64,000 nucleotides of DNA from Branchiostoma floridae (lineage: Eukaryota; Chordata; Leptocardii; Amphioxiformes; Branchiostomatidae), in the NCBI RefSeq assembly GCF_000003815.2, contig NC_049995.1:12270427-12334426 (forward strand), read 5' to 3'. Position 1 is the first letter of the stretch. The number at the start of each line of letters is the position of its first letter. Shown in pieces: positions 1-64,000 of the stretch. Position numbers and translations under genes: made by a program. The notes under the pieces are model-generated. The model worked only from the letters and a program-made list of their open reading frames with translations. It made no database searches and was not told where the DNA came from.

Positions 1-591
1 ATGTCCTGGGCCGCGATGATGTTTAATACGGGTGTTCCAGACCGGATAATTTTCCGTATAATAATAACAGATGTCAAGAAATTTGATATATATGTGGCTT
101 CATTCTAGGTCTTTTTTTTAAAGAAGTGATTACGTTTTGATGATTGAAGGACTTTTTTGGTTATAATTTTTGACCTCAGTAAAATTTACAGCGAATATGA
201 ATTTTTGAAACAAACCGCTAGATGCCGCTCTATTGTGGATAATCCATTTTCCGAACGGGGGATACGAGAATTTTAAGTTTTAACTTATTTTCCGCAGAAA
301 AAGATGTAACGTTATAGCTGACCAAGGCTCAATCATACATTCTATAAAATAAAATAAAATGAACATAACAAATAACATTTTCTATCTATATTGTTCGAAA
401 ATGACACGATATATGAATGGAAAAAAATCTAGACTTCCCCTATTTAAAGTGGTATCACCCAACAATTTGTGTAACCTTCCTTTTCGTAACTCGTGTTGTG
501 TAAGAAGTGACTTTGTGAGGACAGTGGGCGATATAAGAGGAAGATATAACACACAAGAGTAGGAAAAGGCAGCCCATACCGGTATCTGACG
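1..591. other. 5' flank of UQCC1, no gene seen
   Basis: I see no convincing coding exon here. The sequence is AT-rich. The stretch just before the UQCC1 start codon (about 500-591) should hold its promoter and 5' UTR, but I see no clear TATA box at a suitable distance. Confidence 0.4.
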
Positions 592-3500
592 ATGTCTTGC
601 CTCAGACCGATGCTGAACACCGCTATCCGCTGTCATTGTCGGGCCTTGCAGCGGGCCGCAGTACAGGTATGTGCCCCCCTCCCCCTTTCCAAAATTATGT
701 CGGGGAAAATGATATCTGATGGTTTATCAAACTTTGGTAGCTGTAGCTGTGTTAAGTAGTTAACCACTTTCTATGAATATTCGTGAAACTGAGAACGTAC
801 TTGACATCTGATTGTACGCCACTGCAATACTAGTACGCATTTATTTTCTTTATTGAATTATTCTGAAGTTTGTTACTAGTACCCGATAATTTGTATCATG
901 CACTAAAGATTTCTGAAAATGATGATTAGCAATTTGCAAATCATGCCCCAAAGTTGCTTGGAACCTACCATACCCAAAGTCAGAGGTCTTGCATTTTTTT
1001 CAAGGGAAGTTGTAGGTACGGTTTCTAATTTGTTTATCTTTTGGAAATGTTTAGAGGGATGAACCTAATTTTTCTTAGAAATTAAAATACATGCCGTTAC
1101 GGTCATTGGACAGAAGAGGTTTATGATACAATTAATTTATTTCTTAATTTTTTATTTCCAACCCAGAGTTGCGCACTAGGAAGTACCTGTTCCACCACTA
1201 CTGCCATCCAGATGGTCAACTTACAACAGACGTGTGACCAGTACAGACCTGTACACATGTACACCAGACATTTCTCTTCTCTATCTTCTGTACAGGTAAA
1301 GGTAGACACAATTCACAATTGCTTATAAGATTTTCTGGCAGTTTTCTTTGAGATGTTTACAAATAAATGTGTGTTTCTGGCATGTAGAGAAAGATGGTTG
1401 ACCTCAAAATGTATAAATGTTTTCATCAATAAAGCAAGTTTCAGTTCAGTTCATCCTCTGTAGAGAGGTGACAACAGGATTTCCACACAGGCTTTTAGCC
1501 AGGCATGCGTCAACGCGTCATCTGGACGCCCTTTTCTTAGAATAACAAGAAATTTGATGCCCCTGGATGCCCTATTCTGGGGAGAAAATCCTCTGACAAG
1601 CATGAAATTCTGATTGGCCAGGGATGCAACCAGGTCATCTGTGGTCACAGTCTTCTACTGTGATATCTGTAACAGTACATTGTGTATTTTTGCCTCTTGG
1701 GATACCTTAGAATGCACTTTTTAAACTTAAAATCATCAAAAACTCTGCACCATGGAAGGTCAATGCCCCCAGACCCCTCCTACAATAGTCACTTACCGCG
1801 ACTCACCAGTAAGTTTGGACTCCCTATTATAAAATCCTAGCTAAAAGCCTGTTTCCACAATATCCTGTCCAGCATGACAGAGCAACGCTTGTGCCCCCGA
1901 AGTCCTACATCTCCTCTATGAGTAACTTGGTGACCACACCTGCGAGGGTTGTCAGCTCCTAGTACAATGCTGCTTTGTTACACTTACAGCTTACATTTTC
2001 AGCCAGGAATTTACTGCTTGCCCTGATGTTAATTATTACATGTATTGCAAAAACAATGTACCCATTTCTAGCAAGTTTTCTACTGCATGTCTTCAGTACC
2101 AGAGTGAAGGAAGCACCACTCCTTACTACGCACCTGCAGCTGAGGAGAAGCCAGGTCTGGGGAGGAGGATTCTCAAGAAACTGGGCTTCACTGGGAAACT
2201 ACGTGTCAACAAATATGTAAGACATCATGTATTCTATCAGACCATATTAGAGGTTTGTGCCAAAACAAATTTCAGGTACAGGTACAGCAAGGAGGTTATT
2301 TGATATAACCTCCTTGGGTACAGGTACGTGGGTTTAGGTATATGTCCATACCTTTGCAAGAAATTGGGCTTTACTAGGAAACTTTGTGTCAACAGATATG
2401 TAAGACTTTTTATTGTATAGATCATGGGTCTGTTAATTGGCCTTTTGCCCCTCTTTACTTGCACAAGATCGAGAGGCCCATACTATGGACACTAGATGTC
2501 TGGAATTGCACCCTCTGCTACCATTTGTTAATTGGCCTTTTGCCCCTCTTTTCTTGCAGAATGATTCACACGCAAACACGCGTATACAAAACAACTTGTA
2601 ATGTTGTATTCAAATTGAGTTTCTATGTCCAGAGTATGTTCTACTGCACATATGCATACTAAACAGTGGAAAATCTGTACTACTCTAACAATGTCATAAT
2701 AATTTTTTTGCTTCTATGCAAGGAGCTTTTAAGCTCCTTGTTCTATGTAATGGAAGCTTAAACTTCCTCTAATTCTTCCCACAGAGGTTGCGGAATTCTG
2801 GACTGCACATGTACGCATGTTGCACCGATGGAATCGACTTCAGCGACTTTTTTGAAGGTAAGGGCAAACCACCTACCATGCCAGGTGGACTAGTCCCCTG
2901 CTGTAGATATTACACAACTGTGTGGCTCTAGGGCTATAGAAGATGGGCACTGCCCTATGCACCATAAAATGTAGAAATGTGTTTTTAAGGCAAACCATTG
3001 AAACCTTTTTCACTGAAACCTTTTTACCAAATGATTAATTGCCTATTTCAAACCATAAACCGTTTAAAAATGCATTTCTTAGTACACTTTCAGTGATTGA
3101 ATTTCCCTTTGTTAGGATCTACAATTTTGGATGATAATGATGTAAAAGTTTAATTTCCATCTATTTCAGCCTGTGGTCTGCCTGACACCCTGAATTCCTG
3201 GTTCCTTATCATGGAACTACACGTATGGTGAGCTTACTTATTTATTTATATGAGGTAATATCTATTGAGATTTACCACATTTTTAGAAGGATAACATAAC
3301 AGGTGACTATCACATTTTCAAGACTCATAGTCTGTAATACTGATGGGACTTACACAACGTTACATCACAGAGCACAGAACATATATTGGACTCAACATGC
3401 TACACTCAAAGCCATATGTGGAAGTCTTCCACAGCTATCTCAGAAACTGACCCACTGAAGGGTAAAATTTGCGGGACACTGTTGCCGAGCAAAACAGGAA

Positions 3501-5499
3501 TTAGTGTCTTCTGTTCTTCTATGGAAACCAAGTGGCCGGGTACATTTATTTGCAGAAGTTTGACTTTTAGGCCACTTGAACTAGAGACTCTGGTATTGAT
3601 TTTGAGAACCTAGAGCAAGCTATGTCGGATAGGGCCCTATGGGGTGAAATGTGTAATCGGTAGCCTGGCCTGATGTATATATGTGTGTAATACTGATAGT
3701 GCCATGTGTTTCAGGATGTGTCTAGTGAGAATGAAACAGGAAGGAGAAGAAGGAAAGATTGTGTGCCGGTGGCTGGTGGGACTTGAACCCTGGACTCCTA
3801 GTCCTAGTCTGTATTACTGACATTATTGTATGTTTCAGGATGTGTCTAGTGAGAATGAAACAGGAAGGAGAAGAAGGAAAGATTGTTTGCCGGTGGCTGG
3901 TCTACACTATGTGGGAAGACATCAGGACAAGAGGCAAGGCTATGGGGGTACGGAAGACTTCGTGATATATTTAGTATATGGAGAGTAATTCTGTTCAAAC
4001 GTATTTCTGATTTCTAACACATAACCTAAGTGGGGCTTACCAAAATTTTGACTGTACGGCAGGCTTTTAGCCAGGCAGGCGTACAGGCGTACACTGTACA
4101 GCCTGTTAAAAAAATAACTGAAATTGTACGCCCTTACACTGGGGAGCACATCCTCTGACAAGCATGAAATTCTGACCAGGGGTGCTACAGGTCACATGTG
4201 GCCTGTGACGTGTCTGACAGTAAATTTGCTTCATTCCCCCAAATTTGCCAATATTTGTCAAGAAATGAGCCATCCACTGCTTCTGTCACGCCACATCGTG
4301 GAGATAGAACATGTTACTTGATGAGTATGGATCATAAGTTGCAGGAAGTTTCTGTCTCTGTTGATGGATATTGTCCATCTGGATCTACTTAAACTCTCTG
4401 CAACTTCTACTGTTCACCAAACGGGCTCGAAATACTTTTTTTTGCATAGCTGCACTGGTGCAGGTATCATTGAAAATTACCTGCACCAGACAAATTTACC
4501 TGCACCACTCTGAATTTATGAACTATGGATCATATTAAAACNNNNNNNNNNNNNNNNNNNNNNNNNNNNNNNNNNNNNNNNNNNNNNNNNNNNNNNNNNN
4601 NNNNNNNNNNNNNNNNNNNNNNNNNNNNNNNNNNNNNNNNNGTAGCTTTTGATTTAAGGAGAGTTAGTGTAGCTTTTGGCCCTTTGCAGCTTGTTTTGGA
4701 ACTGTTGTGTGCTGTGTCCTTCGCAGATATCGTCCTCCCAAATGACTGAAAGCCTGAACGTGTGGACGGAGCAGTTTTACGCCATGATATTCTCGTATGA
4801 TGAGGGGATCATCTGTGATGACAGGACGCTCGCTGGCGCCGTCTGGAGAACTGTCTTTAACAAGAGCTGTGACGATCCTGAGAAGATAGAACGACTCGTC
4901 GCATACATTAGACATCAGGTAAAGAAATAAAAGTGTAAAGGTAAAGCTACATAAAACAATTGTAGAAGTATTTAAATACATTTTGATAACACACTAGGTG
5001 CTTATTCAAGCTTTTGCGTATATTATTGGCAAATGTTCAAATAGAAATACTGTTGATGTTGAAATTTTTGCGGTTTTGCAATGTTTTTGTTTTATTCTGA
5101 TTAAGCCTTTACTATGAAATTGCTTGTTCTTTTGCCTGCCTAACCCTTCATTTCAGCAGAAAAATATGAATTGTCGCAAAACACTCCATTTTCTCACCAC
5201 CTTGAAACTAAATCCTTGCAACCTTGAAGGCCTTTACAGTAGTTTCTAAATCAAGTGAGGCTATCGGGAGCAAACAGAGCTTGAATAAGATTATGAGAGG
5301 ACATGCAAAATGAAACAGTGTCACTTTCTATTAGCTTGTCATTATGTTAAGACTACAATGTATGTTGAAATGCAGAAGTTTTTAAAAGCCTTTTTTCAAA
5401 TTTCAGATGCAGCACGTTGATGCCCTTGACACTGAACAGCTGCTGAAGTACGGCAAGGTCCCCTGGCTGCCCTTTGACCCTAAAATGCCATTGGAATAG
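592..5499 (+). CDS. UQCC1: ubiquinol-cytochrome c reductase complex assembly factor 1 (CBP3 homologue)
   Basis: Seven coding exons with matching phases: 592-666, 1167-1295, 2097-2216, 2785-2857, 3170-3227, 3839-3947, 4727-4918 and 5407-5499 (the 73+58+109 nt trio joins in frame), giving 282 residues; human UQCC1 is about 299. UQCC1/CBP3 acts in mitochondria, binding newly made cytochrome b for complex III assembly. The first 25 residues are rich in R, A and C with no acid, as in a mitochondrial presequence. The chaperone domain covers roughly residues 95-255, with recognisable blocks LGFTGKL, PDTLNSWFL, HVWMCLVRMKQEG, MWEDIRTRG and YDEGIICDD. The 100-N gap lies in the intron before the 4727 exon and hides no exon: residues on each side align to the human protein without a length difference. 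Two exons have partial tandem copies nearby. Confidence 0.93.
1470..1645 (+). repeat. interspersed repeat, copy 1, in UQCC1 intron
   Basis: Shares blocks with 4058-4205, including TTTTAGCCAGGCA, a GTACGCCC/GACGCCC block, and CCTCTGACAAGCATGAAATT followed by a GGTCA-containing end. Two diverged copies of one short interspersed family lie in introns of the same gene. No termini or coding content were recognised. Confidence 0.6.
2288..2316. repeat. perfect 12-bp palindrome with 5-nt loop
   Basis: CAAGGAGGTTAT, loop TTGAT, then the exact inverted copy. Similar CAAGGAG...CTCCTTG palindromes occur at 2719-2740 and 44298-44319, so this is probably a small fold-back repeat family. Confidence 0.7.
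2362..2420 (+). pseudogene. degenerate copy of the 3' end of UQCC1 exon 3 with its splice donor
   Basis: About 50 nt repeat the end of exon 3 (2172-2216) and its GTAAGA donor, 190 nt downstream in the intron. The copy still reads KKLGFTRKLCVNRY against KKLGFTGKLRVNKY in the real exon. It has no clear acceptor, so it is probably a non-functional partial duplication. Confidence 0.65.
2719..2740. repeat. 22-bp palindrome
   Basis: CAAGGAGCTT-TT-AAGCTCCTTG: 10-bp arms and a 2-nt centre. Related in its ends to the palindrome at 2288-2316. Confidence 0.6.
3686..3776 (+). pseudogene. partial tandem copy of UQCC1 exon 6 with its splice acceptor
   Basis: The acceptor and first ~60 nt of the exon at 3839-3947 are present again 124 nt upstream (3715 onward), with nearly identical sequence through CGGTGGCTGG. 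The copy then diverges before the second half of the exon, although GGCTG|GTGGGA could act as a weak donor. It may be a real partial duplication or unresolved haplotype sequence. Confidence 0.7.
4058..4205 (+). repeat. interspersed repeat, copy 2, in UQCC1 intron
   Basis: Matches 1470-1645 in order (TTTTAGCCAGGCA..., ATCCTCTGACAAGCATGAAA..., GGTCA-rich end). Confidence 0.6.
4542..4641. other. assembly gap (100 N)
   Basis: Exactly 100 N, the usual placeholder for a gap of unknown size. It lies in a UQCC1 intron. Confidence 0.98.
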
Positions 5500-7621
5500 G
5501 TAAAAAAACAAATTTCCCCCAAACAGAAAACTATATGTAAGATTTGTTTGAGTCAAAATAACTGTATGAAATGATGACTGTCTTTTGCACAGTAAGTTGG
5601 TATGTACAAATGCTATAAAAGAAGTTGTTTTACCCGGTATTTGATTATACTGCTGCTGGGGTCCCTGACACAGAGGTGGACAGCAGTCGGATAGTCTTCA
5701 CACTGCACTTCCAAGCCGCTGGTTTACACTGGCAAGACCACAAAGTTTAACATTGATGTCCTTTTTAAGACACTTCTACCAACATTTCCTTGGTCTCCCA
5801 CGACCTCTGTTGCCTGGTAACTGCCATTTAAAGATGGCTCGTTCAAACCATTAATACCAATGGAGTGAAAGTTGAAAATTTTTAGAATTTCCCTGAAAGA
5901 TTGAATTATAACAATTAAGATATCTTTGAGGGGATTACAAGCTGTGAAGTCAATGAAGTCATTTAACTACCTCGAGAGAAGAAACTAACTAGGAATGTGT
6001 TGTTGGGTATTGAATCTAAAGTTTAATTAGGACAAACTTTATTTTGAAAAGGCATGAAGACTGGTACCAAGGGTTAGACGTATATATGTGTCTTTGTCTT
6101 GTTGGAATTGAATTAAAAATCTGAAGAAGTTGGTTGACATTTCTTAGCCAAGACTGTATAGTACCGTCTCATAATTATAAAATGTTGATAAACTAGTTTG
6201 TTTTCCTTTGATTTTTTGTGTAGTGTTTGAAGGTTAAGTTTTTTTCAACTTCACATGCAGAAGAAATACTAGTAGTCACTTTCTTATGTTTTGTCTTTCA
6301 AAGTCTTAAAAAAGATGCCTAAGATGACCCATTGATTTCTAAGAGTCCAACTGAAGAGGCTTTTTTACTTCTCCCCAAGCGAATGAAGTATTGCCGTTGG
6401 CCTGTCTGTCTATCTGTCTGTGTGTTGTCGACAATTCCGAATATCCACAATACAGCAAGTGTTGCTCTACATATGCAGTGCTGGAATTTTTGTCTGTTTG
6501 ACTTGAATGGTCATGAAGCCTTATGGGTAAAGGGGTGAAGTCTGCCATCTCTGATTACTTTGCTTAAGCCTTAAGGTAATACGTGGTTGAAGATTAGGCA
6601 TCCAGGTACTGGTAATAAGATACACCTAATTACAATTACGCAAGCAACTGGATATGATTTTGATTACCTTGCGTAAGCCTTAAGATATTTTGCATACATT
6701 TTACCTGATTTACTAAAATGGCCACACTTAAATTCATTGTCATGACAAACAATGTATCCATTTTAATCACAACTTTATTATACCACAACACATCACAACA
6801 CTTCATGGTACTATGCCAAAAACATAGTTTTCTCTCTTGGTTTATTCACCACACTATATACCCTTACACGTCTCATATTCTACGTTTCATTGATTTAAGT
6901 TACATTTATTCACTGATGAAAGAATAAATGAATGAATAAATGAATGCCACCATATACAAGATACTAAATAAAGATGCAGAACTCTTTGAAGAGCTTTATC
7001 CACTCTCAATCTCATAATTCCTCAGGGCACACATAGATTTGAGACTCACACATTAAGAAAACCTTGTCATCGAGGCCTTCTCAGGAATGTGTTGAACACC
7101 TGGATATGTGAAGTGTGCATATCTTAGAGATTGCTGATGCTGCATTGGCAGATATTTTTAAAGTAACGTTTTTAAAATGTGGCAGTCCTTGGAAACATGG
7201 TAGAATTATGACATTAATTCTGCCATGGTCATAATTTTCTCATCTTTGCTCATCTACATAATCTTACAAAGTCTACATTGTACTTCATTCTTCTTTTTGA
7301 TACAACGAACATCATAAGATTTTACAATATGATGAGCTTAATATAATGATGAAGAATAAAGACGTGTAACTTTCTTCAAATCAACAGGCTCTCATCTATT
7401 TCGATAACAAGCGAGTAATTGCACGATATTTCACTCCATCCTTAACCACAATCTTACACTAAACCATCTGCTACATGGAAATACAACCAGATAGAGGTGA
7501 AATAGTTATGTTTTTTAATAACGTAAAATAAGCGCTACTTTAGCAGGTCGTTTTGTAATATACATGTCTGTTCTATTGTTTTATAATTATCATCATATAA
7601 GATTTAGAAGTGATAATGGTT
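5500..7621. other. 3' flank of UQCC1 and intergenic repeats
   Basis: No further coding exon seen. Candidate AATAAA poly(A) signals occur at about 6924, 6936 and 6967. A stretch at about 6345-6720 looks repeat-derived (CTGTCTGTC runs, two copies of a TTGC/TTTGCGTAAGCCTTAAG block, and CAAGCAACTGGATATGATTT, which is also seen in the Penelope-like fragments elsewhere in this window). Confidence 0.45.
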
Positions 7622-8857
7622 TCAGCGCTGCCTGTTTCTTACGTGTAAAAAATGTATCTTAAAACAACTGAAGACAATGCCCACAATTGCCGTCGATATA
7701 ATCATAACCAAGCCGTGTATCTCTACTTGGAGCATATCATTTTTCCAATAAGCTATATTGTTTCCATTCAAATATATAACGTTACTTACATTGTACAGCC
7801 TCGTAAAAGAAACAGTAGAAATAGATGTATTAGAAAAGTTCTTTTTCGTCGGGATGACTTCGCGAGTTTTCGTTGGGTCTTCGGACGGCGTCGGGATAAC
7901 GTCGTGAGTTGTCGGCGCCTCTTCGGATGGCGTCGGGCGATCGTCGTGGGGAAAGATCACCTTTCGTAGAATGTTCGGGTATGTTGGATGAATATATTGT
8001 CTGTTGTTTGAACAGCTGATTTCCACCACATTTACATACTGAACTAAAGTCATTTCAGGGCAGCAAGATAAAAATGCTTCGCCGCTTGTCTGTTTCTCAA
8101 GCGATGGTTCGCAATTTGGAATTTTTGTACTGTCCAATTGCAAGCGGATGTCATTTTCTGGATTAACCGTAGAATTGCCCATACAAGTCTTGTGTAATGG
8201 ATTGCCAAACACATTGATGTAAACAGGTGGCGCAAAAGTTTTAATTTTTTCTTGAAAACCTGCGCTCAAGATTTGATTAAACTCGATAACGAACGCAACT
8301 GCCCTACGCATAGTACTGGTGTATTTGATGTAATGATTTCGCAGCAGAGAATGCCACGGAACAAAAATAAGACGGTTACCAGAAAAGTCGACTTTGGAAA
8401 GCGCTTTGCAGCCTTCAAAAGCCTCTCGCTCCACGCACTCGATCACGTTTCGTGACAAGTTCACCGACTTCAAATCCTCAAGCCCCGAAAAATAATGCTT
8501 AAACACTCGTTTTAACAGATTTCTCGAAAGGTCCACTGTCATAAGTCGAACACAGGTGGTGATCGTACCTTCAAAAATTGTGGATATTTTGTTGTTCGTC
8601 AGATACAACCCCCTCAGCTTGGTTAAATCGAGGAAAGAAGTTTTCTTTAGCTCGGTGATTTGCCCGTCCTCTACGATCAACGTACCGACTGTACGGGGAA
8701 TGTTGGCGGGGATATCGTCGAGGCGGCCCGACGAGCAAATGACGGAACGTCCGTTGGAGGTACACAGGCAGCGGGAGTCGAAAACGCACTCCTGAAAACC
8801 GTCCGTCAGAAATACACACGCCGACAATACCATCAATGCTTTCGCTAGTTTCCTCAT
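7622..8857 (-). CDS. single-exon LRR type I membrane protein with Thr/Pro stalk
   Basis: 411 residues from the ATG at 8857, chosen because it starts a good signal peptide (MRKLAKALMVLSACVFL); an in-frame ATG at 8914 would add 19 residues. The mature protein opens with a cysteine cap (C-x5-C-x-C...C, LRRNT style). About five LRR units follow, with LxxLxLxxNxI-type cores (GLYLTNNKI, TVDLSRNLL, SVNLSRNVI, KVDFSGNRL), then a cysteine-containing C-flanking region. A Pro/Thr/Glu stalk has an internal repeat (IPTPSEDPTKTREVIPT-like), and one transmembrane helix near the C-terminus leaves a short basic tail. There is no signalling domain. It is probably a surface recognition or adhesion molecule, with partners in trans. 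The layout resembles a VLR, but I cannot show orthology. Its promoter falls in or near the gap beginning at 8951. Confidence 0.8.
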   Translation of the reverse strand: MRKLAKALMVLSACVFLTDGFQECVFDSRCLCTSNGRSVICSSGRLDDIPANIPRTVGTLIVEDGQITELKKTSFLDLTKLRGLYLTNNKISTIFEGTITTCVRLMTVDLSRNLLKRVFKHYFSGLEDLKSVNLSRNVIECVEREAFEGCKALSKVDFSGNRLIFVPWHSLLRNHYIKYTSTMRRAVAFVIEFNQILSAGFQEKIKTFAPPVYINVFGNPLHKTCMGNSTVNPENDIRLQLDSTKIPNCEPSLEKQTSGEAFLSCCPEMTLVQYVNVVEISCSNNRQYIHPTYPNILRKVIFPHDDRPTPSEEAPTTHDVIPTPSEDPTKTREVIPTKKNFSNTSISTVSFTRLYNVSNVIYLNGNNIAYWKNDMLQVEIHGLVMIISTAIVGIVFSCFKIHFLHVRNRQR

Positions 8858-8950
8858 CGTTCTGGAAATGAGTCGCCGGGTTCTGTCTCTTATTAGTGCG
8901 TTAGGCCACATCAAGTGAATTCTATGGAGAGTGCGTGATTTCGCCAGATG

Positions 8951-9627
8951 NNNNNNNNNNNNNNNNNNNNNNNNNNNNNNNNNNNNNNNNNNNNNNNNNN
9001 NNNNNNNNNNNNNNNNNNNNNNNNNNNNNNNNNNNNNNNNNNNNNNNNNNNNNNNNNNNNNNNNNNNNNNNNNNNNNNNNNNNNNNNNNNNNNNNNNNNN
9101 NNNNNNNNNNNNNNNNNNNNNNNNNNNNNNNNNNNNNNNNNNNNNNNNNNNNNNNNNNNNNNNNNNNNNNNNNNNNNNNNNNNNNNNNNNNNNNNNNNNN
9201 NNNNNNNNNNNNNNNNNNNNNNNNNNNNNNNNNNNNNNNNNNNNNNNNNNNNNNNNNNNNNNNNNNNNNNNNNNNNNNNNNNNNNNNNNNNNNNNNNNNN
9301 NNNNNNNNNNNNNNNNNNNNNNNNNNNNNNNNNNNNNNNNNNNNNNNNNNNNNNNNNNNNNNNNNNNNNNNNNNNNNNNNNNNNNNNNNNNNNNNNNNNN
9401 NNNNNNNNNNNNNNNNNNNNNNNNNNNNNNNNNNNNNNNNNNNNNNNNNNNNNNNNNNNNNNNNNNNNNNNNNNNNNNNNNNNNNNNNNNNNNNNNNNNN
9501 NNNNNNNNNNNNNNNNNNNNNNNNNNNNNNNNNNNNNNNNNNNNNNNNNNNNNNNNNNNNNNNNNNNNNNNNNNNNNNNNNNNNNNNNNNNNNNNNNNNN
9601 NNNNNNNNNNNNNNNNNNNNNNNNNNN
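8951..9627. other. assembly gap (677 N)
   Basis: Run of N. It removes the promoter side of the LRR gene and the left part of the neighbouring inverted-repeat element. Confidence 0.98.
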
Positions 9628-10490
9628 ACTTTGGCTCCCGAACACTAGCCGACTCTTAGCCGACCCAAGTCGGCAGTAGTTCGGGAGTAGTCTGACCAGT
9701 TTAGGCCACGCCTATTTTTTTAGCGCCGAACATGTCCCGAACACCTCCCGACCAGTAAATGACTTACTCCCGACTGTGTCCCAAATGCTAACTAACCTAT
9801 CACCAACCATCCCGACCTCTAGCCGCAGACTGCCGAATCACTCCTGACTGATCCCCAACCGATTGCCGACCCTTTTTCGACTTGAAATAGACATAATCAG
9901 CGATTTTCAAAAGAGTGCTCATTTTCGTTTTTAATCAAGAATGTCCTTTGTTCTATTTGTAAACATCACCAAGAGATCAAATTTCGATCACATATAGCTC
10001 CAGCGCGGTATTTATGGGTCTTTTTGTTTTGGGCTGGATGTCGGTCGTGTGAAGTTCGGGAGTGATTCGTCTAAGTTCTGGCAATAGTCTTTTTGCATGC
10101 TTGGGAATGAGTTAGCAGAGATTTGTCTAAGGTCTTGGGGTGAATCATTGGTAAGTTGGAAACAAGCTGGGAGTAAATCAGCAATGTTTATGGCGTGGTT
10201 AAGAATTAATTTGACTGCTGATTTACTCCCGAACACCAACCGAACACTAGCCGACCGTGCCGAACACCAGCCGACCACCAACCGACCCATTCCAGAGTTG
10301 CCGTTCAGAGCCGAATGTTTTGAACATTTCAAAACATTCGGATGGAGCAGCCGAACACCAGCCGACTCAGCCGAACGCCAGCCGAACGCCAGCCGACTCA
10401 GCCGAACGCCAGCCGACTACAGCCGACTAGCTCCCGAATCACTCCTAAACCATAGTCGGGAGAGAGTCGGGAGCCAAATTCGGCTATGTG
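9628..10490. mobile_element. non-autonomous DNA transposon rich in CCGAACACCAGCCGAC motifs
   Basis: Both visible ends carry the same sequence in inverted orientation: TTTGGCTCCCGA... near 9631, and its reverse complement TCGGGAGCCAAA near 10467-10480. The inner flanks are dense in direct and inverted CCGAACnCCAGCCGACT and GTCGGGAG motifs, around an AT-richer middle without a transposase. The outer left end lies in the gap, so target duplications cannot be read. Confidence 0.6.
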
Positions 10491-11078
10491 TAACCTAGGC
10501 ATTAGGAGTGACACTCGTGAGTTTGCCATGTGTTTATGTTTTTTTTTAAATTCTAACTTTGATTAATATTCTTGTTACAACATTTAAGGTTCCTATTATT
10601 TTAAAACTCTGTATCAATTTTTTTCTTACCATCATAATTTTGATTTTTTTTTCATTGAGCTTTTATCAGAATTTTTTTGCTGAAAGCTCCTTGTTTTTTT
10701 GCCACGCTTATTATGCTTTAGACTTCGAGTCTGTAATGGATGTGAATGAACGAACTATGAACCCTGAGCTTTTACTCTACTTTATGTTTGTATACTATGT
10801 ATATGTAATGATACATTATGATAGATTTATTATATTAGGACTCGATTTAATCTGTATCTCTGTTACATTTTATCTGACCCTTACCTCCCTTATGGCGTTA
10901 CTGAAAAGTGGCCTGCAGGCCGATTTGAGCTTCTCATGAATATATAACTGCTAAACCAACAAAAATGTCATCCATGAGTTTTACTTACTGCGGCCTTAAA
11001 TGAAAAGTAATATCCTGGTGGCATGTCTGTGCATGTGATGCTTACGTGAGCAGAGACACGACGGTCACGATTCCTAGT
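10491..11078. other. AT-rich intergenic DNA
   Basis: One hydrophobic open frame (10559-10939) is explained by T-rich composition and shows no family motif. Nothing else recognised. Confidence 0.4.
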
Positions 11079-11266
11079 CTCCGTTGCAGTCTTCGTACGG
11101 GGCTCTTTTTATTTGGAGTGGGGCGTTGGTTTGCGATTTTCAATGTTGGCTAGGTTCCCTTGTGTCGAAGAAACGGGGCGAAACTCAAGTTAAGTTCCCG
11201 GCACAACAGAACCTAGCCAACCTTGGAAATCTCGAACCAACGCCCCGCTCGAAGACTGCAACGGAG
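11079..11266. repeat. long imperfect inverted repeat (hairpin/MITE-like)
   Basis: Outer arms CTCCGTTGCAGTCTTCG (11079-11095) and its exact inverse (11250-11266) match without error. A second inner pair, GGGGCGTTGGTT...TTGGCTAGGTTC against GAACCTAGCCAA...AACCAACGCCCC, extends the stem. There is no coding content. Confidence 0.8.
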
Positions 11267-11471
11267 GCTACACGTTTCCTAACATTGGGTCTTCACGTGG
11301 CCAAACAGGTGAACAACAATATATGTATGAGGACATATGAAGGACATCCTTCGATTATAAAATAGAAACAGTTGCTAGCAACAGACAGTGCAATTTTGCG
11401 ACAAGTATCTTATAATTTAAAAAAAAAACTTATTATGGAATCGACGCAAGATCGTGTTCTTCATGTACATA

Positions 11472-12174
11472 NNNNNNNNNNNNNNNNNNNNNNNNNNNNN
11501 NNNNNNNNNNNNNNNNNNNNNNNNNNNNNNNNNNNNNNNNNNNNNNNNNNNNNNNNNNNNNNNNNNNNNNNNNNNNNNNNNNNNNNNNNNNNNNNNNNNN
11601 NNNNNNNNNNNNNNNNNNNNNNNNNNNNNNNNNNNNNNNNNNNNNNNNNNNNNNNNNNNNNNNNNNNNNNNNNNNNNNNNNNNNNNNNNNNNNNNNNNNN
11701 NNNNNNNNNNNNNNNNNNNNNNNNNNNNNNNNNNNNNNNNNNNNNNNNNNNNNNNNNNNNNNNNNNNNNNNNNNNNNNNNNNNNNNNNNNNNNNNNNNNN
11801 NNNNNNNNNNNNNNNNNNNNNNNNNNNNNNNNNNNNNNNNNNNNNNNNNNNNNNNNNNNNNNNNNNNNNNNNNNNNNNNNNNNNNNNNNNNNNNNNNNNN
11901 NNNNNNNNNNNNNNNNNNNNNNNNNNNNNNNNNNNNNNNNNNNNNNNNNNNNNNNNNNNNNNNNNNNNNNNNNNNNNNNNNNNNNNNNNNNNNNNNNNNN
12001 NNNNNNNNNNNNNNNNNNNNNNNNNNNNNNNNNNNNNNNNNNNNNNNNNNNNNNNNNNNNNNNNNNNNNNNNNNNNNNNNNNNNNNNNNNNNNNNNNNNN
12101 NNNNNNNNNNNNNNNNNNNNNNNNNNNNNNNNNNNNNNNNNNNNNNNNNNNNNNNNNNNNNNNNNNNNNNNNNN
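11472..12174. other. assembly gap (703 N)
   Basis: Run of N between the two LRR-type genes. Confidence 0.98.
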
Positions 12175-13861
12175 GCCGCGAACGGTTGAGCTTCTTGAAA
12201 TGCCTACTAAAAAGTTCAAAGACCCCATACCTTCGCCAAGCAATATCATTTTAATTGTAGAGACATACTTGCCGTTTATAATTTAGTGTTAACTCTTCTG
12301 TAAATATTCATCTTGTTCATATGACTTGAAGTAAAGTATTTTAATTTGGCCTATAAAAGGCCAATTATCAGCACTGTCGGTACAAACATGCAGTTCCTTT
12401 GAGCTTTACCAGAGGGCGTATCGTAGAATAGAAATATGGAACGTGCCCTCTGTTCTCGTTCGCGACGTGCCGCTATGCGCTACAGACTCATTACCGGCCG
12501 AAAAACATGAAAAAGGCTGTGTTTTTTTTGTAGTCCCTACCAGACTGACTAGCTGGCTGTTATAAGGAGAAAGAATTGTCAGGGGAGTTTTGCTACCAGA
12601 GGAGTTGGCCGGCAGGAGGGGAACATTAGCGTGGACTGACTCCCCTGGCCAATTTCCCGATTTTTTTTGCCGAATTCTATGATTCATTCACCCCCGTAGG
12701 AAGGCCTGGTAGTGGCTAGCTTTTTTTGTCAGCTTCTGTCAATCAAAGCAGGAAGGAAACGTGACTGTGCGTTATGTAATTCGTCCCTTACCTAACGTTA
12801 GTGTGTAAGACAGACAGTGAAAGTTGAACGGTCTCTTTTCGACCATCTTTCGACCAAGTTCTTCGATATCATTCCGACCAACCGATCCTTTTTACTTAGA
12901 CACGTTTACCGTGCCGAAAGTTTTTGCATAGTTATTTACAAAGCCCACGACTTCTATGACAACACCTGCCTGTATTTTATAAGGGACCGCCAGAATACCT
13001 TCGGTTGTATATGTTGAAGGCCGCGGGATTTCAACATGTCCAGAGAATTGAAGCGTATTTTTCACATGAAGATCTAGTCTGTAACATTTAACGTGCCAAG
13101 AGAAAATCGTTCAATCCTCAAAAAGTGGAGCAGTGTCCGAGGGAGCAACGGTCGTATTGCTGGCAGTGTCGTGCGTACGGTGAGCTACTTTCCTGTTGTA
13201 TGATACCGGTTCAAATCACTGTTGCCGTGGAACCCTTTTTGTTGAAAAATATTAGGGACGTTTTTGCATTGCCTTTCTTTAAATCGGACTTGAGTGACTA
13301 CAAGTGCCTGTATTAGAAGAGTGAACGGGGATACGATGTGAGGTCAACAGAGACATTGCCGTTTGGAAATCCTGTCCGCGTCGGTGTAACGGGGTATGGC
13401 GAGGTTAGGTTCGTCTCAGGACGTTTGGCTGTTTTGATGCAATTTTAAAAGCAGGCTGTGATAGAAAGAACTGCTGACAAGGATCCACGACAGTTTTTTT
13501 TTTCTAACAAGACATCCGACAGGCTTGTACGAATCGTGCACGACTGTATATACCAAGAATGCCTGCAGTTTGCGATCGCACTTCTTATGTGGCTGGGCTC
13601 TTACGTGTGAGTTTTTAAAATTTCCCAGTGTTAAGGTGATATTCTTTCAATCTTTCTCCGAATTGCAGGTTAGGGAAATAGCATTTTTTTTCAAATAAAT
13701 CTCCGTAAATTGTAGAGAGAATTCATTATTATGCAAACTAGCATAAACTCTTTTAATTTCGATATGTAAAACTCTTAATCTGATATAGAAAATTTACAAA
13801 TATTTTATCATAATTATTGGATGATATTCAATGTTTTGGCTCAGTTGAAAGAAACACTAAG
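12175..13861. other. upstream region of the LRR-Ig gene
   Basis: No confident coding exon. Two weakly similar stretches (about 12800-13020 and 13090-13320) end in related text (TGCCTGTATT) and may be an old duplication or 5' UTR exons. An inverted pair CAGAGGGC/GCCCTCTG lies at about 12411-12453. Confidence 0.35.
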
Positions 13862-15490
13862 ATGAATTACGCAACATTATTATTAGTGTTAAGCTGCTTT
13901 GTATATCATGGTACAAGCCGTTGTTTAAACTTAGATTATTGTACCTGTCAAACTAAAGTAAGATGTGAAAGTACAGTCAACCATACTTATCATTCTATTC
14001 CACATGCTTTGCCACAAGACACAAAAGATCTGGAAATATTGTCACAAAATATTGAGAAAATTGCACCAAGCGATTTTTCTTACTTGCCAATCTTAACAAG
14101 ATTGATAATACGACAAAGCGGGCTGAGAAAACTGCTCCCAAAATGCTTCGAAAACCTGCCGAATGTCTACGACATTGACCTTTCAGAAAATGACATTAGC
14201 ATGGTCGTAAATGACACCTTTATTGGATTGGCAAAACTTCGTACCCTACGTTTAACAGATAACAAAATTAACTATGTTGCTGATCGTGCATTTTTTGGGC
14301 TTATTCATTTGACACATCTCTATCTCAACAACAACGACCTAAAACGTATTCCTTCTGCCATTGCGTCTCTTTCTGCCTTAAATTTTCTCATACTAGAGAG
14401 AAACCAAATAGAACTATTTCCCGAAGATCTAGAATTCATAAAACACGTTCGAATGTTGAACCTGATGTATAACCCTGTCAAATGCAACTGTAACCTTCGC
14501 CCGTTTCAACAGTATTTTTTGTTACAAAAGTTGGTCGGAATCTATAAGCGTTGGGGAATATTCTGTGAGAACGACAGAGGAAAAACAGTCACCATAGAAG
14601 TAGCACGTTTGAAAACCCTCCCATGCAATGCATACACCGTCCAAGTGTTTCCGAAGAACATTTCTGTAAGCGTAGGAAGTAACGCGTCTTTGTCGTGTAA
14701 GATTGTTAAGTGTAAGGAATTCGAGGATCTTCGCTTTACGTGGTTCCAACCAAACGGAAACGTCATCAAAGAAGATCATTCCTACGACTTGGTGGGAATT
14801 CAGGACAATGTTACTGATGGACAAAATTCATCCATGTTGATGACAACCCGTGGTGAAACATGTGCCTCTGTGCTATATCTCAAGCGAGTGTCGCTCAACG
14901 AGACAGGCACGTACACGTGTGCCGTCAGCGCTCCAAAAATCCACACGGTAAAGGCCAGTGCCCTATTAACTGTCTGGGCGCCAAAAGGCAATGCGACTAC
15001 CAATACTACCCTGGAAAATCTGCACGTAAACAATACGGCTACACCGGATACATTGTCAAACCGTAGCCGAACTGTTGTTTTGCAACAAAACTCTACACAA
15101 ACCAACGTGAATGTTCAAACAACACCTAAAGGGGTGAAAGACGACGGCAACCTAACTTTTATACTGCTGCCGGTGAAAGCGAATGAACAATTTGCTGACT
15201 ATATCCGCTTTGTAATGATTGTGGTTGCTATTTCTGTATCTGTGTCTTTATTAGTAGCTGGGTTTGCAACTCTCTTTAGCGGTCAATGGTCACGTAGAAG
15301 TCTTGAAGAAAATTTGAGGATGGCTAAGGTTGAAGGAGTCGTACTACAGATAGGAATACGTTTCTCGAGTGTCCTTGTGTTGAGTTCGATGTGCCACGGA
15401 CCAGCACACCACTACGAGAATGATGACCAGGAATCACTGGCACATAATGGCGGTGCCGACCACATCTACGAAAATGCTCATGAGATGTAG
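13862..15490 (+). CDS. LRR-Ig type I transmembrane receptor (LRRIG)
   Basis: Intronless, 542 residues from the ATG at 13862; an in-frame ATG at 13817 precedes the signal peptide and is less likely. Order: signal peptide 1-19 (LLLVLSCFVYHGTS), LRRNT cap (C-x5-C-x-C-x5-C), about six LRRs (DIDLSENDI, TLRLTDNKI, HLYLNNNDL, FLILERNQI), and an LRRCT beginning NPVKCNCNLRPF. One Ig domain follows, with the core Cys, Trp and Tyr in ASLSC, FTWFQ and ETGTYTC. Next come an Asn/Thr-rich stalk with many N-glycosylation sequons, one TM helix (about 450-472) and a 70-residue cytoplasmic tail. The tail carries two tyrosines in YEN context (about 518 and 536), which fit GRB2-type SH2 binding and not an ITAM. 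LRR-Ig receptors are greatly expanded in amphioxus; ligands are unknown. AATAAA at about 16207 is a plausible poly(A) signal. Confidence 0.88.
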   Translation: MNYATLLLVLSCFVYHGTSRCLNLDYCTCQTKVRCESTVNHTYHSIPHALPQDTKDLEILSQNIEKIAPSDFSYLPILTRLIIRQSGLRKLLPKCFENLPNVYDIDLSENDISMVVNDTFIGLAKLRTLRLTDNKINYVADRAFFGLIHLTHLYLNNNDLKRIPSAIASLSALNFLILERNQIELFPEDLEFIKHVRMLNLMYNPVKCNCNLRPFQQYFLLQKLVGIYKRWGIFCENDRGKTVTIEVARLKTLPCNAYTVQVFPKNISVSVGSNASLSCKIVKCKEFEDLRFTWFQPNGNVIKEDHSYDLVGIQDNVTDGQNSSMLMTTRGETCASVLYLKRVSLNETGTYTCAVSAPKIHTVKASALLTVWAPKGNATTNTTLENLHVNNTATPDTLSNRSRTVVLQQNSTQTNVNVQTTPKGVKDDGNLTFILLPVKANEQFADYIRFVMIVVAISVSVSLLVAGFATLFSGQWSRRSLEENLRMAKVEGVVLQIGIRFSSVLVLSSMCHGPAHHYENDDQESLAHNGGADHIYENAHEM

Positions 15491-15654
15491 AACTATACAT
15501 CAGTGCTCAAGGAAAGAAAAGGCGTACAGACAAAAGAAAATTAAAAGGGGGGATATTCGCATTGCGAAACAGCTAAGCAAAGCGTGTACTCCAAACAGCA
15601 GTTACTCAACCCACTGAATATGATTTTGGAAAAGCATGTACACAAAAAAGCAAT

Positions 15655-15735
15655 ATTATGACAAGCAACTGGACATGATTTTGGAAACGGTCAGACGTTT
15701 CAGATAGCATCCACTACCTTTCGACAGTGACACTG
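15655..15735. mobile_element. Penelope-like retroelement fragment
   Basis: The CAAGCAACTGGACATGATTT...GAAACGGTCAGACGTTTC...CAGTGACACTG block recurs at 21441-21537 (inverted) and 41449-41535. I recall this sequence as a common tail of invertebrate Penelope-like elements; that assignment is from memory. Confidence 0.5.
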
Positions 15736-16411
15736 CATGTATTTCTTCAGGCAGCATACTCTTTTCAAAGTAACTGCTGTAAGTAAAGTAATATCAATAC
15801 TTAATCAAACCTAGAAAATGATATTATACACCGATCTAAACTTGTAATGTTAGACATTTATATTTATGATAATTCTAACTTTTACCAAATATTTAGTAGA
15901 TGAATATTACCAACGAGACAAAAATGTATGTTTAGGTGGATATACAATGCTTGCCAAATTTGCTGTAGACTGAAGCATTCTGACAATTATAGCATATATC
16001 AGAGTCTGTACAGTAACCGGTAGCACGTAGCTTTAAATTTGGTAGACACATTAGATGTTCAGGACGAGTTACTCGTCCATATTCATGTAGTATGTAACGT
16101 GTTCGCAGACATGTGATGATACAACACGTTGTTTCCTGTACTGTGCTCGTGGGTTTTCAGACATTGTTTCTTACGTTGTTCTTGCAGAAAATATCTATTC
16201 TAAGAAATAAAAGAGATTGGACTGAGAAAAGCATTCAGAATATATTGTGCTTGTGTGAGATTAATGAAATAAAATAGATGGAAATAGTTTGTTTTTGTTG
16301 TAGAAGTTGCGCACTTTCTTTTACATAATAATGATCGTAATGTGTTTTCATCACACGTACAGAACAGATATGACGTCATTGCAGATGTAGTTATCGCATA
16401 TTAATTATTCC

Positions 16412-16474
16412 CAATCAATCAAGCAAGCAAGCAATTAATCGAGCAAGCAAGCAAGCAATCAATTAATCAAACCA
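16412..16474. repeat. (AAGC)n/(AATC)n simple repeat
   Basis: Tetranucleotide array of CAATCAATCAAGCAAGCAAG type. Confidence 0.85.
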
Positions 16475-16630
16475 TAGTTACATAAAATGAGTGCAAATGT
16501 TATATTTGTTGTCTTTATTTGAACGCACACAACAAAAGCTCTTAGATAACGCTGATGTAACATATAACATATTATCTACTAGTATACAGAGACACAAAGT
16601 ACTGGTGCAAAGACATGTATACACCATTTG

Positions 16631-16731
16631 GCCTGAGTACCATCAGAATTTATTTTACCGGGGCTCCCAGCATTAATGAAGATGGAGTACGGAATGGAAG
16701 CCCCAGTAAACTATTGGATGATACTCTGGTT
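16631..16731. mobile_element. hairpin MITE (GGTACC family), diverged copy
   Basis: GCCTGAGTACCATC...ACCGGGGCTCC at the left faces GGAAGCCCCAGTAAA...GGATGATACTC at the right, as inverted arms. The closer copies are at 24005-24120 and 24497-24611. Confidence 0.65.
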
Positions 16732-17209
16732 ATACACCAATGACTTGTTTTTCCACAAATGCTATTCACATCGTACATAAAAAATACAAAAATACACATG
16801 ATATGTTCATGACCTAAACGCAATACCATATACACATGTATTTCCACTATGAATTCGCTGTGTTTTTTATGCTATTTATGGAGTTTGCTACATCTAATAC
16901 AATTGTATGAACACCCTGTATTGCCATAGGCAATGTAGTGGTTTCTTACAATGTATACTTTTGTCAGTACACTAGTTGTATCTACGCTCAGTGTCACCAG
17001 AGGGCGTGCTTCCACTGCATACATACCAGCTCAGTCATGCTAGGTATAGCTTTAGGATGGCTTCTTTCCAAGGGTACAAACTTTCACCGTATCATATCAA
17101 AAATGATATATTTACTTTGCTTCTTACAACTGCGCACAATAAAAAAAGAATGAAATGATTCTTAGTTCCAGTCGGTTAACGAAAATAGGGTAAACTATAG
17201 TTGAGATAT

Positions 17210-17380
17210 CTAGACTGTAACTGTCATGGTCCTTGTTTTTGTGAAGTCGTAATTGTATTCCGTGGTGACAAAATTATAATCATCGCTAGACAGGGAGGGA
17301 CGGGGGGCGACATATTCTTCCTGGTACGTTGACCAATCGCTGGAGTCTGTCTTTCTTTCTTGTCGTTTAAAACAGCCCAC
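17210..17380 (-). CDS. possible alternative 3' exon of the CARD-DD gene
   Basis: After a TATATAG acceptor (exon begins at 17380), 56 codons run to TAG at 17210. The composition looks coding (GCFKRQERKTDSSDW..., DDYNFVTTEYNYDF). It is in phase with a GTAAAA donor inside the upstream terminal exon (exon part ending at 17520), which would replace the last ~30 residues of the main form. It could instead be a decayed exon or the end of another transcript. Confidence 0.4.
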   Translation of the reverse strand: MGCFKRQERKTDSSDWSTYQEEYVAPRPSLSSDDYNFVTTEYNYDFTKTRTMTVTV

Positions 17381-17423
17381 CTATATACAACATGTACATA
17401 ACTATGTACATATATAGAGAGTA

Positions 17424-20400
17424 TTAGTTCGCTTCCACTGACATAGCCACGCCTGAATCCGGCGTCTGAACTTGTCGCTTCTCAAAACCTTTCCTAAAAC
17501 CCGAGGCTCCTCCTTTTACGGGATGCAGCGTTCGGGACCGAGTGGGCCCGAAGTATCCCCCGGTTTGTGCCGACGCCGACCGACTGGACCCGACGTGGAC
17601 TCCGGTGTCTGCCGAAGCTGTTCGGCTCTGCCCCGAACTGTTTTCGCTTCTCACAACGCTTCTTCTCCCGTTGGATCGGCCGTCTACGAGCTCACTCTTG
17701 TCCAAACTGACGTCTTCTTCTACAAGGTATACGGAAAAAAGTCACCACGTAAATGATAACAAATTAAATAACTGATAATCTGCAATTTTATTAACTCCAT
17801 GTCTTTAAAGAAAATGGTAAAAGTAGTAGCACAAAATGTATGGCGCGGGAGTTGTGTAAAGAGAACTACAGGGTTTATTTAGAAAACGTACACATTTTGA
17901 CAGATCTAGAATTAGATATGAAACAAAAACATGGCCGTCGTAGCGCCAAGCATATTGCAGATGAACAGATAACAGTGTAATATCTGTCATTATTGAAAAT
18001 CAATGATTGTTTAACATGGTCTTTAGTAATAGTAGTGATCAATCAAAGATATTAGATCAGATTAGACCGGTCTAAGATATTTCAAATATTAGCTACGCAT
18101 GCGCGTTGACAATTCCGTCAATTTTGTGCGCCATTTTGGAAAGCAATCAAACGCCTTGTTGTTACGCTTTTATTTAACCTTGACGTTTGTTTTGACCTTG
18201 ACCTCGCTCTTACCTGTCATGACGCTGTCTGCGACCTCTGACCCGGGCACCTTGGTGTGGACGGTGGTCTTGACCACGGGGATGTCCGCGGCGGTCAGCT
18301 CGGAGGTCTCACTCTCGCCCTCCTGTGGCATGGTCACTCTCAGCGCTTCCACACCAGCTATGTGGGGATAAGAGCACGTTAAAGGAAAGCTGCACTATAA
18401 ATGGAAATATACCCCAACGTAAAGTTCTCCCCTATTTTACATAAGTCTGTCATAGTTTAGAGCTGTCTCACTGTTTGAAACTTGCGTCATGTTGACGGCT
18501 ACTCATGATCACCTTACGATTGAATTTCGTGACGTCAGTGATCTAAATTTCTTATGCAGTATGACTAGTGCTTCTTAATCTGGCTTTGTTGTGGATGGAT
18601 TTTAATGAACATTCCGATGAATTCGAGGGAATTGACAAATTATCGGCATTTTTTAGATTTGTTTTTGTGCAGCTGTCATTTAAAGAACCCGCCACACATA
18701 TTGACTAGAGTAACGTTAGGTGTCCTTCCCGGTGTGAGTGATTCAAAACCTGCTGTCCTATTGACACAACTGGGGCAATTACTGTCATATTGAGGTCACC
18801 TGAGTTAGCGCCAAATGGCAGCCGCTCCATAACCTTGCCATTTAGCCCCGGCTATTGTAAGCTCCTCCAGATACCCTTGAACCACCTCTACTGTTCTCCC
18901 TTTTAAATTAACCAATCAATATGGCGGATGCTACTAGTACTAGTATATTACGTTTAAGCACTTGACTGCAAACACGCACTAGTACTTGACTTACTTGCGA
19001 CGTATCCGAGGTTGAGTCTGTAGAGCGAGTTGACCAGCTCGTCCAGGAGTCTCTCGGCGTCCGTGCGACAGTCCATCCAGCGGATCAGGCAGTGCACCAG
19101 GCGGTGGGACCCCAGTCTATTGAGGGGACAGACCATTAGTTTTCATAAGGGACAGTCTAAGGAAGGGACCGTTAGTTTGTATGTGGGATAGTTGGATCAG
19201 GAAGTGCACCAGGCGGTGGGACCCCAGTCTGGAAAAGGCCGAAATGACAGACCATTAGGCCATATTCTTTTTTTTCATTACAAAGAGCGTAAGGAGCCCC
19301 TGTAGAAAGCGGATGGTACCCAGGCTAGACGCACTGAAGCTCTATATATTCACATCTACCCTACTCGTTTGTCTGCAGCTGCATACACAGGGGATGTAGC
19401 TCAGATGGTAGAGCGCTCGCTTAGCATGCGAGAGGTACGGGGATCGATACCCTGCATCTCCAACTTTCTTTTACTAAAACATTTTTGCTCTGGAGAAGCA
19501 CCTTATTTTTTCATCATCGACCATAAAAATCAATCGTAGTGTCCAACAAAGGAAAATAAGATAAAATTTGAACCTATAAGCTGGTTTACGGATTAAACTT
19601 CGCATGTGCGGCGAGATGCGTTATAGGTATTATGTCAAAGGTAACGTCCTCTTATTACTTGTTTATACTATCCCACTATAATACTAATAATACATATTCC
19701 GACATGTTTTTCTTCATATTCCTTTCTTCTAATCTTTTTACACCTAACTCACTGCATCCAGCCCCAATGGGAAATGAAAGTGCAATAAACTTCATTGTCA
19801 TTCTTATTTTCACATGGGCCCTCACCTTTGACATATTACCCAAAATATACAGCTTATTGCGCTTTCAGTTACTTATCAACTCCAATGACTGACTGTCAGG
19901 TACGTCGATGAAGTTAAGACATCCATGTTTTATGAGATGAAATACGACAAATAGCAAAGACTCAAGCAACTGGAAATGATTTTGATTGACAGGTACTGAC
20001 CTGTTCTCCCGTTTACACGACTCGATCACTCTCACAGGTACGCCCAAGTCTCGCGGCAGCGCGGCCCAACCGAGAGGTCTCGCGAGAGCCACGTGATAAG
20101 ACACGATCTTGAAGATGTCTATGAGATCTGTAGTTCAGGAGAGTTTAAAAAAGGTGATATTTGATTAAACGATTCAAGTTTATGCATACTCTTACTGGAA
20201 TTGTTTTAGCTATTATCAATATCATAAATATCAAAATGGGAGTAATACAATAAAATGTCATTTTGTACAATTACGCCAAGCTATTGACACATCTTCATCA
20301 AACTAATATTACAATGTGAATTTGCGTGCATATTCAAGGAATTCGACATTCGAAACGTCTTAAGCTTTCAAAAGCAGCTCCTTTCAAAGCAATGAGAAAC

Positions 20401-23400
20401 AATACTGTTTTACTTGTGAATTTGCGTGCATCTCCGAGGAATTCAACATTCAAATCGTCTTTAGCAGATCTTAAGACAACTGTTAGCTTCTTCTGAATCA
20501 TTGAGAAACAACGTTGTTTTACCTGACATATTTTCCCCTATCGTGCCCTCCAGTAGTTCAGCCAGGTACCCCTGGTGAGCCCCACACCGCGATCTCAGTC
20601 CGTCACAGAACGCCTTGAAGGCGCGGTCTCCTTTCAGTTTCAGTATGTGGAGAAAAGCTGCGTTCACTGCAAACTCGGAACTCTGAAAAACATATGCATT
20701 TGTTGAAATAAGGCTAACTTGTTTATGAGCTATGCCGTATCAATATGGATGATTGGATTAAGGCCTTTATTGTACATTTTTGGGCTAAGTACATTGGCAT
20801 AATAACACAGAGTCATACACATTTTTGTACATATCTAAACGTCCAATCTACTCTAGTAAAGTGCACATTCGACTTCCTCTCGCTTCTTGGTATTGTCATG
20901 CAAAACGGAAGACTTTATTTGACCGTCTATAGCATGCTACAAATAATACTTAATATTACATTATATCAGTATGACAATTCTTATACCTTACATTTTGAAA
21001 CACATTACATTAAATATTTGTATCCAATATCATTAGTTGCGATGATTGCAAGGGTACTATGTATTTGGCAACATGTGTACAAAGGTAAATAAATAAAGCG
21101 TTGCCCCTTTCATTGATACCACCGGAGAGTTTATTTGTTGACATAACCAACCCTTGGCACACGAATATAAACAAAACAAAATCCCTTTTCTCTATCTCAC
21201 GACCTACCCTCAACCCCTGCCAAGCCATCTTTTATGTAGCCGGTAAGAACGATACAATATCAATAAATCGCTACACAATTGACGAGTCAACAAAAACTAT
21301 AGGGGTTAACTACCTGCTACGCTCAGTGAAATATACAATACAAACTATCTTCAGCTTGACTTTGTCTTACAATGCTTCCTATTGGACATCTAAAATTGTC
21401 TTAATTCATAATTAGGGCATAAAAGACCAGTTTCTTCCAGATCATTTCAGTGTCACTGACGAAAGATAGTGGATACTATCTGAAATGTCTGATCGTTTCC
21501 AAAATCATATCCAGTTGCTTGAGTAACTGCTTTTTTGTCATACAATTATCTTTACACGTAGTGACCGACGAAAACCGAAATTTTCACAGATTTTATTTGG
21601 AAATAAGCTAGTTGTATTTACTGTAAATATTTGTATCTTTGTTGCTATGTTGTCAAGAGGAATTGTGATTCAACATTTGAAACCGAACAAGCGATAGATG
21701 CGTTCAAAAATAGACCACGGACGGTGTGTATCTAATACGAGTTATCTGACGTTAACTAGATTTATTGGCTGTAAATATTTGTATGTTTGTTGTTGTGTTG
21801 TCAAGAGGAATTGTGACCCAAAATTTGAAACCGAACAAGCGATGGATGCGTTCAAAAATAGACCACGGTGTGTATCCAATACGGGTTATCTGATGTTAGC
21901 TCAATGGTCTCTTTCAACAGCTTGTTTATAGTTAAGGGCCAAAGTGGGACAGTCCAGATTTTAGATCAGATATGCTTTTGTTGGAAAAAGCTGAAGCTAC
22001 CCCTTGACAAAAGATTTACTAATTTAGCGTTGTAAGTGATATGGCTCAGATCTTCAGATTGACACATTGACTAATTCTAGTATTTTTCTTCGCAACCGAA
22101 GAAGATACAAATGTACCAGTAGCAGTATATGTGACTAACTCGTGTTAGTAGCACATTTGCCACACGAATGTAGCGATTTCTTTTTGCATGGTTTGATTAA
22201 TTTATTTTTGAGATAAAAAAAAAGGATATCTGTGTTCTAAATTTGGATATCTGTGTCCTAGATAGAATGAGGGTACACAAACACACTTGTCTGAAAGATA
22301 CATTGACTTATGAAACGCCCTCCCCTAAGGTAGTATCAGTTCGTAGTGTATTTTTCTAAGGTATTCTTTACGTCGTTCCGCTCCAAAGCTAATGGCTTAA
22401 GGGATTTACTTTCTGTGTGATTTGGCTTATAGATCAAACAAGCCGTTCAAATATTGAATGTATCAGGTAATGTAGAGTGATACGCACTACTTAGTGAGTA
22501 GGCAGCGAGGTAATACAGTAGGAAGTTGTAGGAAAATGGGCGCTTTGTGTATCAATACGCCTCCTGTCATCGATAGAGACTAAGCGACGACGGAAGGGAT
22601 TATTAAGTGACTGTATATCATCCCTGTGAGGTTATCGTGTTTAAGTGTAGTGGTACATAGCTGGAAAATTGTGCTGTTTTTTGGCGACGCCACGGGGACG
22701 GAGCCTGTAGGGTGGTATCGTTTTGAAGGCACTAAATTCGGCACACTGCATATACCGTGATGTGTTTTAATAACGTCTGAAATGATCTTGATATGCATAG
22801 GAACATCCTAATGTCTGCCCTGAGCGATTTTGTGTACATGTTCGCCTATTGTCAAGTAAAATAAATAAATTATTCTTTCACCCCACTAGCAGAAATGTGA
22901 CTGAAGCATAACTTTTACAATTCAGATTTCCAACTCACCTTTCTATGTAGTGTCTAGTGTGGCTTCTAGTCTTAACATATGAGATGAGAACTATCTCCTT
23001 GCTAAGGATTTTTATGTCATAGATATCTATGTAACCTTTCTATGTAGTATGACTGCTTCGTCCTGGAAGTTGAGAACCGTTCCTCCCGATTTTTATAATG
23101 CAGATATTAACGTAACCCGTCTATGCAGTATGACTGCTTCGTCTTGAAAGTTGAAAACTTTCCTAGCTCCCAAAAAGGCTTTTTACAACGCAGATATTCA
23201 ACAAACCTTTCTATGTAGTATGACTGCTTCGTCTTGGAAGTTGAGAACTTTCCTCCCGATAAGAAAGCTGAAGAGTCTAGAAGGCTTGAGCGTGTTGAGT
23301 TCCCTCACCAGGGTACTGTGATGGCGGAGTAAGATGGCCTGGTGCTCGACACTCATGGGGTCTGAAACATAAAGGAAAACAGTACTTAGTTCATAACATT

Positions 23401-26400
23401 CATGATATAGATTTTAGAATACATTGTTGTAATGGACTGATGGTGTCGAGTACTTTCTTTGCATCTTAGATTCGTGGGGTCTGAAATAAAATAGGAAACA
23501 GTAGTGTTCATAACATTGGTATGTTTAGAAGACATTGTTGCAATGGACTGATGGCGTTGAGTGCTTTCTTTGCATCTTAGAGGTCTCGGGTTCAAATCCT
23601 GGACGGGTGAAAGACTTCAAGACTGACTCTCTCTTCATAGTACTGAACACTCGCGAGCAATAGCGCTAGCGTAGTTATGAGAAAGAGTTTTTGTGTTTGA
23701 CATGCACCACCACAAGTTGACTAGCTCTCTGCTGTAATGCTTTCATGGCTATGTGGAACAAGGGCTACAGATATGATAGGCACCATCCTATACACCGCAA
23801 CGTTTGGCAATAATGATAACTATTTCTAAAACTTGGAACACTCGTCACTTGTCACAGTGAATGCGATAATTCCACAAAAAGTTGTCAATATCCATAAAAT
23901 TTGAATAAAACTGACAAAAACTCCTTTAAAGGTATGAATGTGTGATGAAACACATTAAAAAAGTCACAGATTTTGAAAAATTCTACCGTCCATTCGAAGC
24001 ACCATAGCCTGGGTACCATCCTATTTCTACCGGGGCTCCTTACACTCACTTCCCTACAAAAAAATTTTAGGGGTAGCGAGTGTAAGGAGCCCCGGTAGAA
24101 TACGGATGGTACCCAGGCTAGAAGCACCAGACTTACCGTCCATCGCTACGGCACTTCACACACACAGATAGACCCTAACGGATGAACGCTTACCAGGTAC
24201 ATTTATACCCCATTTTCTGCCACACTGCACTTGTATCCAAAACATCTTACCCGTGTCTTATACCTCACTCCTTATGACACCTACCTAGCATCTCTTAAAG
24301 GAGTTCAATGAGCATCAAAGGTTTGGCACTGTTTGTTTTTCCCAGATACACACTCCTTAACCCGACCCCCAGCTAAGAAAATGGCGCGGATCACAATTCT
24401 TGAAGAATCCGAAATTTCGAATAAGTCGTTTACGTGTATCATGTGGCAAAGTGGTTAGTACGGTTGGCCTGGCATCTTAAAGTTCTGGGTTAGAATTAGC
24501 CTGTGTACCATCCGATTTCTACCGGGGCTCCTTACACTCACATGTAATAGAAATGTTTTTAGGGTAGCGAGTGTAAGGTACCCCGTTAGAAATCGGATGG
24601 AACTCAGGCTAGTTTAGAATCCCTATAAGTTGCACGTTACAGAGCTATTTGCTCGCTCAATTAAGGAGAAAATGACATAGCTTGTCTCTGTTTGGGATGT
24701 CTTTGAGTTGGAGCGCAATACTGAAGGTCCCGTGTTTGAGAAGAGCCAAATTAAACCTTCTGATACGTTAAAAAACACTTATGGAAAAGAGTAGGAGCCC
24801 TTCCCAGTGGGGTGGATCAAACCTTACCGTCCGGTCTTCCGGTCTTACGTTAATGTACAAAACTGGTGTGTGGTTAGCTAGTTTTGCGAACAAACATTTG
24901 GGAGCTCGGTACTTGCTTGTCTAGTTGTTCGTTACATAAACCAATCAGGAGGTATATCCACAGTTATAGCTTTGATTCTAATAGATCAATGTCGAAATGT
25001 GTTGAGTGATTCACAAGGAAAATAACCTTGACATTTCTGGCTAGCAACGTCGACTTGTTTGTTTTTCTAACAGAACGTTCCCCATGCTAGGGAATGTTCA
25101 CTGTAATAGTGATACTTACTAGTTGACATTGAAGATGTACATGTGTGTCAAAAGTTAAGTTTGCAATGCTAGAAAACGACCTAGGAAGTGTAAAACAGGC
25201 AAAAACAATAAGTGCTGATTATTTTTGTACCTTACAGTAATAATGACTCAGTAACATGGGTACATTATGAGGGTTTGACCGGGGTTGACACAGAAATTCT
25301 GTCTTTAGATCAACACTATCAATTGTTTTGGTTTTGAACTCAACCCACCCGAAACAGGTCCTTTGTTTCGAGAACATAAAAGAGGCGGCATAGAAAGGTT
25401 TACTTCTTATGTTCGCGGCAGTTCAGCAGAGTTTACATCACTTACAAAGGTCCGTAACCTCTATTGATATCAAACGTTTACTTTCACAACATCGCGAGTG
25501 GAAAAGAAAATATGCTTTAGGATTAGTATATGTCCCATTGTTGTGAGGGCACATAACAGCTGAAAGGAAGGTTATACACTAGGACTGTGTAAGTGTAGAA
25601 GAACGTGTATGTGTAGAATAATTAAGGTACAGGTCCGTGTACCTACAAGCGTACCTGTGCCTACAATATTATTCAGGTTAAGGTCCGGACATGGACGTAG
25701 GGTGTATCTGTCCTTAAATAAGCTAAAGAACTAGTGGGTACCATCTTTAGATTATAGCTGTTAATAAGATGACTGTCCTAACAATTTAAAACCTGTAAAA
25801 CGGGATGACATTTTGATTTTTGATATTCTTGTTTTTAACTTGCAAACATGTAAGTTGCTACATTTGTAACTTGTCCAAACTTCTTAATTTCAGGTACCTC
25901 CAACGCCGCGCTTGTACTTGTAACTGTTCCTATTTTTGTGCACAACCGTAGCCAAGGCCACCAAAACAAGTAATCATCAACCAACTAATTAAAGTGGCCT
26001 TCTACAATTTAGCCCCCCTTTCCACAACTAAACCGTTTTCTCTCACATTCTACACAATACGGTAAAACAACTACGTCGTACAGGTCTTAGCGCCCTTTTC
26101 AACTCGTTACAAACACATCAAAGCGCGATTGTATTTTCCAACTGGGCCGCGAAACAGGGCAAGTATTTGGTGGCAATTAATGGGTTCTTATCCTTGTTAT
26201 CGGCGGTTAATGACTTACTAATAGCTTTTGTCACATAAAGCTGTTTGTTCACATGTTGACAGTTGAAGAAAAACTTTCAAGGCCACTTGAAGTAGACACA
26301 GTTACCAGTTCCCTCTAGCTGTCTGTGGATTTTTAAAAGGTCACAGGTTTTGGGTACTTTGGGCTAACTTAGCTGGGTTATGCCCCTTCTAGTGACTTTG

Positions 26401-29362
26401 ACTGCCGAAATTTGGGCTAACTTAGCTGTCTTAGCTGGGTTATGCCCCTTTGGTTACTCTCTTTGACTGCCAAAAGTATTTTAAACGAATTTCATTGACA
26501 AAGAAGTCTACCTGTTAAGATTCATTTCTAAAATCGTGTACTCGTCTACTTACTAATAGGTACTTATCGACGATTAATTATGTTTTAACCTGCTTCGTCT
26601 TTAGCAAAACCGTATGACGTCCTAAGACGTGTGCCCACGCCGTAAGAGTGCCGGCGGTATGTACCTACCCATTATACCGTGAAGGGTATACATTTGTACA
26701 TGCCGTCATTCGACATGATCCAGAACGTGCTTCCGGAGTTTGCAAAAGGAGAGAGACAATATTTGAGCACTCGAGAAGAGCTACAAACTGCAGTGCTCAA
26801 CAACAAAACTCTAATGTAAGTGTCTCGAAGGTCAAGTATGGAAGTATTCTGACAATACAGACACTACTTATAGCGAACAGAGGTACATGTCCCTTACTGT
26901 TTTAAGGTACACAGACCTAGTATAGACTATAACATGTCTTACTTATATATGTACAAAAAAATACCGTCGTTCCTCAACTCCTCCTTGCCCCCACTAGCCC
27001 CTTTTCCTTCATACCCCATACAACACTGTAAAAAACAAAACACGTAGCTCCAAATCGCAGTGCCCCTTTACTAATCGTAACAAATACACCGAGATGCGAT
27101 TGTATTTTTCAACTAGGCCGCGAAACAGGGCAAGTATTTGGTGACAATTAGTGGGACCTTATCCTTGTTATCGGCTTTTAATGGCTAACCAATATTCAGT
27201 GGATGATAAAACTGTTTACATACTTTGACGTCTAAAACAAAAACTCCGAAGGCCACTTCAAGTAGACACAGTGACTAATTTCCTCTACGTAGATGTACAA
27301 ACGACGCCTTGGGTTTTCGTATCTTTTTCTATCCTACCTTAAAGTTTAATAAATAGGATTTAGAAATACTGAATACTTAAAATCCTGCTCTAGACAATAT
27401 AATGCAACATTTTATTCGTATATGTCCGTATATGAAATATCAGCAAGCGAACTGATTTCTTTAGTGCAGATACGTATGATTTGGTTAAAGTACGGCAGCC
27501 CCTGGGATGGTAGTTTTGTACCTTGAACCTTATTGAGAGAAGTAATTCTACCGCAAACTAAAAATAGAGAGTCGCTTAGAGGCTTCAAACAATGTCGGCT
27601 ACTGTACTACACAGTAAGCGATACGTTAAATGGGTATATATCATTGATAACATCGTCCAGGTGGGAACGACTGACGGACACTATTGAAGTATACAACGTC
27701 AAAAGCTCATTAAAAGTCATGACGCTGGAGATACGAAGTTGTTTTGAACATAAACATTATTCATAAAGCGAAAAGCTAGCCAGACTTACAACTGAAGAAA
27801 GTTTGATTGCTTGATTAGTTTATTAGTTAGTTATTTGATTTGTTGATCATTTGGTTGATAAAATGTATAGGGACGGTACTACAGCAAAAATATGTGAGTC
27901 ACTTTAGATAATATCACAATTTGGGGTAAGATGATAGGACTCAGTTGTACGCTGCACGGTTCCATATCTTCATTTTACATATACATTAAAGACGTATTCT
28001 TGTGAATTCATAACACAGATGGCATTCCCACCTAAAATTGTTCTTGTATAGCAATTGCTTGCAGGGTATAATTTTATGTAGCACTTATAGTCCCCTTGAA
28101 TATTGGGTCAATTAAGTATTCCAATTTTTTTTATTGATTTTGTGATTGGTTGGTTGCGACGGAAGAGACTTGAGACTCATTTGGTTGGTTGGTGGATGGA
28201 TGGTGGTTACGTGTGAAGGAATTTTACATATTCAGGGTCCTGTCATATTCGTCGAATAGTCGCGGTACTTTGATGGAGGTTATGACAGTAAACTGAAGGC
28301 ATTCTTAGGATAACTGTTCATAAGTCGACTCGTATATAAGATTTTCAGCTATCTTTTTACTGAAAGTGATGTTTTAGATCTTTGTCAGTAGTTGCCATTT
28401 TTGCCATATCCTGCATGAACCTTCTACATCAGAATTCTACGACGACTTATAACGAATGTGACCTGTAAGAGTGCCGGGAATACATGTACGTCCTTTGATA
28501 GTTAACTGTACCGTTAGAGAACATGTCATCATCATACGTACGTGATCCGAAACATGTTTCCAGAATTTCCGATGAGAGTTCTAGAAGGCCAACATCTGAG
28601 CACTTTACGGAAATCACAGACTCCCAAGCTTATCAGCAAAACTCTCATACAGGAAATACAGGTGTATCAATAGTGGAGTGTATAACAATTTGATGACTTT
28701 TAACGAATGGAGTACCAAAAGCGTGGCACACCGCACATGCATGTTATACACAACGACAAGAATCTAGCGTATGTTTGTCAAGCAACGGGCCACTGAGGGT
28801 GTTTAAAAACAAATGGAAACTCCAAAGCTTATCATCAAAACCTCATATAAGTGTATCAATGGTGGGGTATAGAAGTATCATAACAATGAAATGGAATACA
28901 AACGGCGTGGTACACCACACATGCGTGTTATAGACAACGAAAACGAACCTAGACCACTGAGAGTACGTAAAAATTAAGGGAATCTTTATTGTAAAGATAT
29001 ACTCACGATGTACGACCCATTCTATGAATTGCAGGTGTAGAGGTGTCGTAACAGTTAAATGACCAGTTTTATCAAATAGAATACCAACAGCGTGGCACAC
29101 CGCACATGCATATTATTATAGACAACGACAAAGCGTTAGAGCGTGCTTGCCAATCAACAGATCACTGAAAGTGCGTAAAAATTAGGGGAATCTGTCTTGT
29201 AAAGGTATACTCACGATGTACGACCCATTCTATGAAGGGCAGGTGTTCGAAGTCGTGCTGGTGAAGATCGTCCATCTTCGTGGAGTACATTAGGTAGCGA
29301 AGTCTGTCCTGCGCACGGACGTACGTCCGACGATTCCCTGGCGACACGCCTAAGTGCAACAT
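17424..29362 (-). CDS. CARD and death-domain adaptor (RAIDD/CRADD-like)
   Basis: Exons: 29362-29215, 23361-23207, 20682-20523, 20127-20001, 19116-18995, 18357-18214 and 17719-17424 (stop). All junction phases agree, giving 383 residues. The CARD (about 54-146) is clear: AILLRHHSTLVREL, KGDRAFKAFCDGLRS, YLAELLEG. The death domain (about 155-236) shows ALARPLGWAALPRDLGV, VIESCKREN and LIRWMDCRTDAERLLDEL. This order is that of CRADD/RAIDD, which links a caspase-2-type CARD to PIDD through death domains in apoptosis; here the partners are inferred only. Human CRADD has about 199 residues. The extra 51 N-terminal residues and the ~147-residue Ser/Thr/Arg-rich tail are unlike it. The first exon is the least certain: if it is not used, translation starts at 23356 and gives 332 residues. 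Tandem repeats flank several splice sites. Confidence 0.8.
19287..19327. mobile_element. half copy of the GGTACC-family MITE
   Basis: GCGTAAGGAGCCCCTGTAGA followed by GCGGATGGTACCCAGGCTA, matching the right arm of 24005-24120. Confidence 0.65.
19390..19462 (+). tRNA. tRNA-Ala (anticodon AGC)
   Basis: 73 nt fold as a full cloverleaf: acceptor stem GGGGATG/CATCTCC with the G3-U70 pair that marks alanine tRNAs, D arm GTAGCTCAGATGGTAGAGC, anticodon loop TTAGCAT (AGC), T arm with GGATCGATACC, and discriminator A. TTTT at 19469-19472 can end Pol III transcription. It lies in an intron of the CARD-DD gene on the opposite strand. Confidence 0.95.
20315..20522. repeat. two-copy ~100-bp tandem repeat at a splice donor
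   Basis: TGTGAATTTGCGTGCAT... starts at 20315 and again at 20415. On the minus strand the array begins directly at the donor of the exon 20682-20523. Confidence 0.75.
21441..21537. mobile_element. Penelope-like retroelement fragment (inverted)
   Basis: CACTGACGAAAGATAGTGGA...GAAATGTCTGATCGTTTCC...CATATCCAGTTGCTTGAGTA is the reverse of the block seen at 41449-41535. Confidence 0.5.
21612..21905. repeat. two-copy tandem duplication, ~148 bp
   Basis: CTGTAAATATTTGTAT...TTGTCAAGAGGAATTGTGA...GAAACCGAACAAGCGAT...ATAGACCACGG occurs at 21621 onward and 21769 onward. Confidence 0.8.
22935..23206. repeat. tandem copies of a CARD exon 3' end plus intron start
   Basis: The segment CTTTCTATGTAGTATGACTG (minus-strand exon end and donor) occurs in the real exon at 23207 and again near 23114, 23033 and, diverged, 22935, at 80-98 nt spacing. 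The copy at 23114 still keeps ~14 codons of the exon sequence in minus orientation. Confidence 0.75.
23355..23590. repeat. two-copy ~120-bp repeat across a splice acceptor
   Basis: TGGGGTCTGAAA (minus-strand acceptor TTTCAGACCCC) occurs at 23355 and 23475, with matching text between: CATAACATT..., ATTGTTG(T/C)AATGGACTGATGG, and TTTCTTTGCATCTTAGA. The second unit ends in GGTTCAAATCC, which looks like a tRNA B box. Confidence 0.7.
24005..24120. mobile_element. hairpin MITE (GGTACC family)
   Basis: Near-perfect inverted arms: TAGCCTGGGTACCATCC...TACCGGGGCTCCTTACACTC on the left and the inverse on the right, with a ~30-nt AT-rich loop. It has no coding capacity. It lies in an intron of the CARD-DD gene. 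Confidence 0.85.
24440..24496. mobile_element. tRNA-derived SINE-like fragment
   Basis: TGGCAAAGTGGTTAGTACGG followed by TTCTGGGTTAGAATT has the spacing of Pol III A and B boxes in a degraded tRNA head. A MITE abuts it at 24497. Confidence 0.5.
24497..24611. mobile_element. hairpin MITE (GGTACC family), second copy
   Basis: Same arms as 24005-24120 with a few substitutions (TAGCCTGTGTACC, GGTACCCCGTTAG, GGAACTCAGGCTA). Confidence 0.85.
25990..27300. repeat. duplicated ~320-bp segments about 970 bp apart
   Basis: 26000-26320 and about 26975-27300 share long blocks (CCGCGAAACAGGGCAAGTAT at 26148 and 27118; CCTTATCCTTGTTATCGGC; AAGGCCACTT.AAGTAGACAC). This fits a tandem duplication of about 1 kb with a diverged middle. 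Within it, GCTAACTTAGCTGGGTTATG is itself repeated near 26363 and 26411. Confidence 0.7.
28640..29214. repeat. ~190-bp tandem repeat ending at a splice donor
   Basis: Units begin near 28661, 28851, 29032 and, as the real exon, 29240. They share GCGTGGCACACCGCACATGC, ACAACGA(C/A)AA and GTGCGTAAAAATTA blocks. The unit at 28990-29050 includes a copy of the exon end and donor (ACTCACGATGTACGACCCAT), as in the real exon at 29211. Confidence 0.8.
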
Positions 29363-29399
29363 CGTCGCTCTCCGTGGGTCTTCGGGGATGGAATCTTTG

Positions 29400-31047
29400 T
29401 CTTCGGGTGGCGGAAATAGACAGGTATTTGGCTAGATCTGACAGGTCCTGAGGAGTTTCAGACCTGCTCTGTGGGGCTTATTTACATAAACACGCCGCCT
29501 TAGAAACCAGCGGTGAAGGGTGAAAAGGGCTACTTGTCTTGTAAGGACTCTACCACTGTTGTCCCCTTAAGGGATTTACCTTAACTACACCTTAAATAAT
29601 CTCCTTTAAGATTAACGTTCACAATTCAATTCACGATACATATTATTATTTTAATGTATCTTTACACATGGTCGTAACATAGAAAGTAAATGGATGCTTT
29701 TTGATATGAAATATTTTGATGTCGTACCTGTAAGGCCCCTTTTAAGAGAGTGGACTCTCCCCTGTACGAGGGGTAGGGGGTATTTGACACCGAGCGACCC
29801 TAGTCATTTCAAGGAGAACAATACAAACAATGTAACACCGGGCCGTACAAAGGTAGCGATGCGGGGTTTTACGTTACCTGCTTACATGGTTTTGTGTTCG
29901 GGCGACGCTAGATGCCTTCGTTGCTTCGATACACATCTGGTCAGTAGGGGGTGGGGTAGCTGGAGAAAACGCAGCAGAAAATTTGTTAAACCTAGATTCC
30001 AGGTATAACGAGACGTGTTCTGAATGGTTTAACGAATGGCGGGATAATCTTACACCCCCTCGGCTCTCTCTGTGGTAATTTCACGGCCGTTGAGCATGAA
30101 GGGATATAATTGAAGCCTGTGATGACATTTAATATCGGCAGCTTTTGTGGAAGAAAAACAAGACGACTTCTAGTGGTATACACGGAACTAAAGTAATTGG
30201 GGATAGACTTAAGCGGTCTGGAAGAACAGACATTGCTGTACATCGTCAAAACGCAGATCATTGAGATACAGCTTTACTTGATTAACCAGCGAAAGTACCA
30301 AATATTTTCAAATGTAGCTTATTCTCTACTGATTATATGTTTCACTTTCTGCTTAATAACATATGCGTCTCGGGCAAACAGCGACTGGGGCTTCTGTGAA
30401 TCTTCTGTGGTAGGTTATTACAAGATCTTGTTGAAATTAAACAAATAAATATTGCCTCGCTCAAATACTTCAAGAGGCCTTTTTAGACCGAGCTAGTCAG
30501 GGAAACTAAGAAAAACAGGAGTAAGAGTACCCCTTTAAAACTTTAATATCAGAAGTTTCTTATCCAGCAAACAGGCTAGTCAGGAAACCACACCATTACA
30601 ATGACCCTTCACGCCCCCTGGTTTTGATTGGAATAAGCCGAACATGATCCGCTTCATCCCATTGGCTTAACAGATCTGCGCCAATGACCCGGATGTCAAC
30701 AAAATGGCGTCACATTTCTAATGTGATTTTGCAGGAGACATTGATACGCCTGTCGCTTGTTCGGTGGGTACAATGATAAGTCTGGCTTCATTGAAACTTG
30801 CAGCAGTTCGGTGAAATCACGCGTGTCCGTTTATTCTGTGGTTCAATGGTGTTTAAGCCATAAATAGACCGCGGGAGACCGATATTTTAAGCCTTACGAT
30901 CACATGACACTCGATCTAAAGTTTCAAAGGCATCAGAATTAAACATTTCTACGCACAAGGGATCTGTTAACTAAGAAATCACGCAAAACGACACTATTAA
31001 AGAAATTAAGAAAGTCAGCGCTTCAGCCACTCAGAGACTTGTCTCGC
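29400..31047. other. region between the CARD-DD and B4GALNT genes
   Basis: No confident exon. Around 30625-30700, inverted CCAAT motifs (GATTGGAA, CCATTGGC) and AAAATGGCG suggest a promoter, perhaps for the CARD-DD gene. Confidence 0.35.
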
Positions 31048-31053
31048 TTTATT
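31048..31053 (-). terminator. candidate poly(A) signal of the B4GALNT gene
   Basis: AATAAA on the minus strand, 438 nt downstream of the stop codon. Confidence 0.5.
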
Positions 31054-31134
31054 TTCAATCTCCTTGATTTTGTCGTAAGGAGACAAAATCACCAATTATG
31101 TCAATCATAAAAAAATTGTACAACTTCATTTTTT

Positions 31135-31290
31135 TTTAAATTGTATAACTTCATTTTCATTTTCATTTCACTGATGAATGTGGACTCCTTTCGAAACGTC
31201 TATCAAAATTTTTAAAGTATCCAGAAGTAAAGAGTGAATCTTCCTCAATTTTGATGTTTCCTGGATGAGTAACCTTCACAAACATATGTC
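31135..31290. mobile_element. Penelope-like retroelement tail fragment
   Basis: CACTGATGAATGTGGACTCC, then TTCGAAACGTC and a CCTGGATGAGTAACCTTCAC end. The CCTGGATG..TAACCT end also occurs at 41776. Confidence 0.4.
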
Positions 31291-31490
31291 AATCATAGTT
31301 TGCGCCGAATTCAGATTACCTAATAAACAGACCGATACATTTCATACATTGCTGTCATGCCCTACCAGCATTTCAAAAACTCCCTTTGCCATCTTAAGTT
31401 TATTGGGACTGCTATATGCTATACGCTTTGCAATTGAATAGAGTTCTGCCATTTTGTAATGGGTTGGTACAAACCATTGGTAGTTGAGGG

Positions 31491-34400
31491 TTAATTTGCA
31501 GTTGAACTATTCCCTCCTCGAAAGGACAAATAAAAGCCACCATCAACTGGGTTACACTTATAGTAGTTGTTAATATTTGAACATTCCTCAGTAAACCACA
31601 AGTGGCATTTTATGTTGAACCTGAAGTACTCGTATTTCCATTGCGTTCTTTGGTAATCCAGTCCCTGATAACGGAATGCGTTATACTCCATCGTTTGCGT
31701 TCGCCTGTGACCGATCGTGACGTCATCACATGCTGCAATTTTCAGTTTCCCCATTGCAGCCATGAAGAACTCTGAAAACAGAAAAAAAAACGCGCATCTT
31801 AACCAAAGCTTGAATATGTCACTTCTCCTCTACTCTATAAAATTGTTTTGATACTCCACAGTGGTAGAGGCATTTTATCCTCTTTTCAATTCATCACATT
31901 AGACTCTTTTTTAATTCAGAACATAATTTAGATACCCATCCGAAGTGGGAGGTACTGAATTAATTATGTTTGGTCAGCAGGTTTCCTTTTCTCTGTATCA
32001 GAACATCTTCGATGAGGCAAGAACAGTCTTACATGACGAAATTTGATTAAAAAAATCGATATAAGAGCACGTTGGGCAAAAAAACTTTCCCTGGCGTTTG
32101 AATGACGTCTGAACAGACTGCAATACTCCTTGATGACGTAAGATGGCGCTTGAGTATTGTGTTAATGACCTATTCCACTTTTCATGCGGCAATTGATGAC
32201 CACGGCCATATAGCTTACGTGTGTGTCCATGCCTCGAGTACTTGGGGTCGAACCCGACGGCACGAACGCTGTCCGTCCTCGCCATGAAGAAGTTGGTTAC
32301 TCTGGTGGAGAAATGGCAGCGAGGAAACCCGGGGACTGGTCCCCAGTGGTGATGGTCGTGGATAAGCAGACAGTCGCCATCTTTGTCACCTGGGACGAGC
32401 GTCATTTTCGTGTGCGCCACTTTTTTGAAACCTACCCTGCCAGAAACCTACACAAAATTACAAATCATGGAATATCTCAGAGAGAGTGCTAATCATTATT
32501 GTAATGTTTACGACGTGATGTGTTTTTAAGGTCACTTAAGTTTTATTTCTTTTATACATGTAAGAAACAAATAGACAAACAAACGATGTATAAGAAGAAC
32601 TTCCATTGCAAAGTGAACTCATGAAGAGTATGAAGAATAAAAATTGTCATGAATGGTCAGTAAACTGTCACAATGAACGTCTATAGAAGAATTTTTGTTT
32701 GACTTCCACATAAGGTCATAAATGTACTTATATTTCGGGAAATTTTAACATGGAATCCGCTTAGAATGGTATATGAGTAGGGTCTCACCGACAATCGTTG
32801 ACGTTGTACGGATTTTAATGACATTTTCTTGTTCGATTTAAATTTCCTTGAAGATATGAAAGTCAATGCCAATGGCCAAGACAGAAATGCATTAAGATAC
32901 ATATGCCGCAGACATGTACTTACCAAGTCCAAGTCTGTGTTATCCAGAACATTGACGAATCTTTCCAACTTTGTCCTATTTCCGAAAGCGAAGTCGTCAT
33001 CCACCCAAAGTAGGTAGGGCGTGTTCACCTGGGAAACGGCCAGGTTTCTTCCCGCGAACCAGCCCTGCAGGGGAGAATACGTCATCGCAAAGTTTCAGTG
33101 CTGCAGGGGATTTTGGGTAAGGTCAGAGATTAAGGTCCCTTAGAGATAAACTCAAATCGAATGTGGAACTCCGGAAACGTTGCAAAAAGAGTCTAGGCAA
33201 AGCATTGTTTACAAGTGAGAGACAATAGAAATCACTTTACACTTTGACCACAGACCATAATGCATCCTGATTGCACACGGTACTTGTAACAATAAGATGG
33301 GTCGTGGCATATCATATAGAAGATAAAAAAAGTAAAAAGTTTGGAATTTTAAAAACGTGCCAAGTATATTACCATAATTGTTATTGTTATTACTGTTGTA
33401 GAAATGATCATCATACTATCATTACAATCATTATCATTACTAAATTAATATTCTTGAGTTTGACTTAAGCAAAGTGTATGCAGAATACAAAATGCTTTCA
33501 ATTTGCTTTTATTGGCATTTCCCTTACGAAATGTAAACCAAAAACACCCATATCACAGTTTAATATTATTTTTGTACTTAGAAGAACAAACTACGATATA
33601 CCAGTTGAATATAACAATATGATATCTATGGTGTTTCACAAGAAAATGCCACCTACTATAGCATACGGCATAACAAAATGGTCGACATGCTCCGCCTGGA
33701 GGTTTTCTATTGGACGACTGTCGTCTGCGACGATGACCCGGATGTTGGGATAGAATGCCCGGATGGTGGCCAGCAGGGTTCGTATGGACGCATACCGGAG
33801 AAATGTTTTGGTGATAACGGTCACTTTGGATGCGATGTCTTCATCTGTTTCAGAGGGCAAAAAGTACATTTTCTTTAATGTTATGATACGTTTTTTGAAT
33901 AGTAATATCGTATAGGATACAAAATAAATTCGACAAACTTCGGAAATTCAAAACTAGAAATGTCTTGCACATGGGTCGATGGAAAGTCTGTTATATTATA
34001 TTGTGCACTCTTGTCAACGGTAAGTATTGTTATTCCTACAAATATCATCTATAAAAGTTCAACATAATTGCAAACCCTAGCCAAGCATTTTCAGGGTCAT
34101 TCCTACAAATATTTTTTACAAAAGTACATACATAATTACAAACGATCAATAACCACAGCAATACATGTGCAGCAGCATCATTCAGGTAACAAACTTGTCA
34201 GTGATTAATTTATTAGCCTAATGAATGATTCAACTAATGACGTTAAACGAACCTGGTCCGGGATCATACAGGAGTGAAACTCTAGAAGGTTGGATGCGAA
34301 CGGGAATGCTTGCTTCGTAGTTCAGGTACCTAAATTTAACTATCGATAGAAAGCGGTTACAGTAGACCAATAGCCGATCTAGCGGAAGTTTTCGATTCCT

Positions 34401-36622
34401 GTAATTATTCTGTCGTGCATATTTGCTGATTTAACATATTAAACAACAAATGTCATTATAAATGTTATTAATGTCTCATTGCACTAAAAAGCTTAAATGT
34501 CATACTGAGACTTTTTTTATTTTTCCATAGATTCTTTCTTCACTTATGATATTTTTACTGAAATACTCACTGATTTCTGTTGCTCCTACGCCATACACTG
34601 TGTTGGAATACACGATATACTGGAGCTGGTGGTTGATGTTCGGCAAACTTCGGCTACGAATAGTGAACGACTTTTCTCCGAGTCCTTCCAAATGTACGTC
34701 GGAAACTTCGGCTGTGACATCAAGTGTGCCGTATTTAGATGCCTCGAGTTGTATCTGACAAACAATAGAAAAGAAACTGACAAAGAAAAGACTAACACAA
34801 AGACCTGTCCCATGTCTTGTCCTGTTTATCTGTTTTATATGTTCATATTATTACTATCAACATGTATCAATTTAACCCGACAAAAAAACGACTTGCTATA
34901 GTAATTGATAGTTTTATTCCATTTTTTTCTAGGCAAGTAGAATTCCATTACCCACTTACTTCCCCGTGTGTCATTGCTTTATAAAACGTTTAAGTCAACC
35001 TACCTTATATACTTGTCTTCTGATTGCATCTAACACTTCAAGACCTGAAAAGGTAAAAACGTATCGAAATAGAACATTTTTGTCTGTCCCTGTTGAAATA
35101 ATACATTTTTCTCCCCAATTAAGATCTAAGATGAATAGTGTTACATATTTGTTTGAGTCCTTAATTGAATAAATATGATTTCTTTTTATTCTCAAAACAA
35201 CAAAGGTATAAGAACCATCCATCAAATACAAAAAATACAAGTATAAATCAATAGAAACGTATGGAATATTCATTGAATGTGATTTTTTTTCACCGAAACG
35301 TTTCTTAAAATCAACAAAGTTTCTCATTCCACGTTTTCATACCTGGAAGTACGATGGTTCCTTCTGGGGCGACCGTAAGTCCCCTGACCGGGTAACTAAG
35401 TGGAACCGACCCCTTCACTATGTACAGTCTCTCTTGCGACAACTCTAGCCTGGGTCACAAGAAAATTGCCAGATTTGGTACATTTTATTATGGGTACATA
35501 ATTAGCGGAATGGCGGACGTATATACACATTAACCCCTAACAACTATCTGTATCTACATGCAAAACCAGTTTAACCACCCTTCGGGGTAACACGCTAGCC
35601 TCAATAAGTATCTATGCTCGTTGAAACAACGAGGGCCTAGGGGAAGGCCGATTATGTAATCTCCAAACAGATGCAACGGTACCATTAGTGTTCATGATTA
35701 TCTGAATTACAGATACGGCTTTTGGATAAAAAAATTAATGGAATAATATTGGGCCCTCTACCAGCTTTTTTCAGGGTGGCAGGGATTTTTCTTGTTTGTA
35801 CCTTTTGTTGTATTTTTGGACTTCCTTTACTCGTCGTTGGTTGAACGCTTCCCTCTCTTCCTCGTCTACCGTTGTGTACATGTTGGACACGGCTTGGGAA
35901 CAGTCACATGTCTGCTTCGCATGAAGACGGCTGACAAAATGAGCGGATTATATATTTACGTCTTTTATTTCTGATATAGACATGATGGAAGATATTTGAG
36001 AGTTTTGTTGCCGCATAGTTTAGTCTCTACAACAAGGAGAGAAAACGCATTTTCACAATATGTCCAAGCAAGATAAGTTAGCGTAGGCAGAAATATATAT
36101 TTCAATTCATTTAGACGACTTCTTCAGCAATGCTTTAGGTTTCCACATTTTTTATTTGTTTTAAGAGGCCTAACCTGTTGCGTATAATAAGAATTATGAA
36201 ATTTCATAACTTAATTTTTTTCATGCTGTGACTATAACTACAAATAATACGCCTTGGATAGATATCTTAGATATGCCATACCTACGACTTACGTACCTTA
36301 GCGTCTTGTTTCTCCATGTGACTGTGACTTTCCTTTCCCAGCTTCCCAAATTGACATCTGATGTCCTCGATTGACTGACTGACTTCCTTTCTATACCTTT
36401 ATTTACGTCTCTGTTCCCCAATATTCTTTGTACGTCCGACTTTGCAATTGTTTTCCTGGTTAAGTTTATATCTCTTGTATGGATGACGTGATGACATTGA
36501 TAGAAGAGCAGCAGCGTCCCAAAACAAACCACCACGATGAGCGAGCTCATTATGCCTCTCTTTTGCGATAATCTGTGGCAAGTCCTGCCGGATATTTCTC
36601 GAATCGTTGTGTTGGTGACCAT
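31491..36622 (-). CDS. beta-1,4-N-acetylgalactosaminyltransferase, B4GALNT1/2 type
   Basis: Nine coding exons with consistent phases: 36622-36297, 35449-35343, 35044-35004, 34754-34571, 34339-34253, 33844-33657, 33064-32924, 32447-32219 and 31771-31491; 527 residues, about the size of human B4GALNT1. It is a type II Golgi enzyme: basic tail, signal anchor at about 24-41 ([17 protein letters not shown]), Lys/Arg-rich stem, then the catalytic half. This contains [29 protein letters not shown], the metal-binding LLWVDDDF (D333-D335), [14 protein letters not shown] and VGFDP. The family moves GalNAc from UDP-GalNAc to sialylated galactose (GM2/GD2 or Sda-type glycans); which acceptor is used here cannot be told. 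The upstream in-frame ATG at 36709 is separated by a CCAG acceptor, so 36622 is preferred. The C-terminus is longer and more cysteine-rich than in B4GALNT1. Confidence 0.92.
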
Positions 36623-36824
36623 GTTGTCGATTACATGTACATAACTTGGCTGGAAAAGTAGTGAAAGAAAGTTATCCACGACTAAGAAATCATGAAAATT
36701 CAACAACACATCATATATATATTGTTAATCGTGTACACTGATAAACATATTGATAAGCCCTGTGAGTATCAGTCATACGTACCCTATCTTAAATGTTTAT
36801 CATATAAACAATACGAGTTTTGCT

Positions 36825-36998
36825 TAGCATTGGTACCATCCAGATAGTAGTTCGCTCCGTGTACGACGTTTATTATACACAATATACAGTCACTTCTCGC
36901 TCCGACTTGTGACACTATATACAGTCGCTTCTCTGCTGTTCCGTCTAGCAGAAGCGAACACAAAGGAGCTAACTACTACCCGGATGGTACCAAGGATA
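36825..36998. mobile_element. larger hairpin element with GGTACC-type ends
   Basis: TAGCATTGGTACCATCC at the left faces GGATGGTACCAAGGATA at the right; inside, GTAGTT(C)GCTCC and GGAGCTAACTAC are also inverted. The ends resemble the GGTACC MITEs but the interior differs. Confidence 0.7.
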
Positions 36999-37514
36999 GG
37001 TTCTGCTGCCACGAACGTGTACTAAACAGACTTTTGACCTGGTAAGGTGAGAGTTTATTGAAAGCGGCTTGCTTACAGAACCGGTTTATCTACTAGTACT
37101 ACCTCATAGTGAAAGCACCGCGCGTGTAACAATGTCACAAATCCGACCTTTAACTCGGTGATCTAGCTCACATTACCTTCATGTTACATAATACATTGAA
37201 ACATTTACAATCTTTGAGATGTTCTGATTTTAAAAGCATTTCCGACGTTATGATCTGTATGTAGGAAATGCGTCTGACACACTACATGGTCTCTGATATT
37301 TAAATCTCTTGTTTATACCGATTATGCGGGTAAATCGCCTCTAGGCGTAACACACCACTTGTGCACAGTAAATGCAAGCTTCATAAAACACGCACTGTGC
37401 GAAAGGGTGTGATTTCCGGACGTTTCTATGTTTGTATACATCTGGATGGGGAACAATTCCGGATATATCCAGACAATATCCGGACAAAATCTAATATGAC
37501 TCCCCCACGTTTTC

Positions 37515-37960
37515 GGATAATTTCAGGAGTCCGGAACGGGACCATTTAAATCTTGTCTCATATCCGGATTTCCAGTAATGGAACGTTTTCGGACTCTTTG
37601 GAGGCAATACACGTTCCGAGTATTTCGTATATATCCGGATAATTTCAGGAGTCCGGAACGGGACCAAATAATTACGTCGCATATCCGGATTCCAAGTAAT
37701 GGAACGTTCTCGGACTCTTCGGAGACAAAACACATTCCTAATATTTCATGTTTTCTGATCGCGTCCGGAACTATTACATCCCAGAAAGATCGCATATGCT
37801 GAGCATTTCCGGAGTCCAGAATGGGACCATATTATCATGTCTCATATCCGGATTCCAAATTATGGAACGTTCTCGGACTCTTTGGAGACAAAGCACGTTC
37901 CGAATATTTGATATTTTCTGAGCGCGTTCGGGGCTATTACGCCCCGGAAAGGTTGCATAT
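37515..37960. repeat. left subterminal repeats of the CACTA-like element
   Basis: Three units start near 37515, 37640 and 37808, each with GGAGTCCGGAACGGGACCA, CATATCCGGATT, AATGGAACGTTCTCGGACTC and a GGAGACAAA.CAC block. Confidence 0.8.
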
Positions 37961-38465
37961 ACTTAAGATGTACTGAAACATCATAGGAACCATACTGCAC
38001 CTTATTTCAGAATATCCAGTAACTTTACGATGCTAAATACCTAATATTTAACGTTTCCTGTCCGTTTTCACCCCGAAAATGCTAACTCGGTAAGGCTACA
38101 TTTTGTGAAAGCTTTTCAAAGACTTTCCTGGATAAATTAGATGACACAAGTATCACAACAAAAACATTATTTGGAGGAACAGATCATGTTAAAGTCAAGG
38201 GGCAAATCAATATGCATTTGTCTCTTAGTCTTACCAAGGAAGTTACAGGTCACTACAACCTCATTGGTCTTCACAAAAAGTGAAGCTCGAACGAAGCCAA
38301 AGTTAAACAGTTCACTATCAGATCCAGTAATATCAAGCCCAAGTTAATCACATTATAACAAAATAGATCCGATTAAATGCACAATATGCAATGTACAGTA
38401 TCCGAAACAAGTCTAACGTTATATACCATACAATCAATATTCGTAGGATAAAAATGTCATTGAAA

Positions 38466-41400
38466 TCAGTACGACAGTCCATTTTCAAGTCTTCTATAAG
38501 TCCGTATCGTGTTGACTGTGGAATCGTCGTCCGGGGCGCCCTTTTCTGCGTCTTTGTGGCAGTGGACGATCATTGGCGACGGAAGATGCTCTGATGGGAC
38601 CCCACAATATCGACGGCACGTCTCGAGGACCCAGGGGCTGTCCGTCTTCAGAGTAGAAACGGTTCTGGCAGGATACGACGGCACCGGGCACAGACTGTCG
38701 TAAGTGTTTAACCAGGAGGCAGGCCTCGGTCGTCGGTAGGACAGGCGATTGAGAAACAGACGCTCAACGGCTGGAATGGAAAAAAAACGGCTAGTAACTG
38801 CCCCGAACCCAAGAACGGTACATGTAAAAGTATTCAAACAACACGGCCATAACAGTCACAGCAGGACAAGACGGGGACAAAGGCAGGAATCTGGAGTCGG
38901 CTATCATCAAAGGGCGCGGGCCACACAGATGGCACAGATAAGGACCCCCAAACAACGAATGGAATTTGAATATGCACACAATCACATTGGTCCTAGCAAG
39001 GACGTTCTATCTGGCTCCTTGGTTCTATCAAAGATTTAGCCAGCCAAAACAACAGGACAGGAAAGTTTAGAAGCAACCGTTACGGCACTTACAGCACAAA
39101 ATAATATGAGAATTTAACTAACTATGGAACGGGCAATTTGTAAACAAGCCGGGGATGGCACGCGGGGGTTCCAGCTGAAAGAGAAGTGATCTATCATACA
39201 ACAATCTTTACAAAGAGATCACACTACTAATTATCAAATACACAAAACACTAGTAAGGGATAACAGACATTGCTGACAGACATATACGGAACTAAGAACG
39301 GTGACTGCTATGTGTATACAATCTATGTACTAGAGAGCTACACTACTCACTTTTGGGTCCGGCAGCGGCTAGCGACGAACGGCAACTAACTTACTGAGGT
39401 TCAAATCTAGTTTCAAACCCAACTGCTGTCACCAGCTGGTCTACTATTGGTCTAGTCAAGTCATGTGACTTCCTAATATAGTCTTGTTACCTAAGGACTC
39501 CTCCAGATGGTTCCAAGCAAGTTAGTGTCATCCATCATGCCTGTTTCACAGAAACACATGGCATTGTGCAGTATTTTTGTGAATGAATGAATGAATGCAT
39601 CATGTACTTACCTGTTTCAAAGTTGTACACAGCAGCAAACGCTGTGGCGCGGTGTAGGCTGTTATCTGCAGCGAAGTGCTACAAACACACACGGCACGGT
39701 CCTGCTGCCCCAGTAGGCGCACCGTTGACATGCCAACGTACTGGTCTGCTCGGCACTTTGCACAGCTTGCATAACCGTTTTACGAGTGAAGTTGCATCAT
39801 GATATTGTCCGGATATGGACCATTCCCACACAGTAATGCTGGTATTCAATATCATGAGTGACTTTTTGTCATGATATTGTCCGGATATGGACCTATCCCA
39901 AACTGCACCGCTGGTGTGGAGTGTTTTGACTGAATTTTGTTCAAGATATTGTCCGGATATGGACCTATCCCAAACTGCACCGCTGGTGTGGAGTGTTTTG
40001 ACTGAACTTGTTCAGGATATTGTCCGGATATGGACCTATCCCAAACTGCACCGCTGGTGTGGAGTGTTTTGACTGAACTTTGTTCAAGATATTGTCCGGA
40101 TATGGACCTATCCCAAACTGCACCGCTGGTGTGGAGTGTTTTGACTGAACTTTGTTCAGGATATTGTCCGGATATGGACCTATCCCAAATTGCACCGCTG
40201 GTGTGGAGTGTTTTGAGTGAATTTTGTTCAAGATATTGTCCGGATATGCAAAGAAACAATAATACTTGACTCATAATTGTTACCATCGCAAAGATTGTTT
40301 TCTGTGTCATTTGATTGTGAATGACGGTGTCAGTATATTTACCCATGTATATGGAAGCTTGAGCTTCAATTACCAGAAAATTAAAGAGTAAACATACATT
40401 GACATCGGGCATACTCTTTGTACAATAAACACACACAAACAGAAGCAAAAACGTTAATGACGTGTATTTGACAAGACAGGAAACCTTTTTTATGATACCC
40501 AAGTCAACAAAACAATCTCAGATTCATGTATGACAAGAAAAGTAATTTGTTAACCATTAAGTTGTCCGAAAACTGATCTCTGGAATGTTTCTGTTTTGGA
40601 TATGTGTCGTAAATGGAACGGAATATGAATTCGGAAGGAGCGAAAATTTCGGCAAAAAATTGCAGTCTTATTTGTTCAAATACGCAATAAAACAATCACC
40701 GATTCACAATTCAATATAGAATACCTTTATCGGAAACGGTCAGAATATGTTAACTCCGAGTCTGTCCTAAAACTAATCCATGGAATATCTGTTGCGGATA
40801 TGTCTCGTAAATGGACAGCTAGAAAAGAAAATAGTATGAATTCAAAAGTCCCTGACACGTATTCAGAAGAACGGGAAATTCTATACGTCCTGGCATGTGC
40901 CGAATTTCCTGACTCATGATATTCTGAGGCATAATGAATATTATGCATAGAAATTATGCACATCATGCTTCGTGCAAACTCCGAATTTGTCCGGGTATTC
41001 CTTATCGAAATATATGGACCTTGGATATGTAAAGAATGTAAAACATATCACGTATTCGGAGGCAAGAAACGTCAATGACGCGTGTCTTGAAAATCAGGAA
41101 AGTCTTATTTGTCCGGATACACAACAAGACAATTCCTGACTCATGATATTTCCAGATATGGGAAATATTGAACATCGTGTCCGGACACAGTCCGAATATT
41201 CAGCATGTCCAAAAATATGTCAACCCCGACTTTGTCCGGAAATCACACCCTTTCGCACAGTGACGATTGTAAGGTTTAAACTGCTGGGCCCTACACTTTT
41301 TAACATCAGTATAATCCTAGAACACGAAGTTAAACGTTACTTTGGAATAAATCTGTTGAATGATTACCTATTTCAGAAATGGTAAAGATATCGGATGAAA

Positions 41401-42662
41401 CGTCAACAACACATATATACTACTCACCTCTGTACGCCAAAAATAGTTACTCAAGCAACTGGATATGGTTTTGAAACGGTCAGACGTTTCGGAAAGAATC
41501 CACTTTCCTTCGTCAGTGACACTGAAGTGACCTGCAAGAAACAGGTCTTTTATACTCTAACTATGAATGAAGACAATTTGAGATGTCTAATAGGAAAGGT
41601 TGTAAGACAATTCAGACTGAAGACAANNNNNNNNNNNNNNNNNNNNNNNNNNNNNNNNNNNNNNNNNNNNNNNNNNNNNNNNNNNNNNNNNNNNNNNNNN
41701 NNNNNNNNNNNNNNNNNNNNNNNNNNATTCAAACATATCCAGTTGCTTGAGTAACTATCTTTGGCGTATCTTATTACCTGGATGTCTAACCTACATCGAC
41801 GTACTCACCTCTGTGACTGTAGAGTTCAATGGTGGAACAACACCACTATGAAGGTATGCTTCACGGTGACAATCATTTCTGTTCCGCTAGATGGCGTATG
41901 TTACATAATGCCAGGCACACACAGTCCCTGTTCCCTACTCTCCAAGCAGAGGTTGGTGGGACAATCGCGACCTTTCCTTATTTGCCGTCATTTTCTGATA
42001 GAAAAAGGTCACAATTTCCCTCACCATATCAGGAAAAGGTCACGATTTTCCCCACCAACCTCTGCTTGGAGAGTTTTTACTACTCCCTACGTTTTCTTTG
42101 ATATCATAGAAAACAGTGACATCTCAGGTACACGTGGCATGCGTGCCTGGGTTAACGAGGTTTACATCTCATACAGCAGATAGTTTGTATAACTACTATT
42201 AATTACGATATTTACGGGATTACGTAACTATGAGCGCTACGATTTTCGGAAAGTATTCGTAATGATATGCTATATGAGGTCTATAGATATATTTGTGATA
42301 CAGCATATCTAGACTTTACTTACATCCCGTTTTTTCTTTCCAGTCTCCTTTTTCCTCCATTAATCTTAAGGCGGAATGGTACTAGAAGTATGTGTTCATG
42401 GATGACATCCATGTAATCATTCGCAAGCTCGCATCAGTGTTTAGATTTCCAGAGGATGTTATCCATATAATCAAATCAACATGGCCTTACAGGTGGTCTG
42501 CAGCTGGCTGTCAGAGAGCAGGTCAGTAGCAGGTGTCCGGGAAGGAAAAATCTTCTTTCCGGCCTGATTCCACAGGTCATTATCTAACCCTTCACGTAAC
42601 ACATTCCTCCAGCCGTAATCTCGACAACAGGACACCTCTGGTGGTCTTTTCTCCACCGGAAA
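38466..42662 (-). CDS. unrecognised gene, 3' part (three exons)
   Basis: Three exons join in phase: 42662-42491 (upstream end uncertain), 39665-39612 and 38770-38466 (stop TGA), giving at least 175 residues with no start codon found. The text looks coding, with RDYGWRNVLREGLDNDLWNQ, NSLHRATAFAAVYNFET and ETCRRYCGVPSEHL. It is soluble in character, rich in Arg, Pro, Ser and Tyr, with scattered cysteines, no membrane segment and no motif I can name. The last two exons lie inside the CACTA-like element while the first lies outside it. It may be a host gene invaded by the element, or a chimaera of a captured fragment and chance splice sites. Confidence 0.45.
39798..40250. repeat. ~72-bp minisatellite, about six copies
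   Basis: ATATTGTCCGGATATGGACC recurs every 70-73 nt from about 39803 to 40245, with TGCACCGCTGGTGTGGAGTG between. The 72-nt period is a multiple of three, so open frames cross the array in several frames; I treat them as non-coding. Confidence 0.9.
41449..41800. mobile_element. Penelope-like element interrupted by a gap
   Basis: TACTCAAGCAACTGGATATG at the left and CATATCCAGTTGCTTGAGTA at the right are inverted copies around the 100-N gap. The left part continues GAAACGGTCAGACGTTTCGG...TCGTCAGTGACACTGA, and the right part ends in ACCTGGATGTCTAACCTACA. Confidence 0.5.
41627..41726. other. assembly gap (100 N)
   Basis: Exactly 100 N, size unknown. It sits between inverted repeats, which may be why assembly failed here. 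Confidence 0.98.
41937..42074. mobile_element. hairpin MITE with ACTCTCCAAGCAGAGG ends
   Basis: ACTCTCCAAGCAGAGGTTGG at 41937 faces its exact inverse ending at 42074, with GGTGGG/CCCACC and a GACC/GGTC block extending the stem. Confidence 0.85.
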
Positions 42663-42820
42663 CTCCCAATTAGCAACAGTTTACAAACCATCGATCGTCT
42701 ACTGAGTAATGCCCACTTGGGCAGGTGCGTAAATGGACAACAAAACACTTGGATACGTCCTTTTGTTGATAAGCCGTGTACTTGAGGAACTTCAAGCGTG
42801 TGAACGGGGGAAAATATTAG

Positions 42821-43690
42821 ATAAATGCGTCAATGTGTCATGGGGACCGAGTAAAGTTTGGGTTGAGATAGCTAGAGTGGCAGCTCAGAAAATGAGAGAG
42901 ACGACCACTTGGGAAAGGGGGAGGAGGGGAGGAGGGGGGGGGGGCACGTGTGTGAAAGCAACACCCTTAAACTGTAAACTGTAGAGTGGTCAGTGAACAC
43001 ACGAGAGAGAAAACGTGCAATGGGAAGTTTGTTTGTGACGGTGTTGTCATGAATTGGTACACTGATAAATGCGTCAATGTGTCATGGGGACCGGGTAAAG
43101 TTTGGGTTGAGAGTGGCAGCTCAGAAAATAAGGGAGGCGATCTCATGGGTGGAATGCAACAGTCTTTGTAAACTGTAGAGTGGTCAGTGAACACATGAGA
43201 GAGAAAACGTGCAATGGAGAGTTTGTTTGTGACGTTGTTGTCCTAAAAATTGGTACACGCAAAATATGAGATAAATGCGTCAATGTGTCATGGGTACCGA
43301 GTAAAGTTTGGGTTGAGAGTGGCAGATCAGAAAATAAGAGGGGCGATCTCATGGGTGGAATACAACACCCATGTAAACTGTAGAGCGGTCATTGGACACA
43401 AGAGAGAGAGAGAAAGTGCAACGGGAAGTTTGTTTGTGACTTTGTTGTCATTAGAAATGGGTACAAACAAAATATTTGATAAATTTATGCGTTAACGTGG
43501 TATGGGGACCAGTAAAGTTTGGGCTGTGACCTAGAGTGGCAACTCCGAAAAATGAAACTGAGGCGACCATGGCCACTTGGAGAGAGTGGGAGCTGAATGA
43601 CCCTTGTAATTTGTGGAGTGGTCAGTACTTTTGCTGGACATGGGAGAGAGAACTTGCAATGGATAGATTGTTTGTGACGTTGTTGTCATG
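42821..43690. repeat. ~208-bp tandem repeat, about four units
   Basis: ATAAATGCGTCAATGTGTCA begins units at 42821, 43065 and 43271, with a diverged one at about 43479. Shared blocks include GTAAAGTTTGGGTTGAGA, GTAAACTGTAGAG(T/C)GGTCA and GTTTGTTTGTGAC. A GGAGGAGGGG run sits in the first unit. Confidence 0.85.
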
Positions 43691-45089
43691 ACGAATTAGC
43701 AGAAAGAAATACTTCGAAGGTCTTGTAATAGGATACCCGGCAGAAATTTATGAGTTTTAGATTTGGAGACACGTTAAAAAGAGAGGGGTGAGGTATAGAG
43801 TCTTTCTCTTCTCTCGCTTCAAACACCTGGATATTTGAAGTGTTTATACCTCAGGAATTACTGATGTTGTATTATAACATTAGTAAAACTATCTTAATTC
43901 ATGATTTCTCTTTGCATGTGATTTGATAGTAACTGTCATACATTGTTCCATGGACGATGGTCGAGCAATAAAGTTCATTCATTCATGAATGAATTGTGGT
44001 CGGAATTTCTTCGATACATTCCCTTTGTTTCTTTGTTTGAAGATCGTTTATTTGCAAAGGTATTTCAAACATTCCAAGCATGCACGTCCCGTCGACTTCC
44101 CCAGAGTCGCAGTTCTGTTACGTAACCAATACCTCTTCTGGCGACACCGGGCGGCCTTGGGGTCAAAGGGTCAACTGTGGAATGACGCAGACATGTACCC
44201 AATTATCCATCACTTGTCGCCGTTTCCGGACCACCTTGTAGGGGAAGATTCGTTTGGTAGGAAGCTAATTAGCTGTACTATCGAGTATTGGTTGGAACAA
44301 GGAGGTTTTAACCTCTTTGGTTGAAAGAAATTTCATTTTCGTTAAATGCCAATATACCACAATTATTACCGTTATCATGGATTAGCACTGCAAATGATTT
44401 AAGCGCTTAAAACATGTTACAAGGAAGTAATTAGGAAAATAGAGTCATAGCTTTTTTGTGAAGGAAGTGGGTCTTGTATAGGCTGAATGTCAACCTAGTT
44501 ATAGTTTACTGGTGTCCCCATACTCTCTTCTCTCTAACAGGTTGGTGATAGGAGAATATGGCAGCTCTATGGCACGAAGACATTTATCACACAAGCTTTC
44601 TTTACTTCGCCACCTCACAATTTGTGGTCACATCTTGCTTGGAGTTTGAAGTGTTCGCTTGTCTGCACCTTATTGCATTAGATAGTTGAATTGTTACTCC
44701 GAGTTATCTAATAGATGCATTTGGTTATCATTCTCATCATTTCTTCAGAATTTGGAAAAGAAATTCACAATGCTTGTCTTTAGCAGCCCACTAAACTGCA
44801 ATACGCCTACTATAAAATATTACTCTTATCTGTAATCACTGTGAAATGCTTAGAGACGAAAGCCTGTCCTGGTTCACCTTTGGATTTGTATCAAATGGCC
44901 AGGAGAATGTATTTTGAGCATTTTATGTTTCAGGCCACTGTATTATCGATATTAATATTTCTTGTCCGGAAGGGGGAGGGGGTGTCAAAACATGACGTGT
45001 GTACTGTGTACCTCACAGGCAATGGTCCCAAGGTACCATGTAGGGTTCAATTCGAAGTTGAACTGCAATGAATAAATTTAGAGGACACG
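43691..45089. other. intergenic DNA
   Basis: A 111-codon open frame at 43989-44324 (+) matches nothing I know. A CAAGGAGGTT-type palindrome lies at 44298-44319 inside it. No other feature seen. Confidence 0.35.
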
Positions 45090-45250
45090 ATCTTTGAAGA
45101 AAACTAGCCAAAGGGAGATACAGTGACGTTACTTTTACGTAGAGTCAGGAACGGCAAATTTGAATCTATCTCTGATGAAAATTAGCCAAAGGGGGGGGGG
45201 GGGGGGTTACAGCGATGTTATACTTTTACGTAGAGTCATGAATGGCAAAT
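45090..45250. repeat. two-copy ~87-bp repeat with a 16-G run
   Basis: GAAAA(C/T)TAGCCAAAGGG...TTTTACGTAGAGTCA is repeated; the second copy has expanded to 16 consecutive G at 45191-45206. Confidence 0.8.
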
Positions 45251-45308
45251 CTAAAGCCTCAGTGATGATGGGGAAGGGGGCATAATAATTGTCTTAGGCA
45301 CGATTTTT

Positions 45309-45497
45309 TCCAATGTCGTGACCTTGAACGAAACAAGATGGCGGCGGATCAATGGATTTTTATAGATATCTATCTTTGTTTAAATATTGATATTTTCAGT
45401 ATTCTCTGGTACAACGATTTTGTAGCACCCGGTAACATTGTGATTTTTCCAATGTCGTGACCTTGAACGAAACAAGATGGCGGCGGATCAATGGATT
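45309..45497. repeat. duplicated ~50-bp block (AACAAGATGGCGGCGG)
   Basis: TTTTTCCAATGTCGTGACCT...ATGGCGGCGGATCAATGGAT occurs at 45306-45358 and 45446-45498. The spacer 45358-45445 recurs at 46955-47042. Confidence 0.85.
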
Positions 45498-45917
45498 TGG
45501 TGAGTCAGAAGGGGGAGGGGCAAAGCGCCGGGACGTTAATTGGAATCAGAATCAGAGAGTTTAGTCACGGCCTGAAGTTTAACTTGAAAGGTTGGGAGTG
45601 TGGCACCACAGTGGTGCAAAGCTTTGTACTGGCCCTAAGATAGAGGGAGTGGGTGTTGGTGGGTGGTTTTTGACGGACGCCAAAGTTAAGGAAAAATAGT
45701 CTAAGAGAGAATAAAAACTCAACAAGGATTTAGGCCCGAAAGTATAGGATTAACTTTATAATTAGCAGGTGGAATTGGGGATACTCCCACGTTTATTTAT
45801 GGTATTGAAATTATCCAAACTATGATTTTAGCAATAAGTCGTGCCATAAAACGTGGCCTTTAAGTTAATGCAAGAAATTTGTGTTCTAGCCATGATCATA
45901 TCTTCATGTCGAAGATG

Positions 45918-46409
45918 GGTTTTAGCCATCTTAATTCATCATGTGTTAAAGCCATCTTGTTCCATAATGTGTTCAAGCCATCTTGTTCCATAATGTGTTC
46001 TAGCTATCTTGTTTCATCATGTGTTCTAGCCATCTTGCTTCATCATGTGTTCTAGCTTTCCTATTTTATCATGTGTTCTACCTATCTTATTTCATTATGT
46101 GTTCTAGCTATTTTGTTTTATCATGTGTTCTAGCTATTTTGTTTCATCATGTGTTCTAGCTATCTTGTTTCATCATGTGTTCTAGCTATCTTGTTTCATC
46201 ATGTGTTCTAGATTTCTTGTTTCATCATGTGTTCTAGCTATCTTATTCCATCATGTGTTCTAGCTATCTTGTTTCATCATGTGTTCTACCTATCTTATTC
46301 CATCATGTGTTCTAGCTATCTTATTTCATCATGTGTTCTAGCTATCTTGTTTCATTATGTGTTCTAGCTATCTTATTTCATCATGTGTTCTAGCTATCTT
46401 ATTCCATCT
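45918..46409. repeat. 26-bp minisatellite, about 19 copies
   Basis: Unit ATCATGTGTTCTAGCTATCT plus TGTTTC; copies at the left edge are more diverged. It lies downstream of the cytokine gene's likely poly(A) site. Confidence 0.95.
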
Positions 46410-46647
46410 ACTATACCTTCGTGTCATCAACTGTTTTCTTTTGTGGAAAATCGATAAATCTTGTTTTTTAATAAAAAGAAGATAAAATGTGAATCTCTCT
46501 TCGTTCATTAGTAGCAACCTGGACTTTCAAATATGTCTTTTCACGAGGGGCATATTTAAGAGATATATTCGTGATATTTATGAACATCTATTCTGATAGT
46601 TGTTTATGAAAAGACGAGGAAATGTCTTGTTCCTTGTAAAAAAACTC

Positions 46648-46653
46648 TTTATT
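46648..46653 (-). terminator. likely poly(A) signal of the cytokine gene
   Basis: AATAAA on the minus strand, about 925 nt past the stop codon. No other AATAAA was seen on the minus strand between stop and here. Confidence 0.55.
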
Positions 46654-46710
46654 CATTCAACTCTCTGTAGAATTACACACATTTTAACAATACGTTGGTT
46701 TTGAAATTCT

Positions 46711-46890
46711 TTGGTATAAATAATTAAAGGCAAATCTTATAAATTACTGTAATAAATAGCATTAAAACAAAATCAAAGGTGCGATAACGCCACATGATAA
46801 ATTAAATATCTGAAGTATAACTGAATGAACTGTAGGGGTATAAACCTTATTGATAAATAAATAATAAGAAAACACACAATAAATAAGCTT
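46711..46890 (-). promoter_or_regulatory. AU-rich element cluster in the putative cytokine 3' UTR
   Basis: Read on the minus strand, two UUAUUUAUU nonamers (46856-46864 and 46878-46886) and several further AUUUA pentamers (near 46716 and 46752) lie 700-870 nt after the stop and before the poly(A) signal. Overlapping motifs of this kind mark unstable cytokine mRNAs in vertebrates. The DNA is AT-rich, so chance is not excluded. Confidence 0.5.
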
Positions 46891-46954
46891 AACCATAAAC
46901 CTACCACAAAGTTTCTATCTTATGTACAATTCAACTAGTGTTGTGACGCAGTCT

Positions 46955-47042
46955 TATAGATATCTATCTTTGCTTAAATATTGATATTTTCAGTATTCTC
47001 TGGCACAATAGTTTTTGTAGCACCCGGTAACATTGTGATTTC
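46955..47042. repeat. ~85-bp repeat, second copy of 45358-45445
   Basis: TATAGATATCTATCTTTGCT...CAGTATTCTCTGGCACAA...GTAGCACCCGGTAACATTGT. It lies inside the putative 3' UTR of the cytokine gene. Confidence 0.85.
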
Positions 47043-47577
47043 CATATAAGATTTTTGTTTGCTATAGCTAAATGTGTTTTATGATACACAATAAATACTA
47101 TGTCATGCTGACATACATATTGCACACGCACACATCATGTCCTAACTAGCAGCATTTATACCAGCGTGTGTCGGGGTCACTATGCAACAAACTTCGCACG
47201 ATTCATGAGAAGTATAAAAAATATACAAAATTCCGTATTAAACCCTTAATAGTATCAAAATAGTGTACACTAAGGTTGACTTTGGAAACAGGGAATAGAT
47301 ACTCTTAGAAGGAATGGTTGCCCGGCAACCAGGGTTCAGAGTTCAAACACAATGTCGCGTGAGGCGGCCACTTGGGATTACGTCACAGCTGATGCGGCAT
47401 GGAACGGATTAAAAGTTACCTGCGAATGAAATTTCTGCATATGCTACCCGCATGAAAAAATATTCTACAGTTGTTGTTTTTTTTGCTCCACGTTGGCACG
47501 GAATTTTTTAACTGCTTCTCCTTGGCAAGTTTATGACGTCATCAGATACGCGAAGATGCGCTCACGAGTCGATGACG

Positions 47578-50500
47578 TCACGACCGTCTCCCGGTGTGGG
47601 TGGGACTCCGTGTCGTTCTGCGGCAGCCATTGTTGTAGCGAAGTTTCATGAAGTCTCGTTGGACTCTCCTGAGAAAGTCCACGAAGTCTCGTATAATAAT
47701 GTGGTCTCGGAGACTGCGGTCGTACTCGGAAGGCGTTTCGGAGAGATGCACGGGCGCTGGTGTTGCGTTGTCGGTCTCGTCATTCTCAATGTTCATCAAG
47801 TGCATCTGTGGAAACATAACAACGAAGAACAGATAAGTATACGTGTAATTACACATCTTGTCATTAAAACTGAAGCAAAAAACTCAACACCCTTGCACTT
47901 TTCTTCTCACAAAATTGATACTAACTCTCTCGTAGTTAGTTTTGAAACTACTGCGCTTTCCTTTTTTCAGTGTCTCATGCTTAGCACCTTAAGTCCTTCA
48001 GAGCCTGTCAGACTTTTTAGTATTTTACCACACCTTTCCCACTTCCCACACCTTACATTGGAAGATATTATACAACAGTAGAGCCCGAGTCCACACCAAA
48101 GCAGGCCACAATATTACTGTTGTCCATACCTTTGTTTCTGTTTCTGTTTCATTATTGCATAACAACAGGCATGTGACATAGGACCATGTTGTATTCTGTG
48201 GATGTATATATGTACAAACTAAATTATATTGAAAGCTACTATTTCTAACAAAAACATTACTTCAATTAAATGAAAAATGTTTGGTTTCTATGTTATTTAT
48301 CTGATTAAATTTTACCAATTTTGCGTCCTCATCATAGGCGGCCATTTATTCGAAGAGTACTAGTTCAAACTTATTCTAGTTCCATTACTGAACTATACAT
48401 TACTTACCTACTTTAGATTGCATCCGATTAGATTTTATTCTATTATCTTGATATCATAGACGTTTCTGCCTTTTCAATTATATACTTTTTTCAGAATTAC
48501 ATTTTACTATTTCAGTTCTTTGTGATACAGTAAAGTTTCTTTTCTTTACCGGCTTGTTGAAAAAAAAAGTCTCACATCTAACTGGAGACCCAAAAATAAT
48601 CACTCATTAATAGAAGAAATGATCACTAATTATTAAGACAAATAAACATTGATTAGCAAGTTCCTTACCGTAGTACTAATGGCGCGCATGAGGCTTCTCG
48701 TGTGCGACAAGACGTTCTGTAGTTGCCTGGACAACTTCTCCTCCAGCCTCCCGGCTTCTCTCACCACAGCCTCGCCCTCGTCTACTTCCAGCACGTCTAA
48801 GAAAGGGTAGAGTAGGTGGAGGTTGTGGCGCATGGTGGTCAGACGTACATCACTCTGTAGAACAACGGGAGAAGAACACAAACATCATAAGTTATCTGTT
48901 CTTTAACTGTTATTGATGAAGAATTTATGAGTGCCATTTTGATGTGGACTCTCGCGAGATCACAGCTCGGCGAGAATTCTTGAGAGCTGGGAAAGTCAGT
49001 TTCCACACTTCAAGGACAAGGACACAACATTGGTGGACAAATATGCAGATCAACTTATTTCTGAATACACAGTCTTATTTGAAATCGCTCTCCTTTATTC
49101 TATCTCTTACCCATTTAATCTACAATATGTTTATTCCTGTTTTACGTTTATTTCTGTCATAAGATTGTTAGTCCTAACTGTGATGCTTTTAAATAGCTGA
49201 GATTTAAACGTCTTTCCGAAGATAGAGCGACCAGTGCTTTCTTTGGTATTGGTATCATTTAGCTAAGTACAGGTCGCGATTACCCTACGACCTTTTGCCC
49301 CTTTGTAAGACACCAGGAAACCGCTAGAGGGCATATTTTATAACAATATAATGATACAATGACAGACTTGCCAAGATTAACCATATTTGGTAAGATAATT
49401 CTAATTCCTACAACATCACCAAATTTGGGGATCTTTATAACTCATTGTCATCACTGGCGACTTGACCATATTTGGGATGCATGCTGATAGCATAATGACG
49501 TGACGTCAGAGAAGCATTATCTCAGGAGAGGATTGACTTTGTCGTGACGTCATGACACGCAGGGGGTAATCCAGCGGCCATTGTGATTGTGAGGAAAGTT
49601 GTCTGACATGCGTAATTATAATGACTGAGAATGCGATAATTACAAAAGTAAGTTTGTCTTTCTGCGTTATTTGTTTGCAAACAAGCTTAACAACATAATG
49701 CGACAATTTGAAACGCTTTTAGTTACATATGCATGGCTTAGGCGTGCCAGCGGCTTGGTCTGACACAACTGGCCTTCGCAAAACTGGTGTTTTACGCCCT
49801 AAAGACGGTAACCTGGTCCCCGGTCCTTCCCAGGGATTCGGGCTGGGATTCCTCGACAATCTAAGCTTTTCTTCCCGCCTGGCTATCTTATAATTAGCTC
49901 ACCCGGCTAATTTTTCCTGCATTTGTTCTATTGTTGCTGAAGTGACTTCTAGGGGGGCTGGGGCAAAGTTTCCTCGGGGGCATGTTGCGCCTGGTGCCGA
50001 ATGACTAGCGTATGCAGGCCCTGACAAGGGTCTGGATCCCAAGTTATCCCAAAATGCAGTCGTGCCAGTTGGCCAACAGATATAGATAGAAGTCGTAAAA
50101 ACTGTGACAAAAATAAAATGTTTTATTGGGGAGGGGGGCAAACTTTCAAGTCAAGATTTTCGGAATGACACGATATGACCATTAGGGTCGAACAAATAAT
50201 GCAAACTATGTGTCTAGACTAACATTTAGACAAGTATGATTCAACATACATAAGGGGGTGTGGCGCTAGAACAGAGAGGTAGAGCTAGAACAAAAGACAC
50301 ATGCCACTTTTATGACCTTAAGGTCAATTCTGCAATGCAGAGAATTGAAAGTATGCATTGAGAATAAGATATTTATAATCTTGAAAAAACATTGACGAAT
50401 TGCGATGAATGTTGGATGACATCTTACTGTCACCTTAAGAGAGATGTCAAGTCAATAAATAGGACCTAGTGGAAGTAATTACGAAGGTGTGGTCACATTG

Positions 50501-53500
50501 TCGGCGATCCAGAAATAAGCCCAGGGATTCCCCCCTCCCCAAGCCTGTAATTTTCCAAGCCATTACTAGTACTATAATATCTCTGTGTACGTACAAATTA
50601 CAACAAACCGCACCTACAACTCGTGACCATGACAAGTCTTAGTCTCCAAGCAGACGTGTCAGCTGGATGACAAAAGAGAAGAATTTGGCCAAATAGGGAC
50701 AAATAAGCTACTATAGGTTTTTAGGCAGTCTTTTGCAGTCTATCCAGCTATGTACCGGACGGTCAGTTCACTCATAGGCCAATTAAGTCCTACTAGACCA
50801 TATTCTCCTACTACTGTTCGACCTAAAAAGTTGGCCATATTCCCCTATCACTGTTCGACCAGGCCGGAGTATGGTAGAGACTAGACAAGTGTAGCTAATC
50901 TTTTTGCGAACACAAATGCCACAAATTTCAGCAAAACCCCTAGCTCTTAAACTGTCTATTATTAAGATAACGCTAGCTTTCTTTCTATTTTTTTTCTATA
51001 TTGGCCCAAAAATATTTTGACCTCATTGTTTGGCCTAACGTCTTAGCAGGTATGTTGCAATGTTACACGCAATTTTTAAGCATCAAGGCTTCACGGGATA
51101 TTATAATCAGGTAAGAAATGGCAGATATGACAAGAATGCAGGTGAAACATTTTCGGTATGTCAAAAGACAGGTGCGATCAGGCGACTTCCTGTACGTTTC
51201 CTTATATCTCAGCAAAGGTGTCGTCCTCGCCTTCGGGCACACCTGTGCTAAACCTTTTGACCGTCTTGGAATGTTGGATATGGGCCAAGGAAACTACCTG
51301 TAGCCATATACGCCGGAAGGACGACACAATGACATTTCCTTCAATAAGAACAATGCCCGTCACGTATATTATACAGCACAGTCGCACATCCTGACATCGC
51401 CGTGCGATATTGTTTACAGATCAACATAGCATGTACAAGCAGACATGTGCCGGCATAGTTTAACTCTCGTCTGTGTATTTACAGAAAACAAAAGCGGAGT
51501 TTACAAAAACAGGGACTGACATTGTTGTGACGCAAACCAGAGCCAGAAAACACTTCCCTTGTTTACAAGCTTTTATAACAGTTCACCTGACCGCAAAATA
51601 TAGACAAAACGATATGGTCTGCATACAAACACAACAACCATATCCCGTCTGCCCAGAAACTGACCATGGAATAACAAATATTCTTATGATACTAATATTC
51701 CAAGCAGCACAAAGAGCAACATAGTCCTGACTTGTGTAAATACATATTTTCTAAACACAACATTGTACCGTAAGCTTTAAGATTTGGATCAGTGGTAAAC
51801 AACAACACATGGGAATTCGGAAGTGTGTTCTCTGACATTTTGAAGGTTGGATGCACTTCATGACTATGTCTTATGATTTCTAAGTCGTCCTCCGTCCTTC
51901 CAAGACACGTACGATGACTCTTCCTCGACAAAAACATTTCTTACGGACATACGCAGGATCTGGATTAGGATCTCTGGCACTGTGGGTGTATACATGGTGA
52001 TAACACGCGTGCCATGTTTTTGTTTTGAACGGAAGAGAGAAACACCCCGGTATGACTCAAGTAGCCAAAACACGACCCCGAATATATGCTGGATGAAACG
52101 CCATGACCTGCGGTTTGACAGGGCAAGTCTGGATTTTTTAACGTACGGTAGTAAAAAAAATAGTAATGCTGGGAGGGGGGTACACACATTATTAAAGTCT
52201 TTGAAGCCAGCGAAGAGTGTAAATTTCAAAATTCGATTAACGAAATGATTGTTAAGAATGTTTCCCCACCCTTATGTTGGTTATATAAGGTCATACGTGA
52301 ACGTTTAGTACCTCACGGGGACTTTGAACTCTACAGTCAAATTTAACTGAACACTTCATCAAAGAACATCCTCAAACCCATCATCCGATATCATTATACA
52401 CGGCGTGGCAACACTTAACTGTGTCTCCGAAGTCCTCCTAGAATGAAATTATACCTTACGTAAGATGTAATAACAGCATTGCGTAACGTAGCCCCAATTT
52501 CATATGTATTGTCTGAAGGATGCCAACAATAACAATCTGAAGGCACACAGACAAATACTGGCGCATGCACACGTTTGTTTGAATGAACACACACACCATG
52601 AATGAGCTTCATTAATCTCAGGATATTTTCCTAGTTACAAACAAACACATCGCCAAGACTTCCTGAAGAAGTGAACACTAATAAAATAGGGCACAAAGTA
52701 ACTTTTTCTACATAAAAAGGCCTACCAGGTGTGAATAAAATGAAGACTGGTGCTTAAGTCGTTTTCTAAGGTCGCAGGTGCACAATCCTTTCAACTTTAA
52801 GTCTTTAGCTAGCCTTCTCTCCGACGTGAAATCCTATTTATAAAGTGCGTACAGGAAACGTTTAAATATAGGCCCCGTGGCTGATCCGTTCTAACGGTTC
52901 TTCTCGTGTTAGTACAGTGTAACGAAACTCCAGGTCGGTGACGTAGAGGGGGGATTTAGATAGCGGAGAGGATTACAAATTCTAGCCTGTCCGGAGTCAA
53001 ACACACCGACACAAACTTCGCGAAATTCCTCGGTAATTAACCTCTAAGACCACTACCTCCCACTCTAAAGCTAAAGCTAACTTCCAGGAGGAATAATCTA
53101 CAAACACCGGTGGACACACATCAAATAGATTGTTGGTTTTTGTCGGGCGGAAAGACGACCTGAGTGCCGGCGGTATAGAACAACCATTCACGGGCAAGGC
53201 GAGACCACGGCCGGAGGTGTAATAGTCTCCAAGCAGACATGTCAGCTGGATGACAACAGAGAAGAATTTGGCCAAACAGGATAAAAATACGTTGCCATGG
53301 GGTTTCAGTCAGGGTGTTTTTTGCAGTCTAGTTTCCAAGCAGACGTGTCAGCTGGATGACCAAAGAGAAGAACTTGGCCAAATAGGGAAAAAAATAAGTT
53401 GCCATGGGATCTCAGTCAGACTTTTACAGTCTATCCAGCTATCTCATCCGGCTAGACAATTCACTCCTAGGCCAACTAACTTCTACTACAAGGCTTTTTA

Positions 53501-56500
53501 TTTCTAACTTGGCCAAAGTCATCTATTACTACTCAGCCAGGCAGGAGTCTGGAAGAGACTAGGAGGTTGTGAAGTCTCACAATCGGCGAGACCAACCTGG
53601 GTGGCGGTCGGGCTAGCCCCTCTTGCACCCGCTACCGACCGGGCATTCCTTAGATCATTAGTTCCCGACAGTCGGAACCGGAACGTAACGTTAGATCCCT
53701 GCCCAAACCTCAGCTCTAGTGGCGGGGCATCACTCTCTAGACGCTGACATTTGTTCTCACCGGGCGGCTAAACGATTAACACGCAAACGGGGACATTGCG
53801 TACATGTGGGGCCGGACCGCGGATGTCGTCTTTGTGGGCGAGTCTTGGCATCCAGCCTACCGCTTCAATACAACTTTAGATTTACTAGTGGGAAATGCAC
53901 ACACAAATTAAAGTACCGATTGAGGCTTTTATATTCTATTGCAAAGATTTGTGTTGTTGAAAGCCTGATGATAATCGGAAGCAAACTATCCCCATCAGTA
54001 AATGTAAACAAATATTTCTGGAGGCGTTTTTTTTTTCAGTGACTGTCAGTTACTTTCGTCGTCTATTCCAGACACCAAATGTCCCTGCTTCTGTATTATA
54101 TAGTAAGAAAGACCCTTGTTTTCACGTGTAAATTTTTAACCATGACTCTATCAGATAACATGCTTGTTGGCCTTGACCGTGCCTTTTTTCTAAAGTAACC
54201 TGCTGACTAGGCCAGACTACGTCTAGACATGGAAACGACGTGAAAAAAAATATTTCAAAAACTCTCAGCAGACGAACCTTCTGTAAAAAATTAACTTCTC
54301 TTTTATGCTTATGTACAGCATTAGGAGGTAAGAATCAGCACTGCAATTTAGAATTTTGATTCATTAGAGTACTTTATTGCGAATATCTCTACATGTATCA
54401 TTGCTGTGCAACGCTCTGATTGACTTGTACTTAGCCTCCAAGTCAGACCTTTGGCTGGGTGACTGTTAGAAAATCGGGCCCAATAAAAATTGATACAGAA
54501 GCAGAAAACAGTACATGGTTAACCAATAAAGCATGCCCAAGAAGTCTGCTTGTTGTGCTCTGTTTGTTACGGCATAAATATACAATAAAGGTCTTTATCT
54601 GTCCAATACAATGAACAAGTGGCCAGGTGTGTTGTATGATTGTTTCACAAACGCTTTGATCTCTGACAGAGATAATTTTGCGGTAATTTTTTCAGGAAGC
54701 AATTTTGGTAATTTTGTTGACCATCAGATTTTGAAGATGCTGGTCTCTGTGCTGGTTATTTTAACCGTCTAGACTCTTCAATAACCACCTTTGGGACGTG
54801 TGGTAAGAAAGAGGCTTGTTGTTGGCGCGGATGTCTTGACTTAGGGCCTGTGTATTGGCAGGAAATGGCCAAATGATCGATTGTGACCATTCATTCTCAG
54901 TCCGGAAGGGGTCTTGAATTGGCCTTATCTACAATAGGAGGTGTATGTTGTACATAAAGCTGCCAGTGTGTACAAGTCAAGCTGCTAAGCGCTAAATCAG
55001 CTTCAATTGTGACATTGTCACTTCGCCAACCACTTGAATCGACTTCTGATGTTTTGCCGCGTGTTATCTAACAAGATTCTTACATCAAATCAATTACATG
55101 ACATACATAATTAAAGGTTTCGGTTACGCTTCAAACGCGGGAGCGGATTTGTTGTATTTTCGAAGCGTTAACGTGATTTGGGTTCGTCATAGAGGGCCTT
55201 TTGAGTCCACAGCTTGACAAGGGCACACCCGGCTTATGTGGTTCCCCTGTTGAACAAACAGTAGCTTGTGTATCCAGGGTTATACGAGATGACTCTAGCT
55301 CGCGGCCTTTTCTCGCTCTAGTAGAGTCCGCGCGTGTACGAGCGGTATTCACTCCGTTCGCCCTCAAGCCACGATTGTTCGCACACCATACATGACAAGG
55401 CTGGGACTTGTTGGAGTGCTACTAGCCACAATGATGTATAAACCCTACACACAAAACTAGAGATCATTCATGGTCACGACGGACAACTTACACGCTGCGC
55501 TCGCTCGTTGCTCTTTTCTGGAAGTCAGGCAAGCAGACTATCAAGGCTTTAGGTTATACCGTTAAGTAGATAGCGCTATACTAACCACAGGGGAACTTGC
55601 GTTTTTGTGTTATTAAGAAACCTGCGTACGTGTTAAAATATCACAATGCAACAGTTGCCTATCTCGCTATCTTATCTCATCTTCCTCGTTATCTTATTTT
55701 CTTCCTTTTGATTAGGCACGCGCTATGGATATGTCTTTTTTATCTTCCGACTTGTCTGTAGTCCGCCCCAGGTGCGTAAGTGTGGACAATAGATACACTG
55801 TGTACAATGAAGAGACGACATGCTAACCAGAAAAACGTGCCCTTTTCCTCGTCATGAGGAACTATAATTGGAACAGACGTACAAACCAAGAAGCTTGACT
55901 AGTTTCAAACAAAAGAGATATCCCGGGTCAGAAAACAATTATAGGTCAGTTACTACGTCATAGGATCCCCTTAAAAAAAGCAGAATAGCCTATTTATAGA
56001 CCTATTTATACCGATCTAGGATGCACGTCAAAAATGTACTCTTTTAAAGGACTGCTACGTAAAGTAGAAGTTGACACGAATACAAGTGGCGAACATGTTT
56101 GTAAACTGTCACATGCCTATCTGTATAATAGATATTACGTTGACGATGTAAACGCGTAATGTTTGTAATCTTATACTGTTGAAAACACTGTGATTATGAT
56201 GGACAGATGGCAGCATTTATATCAGGTGTTAAGTAACAACATAAAGGCCGCATATACACATGTACGTACGGTCAGAGAGTTGATTGATCTACTGCTTCAG
56301 TGACTATAGCCTGTAAATTCATACTTCCCAACTGTCCTACAAAGATCTAGACACGACTGCTAAGTACAGTTGACACTTTGATCCGAAAACGTCAAACAAC
56401 GATCTTGTCTTTCCTAACGACGGAGACAAACTTTCCCCAAGAATTTCCCGGTTTGAGTTTATTTTGTACATAGCCTCTTTCCTGACCGGGGCATAGCTTA

Positions 56501-59500
56501 CATACCTAGATTCCTTCCCTGCTATTTTTACTTCAGGTGAGACTTTAATCCCTTCAATTAAGAAGATTTGGAAATATTTCCTCCGATAGGTTACTATTTC
56601 TATATAACCCCCCGATTAAAATTCCGACAGAGAAAGGGCCGAGGTCGGAAGTAAATATAAACATCCTAATTACACAAACTCTTAATCATCTCTTAAGTCA
56701 GCACACCAGCGATAGATATGTTTATCTTCTAGAGAGAACACTTACCATGCTGTTAAGGGTGTAATGGATATGATTATAGTTACTGGGTGGTACGTAGAGA
56801 GTAGCCTCTAGCTCCACCAGGCCTTCCTACGGGGATCGTAGAATTCGGCAAAAAATCGGTCCACGCTTAGGTTTATGTTTCCCCTCCGGCCGACCAACTC
56901 CTCTGGTAGCAAAACTGCCCTGGTTACCTGGTAAATTACTCTCCCTATAATAGCTAGCGTAGCCAGTCTGATAGAGGCTAGAGAGAGCGTTAACGTTACT
57001 TACCGTTAAACTTTCCCAGTCGGTGTAAGACGTGCTAAGTTCAGGAAGCCCTCTGAGAGTCAGGTCACGGTTGGAATACTCCGGGTTGCCGAACCTTAGC
57101 TCATTCTGCAAAGAAAACAAAATTAAAGATATTATCATATTAATAAGCAACAAAAGAGCCTGTGTTTCAAATCTCTCACTGTCAGTAACTGATTGGGACT
57201 CTTCTTGTTGTGGCATAGCAAGTGGAAGGCTGAAAAAATGTTTTATTTACGCCAAACAACTTCGCATTTATTTGAGTCTAAAATCATACATCTACCTGTC
57301 CTACACTATATATATAGTAATAGTCTTGTACTATCTCAATATAAGTGTATGCCACTATGTAAAGGATGGGATATTTCCACAAGAGGTGGTTGGGGGTTAT
57401 TGGTATTTCCATTGTACACCCTTAGCTACAAGGAAACAGTAATAGCTAACGTATAAGAAGCTACGCATCTTACGATTAATTTCTTAGATTCACGTTTACA
57501 TTTCTACTTCCTTTCTTTCTTCAATCTTTGTGTACACTTTGATTTACAAATGAAATGTTTCAAAAGAGAGAATCCTAGACTAATATTTCCGATATGCAAA
57601 TCAGAAAACATTTTCATATTTCCGTTGTCTTCTCGCCAGTCTATACTCCTTGCCTTATATGGTCATACGACAAAATCAATACACGATCAATATTCAGATC
57701 TCGTAGGACGAGACCACTTTTAAGGGAGGGACCCCGGATACATGTTGTCAATTTCAAGGCGTGCTTTGGATCTTTAATCTAGCATATCCTTCTATTTTTG
57801 CGTATTTTGGTGCGGCAAAAAATGTAACATTGGTGGGTTGGGTACAGTAGCTTAATGAGGGATGACGAAATAAAAGAATGGAATAGCGTGTGACCTCCAT
57901 ATTCAAAGTAGACCCTCCCTGTCTCGCGTTTACTCTATGACCCCGCGCGTTGGGCCAGACGTAAAGTGGGCTGAGATTAAATTTTTTGAGCCTCCGCAGA
58001 TTTTCAGTTGGCGGGAAAAACATGAATAATTCACGCACCCCGTAACCCCCCGCGACGCCCTCAACGAAATTTGTCTGGCCGGCGGTGTAGCAGGGGTGGG
58101 AAAAAGCTACATACCAGAATGTGGGCGTCTTTTTGAAGGACTTTCTCTGGACTTTACGTGCCCGCGAGACTCCAGGTACTTGTATGAGGATTCGTGTTCC
58201 AACACGGGATAAGCCTTTACTAATTGAAAGCTCTTAGGCAATTTGAGAGCACCAGCTCAGCTTGGCGACTGTACTCCTTTTGAACTTACCGACATGATTA
58301 CTCAAACGTATGGGTGTATATGTAATAATATTGACAGAAAGATACGACACATTTGGTATCATATTTCCTTTTCTATAGATATGGTGGTATTTTGCTGCAC
58401 TTGTACAATGAGTAGATTCTGAAATTACAAGTGATTTGGAATTTGACATTTTCTTGCGTCACATTTGACATCTATTAAACTTGTGCAAATTGCTGATTGA
58501 CGTGACAGTGTTTAACAAATAGAGCAGACAACAGGAGTTCAGATAATTCACTGTTTACGTAGGATTTGACCCTTTAAACACGACAGTTCATGAAAACTAT
58601 ATCAGTGATTGCACTAAATGTTTGTGTATCGATTTGCTTTGGTAGATTATCAAATCAGGGCGTGAATTTCGGTTCCTATATTTGTGATCACCGTATCACA
58701 GATATGGTGGTAGGAATTTGAGCAGATAGAACCCAGAGCTACAAGGCAAACCACAAGTAGGAATGGCCTGGTGGTCTTTTCGTGGAATTGGTACCACGCC
58801 GGTACCGAATTTAGCTCCACAGATGGCTAGGGCTTGTCATTGCTTGTTAAAACAACGCCGCTAGATGCAAAACAGGGCACACAAGCACGCAATGGTTGGG
58901 ACCCCGTCACACACACACACAAAACAGCTCCATGAAAATACCCCATTATTCTAAACTGTCACAAGCTCTTACCGCATGGCAAGCGGCGGCGGAAGTGATT
59001 AGCTTAACACCTTAAAACGTTTGACATCTCGTCCGAAAAGTTTGAAAGCGAGCCAGGAGCCGGCTTTGTGTTGCGAGAACGGTTCGCGGGTTTCGTTTGG
59101 GAAATTTCTGTTTACCTATGGGGTCATGACTGAGGGGAATTCTAGCTCTCTCGCCCGACGACGTCAAACAAAATAACAAGGGCGGGTCAACAAGCCGGCG
59201 AGGTCAACAGACTACAAGTCCAACAGCTCGAAGAGCATAGCTACAACCACGTCAAACAGTAGCGTAGTTATGTAGTTAAACACAGGCTACATGTGCACAC
59301 ATGTTACTGTCGTTAGCCCACCCATACACAGTACCAACACGTGCGAGCGGTAAGAAAGGAAATTTAAGACAGAACTTGCATTCCATTCCTTCTACCACAA
59401 GTCTAAAGCACCCGATAATAGCCCCAACTGAACAGGAAATACCGAATAAAAATTTTCTGGAAATAGAAATCTGTTTGTACTTACGAAGTGTTTAAAGAAT

Positions 59501-60612
59501 TTTTCTGTGGTGAGAAAAAGTCTGTGGACGATGCGGACGTTCTCGTCTAGTTGCTCGCAGGCCGTTCTTCTTTCTGTTGTCGCTGATCTTGTAGTTGTGG
59601 GAGGGATTGGGCTGGAGTCTCCTACCGCGGCCATGGTTAGCAGTAGCAGCAAGCAGAACGCGACGAGCTCCGAGGTGTCCTCTTGACAATCTAAAGTGGT
59701 GAAACAGAGCGGTACGTTTAGTGGGAGGTTGTCGGAGCAGTGCGCGCTGCGGCAAGGGCGATCTGCTCCAGTAATTATATCTCTCCCCTCGCTCTCTACG
59801 GGTAGGCTATTTTAAGGGCTGTTTCCAAGCGCATTTATGCATGCCTCGGCGCAGCGCCTGGCTACGATAAGCGACTCCGCTGGGACGGGTAGCTAGTCAA
59901 ACAACTCTGTCAGTCCGGCCGGCTCGTTCGTCAAGTGGAGGCATGCGGGGCATGACTGAATGACCCCGGGGACTGCACGCCTGCTCGGCCGCGTGGCGCG
60001 TAACATGCCGCCGAACAGGTTTCTGTACAACACGTGCATCCCCTTACTCTACCCGCCTGCCAAAAATCACAACATTTCCTGCGATGTTTTACACAAACAA
60101 TGCGCCAAAAAAGCGATATTTTACACAAACGTTGCGCTAAAAGGTGACAATTCTACCATAGGGAGCGACTACGGCCGCCTAGCCGACCGAGAGGCGGAGG
60201 TAAAGGCGTTCGGCTCGCCTCGACAATGTTCGGGAAATGTTCGTAATAAAATGGGCACGTTGCAACATGTTGTGTGTTCTGGTAGAAATGATCACTACAA
60301 CGCTAACTGTACTAAAACATCATTATAAACAAGATCACAGAATAGTTTTAACCTCAGAAATGTCTAAATCATTGTAGATATATAAAATCTCTATCGGATA
60401 CGAGTAAAATCACGAGTAAGCCAAAATACATGAAAATCGTAAAAATCATCTTAAATCGTAAAAATCAGCAAGGACATGAAAAATTCTCATCCTAAAGATA
60501 CAAATAAATCTTATTAGAGCAGTTAAGAAAGTAGAGAAAGATTAAGAAAAATCGCGTAACGTTAACATGTGGAAAAGAGCATGTAGTACTTACGGAATGT
60601 ACACTTGGCCAT
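47578..60612 (-). CDS. IL-6-superfamily four-helix cytokine
   Basis: Five exons: 60612-60594, 59690-59485, 57105-57004, 48854-48669 and 47805-47578 (stop). Intron phases are 1-0-0-0 and the protein has 246 residues. Exon 1 has only 19 coding nt (MAKCTF), as I recall for IL6. Signal peptide to about 30 (VAFCLLLLLTMAAVG). Helix A about 46-75 (QLDENVRIVHRLFLTTEKFF), an A-B loop with LTLRGLPEL, helix B about 110-137 (MRHNLHLLYPFLDVLE), helix C about 140-170 (GRLEEKLSRQLQNVLSHTRS) and helix D about 199-228. Helix D HIIIRDFVDFLRRVQRDF lines up without gaps with IL-6 helix D (HLILRSFKEFL...), and less closely with CLCF1. The four IL-6 A-B-loop cysteines are absent; C51 and C232 could pair. N184 is a glycosylation sequon. 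It should be secreted and signal through a gp130-like receptor (inferred). The exact subfamily is open. Confidence 0.8.
50639..50890. repeat. interspersed repeat starting AGTCTCCAAGCAGACGTGTC, copy 1
   Basis: Shares AAGCAGACGTGTCAGCTGGA, GAGAAGAATTTGGCCAAA, CAGTCTATCCAGCTAT and a GGAGT.TGG.AGAGACTAG end with 53222-53570. Confidence 0.75.
53222..53570. repeat. interspersed repeat copies 2 and 3 in tandem
   Basis: A truncated copy (53222-53330) is followed directly by a full-length one (53331-53570) of the same family as 50639-50890. Confidence 0.75.
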
Positions 60613-60723
60613 AGTTGCATAAAAGTTGGATCGAGGTAGTAGTAAAAAACGTTGATCCCTACACTGGAGGTGTTTCCTCGACTGCTCCTACACTCATTCA
60701 TGGCGAGAAACGAACGTGGGCAA

Positions 60724-60731
60724 CTTTTATA
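60724..60731 (-). promoter_or_regulatory. TATA box of the cytokine gene
   Basis: GGGGGTATAAAAGTTG on the minus strand, 112 nt before the start codon. A start site about 30 nt downstream (near 60700) would leave a ~90-nt leader and would skip the out-of-frame ATG at 60701. Confidence 0.7.
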
Positions 60732-60765
60732 CCCCCAAGAATCGGAAAATCTAGTCATTTCTTTG

Positions 60766-60789
60766 TGATGACATCATCCTGACATCACT
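60766..60789 (-). promoter_or_regulatory. two bZIP (ATF/AP-1-like) sites upstream of the TATA box
   Basis: TGATGACATCAT at 60766-60777 and TGACATCACT at 60780-60789 each differ from TGACGTCA by one base. They lie 35-60 bp upstream of the TATA box. A GAGGATTTCC at 60871-60880 resembles a kappa-B site, with one mismatch to the common consensus. Confidence 0.4.
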
Positions 60790-60889
60790 TTCGCACGTCG
60801 TTTTGACATGCAGATTGGCGGCACGCGCGAAAAAAAAATGGACCCAAATTATGTCTGCCCCGGAAGACCGGAGGATTTCCGATCTTTGC

Positions 60890-63800
60890 CGAACAGCCGA
60901 AACGACCAGTTCCGGTGAGACCCGAACAACGGGGCTCCCGATCGATGAGTAACGTACAGACGTGATCAAAACAAATCGAAGACGCCTAATGGCTTTTCAC
61001 GCTTAATTTCGATATATATTCAAACGTCTTTTAGCGGCTTCCGCCGGAAAATGGCTCTTTGTATTTTACACCCAGGAGTATTGTACAGTAAGAGGTCATC
61101 GACTCGAGGCGTCAGTCATACCCTGCGCTTCGAGAGGAGACCGTTTCTCCGAAATCCTTCCAGCGCTCTCTTATTCTCTTTTTGACGGCCATCAATTTTT
61201 AAAGGGGAAAGCCCCGGAAAGGTATCTGAGAAGCCAAATCTCACGGGAGAGGGTTAGAGCACTCGTATTTTTTTCTCTCTCTGTTTCTCCGGAAGTGCCC
61301 TATCTTTTGAGGCGAATCTGTGCTAGGAGAGTGCGTTTATATCTAGATAACACAGAAGAAATAGACATTAGGATATTTATCCTGTGACAACAGGTCATTA
61401 ATCACTTAGAGTAATTATTGTTAATTTATCGCCTGTGAGCTTGCCACCCCCCTCCCCACTGTAGTAGCAACACAGGCCTTGTTGCCTCCGGTGTGTTGTG
61501 ACGTAGCACATCCATATGAAATTTCTCCGAGCGGGAACATGAATAGGAACGACCGCTTCAGACCATTAAGAATCCAGTAGTAACAGCACTTCCGTTCACG
61601 TTTCTACAACAAATGAGCGCGCGGCTGAGATTTCACAGGCCAGTTCTCACCTTTGTTGCACGGAGTTCCCCACAGACCAGACGATGTGGTTTTCGGTCAC
61701 CGTCCGACTTCCTGAGTTTGAAGAGGCGGACAGGCGGGAAACAAAGACACGTCGCTAGTTTACAAACCCGAGAAGCTGCTACATTCTAACCTCACAATAT
61801 ACAATACATGTCACGAAGTTTGGGTACCCCCTTACACCAAGAAGATGTTTTCAAATTATCATAAAAAGTAGTCGAATTTGAATGCCCAACACTTGGCTCT
61901 TTAAAATATCCTGTTTTGATTAAAAGGGATTTGAAGGTATTTTATTATCCTGGTCAGCTCAAGATATCAGACGACAATTTTCCCTGGCCTAGTAGCCTAC
62001 AATCAGGCTTCTCGGCTAGGCTTTTTAGCTTACTATATCCTGCTTCTCATGATTATAAACCAGTTCTAACTGTACTCGTCTCAGAGGAGGTGACTGCCAG
62101 AACCGGGTACAATCAAAACTGACACAAAACAACAACAAAAAACGACACATAGTAAAAAAAAAACCTTGTCAAGAAGCCTACTCTATAGACTATCCAACAG
62201 GTGCTTTCTTGATGGCGAACGATTTCTACTTAACTAGTTTTCAGCGATGAAATAACAGTTTGGTGAACGGACAGATCACAAAGCTCTGGTTCCTACTTTC
62301 CTCCCGACGCTACCTAAGACTCAGAATCTGAATGAAGATATGTCTGACAATCCATATCATCTGTTTTTATGCCCCAAGAAAGAGCAAAACACATTCTTCC
62401 CACGCACACACACGTGTGGTATGGAAGATATGAATTGGTAGGAAGGTACACAGACAATTCAGTCTGGAACAAGTTGTTGTCTCTCTCTGTCAAACGTTTT
62501 TAATCTAACACGTTGGCGGTGGGGGAGCCAGGGTTTACATCAGACGATATTTCTTCTTCTCTTCAGTTTCCTGGTGGTTTTGTTTTACCTAATGGCGTAG
62601 GATGAGAGAGGGGGTGGGGGATGGAGTCACATGGCCATACAGCTTTATTGCAAACGGTGAAGAAAAGAAAGAGGAGCATCTTAAGATGCCTCAGTCTTCA
62701 AGACACTCTTATAAGTAGTTTAAGACTTCTTATAAGTAGGCCATTACAGGGAAATGTCATAGAAGTAATATAACCTACGACTCCCACCCCATCCCATTTA
62801 GTCATTGGCTACAGTGAATCAGAAAAAGCCTAAGTTCTTTCACAGAAAGGTGAACGCAGTAATTTCAGTATGGGAGGGGGACATGTTTGAGTGGATGGGA
62901 TTTTTGGTCTTAGATACGCCAAAACTCCACAATCCTAGAGTATCGTTTTATTCAACAATAGCACTAAGAAACCTTTATATGTAAAACTATATCTCAAACT
63001 ATGAAACTATAGCTAGAAAGTCTTTGGCCCTTTTTGAGGAGGGCTTATACTGAAATTTCAGCCTTATAATCTTAAAAAAAACTGCTCACGGAAGGTACAG
63101 TATAGCTACCACAACCCACACACCCCAACACACACTTTTTCTGCTATAGTATAACGGTTGTCCCCCAATGTTAGCTGAAAGCCAACAGTTGTGGTTCATG
63201 GTTCGACATTGATTTACCTTTCCGTGTGTTAACACCGTTCAAGCCGGGATACGTTCCGTGACGATCTTTATCTTTCTGTAATTGAGCAACACAAAAACCT
63301 GCAAACCGCCCCTCAATAAGCTTTCTGTACTCCTTTAGCCAACATGTACACGATCAGTCTTCTAATACATCTATACTAGCTGTCAGTACTACACGTGCTA
63401 CCGTTCTGTACCTTAATCGTGTCTTTATCAAAAGTCTATTAGGTAAAAACTACAACGTTCTAACAAGTGTTAGATGGAGTAGTCACTCTTAACAATCAAA
63501 CAAAAGACCACTGTGTTCTAAAAAGAGCTACTCTAAGCGCAGGGCAATCTATTTTACTAATTATGAAGTCGGGTCGGGGTCGGCCCTCTAATTGACTCAA
63601 ATTAATTTGAAGGGTGGTAGCTCAAGCCCTTGGCTTATCGTGGTAAAAAAGGGCGCCATTGTTAGGAAAGGGGTGCACCTGTCATCCCCGGAACTATATA
63701 AACACTCACGTCTTTCAAATCCTGACGAGATTGCGTTTCTGTGACAATGGAGTTGACTGGTGAGGGTGGCGAGAAGAGGGCTTGAGATGGTATCTGGGGG

Positions 63801-64000
63801 CATGTTGTGAGGAAACATATAAACAGTGGCAACGCTGTCTTCTGTGAGGGAATTGTTGGTATGATTGACGGGTCGATCAGACGACAGTGATGTGTCGGTG
63901 CGATGAGTACCTGTTGTCGTTGAAAAGACAGTTAACAGTATGGTAATATTTAGGGCAAGGGTGGCGAGAAGAGGGTTTGAGATAGTATCTGGGTGTATGT
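60890..64000. other. upstream flank of the cytokine gene
   Basis: No convincing exon. The sequence is mixed; at the right end a ~48-bp block (GGGTGGCGAGAAGAGGGCTT...) at 63757-63804 recurs at 63960-64000, so a ~200-bp repeat may continue past the window edge. Confidence 0.4.

Follow-up and report, generated by a model that had tools for sequence, protein, structure and literature searches.

Whether an invertebrate chordate possesses a cytokine of the IL-6 type is the question raised by a locus in the genome of the amphioxus Branchiostoma floridae. The Drosophila Upd cytokines are invertebrate JAK-STAT ligands that are often called IL-6-like. They are also named in the available part of PMC13203501. 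In the accessible text of a 2021 survey (PMC8226699), which used BLAST with at least 30 % identity required, IL-6-family ligands are found in vertebrates only, and the available part of a 2026 survey likewise reports no invertebrate ligands of this family. The latter follows JAK and STAT back to sponges and an IL6R back to molluscs, so it is the ligands that have so far been missing. Here, we analysed a stretch of 64,000 nt (contig NC_049995.1, positions 12,270,427 to 12,334,426; hereafter the window) in which an original prediction, made from the letters of the DNA, had placed a complete gene for an IL-6-type helical cytokine (gene A).

Structure of gene A

The predicted five exons on the minus strand, with phases 1-0-0-0 and a product of 246 residues, were all recovered (Table 1), the coding total being 741 nt in an open frame and all four introns having GT-AG borders. 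Exon 1 has A at -3 and G at +4 around the ATG and the donor GTAAGT, and is one of only two candidates for a short first exon (an ATG with a consensus donor in phase 1) that the 4.3 kb of window sequence preceding exon 2 contain; as a prediction from such signals it is the least certain exon. Exon 2 encodes the leader, PIPPTTT at the presumed mature start and the helix A region to EKFFKHF, and exon 5 ends with a basic C-terminal tail after helix D. Gene A is a real, intact gene, and is placed beyond chance by the matching exons in paralogues elsewhere in the genome and by the finding that none of nine controls (one reversed sequence and eight shuffles keeping the hydrophobic/polar pattern) matches a cytokine family.

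Table 1. Features of gene A (window positions) and locations of its paralogues
Feature	Location	Strand	Remarks
TATAAAA box	60725-60731	(-)	119 nt 5' of ATG; pattern match, by itself no sign of function
Exon 1, coding part	60612-60594	(-)	19 nt, ends in phase 1; MAKCTF + 1 nt
Exon 2	59690-59485	(-)	206 nt; splice signals and open frame
Exon 3	57105-57004	(-)	102 nt; AB loop FGNPEYSNRDLTLRGLPELSTSYTDWESLT
Exon 4	48854-48669	(-)	186 nt; presumed helices B and C
Exon 5	47805-47578	(-)	228 nt including TGA; CD loop, helix D SEYDRSLRDHIIIRDFVDFLRRVQRDFMKLR
Predicted 3' UTR to first AATAAA	46653-47577	(-)	rich in AU-rich-element pentamers; transcript end is a prediction
Paralogues B, Bp, C, E	contig C4		modelled from exon 2 to stop
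Paralogue D1 and partial copy D2	contig C15		D1 modelled from exon 2 to stop
Paralogue F	contig C9		modelled from exon 2 to stop
Paralogue G	contig C12		exons 4 and 5
Paralogue H	contig C18		match rows only

The genes of GH, EPO and IL-6 follow a five-exon plan, and those of IL-6 and G-CSF start with a tiny coding exon and have phases 1-0-0-0. Gene A resembles both IL-6 and G-CSF in exon number, first exon and phases, and has the plan of long-chain type I cytokines. The accessible text of PMC6389648 gives five exons for the G-CSF gene, whereas human CLCF1 has three exons according to that of PMC8780587.

The N-terminal hydrophobic run behind the predicted signal peptide is present in the protein (LVAFCLLLLLTMAAVG, residues 15-30, read by eye) and is compatible with secretion. 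A similar run was found in exon 2 of all six other modelled members of the family (D1 is without an assigned ATG), and the product of gene A is probably secreted. When exon 4 alone was folded with AlphaFold2, two helices (exon residues 2-29 and 35-61) separated by a short turn were obtained, with modest scores (pLDDT 69.8, pTM 0.39).

The 925-nt predicted 3' UTR contains 11 ATTTA pentamers, compared to a shuffle mean of 3.6 (2 of 2000 dinucleotide shuffles reach 11), and this count is equalled in 6 of 1262 window stretches of the same size on both strands. It also includes three copies of TTATTTAWW against 0.16 expected, a number reached by 1 of 2000 dinucleotide shuffles. Together with the TATA box, this AU-rich predicted 3' UTR suggests that the message may be transiently induced. 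Three of the five other window ORFs in the Pfam scan matched a family (LRR, LRR-Ig and glycosyltransferase family 2), and lie at least 14 kb from gene A.

A family of paralogues

Gene A is not alone but one of about nine related amphioxus genes, of which seven were modelled (gene A included) and two seen in part; there is also one partial copy (D2). The paralogue models begin at exon 2, and share exon borders and motifs with gene A; the exon scan demanded phase 0 for D1, E and F and made no such demand for B, Bp and C. Exon 2 of six paralogues and exon 4 of seven were aligned with gene A, and the exon 5 alignment comprises eight genes. G was included only in alignments A6, A7 and A8, and D2 and H in none. 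Paralogues of different branches share 21-27 % identity, and gene A and Bp are 24 % identical. Among B, Bp and C, dN/dS is approximately 0.16-0.40, and these genes are under purifying selection. A search of the amphioxus genome with the Pfam IL11 model found nothing, and since the control genomes were also blank it is uninformative.

Relationship to known cytokines

Profiles built from the family alignments were compared to 177,635 PDB sequences. CLCF1 (cardiotrophin-like cytokine factor 1, a nerve and immune factor of the IL-6 family) ranked first with alignments A4 (seven rows; E 1e-4; long-chain cytokines 4 of 8 matches), A1 (five rows; E 7.7e-4; 8 of 9) and A8 (eight rows, G partial; E 0.0021, followed by CNTF at 0.048 and 0.071; 6 of 8), and did so still with A9, the six rows without gene A (E 0.0021; 4 of 5). 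Growth hormone, matched only from helix A to helix C, reached at best E 0.48, 0.37, 0.76 and 0.27 with A1, A4, A8 and A9, respectively. The smaller profiles gave less, probably due to too little diversity: A2 (three rows, B, Bp and C) found no PDB match, and with A3 (two rows, A and D1) CLCF1 was third at a non-significant E of 0.49. Gene A alone produced weak, mixed matches with CLCF1 fourth (E 0.34), or third (0.39) when its core only was used. The best match of a reversed-profile control was a coiled coil at E 0.0067, so E-values of helical profiles are inflated, and an interferon, which is a helical cytokine but of a different type, appeared at 0.15. Coiled coils and haemagglutinin stalks made up most of the 28 reversed-profile matches, a mixed set that included no long-chain type I cytokine. 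Set against this 0.0067, the values of 1e-4 with and 0.0021 without gene A represent significant similarity to the long-chain type I cytokines. IL-6 and G-CSF chains were absent from the matches at E<=10 for gene A alone, its core, A1, A3, A4, A8 and A9.

Gene A matches Pfam IL11 (PF07400) with E 2.7e-4, collinearly and almost end to end (residues 47-226 to profile positions 4-166 of 170), at 21 bits compared to the Pfam cut-off of 25.8. F matches IL11 partially (E 0.041, third in its list). PRF (PF06875), which we take to belong with the IL-6-type cytokines, is matched by C (E 0.0091, 15.9 bits, cut-off 22) and by B (E 0.051). Hence, four of the seven members scanned match IL11 or PRF, every score falling short of the curated cut-offs, and none exceeds the cut-off of any family of the IL-6/gp130 group. 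No Pfam family was matched by Bp, D1 or E, and the GH family by none of the seven.

For comparison at the residue level, CLCF1 letters were taken from the PDB search matches. Exon 3 on into exon 4 aligns with CLCF1 F42-T77 over 36 residues without gaps, with 11 identical and W105 at the position of Trp67; the BLOSUM62 score of 51, compared to 4 at the next best place, is reached by none of 1000 shuffles. Helix D aligns, again without gaps, with S149-K180 (7 of 32 identical; 0 of 1000 shuffles), and R218, D222, Y199 and S202 correspond to Arg170, Asp174, Phe151 and Lys154. Overall identity with CLCF1 is low. In CLCF1, Trp67, Arg170 and Asp174 contact CNTFR-alpha, as stated in the accessible part of PMC8780587, and W105, R218 and D222 thus form a putative alpha-receptor site 1 in gene A. 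A, B, Bp and C have retained all three contact residues; Arg170 and Asp174 are missing in D1, F and G, and E has only the latter of these two. At site 3, the Phe and Lys of the LIFR subgroup (CLCF1 F151 and K154) are replaced by Tyr and Ser in gene A, and the lysine, which binds LIFR/CRLF1, is absent in all eight members read.

The IL11 match, the profiles with CLCF1 first and the kept CNTFR-alpha contact residues indicate that gene A very probably encodes a long-chain type I cytokine, with a leaning towards CLCF1, CNTF and IL-11. The original prediction stands as to a long-chain helical cytokine of IL-6 type in an invertebrate chordate, and needs revision as to the nearest relative, which is not IL-6 itself but, by profile, CLCF1 followed by CNTF and growth hormone, and in Pfam IL-11 and PRF. 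We infer that the leader would be cleaved and a mature four-helix protein secreted, that site 1, made up of the AB-loop residue W105 and the helix D residues R218 and D222, may bind an alpha-type receptor with a cytokine-binding module, and that this complex could bring gp130-like signalling chains together, activating JAK-STAT. An exon-by-exon search for an amphioxus IL-6-type receptor with PF09240, which is insensitive, gave four weak matches that were set aside as noise, none having a convincing WSxWS motif.

Relationship to amphioxus GHl

Though the original prediction knew of no described amphioxus IL-6-type ligand, one family member very probably has been described, namely the GH-like hormone GHl of Branchiostoma japonicum (PMC9010856, PMC5376476). 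The published GHl qPCR primers fit Bp in order and in frame, with 6 of 25 mismatches in exon 4 and 5 of 23 in exon 5, while the best places elsewhere in the A, B/Bp, C and D1 regions have 8 and 7 mismatches, and the window plus strand 9 and 9 (E to H were outside this comparison). Bp encodes 205 aa, and a length of 208 aa is given for GHl in the available text of PMC9010856. GHl is thus very probably a paralogue matching Bp. Gene A is by comparison a divergent paralogue: it lies on another contig, extends further at the C-terminus and has an AB loop that is more like CLCF1. One sentence in the accessible part of the same 2022 review refers to 'several genes related to type-I helical cytokines' in amphioxus; the literature searched, which covered few subscription papers, yielded no reported function for gene A.

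Alternative explanations

That the gene model is wrong or gene A dead is barely credible. Exon 1 is read from signals and the gene is known from genomic DNA only, but the frame is intact over five exons with consensus splice sites, and the paralogues have homologous exons with identical borders. A dead gene was discarded because of the intact frame and the purifying selection on B, Bp and C. It is also very improbable, if slightly less so, that this is an amphioxus family of secreted amphipathic helical proteins not homologous to cytokines, the likeness arising from helix composition. The weak, mixed PDB matches of gene A alone and the reversed profile, with its E of 0.0067 and its interferon, are what such a family might give. 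However, similarity is greatest in the AB loop, for which no helix is expected, CLCF1 is top with or without gene A, the reversed matches lack long-chain type I cytokines, and the exon plan and leader also agree with cytokines.

A more serious contender, though on balance an unlikely one, holds that these genes form an undifferentiated branch in amphioxus, either co-orthologous to the GH/PRL and IL-6 groups of long-chain type I cytokines alike or closer to GH, as the name GHl implies, and that CLCF1 is the top match only as one of the slowest-evolving vertebrate members. Human and mouse CLCF1 are 96 % identical (PMC8780587, available text), so CLCF1 may simply be a well preserved target. Growth hormone is second with A1, A4 and A9, and the five-exon plan is common to several long-chain cytokines (G-CSF in PMC6389648, accessible part). 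GHl, placed in the family by its primers, is reported in the available text of PMC9010856 to bind a GHR-like ectodomain and, as GH does, to raise IGF-I expression in zebrafish liver, its receptor gene being linked to OXCT1 like vertebrate GHR. Against this, the growth hormone matches are more than 100-fold weaker than those of CLCF1, which extend from AB loop to helix D, the Pfam matches (all below cut-off) are to IL11 or PRF and never to GH, and both the AB-loop signature and the site-1 triad of gene A are CLCF1-like. We consider it likely that gene A is functional and encodes a secreted long-chain type I cytokine with four helices, in a family of about nine genes on the IL-6/CLCF1/CNTF side that very probably includes GHl.

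Implications

Being statistically linked to CLCF1, IL-11 and PRF, the intact genes of this family would close the ligand gap in an invertebrate chordate. With 21-27 % identity even between its branches, the family could well have been hidden by a 30 % cut-off. Named genes are now at hand for expression and testing. Tentatively, the chordate ancestor may already have possessed a CLCF1/CNTF-like ligand that carried an alpha-receptor site, expanded to about nine genes in amphioxus, and GHl with its receptor-like protein GHRl, which has no membrane part, might be part of an IL-6-type system and not a growth hormone forerunner. This raises doubt as to whether amphioxus GHl is a growth hormone, which matters for how the pituitary GH axis is claimed to have arisen.

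The gene model and other features of the window

The five minus-strand exons of the original prediction (19, 206, 102, 186 and 228 nt) were recovered from the sequence. All introns of this gene, here called A, are GT-AG, with phases 1, 0, 0 and 0, and the product is 246 aa. Just two possible short first exons are present in the 4.3 kb of upstream sequence contained in the window, and the one chosen combines a GTAAGT donor with a favourable start context. A TATAAAA box is found 119 nt 5′ of the ATG. Folded alone, exon 4 gave two helices (2–29 and 35–61; pLDDT 69.8, pTM 0.39), a model that fits helices B and C but falls short of showing the four-helix bundle.

AU-rich elements are a mark of short-lived cytokine messages. 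The predicted 3′ UTR, with the transcript end taken at the first AATAAA, is 925 nt long and includes 11 ATTTA pentamers (shuffle mean 3.6; equalled in 2 of 2000 dinucleotide shuffles) and three extended AU-rich sites (against 0.16; equalled in 1 of 2000). A 26-nt tandem repeat begins approximately 240 nt past the predicted poly(A) signal, and intron 3 holds a dispersed element. Elsewhere in the window, a 72-nt tandem repeat overlaps an ORF and, hence, encodes a 24-residue repeat.

Locations of the family members and of other window features (C4 to C18, contigs of the genome, G000, that holds the window)
Feature	Location	Strand	Remarks
Window	G000:C17:12270427-12334426
A	window 47578..60612	-	five exons
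B	C4:33800233-33802283	-	inverted pair with Bp
Bp	C4:33808864-33811457	+	inverted pair with B
C	C4:30972358-30974767	+
D1	C15:10355955-10357530	-	D2 alongside
D2	C15:10353704-10354733		partial tandem copy of D1; exon 3 fragment, exons 4 and 5
E	C4, 11.5 kb beyond C
F	C9, near 7.955 Mb
G	C12		exons 4 and 5 only read
H	C18:12307257-12309076		three matches (E exons 3, 4 and 5), collinear
Leucine-rich-repeat (LRR) protein	window 7622-8914	-	long intact ORF
LRR and immunoglobulin-domain protein	window 13817-15490	+	long intact ORF
Glycosyltransferase family 2	window 32681-33085	-	exon-like ORF; PF00535, E 2.6e-6
72-nt tandem repeat	window 39797-40248		6.3 copies
26-nt tandem repeat	window 45915-46408		19 copies
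64-nt element, intron 3 of A	window 50640-50751, 53223-53286, 53329-53442		three copies, the other two 91 and 94 % similar to the first

A paralogue family

A search of the genome (513,431,437 bases in 431 contigs; the Florida amphioxus has 19 chromosomes according to the part of PMC7269912 concerned) with the A protein recovered the exons of A itself and, as weak matches, three helix-D exons (E 0.024, 0.31 and 2.6) which, once read out, were plainly kin to A and led to gene models running from exon 2 to the stop codon, the scope of all paralogue models. Including A, the family is spread over six contigs and comprises seven modelled genes, two genes seen in part and one partial copy; the modelled paralogues share 21–24 % identity with A. 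Common to the seven models are a leader-like run and three phase-0 junctions, found without any phase demand in B, Bp and C and with phase required by the exon scan in D1, E and F; five of the seven have Pro-x-Pro near the presumed mature start. Exons 4 and 5 of D2 are 92 and 97 % identical to those of D1, and no exon 2 for D2 was seen between the two copies. H is known from matches alone; these are 43–49 % identical to E, and the exon 3 match contains one TGA that may lie in the flanking intron. Pairwise dN of 0.26–0.31 against dS of 0.78–1.68 indicates that B, Bp and C are under purifying selection.

Relationship to known cytokines

Against the PDB (177,635 sequences), A alone found the IL-6-family cytokine CLCF1 fourth (E 0.34) and its core alone third (0.39). 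Profiles of five, seven and eight members, the last taking in G in part, ranked CLCF1 first, with E-values of 7.7e-4, 1.0e-4 and 0.0021, and long-chain cytokines (CLCF1, CNTF, growth hormone and IL-27 alpha) made up 8/9, 4/8 and 6/8 of the matches at E<=10. CLCF1 was also first with the six-member profile from which A was omitted (0.0021; growth hormone next at 0.27; long-chain cytokines 4/5). The A+D1 profile placed it just third (E 0.49), and the B+Bp+C profile had no PDB match. When the seven-member profile was reversed as a control, its best match was a coiled-coil chain at 0.0067; the family-profile E-values are therefore optimistic, so that weight is placed on the identity of the top match and on collinearity. 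The 28 mixed reversed-profile matches contained no long-chain type I cytokine and included one interferon (E 0.15).

In Pfam scans, run one protein at a time, A matched IL11 (E 2.7e-4) along residues 47–226 on positions 4–166 of 170, with a score of 21 bits, below the cut-off of 25.8. C matched PRF (E 0.0091), as did B (0.051, with three unrelated families at 0.13–0.18), and F matched IL11 (0.041) after two bacterial helical families (0.024 and 0.03). No Pfam family was matched by Bp, D1 or E, and no cytokine family by any of nine controls.

Two segments picked once the alignment was in view align without gaps: the CLCF1 AB loop F42-T77 with A F80-T115 (11/36 identical; score 51 against 4 at the second-best place) and helix D S149-K180 with S197-Y228 (7/32; 35, next 8), and none of 1000 pattern-keeping shuffles reached either score (maxima 47 and 29). 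CLCF1 contacts CNTFR-alpha, its alpha receptor, through Trp67, Arg170 and Asp174, and CRLF1/LIFR, at site 3, through Phe151 and Lys154 (PMC8780587, in the part on these contacts). The first three correspond to W105, R218 and D222 in A and are also retained in B, Bp and C; Y199 and S202 of A stand at the site 3 positions. D1, F and G lack Arg170 as well as Asp174, E retains only Asp174 of these two, and the Lys154 equivalent was found in none of the eight members read. This residue pattern makes an alpha-receptor site likely in A, B, Bp and C and gives no support to a LIFR-type site 3.

GH-like or IL-6-like

The published amphioxus protein GHl (208 aa) is described as a type I helical cytokine, and one sentence of the same paper mentions several further amphioxus genes related to this class (PMC9010856, in part). 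The ghl primers (from the portion of PMC5376476 that lists them) fit Bp with 6/25 mismatches in exon 4, reading LFLDEVLL, and 5/23 in exon 5; the next best places in the A, B/Bp, C and D1 regions had 8 and 7, and the window + strand 9 and 9. Hence, GHl is very probably the orthologue of Bp. Bp has B as a close inverted neighbour (C4:33800233-33811457). The passages of PMC5376476 concerned speak of a single GHl gene and make no mention of B; GHl probes or antibodies might have detected both.

The GH-like reading draws on the receptor-like partner GHRl, which is reported to bind GHl, to consist of an ectodomain that lacks a membrane part and shares about 30 % identity with the binding domain of GHR, and to be encoded by a gene linked to OXCT1, as is vertebrate GHR; it is also said to have an N-terminal Ig-like domain, as in some interleukin receptors (PMC9010856, in the sections on GHRl). 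The present profiles favour the IL-6-like reading, because growth hormone reached at best 0.27–0.76, with partial matches, against 1e-4 to 0.0021 for CLCF1. An ectodomain-only, Ig-bearing GHRl would also fit the domain plan of CRLF1 and CNTFR-alpha, and thus those published data are compatible with both readings.

We regard it as very likely that A is a genuine gene for a long-chain type I cytokine. The IL-6-like type originally proposed for it is probable, but its nearest relatives, from the profiles and Pfam, would be CLCF1, CNTF and IL-11. Membership of the gp130 family is not claimed as proven, because A scores below the Pfam cut-off and lacks the site 3 lysine, and receptor use is predicted at most. 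A literature search found no previous description that ties a ligand of an invertebrate chordate to the IL-6 group, and IL-6-family ligands are described as absent from invertebrates in the relevant parts of two surveys (PMC8226699, PMC13203501). In the literature searched, the claim that no amphioxus IL-6-type ligand had been described holds as far as a link to the IL-6 group is concerned, but Bp, as the very probable GHl gene, would already be represented in print.
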